DNA from: Plicaturopsis crispa FD-325 SS-3
Lineage: Eukaryota > Basidiomycota > Agaricomycetes > Amylocorticiales > Amylocorticiaceae
NCBI GenBank assembly: GCA_000827205.1
Contig: KN832589.1
Span: 1-40,814, forward strand
Direction: 5' to 3'
Length of the DNA stretch: 40,814 bases
A program made the position numbers and the translations under genes. The notes under the pieces are model-generated. The model was not told where the DNA came from. It was given only the letters and a program-made list of their open reading frames with translations, and did no database searches. Below, piece by piece: positions 1 through 40,814 of the stretch; the first letter of the stretch is position 1, and each line of letters starts with the position of its first letter.

Positions 1-507
1 CGCCGGATCGGCCAGATGGCATGGACATCTAAGCAGGTGTGTAGTTCGTATACTTGTGAATACTGTTGCCAGTGAGGATATTAATCTGAGCTACATACAT
101 GCTTTTATGTCTATTATAATTGACAGGACGGGTATAAAAGCACTCTACGTAGATTTGAGAAGGAGAATATGATGCTTTATGGGTTAAAAAGAATTTACGC
201 TGGGTGGGATTCGAACGCTCGACCTGTTGGAGAATGGCCTTTTGTATGGTTCAATTTGGACATTAGAATTCAGTCGTATGGTTCGATTTTTTTGTAAAGC
301 GGTTCGGTTGGAATGTAGTGTGGTTCGGCTTGGTCATTACAACTTTACTATGGTTCGACTCGGGCACTACAAATTTTTTTCCCACGGTTCGCAAGGTTCA
401 ACGTTGCAAGTCCATTTCACGCGCGAAAGTCCCAGTAAATAAACGAGTTACCTTAGTAAACTAAGGACTCGTAACAGTCGTAGTGAATGAATGTCCCACC
501 GAGGTGT
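1..507. other. Gene-free left edge with a tRNA-like 3' half
   Basis: No convincing coding exon is seen. Reading frames here are short and overlap. Between about 240 and 400 there are several copies of the short motif GGTTCG, with no other order. The only recognisable piece is a tRNA-like B-box on the minus strand, listed separately. The 3' end of the SANT-domain gene lies just to the right, at 508. Confidence 0.5.
186..235 (-). pseudogene. tRNA-derived 3' half (B-box remnant)
   Basis: Read on the minus strand, the sequence has a B-box/T-loop (GCGTTCGAATCCCAC) followed about 15 bases later by a run of five T, as at the end of a Pol III transcript. I cannot find a matching A-box or a 5' acceptor strand within 75-90 bases upstream. 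It is therefore more likely a truncated tRNA or a SINE tail than a working tRNA gene. Confidence 0.3.
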
Positions 508-2132
508 CTACTCGTTGATGTCCGAATCGTACCCGTAAATGTGTACAGAAGCCGGCCACTCAACGTCAGATTCCGACCCTGACGACGGCTCTAACTCAAT
601 TGAACTAGGCCCTGCGCTGGGCTCCGCGACCGCCCCTGGCAAACCCAACGCAGTTATTGTGTCCTCGATTTCTACCCGTGTGATGAATATTAAGAGGCAA
701 CATGTCGCAATACAAAGGGACGACCTACTGGTACGATTCTTGGTGTAGAACGAAGAGATAGCGCCGACGGTACGGTGAGGAATCTGTTTTATAAAAAATT
801 ATGTACAAAATGTGGAAAAGCTCAGGCGTGGAAGACTTACCACCTTCTGGCATCGAATCCAGTCGATGCGACTGAAGTTCCTCTCTGGCAGTGTTGCGAC
901 GTGTTTGGCGAGTACTTCGATCTCATCGCGAGTCCAACGTTGTGTTTTCGCCTTCCGAGGGACGGTTGACGTCCGCTCATTTTGGTCACCGGGATCTGCA
1001 CAGACAGCGTACTCGGAGGAGGATCCGTCCTCATCGCCTTCGGGAGTTTCTACCTGATTGTTCCGAAGACGGTCGACGAGACCCTTGACGCCGGGGCTGC
1101 GCGCCCAATGGTGGTCCCAGGAGTTCTCACTGCGATGAGGAGCCTGATTATTGATGAAAGGGATGGCTGTATTAATATATTTTCACAAGGGAAAGGAATT
1201 GACGACCCACCTTGGCGTGCAACTTCCTAATTATTTCGACCCGACTGACCTCGGGATTTTTACGGATTTCGTATACCAATGTACGGCGGAAGAAGCGTTT
1301 ATCCTCGTCGGTGAATGCGTGACCGGGTCCCGCAGGGACTGTGAGCGATGGGTGTATTGGCGAGCGTTCGATCAAACCAGTGAGGTGGCGTCCAGGTGTA
1401 GCAGGATGTGAGGGTGAAGGTGGCTGCGGGGAAGGACTGCCAGAGGTGTACGAGGCTTTCTGTTTTCCGCGACGAGTAGATATAGAAGAAACCGGATGTG
1501 CTTTTTTTTCCACATTGCGACGGGGAAGGCCACGGCGATCGGGTTCCGAGTCGGATGCGTGGTCGACGATGTGCCTTTTATAAGCGGACCCAATCGAAGA
1601 CGTGGAACGCGATTCGGAACCGCCGGGGTTGTCGTTGGAAGGCGGGAAATCCGCGGTGGCATACTTGTCCTTGGAATCGTCGACGAGCTTGTCGATCCGT
1701 AATTTATTTCGCAAATAGTGATCCTTCCACTCCTGCTGGTTGCGCCCGTTCATCTGAATTAAAGACAATGTCAGTGCCTAATAACATATTGGAGACAAAA
1801 CGACTTACACCGTGTAAAGTTTCCAACGCGCTGCAAGCATCGGTCGAGGTGACAACCCCACGTGCCAATGCAGCTATGATGGCGTCCTCCTCGTCCGGTG
1901 CGAATGGAGGGGACGAAAAAGTTGGAAAAGAAAGGCCAAAAGAGTTATACATTGCAGGTGGAATCTGTACCCATGGGGGCGTAGGGTACATCGACCCAAC
2001 AAAGGGGTGGGCGTAACCTTGTCCTTGGAATTGCATAGGCGGAAAACCGTACTGCGCCTCGACGCGCGGGTCGGCTGCGAGGGCGTGATCTGCAGTTCTG
2101 GGGTCGTTCGGGTTTACACCGCCGCGATCCAT
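508..2132 (-). CDS. SANT/Myb-like domain protein
   Basis: Multi-exon gene of unknown precise role, probably a nuclear DNA- or chromatin-binding protein. From the ATG at 2132 the first exon runs to 1809. A 55-bp intron (1754-1808) leads to an exon beginning MNGRNQQEWKDHY, then a charged, Ser/Pro-rich linker with basic stretches, then a helical segment starting FTDEDKRFFRRTLVYEI. After a further intron ending near 1138 comes APHRSENSWDHHW. The motif WTRDEIEVLAKHVATLP, typical of a SANT/Myb helix, follows just before an intron at 784-840. The tail is acidic and Ser-rich and stops at 508-510; a short intron near 670-725 is likely. The pattern of an FTDEDRRFF segment, a PHHS..SW..HW segment and a SANT repeat recurs in many agaricomycete proteins. 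The start is reasonable but a further 5' exon (around 2392-2535) is possible. Joins are my reading of splice sites. Confidence 0.6.
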
Positions 2133-4785
2133 ATCCTACAACGTCCGTACAGTGGGAGGAGTCGCGCGCTATGCAAGAAGACAAGTCAGCAAAGTACAAA
2201 CGGCAGGGATTACAAATTATTTCATGTGTGGTCGAGGAAAGTGCGACCACGAACCTGGAGGAAGAGAAACGTACCAATTCCGGCGGTATGAAGAGTAAGG
2301 GAGCGAACTTTTCAAGGTCTGAACAGAACCAACGTACGAAGAGAAGAGATTGGGGCAGCAGTAAACAGGGAAAAAGAAAAGACTGACGCACTCACACCCG
2401 CAGCCCCCATCGCCAAGTTGATAAATGTCGCCGGCGCTCCTTGTGAAATGTTCTTTTCCAAAGACGGACGCGTTCTGGATCAGGGGGGTCATTCCAAGTC
2501 CGGTATGTTGGCATATCCGCGACTCTGAATCGACGTCCTTCGCTGAAGTTCAACTCCCAGGCGCCGCCCTCCCTTCGGGACCACCGGGATACCACCCAGT
2601 CTTATCCACAATTGCCCCAAGATCTATTACTTGAATAACCCGATTATACGCTTGGTGTCTTTCTGGCCATCAGCAGAAGTCCGATTCTGTAGCCACGTCT
2701 TATGCGATCTTATACGATGTGTAAGATGCCTAAGAAGCCTAAGACGCTAAGATATCGCCGTCTGGCCCTGCAGATCCATTTTTCAGCCAGACGACCACAA
2801 AACATCTACCAGACGAGTCTCAAGACAGCATCTGTCTTGTATGATACGTACCGGATGTGTTTCAGATACGTTACAGACACAATACTGCTCATATTTTCGG
2901 GTATTGTTTCGCCGAAACTTTGGGGGAACGAAAATATTGTATTGGGTGCAATTTGGTACAGAGTGGTGCTACATATACACGACACGACGCTACCGAAGAA
3001 TCATATGATAGACATCAATGGGCCTCGAGAGGTGAGGGATCGTGGAAGGCAAAGCTCATGAGCGGCTCTCCTCCCCCGATGGTCGCTGTTACAGTGATAC
3101 ACAGCTTGTGCAGCTGCATCCACCGGATGGTGCGTCGCGCAGTCCGGGTGATAAATTTGTGGGCAACCAGTGCACACGAGTCGAGGTTATCACAGACGGG
3201 GTGGGAGGGGCAGATGGAGATGAGCACGGCGATGACTGTGGTAGATGGGCGCGAGTGTGAAGGAGTTCCATGGTCGCGTAGAAGACATTCCCTAGTAAAA
3301 TTTGAAGCGAGTTAACATGTGATGGGAGAGCGAACACGATGGCTTACCCAATGATAGACGTGCCGCTCGGTACATGAAAGGGGGTTCGGTACGCTAGACT
3401 GCTGGAACATATGTATGCATAACTCACTTGGGCACGGCACACGGCGGCAACGTCGATGCAGCCTCACGGTGAGCAGTCGAGCTTTCGTTCGCTTTGTCGA
3501 AACGGAGTTGCATTGTGTCGCACACACCACCATGCGGTAAATCGGTGGCCGGAGCTCAGGCGCTCGTGTGGTCTTGCCTGTGTATGACTAGTGTATGACT
3601 GGAGGCCCGCGCGCCGGTGACAGTTTTCGGAGGTTTGGAGACGCAGCTTTTTTCCGATCTTGACGCCTTGCGCTCCCTTCGTGATCTGTGAGAAACATTG
3701 CAGTGACCTGGAGGGGAATAAACCGCCGCCGTGACCTTGGTCCTGGCTGTAGGTATTGGATCATGACAAGATATTGGTTTGCTTACACTCCTTCGTCTTA
3801 AAATGACTGCAAACGATGCAGCCCTGTTGAAACGTTGGTGACTGGCGGCCTCAGAGTATTCTGCATTTGCCGAGGTATCGAGAGCTGAGGTATCTTAGGA
3901 CAGATGAAAGAACAAGGGTATAACGAACGGTCGTCGACTTGTAAGATTTCGATTGCCGGGCTCGCCACAACAGTGTGACGGAGTCGAATTTGGTACTGTA
4001 CAGTACTAAAACTCACGCCACAATCGCCGAGCGCGAGCCCAACGTCGCTCGCTCACAACTCGCTCGAGTCAGGATCTACTCCTCCTCATGTCGCGCTCCT
4101 GTCGTGCAGTCTACACTCAGCGCTCAACGTCAACTCTTTTACTTCCTTTCCCCAGCGTCTTGCCCAGCGCCAACCCCGGTCGTGCGGTCTCACTCAGCGC
4201 TCAACGTCAAGTCTTTTACTTCCTTTCCCCAGCGTCTTGCCCCACGCCAACTCACGCAACACTCCATTCGACCTTATCGACCTATTAAGTGTAGAATTCG
4301 TCTCCCCACGGGCAGCTGGACTCGCGAGTGCCATGATTAACACCACTGGGTGAGAGTTCGTACATAGAGGTGCGTCAACTCATAATTGGCTTGATAGTCT
4401 TGTACTGACTGTTTTGGACAGCGATGTCGCGTGTGACCTAGTGCGTTCCGCATCCCAGCGTGCCTGCATGTGGTAGTCCTAAGGTAGTACTGTAGCGGTC
4501 CAGTCGTTGCGTGCTGCCCATTGCGCCGAACGCGTTTTCTCGGGCGAAACTATCATCATGGAACGCTTTGCGAGTACTCCGTGCCATGCAATCGTGCACA
4601 GACTGTCGATATGTACTACTCAATATAATCAGCTTTTTTCTGCGTATTTGGCATGTACAAGAACTTGTCAGACATGGACGCGCTTGCAGCTTCTAGCGTT
4701 CATCTAAGCCTGTCTGCTGCGTCTTACAGCAGAAATACGCAGCCAATTTAATTAGAGACCAGGACAGCCTAAGACAGTCGTAGGA
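2133..4785. other. Gene-poor stretch, possible small inverted-repeat element
   Basis: No protein family is recognised. A possible 5' exon of the SANT gene lies at 2392-2535 on the minus strand (ending near a GTGAGTGCG donor). The rest has short unrelated frames. Two structures stand out and are listed separately: a weak terminal inverted-repeat pair near 2697 and 4797, and a tandem duplication at 4104-4258. Confidence 0.4.
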
Positions 4786-4797
4786 TCATCTAAGACG
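2697..4797. mobile_element. Possible non-autonomous inverted-repeat element (2.1 kb)
   Basis: The left edge reads CGTCTTATGCGATCTTATAC, and the reverse complement of the right edge reads CGTCTTAGATGATCCTACGA, an imperfect inverted match over about 20 bases. Both edges then carry further CTAAG/CTTAG motifs. No transposase frame and no clear target duplication are seen. It may be a decayed transposon or chance similarity. It touches the 3' end of the weak minus-strand frame at 4786. Confidence 0.25.
4104..4258. repeat. Tandem duplication, about 78-bp unit, two copies
   Basis: A unit starting GTGCAGTCTACACTCAGCGC at 4104 is repeated from 4182 with a few changes. Both copies share the core CTTCCTTTCCCCAGCGTCTT. 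No coding role is evident. Confidence 0.8.
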
Positions 4798-5493
4798 CGA
4801 AAGAAAATTTGAGATTTCCTGATCAGGCTGTCCGATCTCGGCAATCTTCATACGGAGTATCATCGTATCGCGTGGCTTTTCGGACGGCTCCACGTGGTTC
4901 TCTGAGGACCACCTGTATCTCTCCGCTTCACACCGCGTCATTCCACTTTGGAAATACATGACGCCCTGATGTTTGCAAATTGTGCGGACGTTGTAAGTAC
5001 TCACGAGAGAAACCTTTATACACTGGCACTCACGGCAAGCTCACTTTGTATTGGCCAGACGATTGGACAACGTCGCATTTAATGACAACCACTTGGGTCC
5101 CCTATAAATTGGCAGAATTATTGTTAGTACGTCCTCAACAAGAAAAGTCACCGGCATATCATTACTTCCGCCATGTGGCTCGTGGTCTCTACACTTCCGT
5201 AGACAATGTCGCTGTCGGGACCCCAAAAGAAAACTTGTGTTCCGGCCTAAGACATAAATGGTGAGTAAGAAATTATGACCGAAATATGTATATTTGTTCT
5301 GACCGGATAGACGTTCATATCCAAAAAAGTAGGCAGGCGTCAGTGGGAGGTAAGATGTTCTGCCCACACATTGCAGCCCCAACTCCTTATAATGCATTCC
5401 GTAGTGTTTACGGTATGTAATAGACAATGAGGGTGCAGGAATGTATCTGGCCTTAAAGATCGCATTTGTGACAGCGTGTACTTTTCGACGCAT
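4786..5493 (-). CDS. Unrecognised possible gene
   Basis: A 150-codon open frame (5493 to 5041) and a downstream frame (about 4979 to 4786) lie on the same strand. They are separated by a stretch with a plausible acceptor (ACATCAG) that opens GVMYFQSGMTRCEAERYRW and runs to a TGA at 4786. No family or motif is recognised and the composition is not clearly coding. It may be a decayed host gene or chance open frames. Confidence 0.2.
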
Positions 5494-5948
5494 CTAGATC
5501 CATGTCATTACCTACGGACATTCGAAAGAGATCAAGGTAACGTAGGTGGTAGCAAATTCACCGTCCATTTCGGAACTCATTGCAGTACGTGCTCGCAGTA
5601 TCTGCATTGATTGCGGTGCCTACTATGCGAAACACATCCGACTCCTTCGGAACATGTGCTGATGGCCTAGAAAGATGACGGCATATCTTCCAAGACTATG
5701 GCAAAGTACGGGGTGGCATCTTCCTTGATCGTAAGCATACAGGGAGCATTTTTGTCTGATGTGTGTGGGCAGCGCGTGTATAATTTTTTCTCTATATCCA
5801 TACACACTGCTTGGTATCTCTGGTATATGTACGTTGAGGCTACTAATTAAAACCAAGCTTTTGACGACGATCTATACAAAAAAATACCGCTTTAAGGCGA
5901 ACAGATACGGAGGAGTTTGCAGCAACTCAATGCGGAGAGGTTAATGTC
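5494..5948. other. No feature recognised
   Basis: Moderately AT-rich sequence with only short overlapping frames. I see no domain, RNA gene or repeat here. Confidence 0.4.
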
Positions 5949-6734
5949 TTAAGACCGTGCTCCACCGCCACTATCAGATGAAGAAGCTAGAGAACTTGTA
6001 TTATGCTTCGGACGAAGGGGTCTTCCTCCCACAGAAGAGCGAATAAAACCCGAGCGTGTTGAAAGGTGGACCGTTACGTCGCCGTTGTCCTTGTTCTTTG
6101 ACCCCCTTGTCAATCCCACCGTTCTGTCTCTCTCGAGCCTTATGGAGAGACCGCAGGTTGCAGCAATTAACATGACTACTACCCGCATATATGTACTAGT
6201 GATTGTCGAAAGCAACACATCATCCATGTGAGTTAAACGTTTGAACAATAAGCAAAAGCCTGACTTACGTCGCGTAGCAGTAACAGTTCTGCGGACTTAT
6301 TCCAGCCTGAACGGAACATCGAACAAACCGACGGACTGTACTACTCGGTACTGTCGTTGGAGTCTCCGATCCTTGTGGCCTTTCCTCAGTGGGACATCGC
6401 GTTGTGTATTGACACGTACCTTCCGTGGACGCGCCCGCCCTTTCCCGTCCGTTTCGACACGTCGTATAGATGTCGGGACGGATTTTTCTTCAGGGTACTG
6501 CGACGCACACGACCTTCTCTTGGACTCGGGAGCAGCGGGAGTTGCACGTTTGATATCATCATCTGGGACTTGGACGGAAAGTGTGAGAGGTCGAGATTGA
6601 GGATTGACAACGAGTGGATGGGGAGCCGAATCGGGAGTATGTAATATTGACATGGACCAAGACCGCCGAATCAAGAGGGAATGTGTGGAAGATGCCGAGG
6701 GACAGAAATGGCTCGAATTATATGGTGTTGGCAT
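5949..6734 (-). CDS. Unrecognised possible gene, charged and Ser/Arg-rich
   Basis: Two open frames follow each other on the minus strand. The upstream one (6734 to 6297) holds a basic segment beginning DGKGRARPRKVRV. The downstream one (6248 to 5949) has a possible intron in its 5' part, with GTACAT as donor and CATAAG as acceptor, before LERDRTVGLTRGSKNKDNGD, and it ends in a Ser/Gly-rich tail. The composition resembles the disordered linkers of nuclear proteins such as the SANT-type gene at 508-2132, but no conserved domain is visible. It could be a decayed relative or non-coding. Confidence 0.25.
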
Positions 6735-8008
6735 TATCGGAAGTTACACGGGTTTGACTTGGATCGTGAGGTATATCGTATCTCCGAAAGGGTAGATACT
6801 CCAATGTCCGAGCGAACACAGATCAATAAACGCTGTTGTCGCCCGCGTACATTAACAGGGAAGCTCGAAGAAGCCGACGATGACTCTGGTTCATAACAAA
6901 ACCAAACACCGGCATCCCACGGTGAGGCGGAGACGCGCGTCATCGAAGGATGCGCTTACGTTCGGACATCTCGGACGCCGAGCATTGACTGACTTTATCG
7001 ACTCTGGCAATTCGAGGATGATTTACGGGAAACGGCCTCGCTGAAATTGAGGATACGCAAAGAGACGCTATCAAGTGTAAGCTGAGAGGAAAATACGGTT
7101 ATTATGTACCTCGAGTAAGTGTAGAATGACTGCTCACGCAGAAATGCACAATATAGTCGAATGCATGTCGTAAACGACGCCTCGCGTCGTCGTGAACCAA
7201 CACATTATTCTCGGGCTTTAGACACGTATGGGTGATACCGATAATGTGCATGACTAGAGAGCAGACATCAACAACCGAAACGATTATGCGGCGCTGAGAT
7301 GGGATGACTTACATTGCACGCCGCGCAAAATCTGTTGTGCCTTTGAGCAGGCTTGCTCGTAAGGCAAAGCTGTACCATGTATTAATGCCGCGCACAATCA
7401 TAGATATGGTCCTATGGGACAGTGGTAGAGCAGGACAACATATTGGACGTAATTTGACGTTTGGAGACGCGAGTTCGACTCCCGTCGCCTGCAGTTTTTT
7501 TTCTAGTACTGGTCTACAGTACTGGTGCCACCCAATTTTATTTATGATTTACCCCCCACGCCAGATATCCCCCAACTGTTCGCCCTAGATGTGCCCGCCC
7601 TATCGACGTCGCATCCCATCCGCTGATATAAGACTTGACATTTTTAGGATGTCTCGGAAATGTCGCCGGATACACGAGCACACATCTTAATGCGATTGAC
7701 AACGAGCTCATATATATTCTACGGACATCCGACCACAATTGAGGCGCCTGGTGCTGTAACTTGCATAAGTTACGGCATCAATTGTACTAGGTGAAATACA
7801 GGGTATTGACGGCCCCATGGAGTCGAATAGGGAGTCGGAACCGACTGCGGATATGAACCACGGAATCGACCAAGGCGTCGGGTACGTAGAGTCTGCGTAC
7901 ATTGTAATATTGTAATCAAAGCGAACGTACACTTCGAAGACGCAAGTACCTCTAATCGAACGTACATGATACAATGAACTTGTAAGTACCGTGGGCGAAG
8001 GTAACGCG
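6735..8008. other. Gene-poor stretch with one tRNA-like sequence
   Basis: No convincing exons. The one recognisable item is the tRNA-like sequence near 7410-7505. Frames at 7708-8091 on the minus strand overlap the 3' exon of the kinase-like gene in another frame and are not supported. Confidence 0.4.
7410..7505 (+). pseudogene. tRNA-like sequence or tRNA-derived SINE head
   Basis: An A-box-like stretch (GGACAGTGGTAGAGCAGG) is followed about 50 bases later by a B-box/T-loop (CGCGAGTTCGACTCCCGT) and then a run of eight T, as expected of a Pol III unit. The acceptor and D stems do not pair well in my hand fold, and no anticodon can be assigned with confidence. It therefore looks like a pseudo-tRNA or a SINE head rather than a working tRNA. 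Confidence 0.4.
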
Positions 8009-9325
8009 CTACACAGGGGCCTGAAAATACGCATGCTGTAATGCCTCGGAGGCCGATAGACGATCGCTAGGATTGAGGAAAAGGAGGCCACGAAGGACGT
8101 GCTTTAGGAAAGAGTCGTTTATCGAGGTCTACATATGAATCGAAGACAGTAAGTAAAGGTCATGATGACAACGACGACGAGCAGACTGACCCATATTAAT
8201 TGTAAAGACTCCAAAGTATACGACGAACTGTGAGGAGGGTACTGCGAGCGTTGGAGGGTTGACGGCAAATGAGGACCGTAGTTGACAGTACGGGGGTTGT
8301 CGTGAGAAAAGGCGTGACGGTCGACTTTGTCGTACAGAGATATAAACTCAGGGTCGAACTTGCCGATCAATTTCTCCCAAACGGATAGACGCTCTCGGTA
8401 GGATGTCGCGAGGGGAAACACGACTCGACCAATGTGAAATTCCGCTATCACACATCCTACGGAGAAAATGTCTACCTCGGCGCCCCATTTGAATGCTCAC
8501 GAAACGTTAGCCTTCGTAATCGACAGTCGATGAAACACAGGACTCACCACTGCTCATTTCAGGAGCTCCGCAACGGTTGACATCAAGCGGTTCTTGAAGG
8601 GGTTGATGTTCCAACACAGATTGGCTGAAGTCGATTATTCTGATTTCAACACTTAAAAGAGTCATCTAGAAAGGCAGTTGTAGACGTTGGATGTAATCCC
8701 GCGATAAAAACACTCACACGGAACCGAACGACGTCATCATGGCCGGGTCTCATCTGACGAGACATGTTATTGCGGACGAGTACAATGTTCTCAGGTTTTA
8801 TGGTGGCGTGCGTAATGCCAATGCTGTGGAGGACTACAGAGAGGATGTTAGCACTTCAGTGTACGCTCGATTCTGAAGCGAGAACTCACATTCCACCCCC
8901 CGCAGAAGCTGCCTCCCGATGGAACGAACTTGGGAAGGAGGGAGAGGGAACAAGCTATCGTCCAAGAGAACGTTCTGCAAATTGTTTCCGTACAAAGGAA
9001 AGACGAGGCACGGTTTCTGTAAAAATTGAGTTACCCCGAGGAGGAGACCGAAAGAGCTACAAATCGACGTGAGTCCTCGATAAACATACAAGGAACAGTA
9101 AGACTCACTGCGTCGGTGACGCAGGGGCATCGAGTATGGCGTCTAACGCAGCTTTCTCGCGGTCGAAGTCCACCTTCTCGCAGAACTTGATGGCAACGAC
9201 GCTGGAGGGGGCAGCGTTCATCTTGCCATCTGGCACTCCGTAGTCAAACGACTTCGTAACCACACACGAGTGACCGTAGGCGAAAGGTATATGGCCGGTA
9301 TCTGGCGATTCCGTTAACGTCGCCT
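8009..9325 (-). pseudogene. LAMMER/CLK-like protein kinase, catalytically degenerate
   Basis: Spliced exons give an almost complete kinase fold. The N-lobe has a VAIK-type beta-3 motif (SSVVAIKFCEKVDFD) near 9195. Next come FPLYGNNLQNVLLDD and QVRSIGRQLLRGVE, the LAMMER hinge pattern. The catalytic loop reads LHSIGITHATIKPENIVL near 8790-8840, where LAMMER kinases have HTDLKPEN, so the catalytic Asp is Thr. DFG is replaced by DFS, and GAPEMSS stands for the APE region. EVDIFSVGCVIAEFHIG (8415-8480) is the F helix and LRGLLFLNPSDRLSASEAL the C-terminal part, stopping at 8009. Introns at 8129-8190 and at about 8495-8545 keep frame. I see no glycine-rich loop, and the join to possible upstream exons (9332-9964) breaks frame in my reading. 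It is a pseudokinase or a decayed copy. Confidence 0.65.
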
Positions 9326-10559
9326 ACGAGGTTAGAATATAAGTATAACACACATCGCTTCTGAAGAGTGTTTCTGTGATTGGGAAACGACACGGTTTTC
9401 CTGAACATTGGTAGTTTTAGCCGATGTTGTCACGATAACATGATATAGTCCGACACACCTCGAGAGACTGGCACGACTAACCCGAACAGAAGTTGACCCG
9501 AGAGTTCCGTGGTAGTTGGCACCTGCGACGAAAGTCTTAGGGAGATGATTCAAACCTGAGTATATCATTTAGAGTCTAACTGTTGCTCATATTCTGTTTG
9601 CGAAGGCTTCGGCGTACGACAACAGTCGAATCCATGTCGGCAATGTAGTTCCAGGTAGACACAGAGTATGCGATGACAGCGATGTCTGTATATTTTTGAT
9701 ATTTAGCACGACGGAAAGCAGGGAACAAGGGAAACGTACATGGTCAGAATATACGGAGTGCACCAATCGGCGACGAACTAGGGAACGCTGGAAATGTCGT
9801 GAAGTGGGTCCATCCAGTTTAAGTAGGATGAAGGAGAAGGCAGACCTTGCAGTGGAATCGTTCATGATAGGATACATCACGATAACATGGAACGGAGTAA
9901 CTACTTGAGCGACGGAGTCATCCGTATGATTCGGTACCACTTCCCTCATACGAAGCGGAGGCACATGCAGACCCTAACAGCAAAGAGAGAACATAACGCA
10001 GCCGCGTCGATGGGAAATTCCGAGTATGCAGACGGTACCGAGGGTCAGGTCCAGCAAAGATCAAATGGCAAGATGAGCAACGCGAGCCGTGAGACGAACG
10101 AAGCAGACGGGATCAATCCGTGAGCGGGTCATTCCGTGAAGTACATGGAAAAGAAATTGTTCGGTGACACAGCCCCTATGTATTCATCTATCTCCATTTC
10201 GGTTCCCGATCACGATCTAAAGTTTGAGGTCCCGCGTCTCCACCGCGGAGGTTGCCGTTCCTCGTAACACCAAATTGACCAGGAGTTGGTAAGTATGGGT
10301 GTCTATGGACTTGGGAGCGGTATGACGGCGACCTCTGGTTTTACGAGATGGAACGATAACGGTGAGACGTCAATTCGCCGAACTAACGGAGGGCCAGAGA
10401 AAGGCGAGAATGCTGCATGCTTACATGTTTTGAATCTGAAGCGAAACATATACAATTCCTAACCGTTTTCTGGCGACCTGCACACCGACTAGTATCAGAG
10501 AGCGCGACGAGGTGAGTGCAAGTTCACTTAGATTCAATTCGCTGACTTAGTTGTCACAG
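9326..10559. other. Region between two host genes
   Basis: Minus-strand frames at 9332-9568 and 9587-9964 may be 5' exons of the kinase-like gene, but I could not join them in frame. A short plus-strand frame at 9887-10123 has no recognised features. The leader of the next gene lies at the right end: a GTGAGT donor at about 10512 and a CACAG acceptor directly before the ATG at 10560. Confidence 0.35.
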
Positions 10560-11488
10560 ATGGACGACTCCCCCAACGATGGCCCTGGGCACTCATTCGT
10601 GTCGACTTCTCCATCCCCGTTTGAGCTCGTGATGATGTCGCCTCCCCGTACACATTTCTACGACTCTTTCTTCAGGTACTGGCCCGCATCGCTTATCGTG
10701 GTCCTTGGTGGCGTATCAAGTCGCCTGCGTTACGTTGCGTTGTGGTACATGAAGAAGAAGTGGAACATCGACCACTTTCTTAGCGAATGGTTCAACTTCC
10801 CTATGTACTTCAGGGAGGGGTTGAAAGATAGTGGCGCAGTAATTTCAGGATCGCAGGCGCTTCGCTTCTTCGACGGATTGCAGACGGACACGACGAATCC
10901 CCTGGAACTCTACGTTGCGGAACATGGCATGCGCCTCCTTGCACGATCTCTCCGACGTCACCGCTACACGTTCCTTCCGAATTTTCTTGACATAGGAGGC
11001 CAACTAAACGCGCATGTGCTCCACAACCGTCGAGTCTTATCTAGCTCAAACTTTTCCTGTCATAGTCGATATCGGACGTTCACGTTTGGGCACGTGGTCG
11101 ATTTGAGAGCGGGAGTCAACAATCTCGTATCAGTCCGTGTGGTGATGGTCTTCATGACCATAGGTGATCCTATGAAGGAGATAATACGCAGCGTGCATTC
11201 TAGTAAGTTACTCTATCGCGCGTTAACGTACGACGCAGTGCGCTAACTACATACGAAGCGTCTCTAATGAATTTCATCACGGCCGAGCGGGGATTCTCTT
11301 TGTTCCCGAGGGCGACCTTCGACAGTAGACTGTCTGTCATCACGAAGCTACGGATGAGCACCCACCCTATTACAGAGGCATGGCTTTCGAGATATGCCGG
11401 TCCCAAATTTACCGAAGTTAGGCAGTGGACAAGCAGTCTCGACGGAGATATATCGCCACTTCAGTCACCCCAAATAATGATCTATTAG
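10560..11488 (+). pseudogene. Agaricomycete expanded-family protein, 3' end cut by element A
   Basis: The ATG at 10560 directly follows an acceptor (TTGTCACAG), which decides the start over an upstream in-frame TTG. The protein opens with a disordered Ser/Pro segment, then YMKKKWNIDHFLSEWF and SGAVISGSQALRFFD. After a 64-bp intron with a GCTAAC branch site comes SLMNFITAERGFSLFPRA. This layout matches a large agaricomycete family that I associate with a nucleotidyltransferase-like fold. The usual DLDIY-like acidic patch is here NPLELYV, so catalysis is doubtful. The last codons read into the terminal repeat of the KDZ element, which starts at 11457, and stop at 11486-11488, so the natural C-terminus is lost. 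The function of the family is not known to me. Confidence 0.6.
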
Positions 11489-12237
11489 GTGTAATAATTC
11501 TCATGATATAACCCATCTAATAGCTGAAAATCTGCTGTGGTCAGGGTGGTCATGGGCATGTTTTTGGTGCCCATTCCCACTAGGCTGGGTGTCCCAGGTT
11601 TGGGAACATTTTTATGTGCCCACCTGCCCACTGGGCGCTTACCAGCGCCCATTCACAGCTGCCCACAAGACCACCTGCCCACAGGGTGCTAGGGGTCCTT
11701 TGCATCAAAACTGTTTCCTTCTCCAGGCCCTGCCTCTAGCCTTATTCGCCCACACCTACAGCGCAGCTACCATGCTGTCATCAATGGCGACAGCACGGAT
11801 GCAGATGCTGAGGATAACAATGCAGCCTGTTGCACGATGCCAGTGCTACCTGGCGGGAGTCGTGGTGGAGGCGATTCACTGGATGCACTGGGATTTCCAA
11901 CATTGATGCGCAAAGATGTGCTCCATGTAGTTGGGGTTCATTGTTTTGATTTGTTCCCTTGAGGGTGATCCGGAATGAGTTCTGTGCAGTATGTTGCTGA
12001 ATGCACTGGGATTTCCGACATTGAATCGGAAAGATGTGCTCCATATAGTTGGGGTTCATTGTTTTGATTTGTTCCCTTGAGGGTGATCTGGAATGAGTTC
12101 TGTGCAGTATGTTGCTGAATGCACTCGGATTTCCGACATTGAATCGGAAAGATGTGCTCCATATAGTTGGGGTTCATTGTTTTGATTTGTTCCCTCGAGG
12201 GTGATCCGGAATGAGTTGTGTGCTCCATGTAGTTGGG
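11457..12237 (+). repeat. Left terminal inverted repeat of KDZ element A
   Basis: Near-identical in inverted orientation to 32392-33162. It starts CACTTCAGTCACCCC and contains a run of TGCCCAC/GTGGGCA words (11620-11690). It ends with three 118-bp tandem units, where the right copy has about two. Confidence 0.9.
11884..12237 (+). repeat. Three 118-bp tandem units in the left terminal repeat
   Basis: Units start at 11884, 12002 and 12120 with TGCACTGGGATTTCC or a one-base variant, and contain GTTGGGGTTCATTGTTTTG. Spacing is 118 bases each time. The right terminal repeat has two units, so copy number differs between the ends. Such units inside terminal repeats are candidate transposase-binding repeats. 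Confidence 0.9.
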
Positions 12238-12874
12238 GTTCATGGTTTTAATTTGCCTCCTTCACACTCTTCGTCAAATGTGCATTACAACAATGCAGTG
12301 TGAACTACTAAGAGCATTCGGGCATCTGTTAAGGTAGAACAATTTCATATCAACTTTATACCTCACTTGAGAACTAAACTAAGAGAATCTGATTAATCCA
12401 GATAAGGCATGAGCTTCCCATACACCTAAAGGCCAACCCACAACTACTTGTGGGTAGCCCATGAACACCCAAGTGGACGACCCACAGACCCAAAGTGGTC
12501 CGCCCAAGCTAAGGAATTGCACTGAGTGGGCGGCCCACTAACACCTAAGTGGGCAACCCACACACCCAAAGTGGTCTGCCCAAGCTGAGGTATGGGCAGC
12601 CCATGCCGCCCACTAATACCTAAGTGGACGACCTACAGACTCAAAGTGGTCCGCCCAAACTGAGGAATTGCACTGAGTGGGCAGCCCACTAACATGCAAG
12701 TGGGCGACCCACAGACCCAAAGTGGTCTGCCCAAGCTGAGTAATTGCACCTGAGTGGGCGGCCCACTAACACTTCAGTGGGCGACCCACAGACACAAAGT
12801 GGCGCACAACGAAAAATGGTCAAGTACAAAAGTCGCATTCTGCTACAAACAACTACAGTACCAAGTACTACCTC
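12238..12874. repeat. Left subterminal palindrome array
   Basis: From about 12430 to 12800 the sequence repeats GTGGGCGGCCCACTAACAC-like palindromes alternating with AGTGGTCTGCCCAAGCTGAG-like spacers, in imperfect units. The same word family occurs in inverted orientation at 31430-32290. It lies between the terminal repeat and the transposase stop codon and has no gene. Binding of the transposase is an inference. Confidence 0.85.
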
Positions 12875-15800
12875 CTACTCAAACCTAGCACGCTTTCTAG
12901 ATGAACTACCAGTTAGTCTTACTGGTGAAGAGGATACATCATTGTCCAAGTTCAAACCCAATTTCTCAGTCGCAGTACGCCTGTCTGACCTATATGCATC
13001 TGTTAGTGCCGTCTCTTCTGCAATCTCCAGCAACTCAGCATCATCATCATCCTCACTCAACTCCCCAAGGCTATCATAATCCCCATCATCATCATCCGAC
13101 TCCAAGTAGCTTGCTGTCGCCTCCAGAGCAGCTGTATCCACCAGCGCAGCTAGAGACGGACCCCACGACTCGGGCATAGGGTACTTGCAAGGAAGTGGGC
13201 GTACTGCCCGCTCCCATGTCACACAAACCCGCCGGAGGTACTCCTCCCGTAGTTCAAGTTGGTACAACATGTCCCCACCATCGTTTACTGACTCTATTCA
13301 TGGTTAATGCCATGAAATATCTCAGATATCGATCAAACTCACTTGCATCTGCCTGTGCATCTTGTAGAACGGCCCACTCCTCCAGCATCCATTCCTGCAT
13401 ACTACACCTTTCCCCCTTGATACGCTCCTCCTCCTCAAGACACCGATCCAAGTCAAGACGAGCCCTGATACCGTCGCGAATGTTTTCATCACCCAGCCAT
13501 CCCAGAATCTCAGTCAACGTGCTATCTTCTTCGTCCAACCCGATGTCTTGCCAAATATCATCGTCAACGTCGAGCTTGAAGAGCCCCTCCCGAGCAATCG
13601 GTGTGGGTGCTATAGCTCCAGGGAGAGCGCGTCCCCGACGGATAAGCGAGACAAGCTGGTCACAGAGGGCATTGTAAGATTTTGCCAAGCTAAGTATGCC
13701 TGGCTCTCGTGTTCGAATTCGCTCCTTGGTGTGTGAACGAAGATTCTTTTCTGTCCCCTACAAGTTAGCATGGCCCACACTGTAACAGAATATAACGGAC
13801 CATTCACGGTGTGGCGATACTCCCGTTCGAGTCGCTCGAGCTCAAACTTGCGTTGCCGGAGGCGGTCTCGGATCCGCTTCTTCAGCGCACGAGCATTCAT
13901 GCGCACTCGTACATATTCGTTTGTGGCCAACTGCTGAAGGTTCGCGCGGTCCGTTGCTCCTAGTGCAGCAATCCGACCTCGAATATTGGCAGACAGTGCG
14001 CTCCGCCTCTGCCGGATAGAAGTCAACTCTTCAGCAATATCGTTAGCGTCCACATCTTGGTCGTACTCCCCCTGCAGTTGCTCTTCAAGCGCAGCCTCAG
14101 CCTCCCTGTACTCCAGTTCTGACTTCTGCATGGCTAGTATCTTGTCGACAGCAATCTTTCCTCTGTTCTTTGAACGACCTGCCGGATAATCAATTTAAGT
14201 AGATGGCAGCCACAGTAAAACTACACTTACGGGGCGCCGGCTTCGTTTGTTCATTGACCTGTGCATCCCACTCCCGACGAAGAACATCGTCAGAGATGCC
14301 ACAGTCCCGCAGTCGCTGTGTTGCGTCGGATTTCTTCCGTTGGCAATGCAGCCAACGGCGCGCGAGCCATAGGCCAAGCCCATGGAGGGACTTATCGTCG
14401 AGGTACTTGACCTGCGTGTCAAGTACAAATAACCGCTGATGATACTGCAGGGTGACCACTTAGCGTGTATCCCGAAAACACAATGAATCACACGACTTAC
14501 GCCAGATACCCGCAAAACAGGTATCAGTTTCTTGATCGCGCTCCAGAATCTTTCGCAACCCTCTCCATCTGTCAGGCCAAACCCTACGCATTTTCGAGGG
14601 TGGTAGATGATTTGGCAAGCCCATTGATGCCCGTACGCATGGAAGACAGCGATTCCGAAGGTAATACGGTCCCGGATGTCGTCCAGAAAGTTCCACTTCA
14701 CGCAGCTCCGATGCAGCTGGCACCCGATGTCGTATAAGATCCCCACCGTCATGGTTTGAGGCAAATGTTCGAATAGCCGTTTGATTAGGGCGAGCGCGTA
14801 GTACTGACGCTCGCCCGCAGTTGTCATGTTAATCAGCCAAAGGACGCGATCATGGCGACACAGAAGTCCCATGAGCCCGGTGTCGACAAAAAACTGCGTA
14901 GACGCAGCTTCGCGCTTCTCGTCGGCCGCCCCGAACGAGTCCTTGCATTCATCCAGCACAGAGTTGGGCACGCGAAGTCCCCTTTCGTAGGTATCCCCCT
15001 CCGAGTTCTCTGGAGCTGGCGGTCCGCGTCGTGTTTTAGTTGAACCCCGCGTCTTCTGCACGAAGTCCCGCATAGCCTCAACGTCCTCCTCGGGCATGAA
15101 AACCGTGTCGGGATGAGCCCGATGAGCATCGCGCTGACCGTCTTTCGTCTTCCTCCTCTTCTGCGTAAAGCATGCGTCCAAACACGCAATGGTATCGGCT
15201 CTGCATGATTCACCATCAGTTTCTGCCCCACGCGAATGAAAACAACTTACACTGCGTTAGGATCATGCCAATTCTTGCCTCCGAAGCACAGCGGACACCG
15301 ACCCCTAAGGTATTCACTTGGACGAGAGCACGATCCAGCTGTAGCTGTGTCCGACTCTCCAACTCCATCGCTGCGCGACGGCTCGCTGTCCGCACCATTG
15401 TCTTCTTCGTCCTCAATTTCCTCCACGGTAGCCCTGCGGCTGCGATCTTCGGCGGCAGGGCTTGGCTCTCGAGTCACCTCTCCCTCGTCCCTCCCCGCCA
15501 AGACCGCGCCGCGTCCTTCTTCCAGATAATTCCCCACCGAAGATCGACTGGCGTTGACTAGGGATGAATACCACACCAAGGCGTTATTGAATCGGCGTCG
15601 CATGGAGTTCTGTTCCGCTGTCAGAGACGCACAAAGGTGATAGGATGCAGCAAACTCACCCTGCTGTCTAATTTGTAGCCCCGACCATCAAGAAAAGTCT
15701 CCAGTGTATCGCACCAGGCAGTAGAATTGGGGGCCATCCTGACGAACAGGTTCGTGACGAACTCCAGCATGCGCAAATCTACAGCCAAGGTTGGCGCGTG

Positions 15801-16487
15801 CGGCGCGCAAGGGAATAATCCGCGATTCAGTAGTTGAGTTGCTGCTGGCCTACAAGGGCACACCACCAAGTCGATTTTCTGCAAGTCTAAGATATGTCAC
15901 CGATTAGTGCGAGCCCTTGTCACATCATATCATAAGAGGAACTCACTGTCGAAGCTCACGCAGGAAATGGACAATGTCCTTCGCTTTGCCGTGTCGTCGC
16001 AAGTACATTGGACCTGGGCCACAGTTGGCATGGTACGAAGATTTTCACTCCTACGCAAAAACCTTAAGTGCGGGTCTACTAGTCCTGGAATTATCTGCGT
16101 TGCCCAAGTGGTCCACTGCCGCTTTTTTTTCTCACCCGCCTTCACACGACCATCAACACCCCAGACCTCGGCGTTCAAGCCACTGGGTGAGACATCGGCC
16201 TGATCCCCCGCGATTGCGAGGAAAGGGTCGTCTGGTATGGAGGCCCCTGCGGAGTGTGTTCTCGCGAGGGGCAGCCGTGTCGTTTGTGTGAACACCCGAC
16301 CCGGAACGATCATGAGGCCAAGGCTCCGAGGGCGCGCAAGTCCTGCAGTCCCATAGCCTCGCCGTATTGCTGGAGACGAATCCTCCAGTAAGACCGGTCG
16401 AAACGGTGAGGATGTTGGCGCAGGGGAAGACGATTCCTCCTCCTTCCGACTGAGGCGGCGGCGGCCCTTAGGCGCACGAAACGACAT
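12875..16487 (-). CDS. KDZ transposase with CxC1-like cysteine cluster (copy A)
   Basis: Mobilises the element by an RNase H-fold transposition reaction in the nucleus. Eight exons join in frame: 16487-15947, 15886-15660, 15609-15251, 15200-14501, 14444-14231, 14178-13801, 13750-13343 and 13287-12875, giving 1079 residues. The start MSFRAPKG is shared with copy B and directly follows a TTTTCACAG acceptor. Order: basic disordered N-terminus; CxC1-type cysteine cluster (VQCTCDD, VVCPCRP, LFPCAP, then CPLCFGG); catalytic core with CLDACFTQKR (Asp about 384), LYDIGCQLHRS (Asp about 533) and GEGCERFWS (Glu about 592); a coiled-coil-like charged segment; the conserved KLDVDDDIWQDIGLD block; and an acidic then basic tail. 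All three acidic catalytic residues are present. Last gene of the minus-strand pair, 390 bp downstream of the companion gene. Confidence 0.95.
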
Positions 16488-16877
16488 CTGTGAAAATGCA
16501 GTGTAAGTTAGTGAAGGAATGGTGCAGAGGAGAGGACACCCACCCAGCATTACAAACACGCATCATCCACGCACCGTCTTGAATAGGCTATGCGCTTACC
16601 CACCCGCCCCTGGCAGGGCGCAGACCAAGAAAATAATGACATTCCGGTAATGTACTGTACAAGCCACTAAGTGGCCACACACGACGGACGCGACAAGAAA
16701 AAGCCCAGCGATGGGCGAAGCGGGGTAGAGGAATACAATAAAACAAGGTAGCAATGTCCGTGAACGGTGCGAGAGGCACTGCGTTCAACAACTTCCTTGT
16801 TCTCGGTCGAGAGGTGATAGATTGTGAGGGGTTCAGACTGCGATATGTATAACATGCAAAAAAAAAATGCGGCGGGA

Positions 16878-19359
16878 TCACGACTGCGTGTCGGCGCGCG
16901 GGAGGTAGTGGGGGAGGACGGGCGGCCGAGCGAACCAATTCCAGAAGGTCTGGCAGTAGAATTTTGCCATGACCCGCGCACGGAGACCAATCAGCGCAAG
17001 CGCGACCTCGAGTGGACCATCGTCGAGGAGGGACTGCTTGAACTCGAAGTTCTTGACCTCGTCAGGGGGATCCTTCCAGGCAAGCAAAATCTTTCGAAAG
17101 GCTTCGAGCGCCGCGACACGCCCAGGGGGATAGTCGCAGAGGACACCCACGTTGGCCTGGGGAAGCACATTCATCCCATACCGCCCACCGAAGATGATGG
17201 AAACCATATGGTCGCGGCCGGCGGGGTCACGCTCCCACTCTTGAGGAGCCGCGAGGCGATCGAGAGCGCGAACTTCGAAGCGGAAGCTATGCTCAAAGGC
17301 ATCCCAGACGACTTCGCGCATCGTTTGCCGTTCCGCGGCGCTGTCAAAGGCCTCAACGTCTTTGGCAAGCAGCTCCTGCTGCTGCCAATAGACTTTGTCG
17401 GGGCGTTTGTTCTTCATCTGCGCGCCGAACAAAGCTTCCGCCTGCTTGCGACAGTTGGCTGAGAATGTGTCGTTCCTGTGGACGCCGTCGTGGTCGAACC
17501 CTAGATATTCCCGCCAAATCTGGTTCGAGCCGCCGCTGTCACCTACCCCAGTGGCTGTCGTCATCCGGGCGAGCCAAGCGTGACGCCCTGCCAGCCAATT
17601 GACGAGGTATCGGCCCTGGTTCTTCGTCGTCACGAACAGGGCGGGCTCGGGCCAGCGGTAGCCAGCACCAACGCGTGGGCGGTTCGGCTCGAGTCGCTCC
17701 TTGCGCTTGTCCACGGCATCTAAGGCCTCCTTCCAGACCTGCGAGACCTCGGGCATGAAATTGCTTTCTGGATCAACCCACTTGTCGCGTTGCGGGACTG
17801 TTTGAACCGGGTCTGCCACGAAAGTATAAGTACAATTATCAATCCGCGGGCAATCCATGGTACTCACAAGGGTCCGTGGCCTTGGCGCGCTTCGCCGCAC
17901 TTCTCTGCGCACTTGTACGCTTGCGATGCTTCTTCGCAGCGCCAACGTCTCCGCCCTCTGACGCCGAGGTATCCGCTTGCGAAAACGCTGACAGACTTGA
18001 CGCCTGGGATGTCCGCGAGGGTGCGGCCGAGGCGTTTGAAGCCTGCGATGACCGCGATGGTCCCGCCGCTGAACTTGACGCGTAGCCAGACCTTGACGGT
18101 CCCGCGGAAGAGCTTGACGCGTAAGATGACCCTCGCGAGGGTCCCGTCGACGAGCTTGACGCTGGGTGGCGCTCCCGCGTTGTCTGTCTCTCGAACGCCG
18201 ATACCGCGGCCGTCAATTTGTGGTGGACGGCAACATTATGGCGATCAGGCTCAACGAGGAGCTGCGTCGCCGGCTTACTGATGTCACGCACAGTGTAGCG
18301 GTCGTAGATGCCTTCGACTTCGGGGGGTGGTGCAGGATACTCCTGCAAAGCGGTGACGGTGAGTTGGCCGACAAATATCGGCCTCCGAGAAAAGGCGTGG
18401 AAGGCGTCGCCACTAAGCCCCTCGTAGAAGATGTGCGTGGGCTCAGGCTCCCCTATTCCGTTGGCCGGCAAGCTTGTAACAATCCATCTCGGCGGGCGTT
18501 CTATCTCTACGACTGCCTCGACGTTGGGCCGGGCCCTGGTCGCCATCGCTGCTAAGAATTGATCCCTCGTTCGCACATACCAGACCGGGATACCAGCTCG
18601 AAGAAGTGCTTGTACATGTGAGGGCTCTGTGGTCCATGCACCGATAGCCCACTGGGCGACGGTCCCTGGCTCGTTGTCCCTGCCGACGCTGACGGCACGA
18701 GGTTCGTATTTTTCGAGGAGTAAAAGTCGGGCATGGAGATCTAACAGATTCCGCTCCATGTAGGCGAAATCGTTGACGATGTCCCGGAAGCAGTATGGAT
18801 TGTACTTGAGACGCGAGAGGACATTCCTGGCGTTGGTGAAACTGCCAGCCATGTGTCCGTCGCGAGGGTTCGTTTTCTCCCACTTCTCGACCTGCGCCCT
18901 GAGCTCGTTGAACAACGGCTCAATGCGTTCCACCATCTTCCTGTTCAGCAGGCCGATGTCAAAGAAAGCGGAGCCGGGAACGAGCTCGAAGTCGTATTCG
19001 CGCCTAGGCGTCAGCCAGAAAGCGGCGGGCCTGTCGTCAGCATCTCGCGGCTTGAGGGGAATGAGACACGAGTGGGCGAATTCCATGCTGTACCGCTGGG
19101 GCGTTTGTGTATAATCAGCGTAGCCGAAACGACCGTCTGCGCGGGTTTGAACACGGCATGTGCCAAGATTGAAGAAAGGAACATGGTCGACATTGGGCGA
19201 GGTGATGACAAAGTTCCCGGTGACTGCCAAGCACCGCGCGTCCGACCACGATATTGACTCTGAGTACGGTCGTGTTAGCGGGACAACGCACTGAGCACTC
19301 GTTGAAATGTGCGTACCATCACCCGGACGCGAATATAGGTCTGTAATTGTCGAAGTCAT
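16878..19359 (-). CDS. Conserved companion protein of the KDZ transposase (copy A), unknown function
   Basis: Three exons (19359-19317, 19259-17868, 17812-16878) join in frame to 789 residues. The ATG starts MTSTITDLYSRPGD. The same short first exon with the same splice phase occurs in copy B. The N-terminal domain has CLAVTGNFVITSPNVDHVPF and a Trp-rich segment. A Ser/Gly/Pro-rich linker with repeated AGPSRS-like words follows, then a basic stretch (KKHRKRTSAQRSAAKRAK) that looks like a nuclear signal. The C-terminal domain has RDKWVDPES, EPALFVTTKNQGRYLVNWL, VVWDAFEHSFRFE and FYCQTFWNWF. I recognise no enzyme motif. Conservation of both domains, but not of the linker, between the two copies indicates selection as a protein. 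It is probably a transposition partner or regulator; that is inference. The leader contains the hairpin introns. Confidence 0.8.
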
Positions 19360-19394
19360 CCTGAGTCCACCCAGAATGCGCCGACCTCGTGAAC

Positions 19395-19585
19395 CTGTCG
19401 GTAATGAGGTAAGTACCGATGAAAGACGACGATAAACACGTATTGGTGCGCTAGCGACCGACTCCAAGTCCAGGTCGCAAGTACGCTGGGAGCGACTCTA
19501 AGTCGAGCTCCCCGGGCGCGACTCGAAGTCCAGCGCCCGTTCACCATCACGCGAGGGGAAAGGAGGAAATAAAACGATTTCTCAC
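19395..19585 (-). promoter_or_regulatory. 5'-UTR intron with triple-hairpin array (minus leader, nearest the ATG)
   Basis: GTGAGAAATC donor at 19585 and a GACAG acceptor ending at 19395, 35 bases upstream of the ATG. The hairpin array spans 19454-19538. In the sense strand the first outer stem is GGGCGC/GCGCCC, the second GGGAG/CTCCC and the third GCGACC/GGTCGC. Each is followed by an inner stem GACT...AGTC with a three-base loop. Confidence 0.8.
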
Positions 19586-19686
19586 CGTTTGAAAAACAGG
19601 ATCTGAGCTCTCCTACGTCGAGAAATCCAAAAACGAGGGGTGCGCGCGCGAGGCAGACTTTAAGCGCGCGTTAAGCGCCCAAGCGG

Positions 19687-19880
19687 CTGGGGAAAGATCG
19701 TTGTCAGCAACAACGCGCAGACAGGAGCAATGGGCGAGAGCGCGCGCGCTGCGACCGACGCGGAGTCCAGGTCGCAGCGAGGCGGAAGCGACTCTTAGTC
19801 GAGCTTCCTGGGCGCGACTCGAAGTCCAGCGCCCGTTCACCATCGCACGAGGGGAAAGAAGAAGTAAAAAGATTTCTCAC
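19687..19880 (-). promoter_or_regulatory. 5'-UTR intron with triple-hairpin array (minus leader, middle)
   Basis: GTGAGAAATC donor at 19880 and a TTCCCCAG acceptor. The array is at 19750-19834, with outer stems GGGCGC/GCGCCC, GGAAG/CTTCC and TGCGACC/GGTCGCA. The intron and the following 101-bp exon (19586-19686) are almost identical, inverted, to the plus-strand pair at 21879-22174. Confidence 0.8.
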
Positions 19881-20091
19881 CGTTTCAAACACAAGATCCG
19901 TCCGTGCCCTCCCACGTCGAGAAATCCCCTCTGCGGACGCGTTGCACGCAGCGACGCAACTGTAAACGGAGATGAGCGACAAGCGACGAAGTACACAACT
20001 CAAGAGATGAACTTACGCAAGCACGCGTCTGCGTCTGCCCGTCCGTTGCTAAGGAAGAATGAGGACAAGCGCGCGTTAAGCGCTCAAGCGG

Positions 20092-20300
20092 CTAGAGGGA
20101 GATTGTCGTCAGCAACAGCGCGCAGCGAGAAACCATGGGCGAAAGCGGGCGCGCTACGACCGACTCCAAGTCCAGGTCATAGTAAGATGGGAGCGACTCC
20201 AAGTCGAGCTCCCCGGGTGCGACTCGAAGTCCAGCGCCCGTTTCGCGCGCGCGCGCGTTCGACAACGAAGGGAGGGGAGGAAGAGAAGATGGCAACTTAC
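20092..20300 (-). promoter_or_regulatory. 5'-UTR intron with triple-hairpin array (minus leader, first)
   Basis: GTAAGTTGCC donor at 20300 and a CCCTCTAG acceptor. The array is at 20154-20239, with the third outer stem CTATGACC/GGTCGTAG: one pair is G-U here and A-U or C-G elsewhere, so pairing is kept in RNA. The first hairpin has one mismatch. The intron is the inverted counterpart of 21583-21777. Confidence 0.8.
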
Positions 20301-21582
20301 TTAGATTATGCAGAGCGTCGTCCTGCTGTATCCTTCCAGCTAGCAGGACGGTGACGCGCCGTGGTGAGAGGAAAGGCAGAGCGAGGAAGAATTTGGTGGG
20401 GAGGTGGTGGTGGTGGTGGTGGTATGTGGAAGAAAACATACCGCCCGGCAAACGCCCAAAAATCCCCAAAGTCAGTTCCGACTTCCGACGCGGTGGCTGC
20501 AAACCCTTGAACTTTCGTACGCACCTCCCATTCCAGCGGTCTAGTGATCAATATACGAGTGTATAAAAATTGTAATACTTGTCTGTTGAAGGCTTAGAAT
20601 GGTCCTCCATTTTTTCCGATTTTTATGACAAGTATACGGCCCACGGGAGGCGATAATGTACGCGTCTGCGATGACTGAACACGAAGTTCATCGTTCTTCG
20701 TGGTCTGCAGACTTTGGCGTCTCATATATTCTCTGTATGAAAATTCTCATAGTGCTGATAATGCATATGAACCGGATCCCCATGGTCGTTGATTTTTTTT
20801 TGCCTTGTTTCCAGAGCCAGAGGGCATACCGATGCCACTTTGAACCAGACTTGGACGCGCAACATTCGACTTTCAGATCACCGCGCTGAAGCATGCCTGT
20901 CGACTTTCCCTGCTTCCCCCTTCCCCAGCACAGAGCCATATATTCCGACACTCCGTACGCAGGTAACACTGTGCCTTGTGAAGCCATGTTTTTTTTTGCT
21001 GTGCCCAAATCGTTTTAATAAAGGAATAACTCTCTGTATCAACTCATAACCTGAACCAAAGTCGCACTTTTGGGTGCTGGACAGGCTCTACGAGGTCCCC
21101 TCTCAATGTATAAAATCAGAGAAAATCATAGTCGTCCTTTTTCATGAATCTACGCGTCTGTACGATGTATCCTAATATTTAGAGAGCTGTGATGAAAGAT
21201 TTACAGGCTGGAATGCGGAAAGCGCGCAGAAGTCCGTCATATCGGCCTTCACTGTCAAACCGCTCCTTATAGGGACATAGATAAAATCTGATAAATTGCA
21301 CGATTGCTCCAGCTGCACTGAACTATTATTCCTGATTTTATTCCATTTTAATACCGCCCGGATGTCCCGCAGAGTCCTTGCTCGACGGCGAAAGGGTCCC
21401 AGCCACCGCGTCGGAAGTCGGAACTGCCTTGCGGATTCTGGCGACTCGAAATGCGTTCCTCCTCTCTCTTACCATCACCATCCCCACCGTCGACGTCCTT
21501 TGGCGTCGACGGTTCACTTCTCCTTACCGTCTTCCCTGTTGTCCCTCCTCAAAAGTGGTCCGAAGGATCTCTCTTCCTCCTG
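20301..21582. promoter_or_regulatory. Central divergent promoter and first leader exons of element A
   Basis: The region between the minus and plus transcription units has no supported coding frame. A 27-base leader block is perfectly inverted between 20473-20499 (minus) and 21400-21426 (plus); it begins CAGCCACCGCGTCGGAAGTC. A (GGT)n run lies at 20403-20422. TATA-like words occur at about 20562 (TATAAAAA) and 21109 (TATAAAAT), both on the plus strand. Transcription start points cannot be fixed from the sequence. Confidence 0.6.
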
Positions 21583-21777
21583 GTAAGTCCTTTTGCTTTT
21601 CTTTGCGAGCGCGTGTGCGCACGCCAGACAGGCGCTGGACTTCGAGTCGCGCCCGGGGAGCTCGACTTAGAGTCGCTCCCATCTTACTACGACCTGGACT
21701 TGGAGTCGGTCGTAGCGCGCCCGCTTTCGCCCATGGTTTCTCGCTGCGCGCTGTTGCTGACGACAATCTCCCTCCAG
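21583..21777 (+). promoter_or_regulatory. 5'-UTR intron with triple-hairpin array (plus leader, first)
   Basis: GTAAGTCCTT donor and a CCTCCAG acceptor. The array is at 21631-21715. The outer stems are GGCGC/GCGCC, GGGAG/CTCCC and CTACGACC/GGTCGTAG. The inner stems are GACT/AGTC or CGACT/AGTCG with loops TCG, TAG and TGG. Confidence 0.85.
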
Positions 21778-21878
21778 CCGCTTGAGCGCTTAATGCGCGC
21801 TTAATGGCTGCATAGCGCGCGCACCGCTTGTTACTGGATTTCTCGACGTGGGAGGGCACGGATCTTGTGTTTGAAACG

Positions 21879-22073
21879 GTGAGAATTGCTTTTTCTTCTC
21901 ATTTTCCCCTCGTGCGATGGTGAACGGGCGCTGGACTTCGAGTCGCGCCCAGGAAGCTCGACTAAGAGTCGCTTCCGCCTCGCTGCGACCTGGACTCCGC
22001 GTCGGTCGCAGCGCGCGCGCTCTCGCCCATTGCTCCTGTCTGCGCGTTGTTGCTGACAACGATCTTTCCCCAG
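21879..22073 (+). promoter_or_regulatory. 5'-UTR intron with triple-hairpin array (plus leader, second)
   Basis: GTGAGAATTG donor after a 101-bp exon (21778-21878), and a TTCCCCAG acceptor. The array is at 21926-22010, with outer stems GGGCGC/GCGCCC, GGAAG/CTTCC and TGCGACC/GGTCGCA. The third inner stem is shortened to GAC/GTC. Confidence 0.85.
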
Positions 22074-22174
22074 CCGCTTGGGCGCTTAACGCGCGCTTAA
22101 AGTCTGCCTCGCGCGCGCCACGCTCGTTATTGGATTTCTCGACGTAGGAGGGCTCAGATCTTGTTTTTCAAACG

Positions 22175-22368
22175 GTGAGAAATCGTTTTATTTCCTCCTT
22201 TCCCCTCGCGCGATGGTGAACGGGCGCTGGACTTCGAGTCGCGCCCAGGAAGCTCGACTAAGAGTCGCTTCCGCCTCGCTGCGACCTGGACTCGGAGTCG
22301 GTCGCAGCGCGCGCGCTTTCGCCCATTGTTCCTCTCCGCGCGCTCTTGCTAACGACATTGTTCCTCAG
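22175..22368 (+). promoter_or_regulatory. 5'-UTR intron with triple-hairpin array (plus leader, third)
   Basis: GTGAGAAATC donor after a second 101-bp exon (22074-22174), and a TTCCTCAG acceptor. The array is at 22222-22306. The third hairpin has the fullest inner stem, GACTC/GAGTC around a single base. Confidence 0.85.
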
Positions 22369-23096
22369 CTCCACTGAGTGCTCACAACCTTGGCCCTCGA
22401 CGACACGGCTGGTCCTCCACTTTTGGTTGCTCATCGATCCATGGCGCCGACTTCACTCGTTTCATGGGCCCTCTCACTTTCTCATCTCCAATTTGTGTTT
22501 GCTCCTTATTTTGTTTTGCGCGCACGGGCACTCTACGTACTTTTCTTCCTTGGGAGTCTCAGGATCTGAACCCACACGACCGGGGCCGCCCTGAAGCAGT
22601 GTGGCTCACTGAATTGTGACACGACAGTTGCCAAGGCGCTGTCCCCCTGCGAGCGTACGGGGTGCGAGTTGGGGTGTCCTGCTGTGGGATACTCAGCTGG
22701 CATCACATCGATCTTCGTTGGTTGACTTCGTCGTCGATGTAGCCCTCCGGAACGTGGCAGACGACTTGAGACGTAACCGCCCTGCCGTGAGAGTCGGTGG
22801 GTGCGAACCCCGGTCTCTCTGAATCCTCAATTGCCTCTTGGTCTTGGAGCGTTGAAACTTTGCCGTCAGTTTGACTTGCGTAGTTTATTTTTTTGTATTT
22901 TTTTTCTGTTCTATTTGGGCGCCCATCGGGCTGTTGTTTTGCGTCCCCCTCGGCTCGCCAGAACCGTATCAGAGGCACTCGGTCAGTATAAATGCGTTCT
23001 CGTCCGCATTTGTTGTCTGACCCTCTGTTCTCCTTTGTCCAGGTCGAGTTGTACGGCTCTCTTAGCGTGTATCGTGAAGACGACTGAACTTCATCG
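22369..23096 (+). other. Long leader exon or exons of the accessory gene
   Basis: This stretch lies between the third and fourth hairpin introns and has no long plus-strand frame with recognisable content. It may hold further introns that I cannot place. A B-box-like word (GGGTGCGAACCCC) near 22800 is not part of a convincing tRNA. Confidence 0.4.
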
Positions 23097-23285
23097 GTGA
23101 GAATTTGTTTTACTTGTTCGTCTACCCTCGCGCGATGGTGAACGGGCGCTGGACTTGGAGTCGCGCCCGGGAAGCTCGACTTGGAGTCGCTTCCGCCATG
23201 CTGCGACCTGGACTCGGAGTCGGTCGCAGCGCGAGCGCACTTCCCCTATAATCCAGTTCATCGTCCTGACCAGTCTTCCCCCCAG
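23097..23285 (+). promoter_or_regulatory. 5'-UTR intron with triple-hairpin array (plus leader, fourth)
   Basis: GTGAGAATTT donor and a CCCCCCAG acceptor two bases before the accessory gene's ATG. The array is at 23144-23228, with outer stems GGGCGC/GCGCCC, GGAAG/CTTCC and TGCGACC/GGTCGCA. Loops are TGG, TGG and a single base. Confidence 0.85.
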
Positions 23286-23287
23286 GA

Positions 23288-26200
23288 ATGGCCAAGTCGA
23301 AGTCCCGCAAGGCGTCCTCGCCTGCTTTACCTGCGGCTCGTCTAACCCGGGCTGCTGCTGCTGCTGTGGCGGCTGCAGAGGAGGCTGGTTCCGACATCCC
23401 GGAGGTGGCTAAGGGTGTAGGGAGGAAGCGGGGGGGCCGCAAACCTGTTGCGACACCTGCGAAGTCTGTCCCCGACATCGAGACGGAGCCTGCCGCCTCA
23501 GATGATGGGGAAGAAGAGCCAACTCCGGTCCCCAGAAAGAGCTCGCGCAAGAAGGGTGCGCAGGACGACACACGAGTCTCTCCACGACGACAAGCTGGTT
23601 CTAGGCGGAAGGGTCACTCGCGCGAAGATGAGGACGAGGAGATCCTAGAGGATGAAGAGGACATGGCCTCTGGTGAGGAGGACACACCCCGTCCTGCTCC
23701 TAGGAAGCGTGCGCGGACGAAGGCGCAAGAGGGTGAGAAGACCGATGAGGAGAACAGCCACCCCGCCGCCGCTCCGAGGCACACCAGTCCCTGTACCTGA
23801 ATTATAATACATCGTGGCTACGAGCACACACTACGTTACAATACATCAGGCAACCGCCTTATGGCAACGCATTATAATACATTCCGCCAGCCAAATGCCA
23901 GCCACTTTCAGCCACCTCAGCCACTCGAGCAATCCTGGTGAATCCCTCAGCCACAGCGACCCTCTAGCTTACTAATCATGCAATTTTTTCGGCTCACCGG
24001 CTTTGCACCTCTGCGCACGGACCTCCTTCCGCACCTCTGGCCTCGAAATTCCAGCCACATTCTCACATAGGGCATCAATTTTTTTTCGCATTTTTTTGCA
24101 TTTTTTCGTTGACTTGCCTCCTCTGTGTGTCATGGCCAGCAAATATATTTTATTTGTATCTATATTACTGAGAAACCCACGAAGGGGGTATACACGGAAA
24201 AGTAAGTGCGGGGGGGGAGGGGTGTGTGAAACGGCAAGCGCGTGGTGGAACGGCGGGCGCGGGGGCGTCGACACGGGGACGGCGAGAGCAGGGACGGCGA
24301 GCGCGACGAGCGCGGGGAGGACGTCCGCGGGGATCGTCTAGCGCGGGGAGGGCGAGCGCGTGGACGGCAGGCGCGTGGACGGCAGGCGCGGGGAGGGCGT
24401 CCGCGGGGATCGTCGAGTGCGGGGACGGCGAGTGCGTGGACGGCAGGCGCGGGGAAGGCGTCCGCGGAGATCGTCGAGCGCGGGGAGGGCGAGCGCGGGT
24501 ACGTCGAGCGCGGGGGCGTCGTTCGCCGCCCGGGTGCATCTGCCGCGTGGCACCCTGCTACGCTGGGCCTACGGTGCCAGCGTCAAACGGCGGGGCAAGG
24601 TGCCCGCCGCTCTCAGTGGGCCCCTCCCCCACTGCCCTGCCGTGTCGCTTGCCCACGGGACCAGCAGGGACGGCGTCGAATGACGGGCTCGAAGCCCGCC
24701 GTTCTCCGTCGTACCCGCTGCCCATGCCCTCCCTCCCTCCCTTCCCTCCCTCGTCTCCCCTGTGTTTCCCGGCTGACGGGCACGCGGCGCTCGTCGTTCG
24801 CTGCTGTCCACGACGGCGCGTGTTGCGGGCGCCCTGCGTCGCGGTGTTCGGTTTGGCGTGGTGGGAGCGTGCCGGGGCCGCTGCGGTCGTGGCGGTGGTG
24901 TGAGGGGCGCGGTGCGCCAGCACTTGGCGCGCGGCCTCCACCTACGCGATGCCGAGGTCAGGGGAGTGTGTTGAAGGTGGTGGGGAGGAAGAGGGGCGGG
25001 GGAGCGCGGAGGTGGGCGCGCGGAGGTGGGCGTCGTTGGGATACGCCGTGACGTGGCCGGGACGAGGGAGTGGGGTGGGGGTGGCGATGGCGGTGGGAAC
25101 TCCGAGAGCGGCCTGGTGGCTGCGGTGTGCGCGCTGCGCGTGAATGCGCGCGGGCGCGGTCGTTGTCAAGCGGTGGGCTGGCTGCAAGAGCGTTGTCAGC
25201 GCTGAAATAGCGGGTAAAAAAAGAAAAAAAGACTTACAAAAGAAATTTAACATACGAAAGACACCCCTCGCGAGAGTGCGAGGGGTGGGGCGTCGTTGTG
25301 GGCGAGCAGCGAGGCGGGGGAGGTAGACGACGACGACGAGGGAGAAAACGAACATCGACGACGCGTTCGTCGATTTCGAACTCCGATGGCCCGTGCGCTC
25401 GGACGCCGCAAATGCTTTCAGCAGCGTCCGCGCCCTTCAAATAAATTGCTTTAAATTCTGTAAATTCATAGCATGCTCGTATGTACTATTGAAACGTCCT
25501 CACAACGTGTCGAATATTTTGAATCCATAGGAGCAAGTGAATATAATGAAATGAGCTCGCTTACTGCTGATTTCAACCTCATTTTGTATATGGGCTTACA
25601 CCCCCTCATTATTTTATTCTGAGAAAATCATATTCGTGTTCCCAGACGTTGAAAACCCCGGGAACAAATTTACAGAGGGAGACGAGAGTGTGTGGCCAGT
25701 ACAGGAGCCTGCAAAGCTCAGAAACGCGCCATACAGCGCATTCCGGCTATTTCGGAGGTTCCGCGGTGCTCGCGTACAGTGAGCTCTGTGTATTTGCACT
25801 GACCCTAGCATTGCGCACACATTCTGTATGCTTCCCGTAAATTTAGTAGGGCTCATTGTACATACTTAGATGTCTATTCTAATTTTTTTTGGAGTAAACA
25901 AAGCCCTGGTTATTCGGGGTGAAATTGCCCAACTGTTGCAAACTGTTGCAAACTTTTGGCAGGGCTTTCTGTTACTGACACATAACCATCGGTCAGAAAA
26001 ATATGAAATTTGGTACACACTATCTACTGGTACATGTGAACGCCTTGCGAATTTTTCAGCTCTCAAAACGAGCCGGGGGATGCCCAGAAAAAGGTTCGGC
26101 GTCGTCGCGGCCAACATTCGGGTTTCGCCGGCGGACTTTGAATTTGGCCAACGCGTCGTTCGTGTTCGGTTTCCCTTTTCTCTTCCTCGTCGTTGTCGTC

Positions 26201-29200
26201 GTCGCAGCTCGTCGACACACGGCACGACGACGCCCCACCCCCTGCCTCCTCGCGGGGGGTGTTTTTAGTATTCCCTCTCGTTCTGTAAGTTTTTCTTTCT
26301 TTTTCAACCGCTACCTGCAACGCTAATCCACTTTTTTCCAGCCACGTCAGTCGAGCACAACCTCACCCTGTGCGTACAAGCCACCCACGTCCACCACCAC
26401 CACGGCAGCCCGGCACCGCGCTGGCCAGCGCTGTCGCGCACCCCGGCAACCCGCATAGCAACGCGCACCCAGCCTCGTCGCTACCCCCACCCCAGCCTCG
26501 TCACGCACCCCGGCGTCATCACGCACCCCGACGACTCGCTTAGCATCACCCAGGCTAGCGTCCGGTGGGCTCGAAACACCCCGCCCCGCTGTTCGCCCAC
26601 CGGGCGAATCCCATCCCATCCACATTCGCCATGTCCGCCCCATGTCCGCCGAGCATGGCGCGGCGCCCTGCCGCGCGCAGCGCTATGAGTCACCGGGGCC
26701 AGGCTAGCACAACGGTGGGGGAAGGGTAGAGAATGACGAGGAGCGGCCGCGCGGGTGCCCGTGCCCCTCGCGTGCGCCACGTCCACCTCCGTGCCCGTCG
26801 CCGTCTGCCCGCGCGCAGCCCCGCCTCACGTCCCTTCCCCCCACATCCCCTGTGCTCGCTGCCGGCGCGCTGAGCCTGGCGCGCATGCACGCCGGTGCCA
26901 GCGTCTCGCTTCACAAGCCACCAGCCCCCTCCCTCGCTGCCGCTGCACTCACGCGGGGCTCCGCAACGCTCCGCTCTGTCTGCATCGGCAGAATTTCGCG
27001 CATCAACGCGGGAGCGCTGCCCGCCACCCACGCGCTTCCGACGCGCATTTGACGGAGTGGGATGGAGGGAGCAAGGTGCCGCGACAGCCGCGGCTGGGCG
27101 CGTTCCGGCGTACGCGGGCCCCTGCCCCCTGCCCTCCACATTCAACCGTGCCCGCTGTGTCAGACCTAGGCACTACGGGTGCGCGCGATGGGGCTGAGCA
27201 GGGGTAGGCCGAGTATGCCGGTGTGCGTGCCCCCGCCCCTGCGCTCGTCACCCCGCATTCGACCGCGCCCGCTGTGCCAGACCCAGGCACTACGGACGCG
27301 TAAGATGCGGTCGAGCAGGTGCAGGGTGCATGCAGGGTGCCCGGGCTGGGTGCCCCCCCATTGCTTTTTTTCGCGATGATTTTAGGTTTGCTAGGCCTGC
27401 TTACGTAACCAAGACCACCGTAGCACGAATTCCCCATGTACTAGAATAGATTTTATAATTTTTCCTGCCCGATTTGTGCTCGAAACAGGGCAAAGTACTG
27501 GCAAATTTTTTTTTGGTGCCAATTTGAGTCTGCCCTAAGATGTCGGAATCAATAGTGGTAGGGGTCGAGAAAATCTACAGTGTCACGTGAGCCAGCCCAA
27601 GGCTTTCAGCTACCCGGCGAAATCTGGTAGGTCGCATTATAATGTGAACTTGGCAGGCATGGGCATTGCCCAATGTATTGTAATGCGGTGTGTGATCACA
27701 GCCAAGTACATTATAATAAATCTACAGGGACGCCTGCGAGGCAGGCTACTCGCTCGGTGGTTCGTGAGACCACCGACACCCCCACGGGTTTTAGAGAAGC
27801 TCGGAGGGCTGTTCACGGTTCGAAGGGCGTCCGCGGGAGGAAAAACAATGTGATAGTCGAAATCCCGGTATGTAAATCGTTGCGTCTCGAGGAATGCCAG
27901 TGAGCTGAACCGTTGTGTGTGTGTAGCCCAGCGCCTACTCGACACCCACCACGCGTGACCGGCGCTTTTTGGCCTCTGGTGCCAACGAATCTATATCAGG
28001 CGCGCTGCCTCCCTCGTCTCCGGTTGTTGGACCTGGCCCGAGCTCAGACGACGAGTTCCCTCACGTCGCAGAGCAGGGTGGCGAAGATCGCGCGGCCCAC
28101 GTACACCAGTCCTCGCCCATGTTCAACTTGAACATTGTTCAGCGCGCCAGGGCTCGAGCTCTCAAAGAAAAAAAGAAGCAAGGGGAGGATAGCTCGGGGG
28201 TGGATGCTCAGTCGCCGGCGGACGGAGAGGAGAGCGAGGACGATGAAGCCGGCAGCAACTACTCGCAAGGTGTGAAGGAACGGGCTGCAAAGGATCTCAA
28301 GGCATTGAAGAATGGGGACGAAGTATATCGCACTGAAGACGAAGACGCGGAGGACGAGGAGGAGTTTATCCAGGAGATTTCGAAGGCCCAGAACACGTAT
28401 CAAGGCAAAAGAACCATCGCCAACAAGTCGGTCGCGGACGATGGTAGCGAAGAACGCGCGGTGTCCCCGTCCCCGGCCAAAAAACGAGCAAGGAAGGGGA
28501 AACAGAAGGCCTCCACACCCGCGCATGCACCCCCCGACGACGACAATTTGGATCAAGACGAAGTCGAGCTGCTGGGTGACGCCGATAACGACGACGGTGA
28601 CTGGGAAAAAGTATCCGGCCCGCTGCCCAACGCTGCAAAGGAAGAGGCGCGTGAGCTCGGCCGCCAATTCAATCTTCAAGTCACGGCCCTCGCACGCAAA
28701 TACAGCAAGGGGAGGAAGTCGCTGATGAAGCATACGGGGGTCACCCTGCAGGAGACGCGTGCGGCGAATCCATTCAACAAGTATTGTACGTGGTACAAGC
28801 ACAAACATCCCATGGCGCCGGGTGGTACGTTCATAGCATCTCTTGTCTGCCGTGCATAACTGACTTATAATTGTTTCAGACGACGACAAGCGTTATAAGC
28901 AAGAAATCTGGGTCAAGTACCACGCCCTCATCGACGATCTCGACGAAAAGGGGCGGGAAGAGGCCTTGCGGCCCATACTACAGTGGGTCACCGATCTGCA
29001 GAACGGGAAGGTCGAAGGCATCGATGGTCGCAGGAGTGCGTCGTCGATGATGCAGGCTGGGATGGAGCAGCTCGAAGACTTGGTACGTTACACGTTTATG
29101 TGGCATGACACCGACTCACATAGGAGGATACAGTGCCGCGTGTACGAGACGCACGACATCACCATCCTCGGCGCAATCATCTCTAAAGGGCGCGACCCTG

Positions 29201-31072
29201 CCGCTCGTCAAATGTCGAAAATCTTCGGTACTGACCAGGCCGTGATCGAGTTGGTTGCGGCCAACAAAATCAATCTCAATCGCCTGTTGGATCGGGTGCA
29301 AAATTGCATCATGTGAGTACTTTGTGTTGACTGTCGCACCTCCTTGCTTATACGTTGCCTAAGCTGTCAAGACTACAGCATGGAGGGTGCAGAGCTGCCG
29401 CTTCCCAAAGACTGGGTTGTGGATAACGATCCACAGAAGGACAAGGGGAAAGGAAAAGACAAAGAGAAAGACAACGGCGACATGAAAAAGCGCGATTTGC
29501 TTCGAGGATCGGTCAAAGCTGACTTCCTCGAACTACTCCGTAAGCAATGTTGTTTCTTACCTTTGGGATCTCGCTAATTCATCGTCACAGAGGACTTCGT
29601 GCCAAGCCAGACGACAGTGCCTTGGATCTCCTGGGCGAACTTTGCATTTTTGCATCAGCTTGCCTTGCGGAACTATCCGCACGGGATCCCTGTCCTCGGG
29701 CAGGGATTCAATCTCAGGAACTTCACCACTATGCAGCTCGAGACGCTGAGGGACGCGTTGCATGCGGAGGGGGATGGGAAGCTCGAAGTGGTGAGGTGGG
29801 ACGAAGGTGCGTGCTCGCGTTGTTGAAGGCAGTAATCAAACTAATGAATGAATAGCCGACATAGCGTTGGCTACAAAGAAGGACAAGTCCCTGGGCCGCG
29901 TAGGTGTTGTCATTGATTGCAGAGGCAACAGCCTCCGCCGCGTCATCGATAGCAACTTGTTCACCAAATCTCGGGAGGACGCTGGGGAGGCAAAGTCCCA
30001 AGCAGGTGGCAAGAAACGGAGGAGTGGGGGGGACGATGCTGGGGACAGGCGTCCCGTCATGCCCTTGCCCCGCCGTGGTGGGGATGCAGACGGTAACCCA
30101 GCGCCGCTCAAGCGCAAACGGGTTGACGAGTTTGCTGCACCCCCGCGCAGCGCTGGCTCTGGCTCTGAGCCACAGCTGCACGCCGGAACCACAGCTCGAA
30201 GGCTGCTCGACTCTGCGCCGGATGCCACGCGTGGCCCTGCCAATGCGCCCGACCACCATCCTTCTCAAAATCGTCGGGACCAAGATGAGCGTCCCGCGCA
30301 TCGCATCGTTGCATCGCGCGACCGCCAGCCTCAGCGAGTTCAAGACTCAATGGGTCCTCCTCCCACCGATCGGCGCCGTGTTGCGGCGCCCAGTGTGCAG
30401 CCTCCCGCGCAACGCGTGCTGTCCGGCCCTGGAGTCCCGCCAGCGCCGCGTGGTGAAGAGGCAGTGCGGCCACGCACCGAGGTTTCCGTTCAAGGTGGCT
30501 CGCGACGGGTCATGGATATCGAAGCACGTCGCGAGCAGCGTCGAATTGCCCGCGAAAACATGGACGCCTTCATCGAGGATTTTGGCCGACCGTCTCCCCC
30601 TCCCCCTCCGGCTCGCCGTGCATTTGCCGTTAGGCAGAGAAGTGTTGGGCCTGCGGACAGCGATGCTGACCTCCCAGAGGGTCCGGCGGCTATGCGCCGC
30701 TCGGGTGGGTTTACAGACGCACACGGAAGATACTTCGTGCCCGCACCCGCACCTGTTCGACGGAGTGCGGGGGAATATGTGCAGCAGCAGCGTGACGCGG
30801 GTGCAAGCCGACGTCGAGTGTCGGCACCGTCGCGCCGCCCTAACTTGCACATCTCCGCGGAGGCTGGCCCTGGCCCTTCGTCTCTGGCAGGCGGCTCGAG
30901 GTCACGGTCACAGTCGGGTGGGCTGCAGCCCATACACGAGTACGAGCGTTATCGCCGCCGCGATGGGCCGTACGACGACGAAGATATCGATGACGACATG
31001 GAGCTTGCCCCCAACGTGCCGCGCCAGTGGGATTACATCGACGACGAGGACGATGATACTTACATGGACTAA
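23288..31072 (+). CDS. Large nuclear-type accessory protein of the KDZ element, interrupted by a transposon
   Basis: Outside the insertion, exons 23288-23781, 27744-27867, 27927-28824, 28880-29082, 29134-29312, 29379-29539, 29591-29806 and 29856-31072 add up to 1163 codons plus a stop with no frame break. The N-terminus has basic and acidic blocks with an AT-hook-like word (GVGRKRGGRKP) and acidic runs, then PAKKRARKGKQKAS, a likely nuclear signal. The middle domain has NPFNKYCTWYKHKHP, EIWVKYHALIDDL, HDITILGAIISKG and KINLNRLLDRVQNC. Another conserved-looking block follows (TTVPWISWANFAFLHQLAL, then GFNLRNFTTMQL). The last 400 residues are disordered, Arg/Pro-rich, with an acidic end. I recognise no enzyme fold; the middle part might be a DNA-binding domain. 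In this copy the insertion gives a stop after about 170 residues. Confidence 0.75.
23801..23895 (+). repeat. Subterminal repeats, left end of the 3955-bp insertion
   Basis: Three copies of TTATAATACAT or TTACAATACAT lie about 36 bases apart. Matching words occur in inverted orientation at 27635-27715 in the right end. They are likely part of the element's terminal recognition region. Confidence 0.75.
24231..24520 (+). repeat. GC-rich minisatellite inside the insertion
   Basis: Irregular repeats of GGCGAGCGCG, GTGGACGGCAGGCGC and GGGGATCGTCGAG-like words fill about 290 bases. Long open frames cross it in several frames on both strands, which is expected of such composition and is not taken as coding. 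Confidence 0.8.
25205..26325. repeat. Mirrored leader-like inverted repeat inside the insertion
   Basis: The arm at 25205-25420 (read on the minus strand) and the arm at 26140-26325 (plus strand) are diverged inverted copies. Both contain CGACGACGCCCCACCCC, a GGGGGGTGT- or GGGGTGT-like word and then a GTAAGTTT/GTAAGTCT donor followed by a pyrimidine run. Good acceptors follow (CTTGCAG near 25187, TTTTCCAG near 26340). The 700-bp centre is AT-richer. This resembles two divergent transcripts from one promoter, like the host element. Confidence 0.6.
26341..27320 (+). other. GC-rich body of the insertion with a duplicated unit
   Basis: Pro/Arg/Ala-rich frames are open on both strands but none shows a domain. 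A unit of about 63 bases with GCCCGCTGTGCCAGACC-like core occurs at 27139-27201 and again at 27256-27318, 117 bases apart. I see no transposase remnant. Confidence 0.6.
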
Positions 31073-32391
31073 TCGTTTGTTGCATAGTTTTGCCGAACAT
31101 TTTCTTGATATCCGTTCGTTGACCGTACTTGCTCTCTAATGTGTCTGGTGTTGCATATATATCTTGGGCTTGTGCTGCATGTTCTTACTCGTTGCTTGTG
31201 CTGTCTTTTCTCTTGGACTTCGAGCTTGCTGTCTCCCTTCATTGCCTTGGACTAGTTGTTTTCTTGGACATGCAGAATGTGTAGGACCTATGGTCTAGTA
31301 CTCACATGTCTGTTTCCTTTATGCCATGAAGTGTTGGTGTCATGCTAAGTAGTTGTGCTGAGTGGCTCAATGTCATGTTTAGAAAGGTACAGTTGCAAAC
31401 ACTACTTAACAGACTTTGTAGGTTGCTATTCATGTTCTGCCCAACAGTGTCCTATGGGCTGCCCATGGGACATTGTGGGCTATCCACTTGTGTTGTGGGC
31501 AGCCCAGTAAACATTATGGGCAGCCCACCTTAGCATATTTGGGCAGACCATGTAGGTTGTGGGCTGCCCACTATCTGCCCACCAGCTCAAATGTGGGCAG
31601 ATTACCTGTACAATGGGCTGCCCACAATGTCACTTTTGGGCTGTCCACTTGTGTTGTGGGCAGCCCATTAAACATTATGGGCAGCCCACCTTAGCATATT
31701 TGGGCAGACCATGTAGGTTGTGGGCTGCCCACAATGTCACTTTTGGGCGGACCACTTATGTTGTGGGCGGCCCAGTAAGCGTTATGGGCGGCCCACCTTA
31801 GCATATTGGGGCAGACCATCTAAGTTGTGGGCTGCCCACTATGTGCCCACCAACTGAAGTATGGACAGACCACCTGTACAATGGGCTGCCCACCACACAT
31901 TGTGGGCTGTCCACCATGTCATTTGTGGGCGGTCCACTTGCGTTATGGGCTGCCCAAAAAGCGTCATGGGCTGCCCACCTTAAGTAATTGGGACAAGAAA
32001 CTTGGGCTGTGGGCCGTCCACTAAATGTTTTGGGTAGCCCACCTTAGTAATGGTGGGAGACCACTTAAGTAGTGGGCTTCCCACAATTCCCCGCATAGGC
32101 TACCCACCATGTCAAACGTGGTATGAACAATCCGCCCACTCAACCATATGGACAGCCCACTTTATTGGATGTGGGCAGAGAATTTAGGCCGTGGGCAGCC
32201 CACTCAACATTGTGGGCGGCACACCTTAGAAGATGTGGGTAATCCTCCTGAGGTGTAGGCTGCCCACTCAACATTGTTGGACCGCAATCATACCAATTGT
32301 TCATAGGACAGCTGTTGTCCTTGGACCTGGTCAGGAAGAGACCGTGTCAGACTCACAAAGTTCTTGAGGTGCCGTTGAGTGAGCAGATTAA
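31073..32391. repeat. Right subterminal palindrome array
   Basis: The first 350 bases after the accessory gene stop hold its 3' region and no feature. From about 31430 to 32290 there are many TGGGCAGCCCA, TGGGCTGCCCA and TGGGCGGCCCA palindromes 20-35 bases apart, with larger repeats of about 190 bases (for example CACTTGTGTTGTGGGCAGCC at 31488 and 31645). It is the inverted counterpart of the left subterminal array. Confidence 0.85.
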
Positions 32392-33162
32392 AACAATGAA
32401 CCCCAACTATATGGAGCACATCTTTCCGATTCAATGTCGGAAATCCCAGTGCATTCAGCAACATACTGCACAGAACTCATTCCGGATCACCCTCAAGGGA
32501 ACAAATCAAAACAATGAACCCCAACTATATGGAGCACATCTTTGCGCCTCAATGTTGGAAATCCTAGTGCATCCAGTGAATCGCCTCCACCGCAACTCCC
32601 GGTACGTAGCACTGGCAGGGGTGAAACAGGCTGCAGCATTATCCTCAGCATCTGTGTCCGTGCCGTTGCATTGTTCAGCATCTGCATCCGCACCATTGAC
32701 ATTGATGACAGCATAGTAGCTAGGTACGAGGTTAGAGTCGTCCACCACGGCTGCGCGGTAGGTGTGGGCGAAAAGCTAGAGGCAGGGCCGGGTCCTAAAT
32801 GGACATGGTGATAACTGTGTGGCAACTGGATGCCAGGCTGTAATCATCCACTACAGACTGCACGGTAGGGGGGGGAAGGGCTAGAGGCAGGGCCTGGAGA
32901 AGAAGCAGTTTTGATGCAAAAGACCCCTGGCACCCTGTGGGCAGGTGGTCCTGTGGGCAGCTGTGAATGGGCACTGGGAAGCGCCCAGTGGGCAGGTGGG
33001 CATATAAAAATGTTCCCAAACCTGGGACACCCAGCCTAGTGGGAATGGGCACCAAAAACATGCCCATGACCACCCTGACCACAGCAGATTTTCAGCTATT
33101 AGATGGGTTATATCATGAGAATTATTACACCTAATAGATCATTATTTGGGGTGACTGAAGTG
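32392..33162 (-). repeat. Right terminal inverted repeat of KDZ element A
   Basis: Inverted copy of 11457-12237 ending at GGTGACTGAAGTG. It carries about two 118-bp units (32392-32575) where the left end has three. It has an extra stretch around 32700-32870 in which the CCCTGCCTCTAGC word is duplicated. Sequence to the right belongs to the second KDZ copy. Confidence 0.9.
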
Positions 33163-33395
33163 CCCACATACAGAATGACTCTTTTGGGTGGCCCACACAG
33201 GGCCTTGTCCCCCTGTGGGCCACCCATATAACATCAATTCATGGGCCTGTTCTCAACTTTTGTAAATGTTGACTAGTTGGAATGGGCCACCCTTTCCCAT
33301 GTTTTTGTCTAATTACATCAAACTTGTTTTTTGATCTTGCTTTATCATGATTCATCTAAGTACAAGTGTTCATATTGGAAAAAAGGCTACTCTCA

Positions 33396-36300
33396 TCAGT
33401 CCAGTCTTACCCTTTTACGTGGTGACCCCATTTTCACCGGAGATGAGGATAAGTCATCCCTGAGATACATCCCAGCCCGTTCTGTTGCTGTACGCACCTC
33501 ATCTTTATAGGCATCAGCTAAAGCACTCTCCTCAGCCACCTCAAGCAACTCAGAATCGTCCTCTTCCTCCTCGTCCTCCTCACCATATCCAGCATAGTCT
33601 CCATCATCTTCCCCCTCTGGATCCTCGTAACTTGCAGTGTTTTCAAGTACCGCCGTATCGATAAGTTCCTCCAAGGTCGGACCCCATGACTCTGGCATTG
33701 GTTGGCTAGGAACAATACCCCCAACCATCTTCTGCCAAGTCAAACACAATCGTAGGAGATACTCTTTGCGTAGCTTGAGTTGATACAGCATGTCTTCATC
33801 GAAACCATCTTGTTCTATAACACTTAATAGTCAGTTTAGAAAAAAAATAGATCAAATCAGATGTACCAGCATCAGACTTAGCCTCTTTCAAAACCATCCA
33901 CTCCTCCAGCATCCATTCCTGCATTGCACAACGCTCTTTGCCGAGCCGCGCTTCCTCCTCTATGCAGCGATCTAGCTCCAGGCGCGCCCTGATACCCTCT
34001 CGTACATTATCATCACCCAGCCATAGTGGAATCTCGCCGTTGCCGTTCTCATCATCATCCAGCCCGATGTCCTGCCATATATCATCATCAACATCAAGTT
34101 TGAAGAGGCCTTCTCTTTGTATTCGGGCAGGCGCAACTGCTCCTGGCAAACCTTTGCGACGCTTGATCAGCGACACAAGTTCATCGCATAACTTGTTGTA
34201 CGCCCTTGCTAGGGCTAGTATTCCTGGCTCCCGTCTTTTTACACTCGATTCCGCATGAGTGCGAAGATTTTTTTCTATCAAAGTAAATTAGAAGACCATA
34301 TAAATGTAATAAAACCCAAGATACCATTGACTGTATGCCTGTAAGCCCGCTCCAGCCGCTCCAACTCAAATTTCCGCTGGCGAAGACGGTCTCGAATCCT
34401 TTTTTTTAACGCTCGAGCATTCATGCGGACCCGAACGTAATCATTCGTTGCTAGCCGTCGCAGATTTGATCGCTCTGTGGCCCCGAGTGCAGCAATTTTG
34501 CGCTGTATGTTGGCCGATATATTGGCAATCTTGCTCCGGACGTTGGACAATTCGAAGGCAATGTCACCGGCATCAACATCCTCATCGTACTCTCCCAACA
34601 GCTGCGCTTCTAACGCAGCCTCTGCTTCCTTGTATTCCGATTCTGATTTCTGTAATGCCAATATTGTCTCCACCGCCAATTTCCCTTTGTTCTTCGATCG
34701 TCCTGTCCATAGCTTAGCTTGAGTTGATAGTCACATAAGTAAATTCTACTTACGAGGTGCTGGTCGTGTCTGTTCCTCCACCTGTGCCTCCCATTCCCGT
34801 CGAAGGGTCTCATCAGCAATATCGACTCCTTCAAGCCTTACTTGGGCATCCTCCTTTTTTTTCTGGCAATGTAGCCACCGCCGAGACAGCCATCCTCCTA
34901 GACCGTGAAGGGACTTATCATCTAGGTGTTTTACTTGCGTGTCAAGGACATAAAGCCGTTGATGATACTGCGAGCACAATCACGATAAGACCGACCGCTT
35001 GCGATGATAAGAAAATTAACCACTCACCCCCGATACCCGCAACACAGGTATCAATTTTTTGATAGCACTCCAAAACCGCTCGCACCCTTCTCCGTCGGTA
35101 AGTCCAAAGCCTACACATTTACGCGGGTGGTATATGACTTGGCAAGCCCACTGGTGACCATAGGCATGGAAGACAGAGATACCAAAGGTGATACGGTCCC
35201 GAATCTCGGCCAGGAAGTCCCACTTCACGCAGCTTCGGTGGAGCTGGCAACCGATATCGTAGAGGATCCCGGCGGTCATCGTAGGCGGCAGATGTTGGAA
35301 AAGCCTGTTGATGAGTGCGAGGGCATAGTACTGCCGCTCGCCAGCTGTGTTCATGTTGATCAACCAAAGTACGCGATCGTGTCGGCAAAGCAGTGCCATT
35401 AGCCCGGTATCTCCAAAAAATTGCGTCGAGGCCGCCTCTCTCTTCTCGTCGGCAGCACGGAAGGAATCCCCACACTCATTGAGCACGGAGTTGGGCACGC
35501 GCAGGCCAGCCTCGTAACCGTCTTCTGCGCCTTCAGCAGGTGTTGGGCCGCCATCGCCTCCTTTGGTTGGTCCACGACGTTCCTCGACGAAGTCCCGCAT
35601 GGCACGGACATCATCATCGGGTATGAACACCGACTCGGGATGCGCGCGAGGAGGGTCACGACGTCCGTCTCTATTTTTGCGTCGCTTTTGTGTAAAGCAC
35701 GCATCCAAGCAAACAATCACGTCGGCACTGTAATGCCTGGTTAGTACCTTACTATGCGCAACAAGGGACGACTTACACTACATCAGGATCATGAGAGATT
35801 TGTCCTCCGAAGCACAGCGGGCACCGTTGGCGTAAGTATTCGCTAGGACGCTTGGCCCCTCCCTCCTTCTTTCCATCGTCGCTAGTCGATCCACCAGCGC
35901 TGCCACGCCCTGCCTCGGTGCTACCCTCGCTGTCGTTTCCCCCATCGCTGGCACCCTCCTGCACCTCTTCCAGAACAGGGTCCTCGAGCCCCAGTCCCAC
36001 CCCAGCAGCTACCAGCTCATCAACGTCATCAACGTCCTCGATCGTGGTTCGCGTCCTTCTCTCTTCACGTTCCCCTTGCCTTTCTTCACACTCTTCCCCT
36101 CCACGTGTATCGCGGATGGTCCCCTCCTCTATCAGCCCTGTCCGCGTCTCCTCTAAATACGCCGTCACGTATATCTTGCTAGCGCTCTGAAGTGATCCAT
36201 ACCAGAGGAGTGTGTTGCTGAAGCGCCTCCGAATAGAATTCTGCGCTCTGAATTAGCGCCATGTTGTCGCAAAGTTCCAGTACGTACCCGCGTATCCAGC

Positions 36301-37115
36301 TTATATCCCCTCCCATCCAAGAACACTTCCACCGCATCGCACCACGCAGTTACATTCGGGGGCATCCGGACAAACAAGGTAGTGACGAAGTCAAGCACTC
36401 GCAGATCGACAGCAAGAGAGGGGGCGCAGGGGGCGCAGGGAAACATCCCGCGGTTGAGCAGCTGCAGAGGGGCCGGCTGGCATTCGCACACATGTATCTC
36501 AATTTTTTCGATGCCTGGTTTTAAATGTCAGCAATCATCCTCAATATCCTCGTGGTGCTCACTTTCGAAATGAACACACAGCACAGACAGAGTCTTCCTC
36601 TTTACGGTATCGTCGCATGAGCAGCTCACGCTCGGGATCCTAGGCATCTCGCGGAGGTTTCGACTAACCCGCAACAGCGTAAGGTAGGGATCCACCAATG
36701 CGGGTATCGTTGTGCCTGCCCACGTCGCCCACTGCCGAATCCTCTTCTCCCCCTCCACTTTTCGTCTCTGAACCCCCCACACCTCGCTGCTTAAGTTCCC
36801 CGCCTCGGCACCATCATCTTCATCCACGAGCCCCCCAAAAGGATCGCTGGGATCGCCTGGTAACCTATCATGTTCCCTAGCTGAGAGGCGTGTCGTCTGC
36901 GTGAAGACTCGTCTAGGCAAGAAAATCAGTCCCTCATGCCTCTTCCTACCACGAAGTTTCCCGGTCCCATACGGTCGTCGTTTCACAGGCGATGCGTCTT
37001 CGAGGGGAATGGGACGGTACGGTGAGGACGATTGAGGATGTGATGAAGGCGTTGAGCCCTTTGCTGTGTCACTTGGTCGTGCGCGACGATTCCCTTTGGG
37101 TGCTCTAAAAGACAT
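33396..37115 (-). CDS. KDZ transposase with CxC1-like cysteine cluster (copy B)
   Basis: Eight exons join in frame: 37115-36563, 36514-36288, 36240-35777, 35727-35028, 34967-34754, 34702-34325, 34274-33867 and 33814-33396, giving 1120 residues. Exons 2, 4, 5, 6 and 7 have exactly the lengths of those in copy A (227, 700, 214, 378 and 408), and all intron phases agree. The start MSFRAPKG follows an acceptor (CACGTAG). Cysteine cluster: VSCSCDD, VCECQPAP, MFPCAPCAP and CPLCFGG. The core has VIVCLDACFTQKR, LYDIGCQLHRS and GEGCERFWS, so the three acidic residues are present. The extra length is mainly an acidic Glu/Asp/Gly linker in exon 3. The C-terminus has KLDVDDDIWQDIGLD and ends in a short basic segment. 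It looks whole. Confidence 0.95.
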
Positions 37116-37432
37116 CCTACGTGAGTGAACGAACGTTAGCAGAGCTATACGACGTACACGGCAAAACTCACCTATAATTTCATCCACGCTGTAGCCTTGC
37201 GGCTGACACGCGTGTATGAGAACTCACGTGCGCCCCACCGCGCAAAAGGCAAACCCGTTTTATTAAGTTTATATGCGGTAAAATGACAAGATATGTGAAG
37301 TGCGGAGGTGCGGATACATAACCCCCAGCAACAGGTAGACAGCAAGACACGCATCATGGAAACGACGACCGCGAAGACAGTGAAAGTGTTCGCACCGATA
37401 CCAACAGAAGTAAAGTAGGTCAAGAAAATTAC

Positions 37433-39679
37433 TTACTCATGTTGCGGAATACGATGCGGCACGACGGGAGGGCGGTTGTACCAATTGAAGAAGGTTTGAC
37501 AGTAAAACTTGCTTACTGCCTCCTCCATACCAAGATACGTCTGTGGGTGGTCGAGGGCCGGGTCGTCGGGGTGAAGCGCGTAGTCCGTGAGGTTGGCAGG
37601 GGGATTTTTCCAGCCGACCATGAGCTTCCGAATCGCCTCTAGTGCCCCAGCTCGGTCTGGGTAATCCTCCGCAGCGAGCCCTTCGTTCTTCGTCGGCATG
37701 CTCGCCACCATGAAGGTACCGCCAAAGACATCCGCGATCATCGTGTCGCGTGCGTCAGGATCCCGCTCCCATTCCCCGGGACACGCTAGGCGGTTCAATG
37801 CGCGAAGTTCGAACCGGAAGCTATGTTCAAACGCATCCCATACAACTTGGCGCATGGCCTCTTGCGTTTGCGGGTTGTCGAGGTCGTTCGTCATGATTTC
37901 CACCTCTTGCCAGTAAACCGTATTGGGGGCCTCCTTCATGCTTACGCCGAAGAGTTTCACCGTCTGTTCCCGACAGCGAGCCGTGAACGTGTCGTTGGCC
38001 GCGGCCGACTTGTCGTGTCGGGCGCCGAGGAACTCCCTCCACATTTGTGGACTCCCAGTGATCTCCGACGTGCCACTCGCCGTCATAATCTTCGCAAGCC
38101 AGGCCTGACGACTTGCCAGCCAGTTTAGCAAGTACTGCCCAGTATTCTTGGTGGTCACGAAGAGGGCGGGCTCGGGGAAGTGGTACCCGTTGTAGCGCGG
38201 GCGGGATGGTTCGAGACGCTCGGGTCTCCGATCGACGCTAACCATAGCATCTTGCCATACCTTTATCGCGGGCGGGATTAAGCTGCTTTCAGGGTCTACC
38301 CACTTGTCACGTCCGCCATTTTTTGCCGGTGTTGGGTCTCCAAGCGCGCAGTCAACAAGCTGTACAGTAGATTAAAGTGATATAGATAGACTTACAGGGT
38401 TCGACCCGCTTCCCTTTCCCTTTTCTCTGTGTCCGCTCAGCACCTCCCGTGGTCGAAGAAGACGTTGACGACGGACCGGCCGTTGACGTTGATGACGCCG
38501 AGGTGGCAGAGCGCGCCGTTGAGGCAAGGAGGTGCCCTGACATTGCGGCGGCCTTCTCAAGTCGTGCTTTGACGATCGCGTCCCGCTTCTCCGCAGATAA
38601 AGACCCGTCAATGGGGGTGATAACGTCAAAGTACGTCCGCTCATCATAGACTGCTTCGACATCGGGGGCCGGGGGCTCTCGACTGAGGGCCTGAGATGTG
38701 TGTTGGCTGACGAATTGATGTCGGCGAGACATCATATGCATCGCGTCGCCTCCCAAACCTTCGTACAAAACAGGCGTCGGCAACGCTCGCCCTTCTTTGT
38801 CGCCGAGCAGCTTCTCCATCACCCATCCCGGGACACCAGCCATCTTCGTGACCTTTTGGACATTCGGCCGGTACTTCGACACCATCGCTGCGGTGAAATC
38901 CAGTTTTGACCGCACGAACCAGACCGGGATGCCAGTTGCGAAGAGACTCTGGACATGCTCGGGATCATCTGTCCACGTCCCAACGGCGTTGCGAATTGCC
39001 GGGACTCTCTCGCTGTCGGTTATCGCGGCATGCTCGAACTTGTAGAGATACTTGATGAGGGCGTGGACGTCGTGCGCGCATCGGCACAGGTATGCGTAGT
39101 CGTTCACGAGGTCGCGGTACGTGTAAGGATGGTATTTCAACCGCGACAAGGCCTGCTTGAGGTTCGTCAGCTGCCCCGACAGCAGGTAGTCGCGGGGGTG
39201 AGTCTTCTCCCACTGCTTGACGCCGTCCGCCAGCTCTTGCACCAGGGGCTCCACAGCCTTGACCCAGTCCGGAGCACAGTTCCCTACGTCTTCAAAGGAC
39301 GAGCCCGCTATCTTCACATGCTGCCCGCGCCCAGGCGTAAGCCACAACGGTGCCGCTCGGTGACTTTGGTCGCGGGGGATCCAAGGGATTATCCCGCAAT
39401 GCGGAAATTTAAGTGAGAACTTCTGCGGCATGACCGAGAAGTCCTGCGGTCCAAGACGACCGTCCGCGCGTTGTACGAGTGTGGACCGCCCAAGGGTCAA
39501 GTACGGCACATAGTCGACGTTGGGGGAGGTGATGACGAGGTCTCCCACTACCGCTAAGCATTTTGCGTCAAACCACTGGATGTCGGCTGCGAGATAACGA
39601 TCAGGAGACGAACTATCAGCAAAACACATCACTCACCATCCCCTTCACGCGTAAACGTCTCGGCGATCGTCGCCTCCAT
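37433..39679 (-). CDS. Conserved companion protein of the KDZ transposase (copy B), unknown function
   Basis: Three exons (39679-39637, 39586-38396, 38337-37433) join in frame to 712 residues. Introns lie at the same places and phases as in copy A. I chose the acceptor at 38338 (CTTGGAG) because the nearer CAG gives an immediate stop, and because the choice aligns RDKWVDPES with copy A. The N-terminal domain has CLAVVGDLVITSPNVDYVPY, and the linker is Ser/Thr-rich with a short basic end (QRKGKGKRVE). The C-terminal domain has EPALFVTTKNTGQYLLNWL, VVWDAFEHSFRFE and FYCQTFFNWY. It lies 317 bp upstream of the transposase on the same strand. The function is not recognised; the paired conservation argues for a role in the element's life cycle. 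Confidence 0.8.
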
Positions 39680-39709
39680 CGTGTACTAGTTACGGACGGT
39701 ATTGAATGC

Positions 39710-39906
39710 CTTTGAATAGAGAGTTAGTACGATTGGCGTGCGAGGATACACCACACAACGCGGCGCTGCGACCGACTCGCAGTCAAGTCGCATGCTGGCA
39801 GGAGGGCCTCGAAGTCACCTCCACGAGCGCGACTCGCAGTCAGCGCCCTATACCAGCCGCACACACGCATGAGGAGAACCGGGGAGCACAACATCACGAA
39901 ACTCAC
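39710..39906 (-). promoter_or_regulatory. 5'-UTR intron with triple-hairpin array (copy B, nearest the ATG)
   Basis: GTGAGTTTCG donor at 39906, TACTAAC branch site and TTCAAAG acceptor, 30 bases upstream of the ATG. The array is at 39767-39846. In the sense strand: GCGC-T-GACT-GCG-AGTC-GCGC, then a weaker GGAGG/CCTCC hairpin, then TGCGAC-TT-GACT-GCG-AGTC-(G)-GTCGCA. Confidence 0.8.
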
Positions 39907-40106
39907 CGAAAAGCGCCCGCACAAATGTCCTGTTCCGCAGAAACCAGAAAGAGAAACGGTGATAATTTGCGACGGTAAGACCTACAAAGGCCTATCAGTC
40001 TACTGCGCCTACAGCATATGATATGATACTCACCTGCACCAAAGAAAATGAAAACACCACACGACTCCGAGGTAACCACAATCGACACTGCGAAAGCGCT
40101 GAGAAT

Positions 40107-40313
40107 CTAGACAACGTGGGGTCAGCGACATCTTCTAGCAAAAGATGGCAACGAAAGAAAAAGCACACACGGCGACCGACTCGTAGTCAGGTCGCCTGCT
40201 GGCGTGAAGGACTCGAAGTCTCTTCCCCGAGCGCGACACGAAGTCAGCGCTCGGTGCCAGGTGGTCGTGTAAAGTGAAGGTAGTTGGGAACGAAGAATGG
40301 AATCAGTACTCAC
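40107..40313 (-). promoter_or_regulatory. 5'-UTR intron with triple-hairpin array (copy B, upstream)
   Basis: GTGAGTACTG donor at 40313 and a TTGTCTAG acceptor. The array is at 40171-40252. Outer stems are GAGCGC/GCGCTC, GAAG/CTTC and GGCGACC/GGTCGCC. Compared with copy A, paired bases in the first and second stems have changed together. Confidence 0.8.
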
Positions 40314-40814
40314 AAATCGAATCCGGAAGGTCGACAACGGAGGAGAGAGGAAAAAGAGCGTTAGACACGTCGACAATATGTCGACGCGACGGCGAGGAGG
40401 AAGGAGGTAAGTGAGAGTCAAGCGTTGCACAAAACTGAAACAGACGCGCGAAGGCATTTCCGATGTCCGATCCGAAAGCCGCGGAAGTTGCTTTCCCTCC
40501 CTGTAGGACGGCACACAGGAGGGGGGAAAATGTGAAAAAAATGAGCGTGCTCAGAATCACCAGGAAAGACCCCCAAAAAAAACCAGATTTTTCTCATTAA
40601 ATTTGAAGACGCAGAACACGATAAGCATGGCACATCAGCCACCGGTCGTGGAATTTGCCATCCACCGTCCCTACACCTCACCAGGATCGATTGTGCGGGC
40701 GCAAAAAAAATACTTCGGAGTTCAGTGAGCCTATAGGAAGTCGCGAGTAAAATTTGACCATCCCCGCAATCATGTGTCCACTGTAGCGATGCATTTTTGT
40801 GGTTTGAGGCCCTC
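40314..40814 (-). promoter_or_regulatory. Leader and upstream region of copy B
   Basis: A leader word at 40451-40470 (minus strand) matches the leader block of element A at 17 of 20 positions (TCGGACATCGGAAATGCCTT against TCGGAAGTCGGAACTGCCTT). Upstream to the window end no gene is seen. Confidence 0.5.

What the first reader, a model, noticed from the sequence alone, without database searches (positions are those of the whole stretch)
19395..23285. Every 5'-UTR intron of the KDZ element carries the same three-hairpin array
Seven introns of about 190-210 bp in element A (three in the minus leader, four in the plus leader) and two more in copy B each contain three consecutive hairpins in about 80-86 bases. 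The arrays always lie in the sense direction of the gene they precede, on both strands. That orientation dependence fits an RNA structure better than simple DNA-binding palindromes. I know of no description of such intronic arrays in KDZ elements.
Basis: seen in the sequence. Interest (0 to 1): 0.9.

Follow-up and report, generated by a model that had tools for sequence, protein, structure and literature searches.

The report
Triple-hairpin arrays in transposon leader introns
Nine predicted introns just upstream of accessory genes in two related fungal-type KDZ transposons each carry the same set of three short hairpins, better conserved than the neighbouring protein-coding DNA, which suggests a working control element whose function has not been tested.

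Summary
Confirmed: nine predicted leader introns (seven in element A, two in B; 188-209 nt) each hold three hairpins in 81-85 nt, in the sense direction. The 27 hairpins share one asymmetric design: 6-bp arm, 1-2 nt bulge on the 5' side, GACT-NNG-NGKC, matching arm. GACT and the third loop base G are invariant (27 of 27); the arms vary with compensation (6 of 32 pairs changed on both sides, 0 of 500 shuffles). Between A and B only the array stands clear of background in the leaders (70-79% identity); tested coding exons are 54-59% identical. A covariance model from A alone finds B's two arrays and nothing comparable in the stretches searched.

Corrections: 'every' leader intron is wrong (two predicted leader introns lack an array, as does the likely KDZ leader intron); the arrays precede accessory genes, not the transposase; the shared sense orientation is largely inherited, A's two leaders being inverted duplicates. 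Stability and wobble counts do not separate RNA from single-stranded DNA.

Best reading: a protein-binding RNA hairpin array acting on leader-intron splicing (0.45). Fungal genomes could not be searched; nine literature searches listed no description.

The parts
20092..20300 (-). M1: predicted leader intron of gene X in A (209 nt); array 20156-20239
   Evidence: donor, CTGAC branch, TAG acceptor; hairpins
19687..19880 (-). M2: predicted leader intron (194 nt); array 19751-19834
19395..19585 (-). M3: predicted leader intron (191 nt); array 19454-19538; acceptor placed by eye (CGACAG), no CTRAY branch site found
21583..21777 (+). P1: predicted leader intron of gene Y (195 nt); array 21630-21713
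21879..22073 (+). P2: predicted leader intron (195 nt); array 21926-22009
22175..22368 (+). P3: predicted leader intron (194 nt); array 22222-22305
23097..23285 (+). P4: predicted leader intron (189 nt) ending 2 nt before the ATG of gene Y; array 23144-23227
40107..40313 (-). B1: predicted leader intron of gene X in copy B (207 nt); array 40172-40252
39719..39906 (-). B2: predicted leader intron in copy B (about 188 nt, AAG acceptor set by eye; an alternative TAG acceptor lies further on); array 39768-39848
19960..20016 (-). predicted leader intron of A without an array (57 nt)
39930..40033 (-). predicted leader intron of B without an array (104 nt)
16881..19359 (-). gene X of A (multi-exon, no Pfam match), downstream of the M leader
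   Evidence: homologous to B 37436-39632; aligned parts 46% and 52% aa identity
37436..39679 (-). gene X of B, downstream of the B leader
23288..23797 (+). first exon of gene Y of A (MAKSKSRK..., basic and acidic stretches), downstream of the P leader
   Evidence: open frame
12900..16487 (-). KDZ transposase gene of A (approximate limits; PF18758 in the frame 14195-15256, CxC1 in 15624-15896); no array in its leader

Best explanation
The arrays are a cis-acting structured RNA module in the pre-mRNA leaders of the element's two accessory genes. Each array offers three copies of one hairpin (5' bulge, GAC stem, loop U-N-N-G-N, GUC) on arms that only need to pair. A protein, encoded by the element or by the host, most likely binds the bulge and loop and thereby sets how efficiently the enlarged leader introns are spliced; a retained intron would add upstream start codons and lower expression of X and Y together. 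Shown here: the hairpin design, its maintenance by compensation, its excess conservation, and its near-constant place between donor and branch site. Inferred: transcription, splicing, the binding protein and the effect on expression.
For: Six of 32 pairs changed on both sides, 0 of 500 shuffles; slides of 1-3 columns give 0 such pairs. RNAalifold, given only the alignment, predicts the same 32 pairs. Thirteen distinct arm pairs form 74 of 78 pairs against at most 68 in 20,000 shuffles. Arms pair well only with a 2-nt 5' bulge in A (124 of 126) and 1-nt in B (34 of 36); the seven other offsets tried give 35-63 and 13-17. GACT and loop-end G 27 of 27. A-to-B identity: array 70-79%, gene X codons 54% and 59%, leader flanks at or near shuffled background. 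The A-only model scores B1 and B2 at 52.3 and 48.0 bits; next best 17.4 in 23300-40814 and 10.8 in 1-19300. Array introns 188-209 nt; six coding introns that I picked by eye from 13 listed candidates as fitting exon ends are 47-60 nt. All nine introns hold an ATG.
Against: No transcript data. Of the five measures, one (further standard pair types) does not exceed its shuffles (339 of 500 reach it). Intron folding energies are ordinary (sense z -0.7 to -2.9 against a background of mean -0.4, sd 1.4) and antisense is as stable; P4 alone gives z -1.37. Mean probability of the designed pairs is 0.73 sense and 0.71 antisense, with 6 of 27 hairpins under 0.3 in the full sense intron. Wobble counts do not single out RNA. 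Effective sampling is two element families in one window, with A's arrays homogenised. No RNA-binding domain was recognised in the X and Y pieces scanned; one X piece had no PDB sequence match. ATGs in introns of this length are not remarkable.
Confidence: 0.45

Rival explanations
1. DNA-level element: intron-borne regulatory sites or extruded cruciforms bound by a DNA-binding protein such as the element's own transposase or gene Y product.
For: The GACT/AGTC core is palindromic, both strands fold equally well, and the arrays flank a divergent promoter region. The same element has other palindrome fields near its ends.
Against: A dimer site does not explain arms that differ between hairpins yet stay complementary, a bulge always on one side, or a loop-end G without the mirror C (C at loop position 1 in only 4 of 27). 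The arrays lie between donor and branch site at similar distances.
Confidence: 0.2
2. Passive repeat: tandem duplication and gene conversion of a 296-nt exon-intron unit, or intron multiplication of the introner-like kind, with template-switch correction keeping the palindromes perfect; no function.
For: The 296-nt units and 94% inverted arms show recent duplication. In P4 the similarity to P2 and P3 starts 2 nt before the donor site. Template switching can produce both-sided changes in one event (recalled).
Against: It does not explain why only the array stands out between B1 and B2 (77%) and between A and B, above coding identity, nor why sequence constancy sits in GACTNNG while the arms vary.
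Confidence: 0.2
3. Intron-encoded small RNA: the array is processed from the excised intron into a stable non-coding RNA.
For: Compact, structured and sense-oriented in introns.
Against: No Rfam match at gathering score in the window or at E up to 1 in 19395-23285. Hairpins of about 10 bp are short for Dicer-type products (recalled).
Confidence: 0.1
4. The arrays are exon or protein-coding sequence.
For: An ATG just before the array opens frames of 38-76 codons in five of the seven A introns.
Against: A and B differ by a 1-nt bulge indel in each of the three hairpins, which shifts the frame each time; splice signals bracket the arrays.
Confidence: 0.03

Closest known systems
Intronic autoregulatory RNA structures of fungal genes (RPL7B zipper stem and Rpl7 site, PMC12311795, abstract and outline seen; RPS13 intron and lysyl-tRNA synthetase first-intron/5' UTR structures, PMC8216456, passages seen)
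   Same: A conserved folded element inside an intron, shown (RPL7B) or proposed to control its own gene
   Different: Those are single structures in host genes; here one module is repeated in up to four introns per leader, in front of two genes of a transposon
Fungal introner-like elements and sister stwintrons (PMC8469720, passages seen)
   Same: Several similar introns with predicted structure
   Different: The passages describe symmetry or inverted repeats spanning the intron, at new positions in many genes; here the structure is an internal array, the intron ends are not complementary in 8 of 9, and P1-P3 and M2 were duplicated with exon sequence
TPP riboswitch in fungal 5' UTR introns (PMC8216456, passage seen)
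   Same: Structured element in a leader intron that controls splicing
   Different: No Rfam match; three like hairpins rather than one ligand pocket
Phage coat-protein operator hairpins (MS2/PP7; recalled, from no call)
   Same: Short stem with a 5' bulge and a sequence-specific loop
   Different: Different sequence; no binding protein known here
KDZ (Kyakuja-Dileera-Zisupton) transposons (PMC12730594, outline, passages and section 3.2.1 seen)
   Same: KDZ transposase with CxC1; element ends CA..TG as given there for Kyakuja
   Different: The word hairpin does not occur in that paper's main text, and its two Laccaria Kyakuja families have no terminal inverted repeats; element A has long ones

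Membership tests
KDZ transposon (element A) | KDZ transposase domain | tested here: met
   PF18758 E 3.2e-60 in the frame 14195-15256 minus; CxC1 PF18802 E 4.3e-07
KDZ transposon (element A) | target site duplication of 7-8 bp | tested here: inconclusive
   none seen by eye beside 11457 and 33162; the true ends could differ, so only domain content is claimed
Conserved structured RNA element | base pairs kept through changes on both sides | tested here: met
   6 of 32 pairs, 0 of 500 shuffles, 8 distinct rows; one of five measures not above shuffles
Conserved structured RNA element | transcribed and folded as RNA | not testable with these tools
   no RNA-seq or probing data
Spliceosomal introns | donor, branch site and acceptor on one strand | tested here: met
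   8 of 9 on the sense strand (B2 acceptor ambiguous; M3 without a branch match), 0 of 9 antisense
Introner-like element | similarity begins and ends at the splice sites, at unrelated positions | tested here: inconclusive
   P4 similarity starts next to the donor but ends after the array; P1-P3 were duplicated with exon sequence
Introner-like element | inverted repeat joining the two intron ends | tested here: not met
   first against last 55 nt: 8 of 9 no better than shuffles (44 or more of 300 reach the score), M1 weak (7 of 300)
Rfam families, riboswitches included | covariance-model match | tested here: not met
   0 matches

The most novel reading that the evidence does not exclude
A DNA transposon carries its own RNA operator system: arrays of one bulged hairpin in successive leader introns of two divergent accessory genes, read by one RNA-binding protein (possibly encoded by the element) that sets their expression together by counting hairpins through intron splicing.
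Probability: 0.25. Interest if true: 0.8.

Novelty: new variant of a known kind. Interest (0 to 1): 0.6.

Why it matters
If true, these large KDZ elements regulate accessory genes at the RNA level with a repeated structured module, which I did not find described. It gives a compact, searchable signature (a 5' bulge starting with T in 26 of 27, then GACTNNGNGKC, on complementary arms, three per intron) that makes the question testable in any fungal genome and transcriptome.

Tried and rejected
All 166 were scored for arm pairing; of the 12 best shown most are plain palindromes without a bulge. The only blastn match to the leaders was L166 (E 0.004, 75 nt, on the P4 array), which is a direct repeat of an evenly spaced core, apparently coding, and not a hairpin array by eye. 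Two stricter hairpin patterns gave 1 and 0 stretches; the 1 (L287) holds a single core and is about what chance gives (my estimate). KDZ protein and gene X searches in viral contigs found no relatives. No fungal collection was on hand and no whole genome is held for this window.

The gene X structure model had mean pLDDT 37 and was not used. The 27-hairpin alignment by MAFFT put the gap in the arm, so it was not used; anchors on the core. In one search the B2 acceptor was set 13 nt too far, which blurs the edges of its last two segments. A sequence-only A model also finds B1 and B2 (36.9 and 44.2 bits), so the homology does not depend on the structure.

Orientation as proof of RNA was rejected because of shared descent; a thermodynamic strand preference was rejected for lack of a difference.

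Full report
What is there. The window holds two related KDZ elements. Element A has a KDZ transposase (PF18758, E 3.2e-60) with a CxC1 cysteine cluster, flanked by long inverted repeats (11449-11741 against 33170-32879, 96%). Copy B repeats the minus-strand genes about 20.5 kb further on and is cut by the window end. The arrays lie upstream of two accessory genes, X (minus, in A and B) and Y (plus, A only in view). The transposase appears to be a separate gene beginning MSFRAPKG in both copies; just before its start codon in A lies an intron-like acceptor, and no array. That the host is a basidiomycete is recalled from the biology of KDZ elements, not tested.

The observation. Nine arrays, 27 hairpins, all read in the sense direction. 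GACTNNNAGTC occurs 23 times in the window, all inside arrays; the other four hairpins deviate by one base, each time in the 3' half. The covariance model of all nine finds the nine at 82-122 bits; the other 31 matches up to E 10 reach at most 23.3 bits, and several are the antisense of arrays. Splice signals bracket the arrays on the sense strand only: donor in 9 of 9 at 44-61 nt, CTRAC branch in 8 of 9 at 33-40 nt. M3's acceptor was placed by eye and B2's is ambiguous. Six coding introns, picked by eye from 13 candidates as fitting exon ends, measure 47-60 nt; the seven candidates set aside were 73-249 nt. On that pick the array introns are three to four times longer. The word 'every' fails: introns 20016-19960 and 40033-39930 on the minus strand have no array.

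More than a palindrome. Each hairpin is a 6-bp arm, a bulge on the 5' side (TG 14, TC 7, T 5, A 1), GACT, loop NNG, then AGTC (23) or a one-base variant (4), then the matching arm. Testing offsets, A pairs 124 of 126 with a 2-nt 5' bulge and B 34 of 36 with a 1-nt 5' bulge; the offset was chosen as the best, but the runners-up are 63 and 17. Thirteen distinct arm pairs make 74 of 78 pairs, not reached in 20,000 shuffles (maximum 68). On the array alignment 6 of 32 pairs changed on both sides, 0 of 500 shuffles; percentage paired, cells changed and covariation score also exceed every shuffle, the number of further pair types does not (339 of 500 reach it). RNAalifold returns the same structure unprompted. 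These controls ignore relatedness, and A's arrays are close copies, so the numbers are not probabilities. Of the six pairs, four rest on copy B (11-33, 40-56 and 69-96 on B1 alone, 41-55 on B1 and B2) and two vary within A (38-58 and 70-94).

Constraint. In the seven compared pairs that involve B (B1-B2 and six A-B pairs), exons and both intron parts lie at 45-59% identity, where shuffles average 45-53% and reach 53-60%; the array lies at 70-77%. A few flank values touch or slightly pass the shuffle maximum (for example B2-P3 5' intron part, 59% against 55%). Over the hairpin columns the 14 A-B pairs are 70-79% identical, while gene X codons are 54% and 59% identical with third positions at 38-41%. 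A model from A's seven arrays finds B1 and B2 (52.3 and 48.0 bits) and nothing else above 17.4 bits in the two stretches searched, 23300-40814 and 1-19300. Either selection keeps the array, or the array moved between families as a cassette; the consistent 1-nt against 2-nt bulge argues against a recent move.

RNA or DNA. A symmetric DNA site does not predict the one-sided bulge, the invariant loop-end G (27 of 27) without its mirror C (4 of 27), or varying but complementary arms. However, predicted stability is the same on both strands, wobble counts are 3 against 2, 6 of 27 hairpins have pairing probability under 0.3 in the full sense intron, and the shared orientation is largely inherited through an inverted duplication of the leader (94% over 481 columns). 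RNA is preferred because of the place in introns and the single-strand design, not because of orientation or energy.

Mechanism. The constancy of bulge, GACT and loop G, with freer arms, looks like a protein-recognised hairpin repeated for cooperative binding. Its place between donor and branch site suggests control of splicing; retained introns would bring ATGs into the leader (9 of 9). RPL7B is a worked precedent for a protein acting on an intron structure (PMC12311795, abstract). The binding protein is unknown: the X and Y pieces scanned gave no Pfam match and the X model failed. An intron-end inverted repeat of the introner-like kind is absent in 8 of 9 and weak in M1.

Novelty. Nine searches of the held papers listed no report of hairpin arrays in KDZ leader introns; KDZ with intron and hairpin gave one classification paper (listing seen only). 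Four papers were opened in part. Subscription journals are mostly missing from that library.

Noticed in passing
12527-12765 and 31455-32202: Fields of another palindrome, TGGGCNGCCCA (19 exact copies, all here), near both ends of element A; the four sampled windows with the strongest folding signals lie over them (z -4.5 to -6.4). Possibly transposase-binding sites.
   Followed up: partly
11457 and 33162: Inverted-repeat ends read CAC...GTG, but no 7-8 bp target duplication is seen beside them, so the true ends or the history of A are unclear.
   Followed up: partly
20461-20499 and 21400-21437: A 39-nt inverted repeat (92%) just upstream of the two leaders, probably a shared promoter element of the divergent genes.
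   Followed up: no
40160-40260 minus: In B1 a helix CTGGC/GCCAG encloses the first two hairpins in the predicted fold; by eye similar pairing is possible in B2 and P4.
   Followed up: no
22987-22993: TATAAAT upstream of P4, which may mark a second, nearer promoter for gene Y.
   Followed up: no
24231-24526: GC-rich degenerate repeats in the gene Y region; the best non-array match of the A-only model overlaps their edge (24523-24618, 17.4 bits).
   Followed up: no
16881-19359 and 37436-39679 minus: Gene X, conserved beside the KDZ gene in both copies (46% and 52% aa identity in the two parts aligned), without a Pfam match; one part also without a PDB sequence match.
   Followed up: partly
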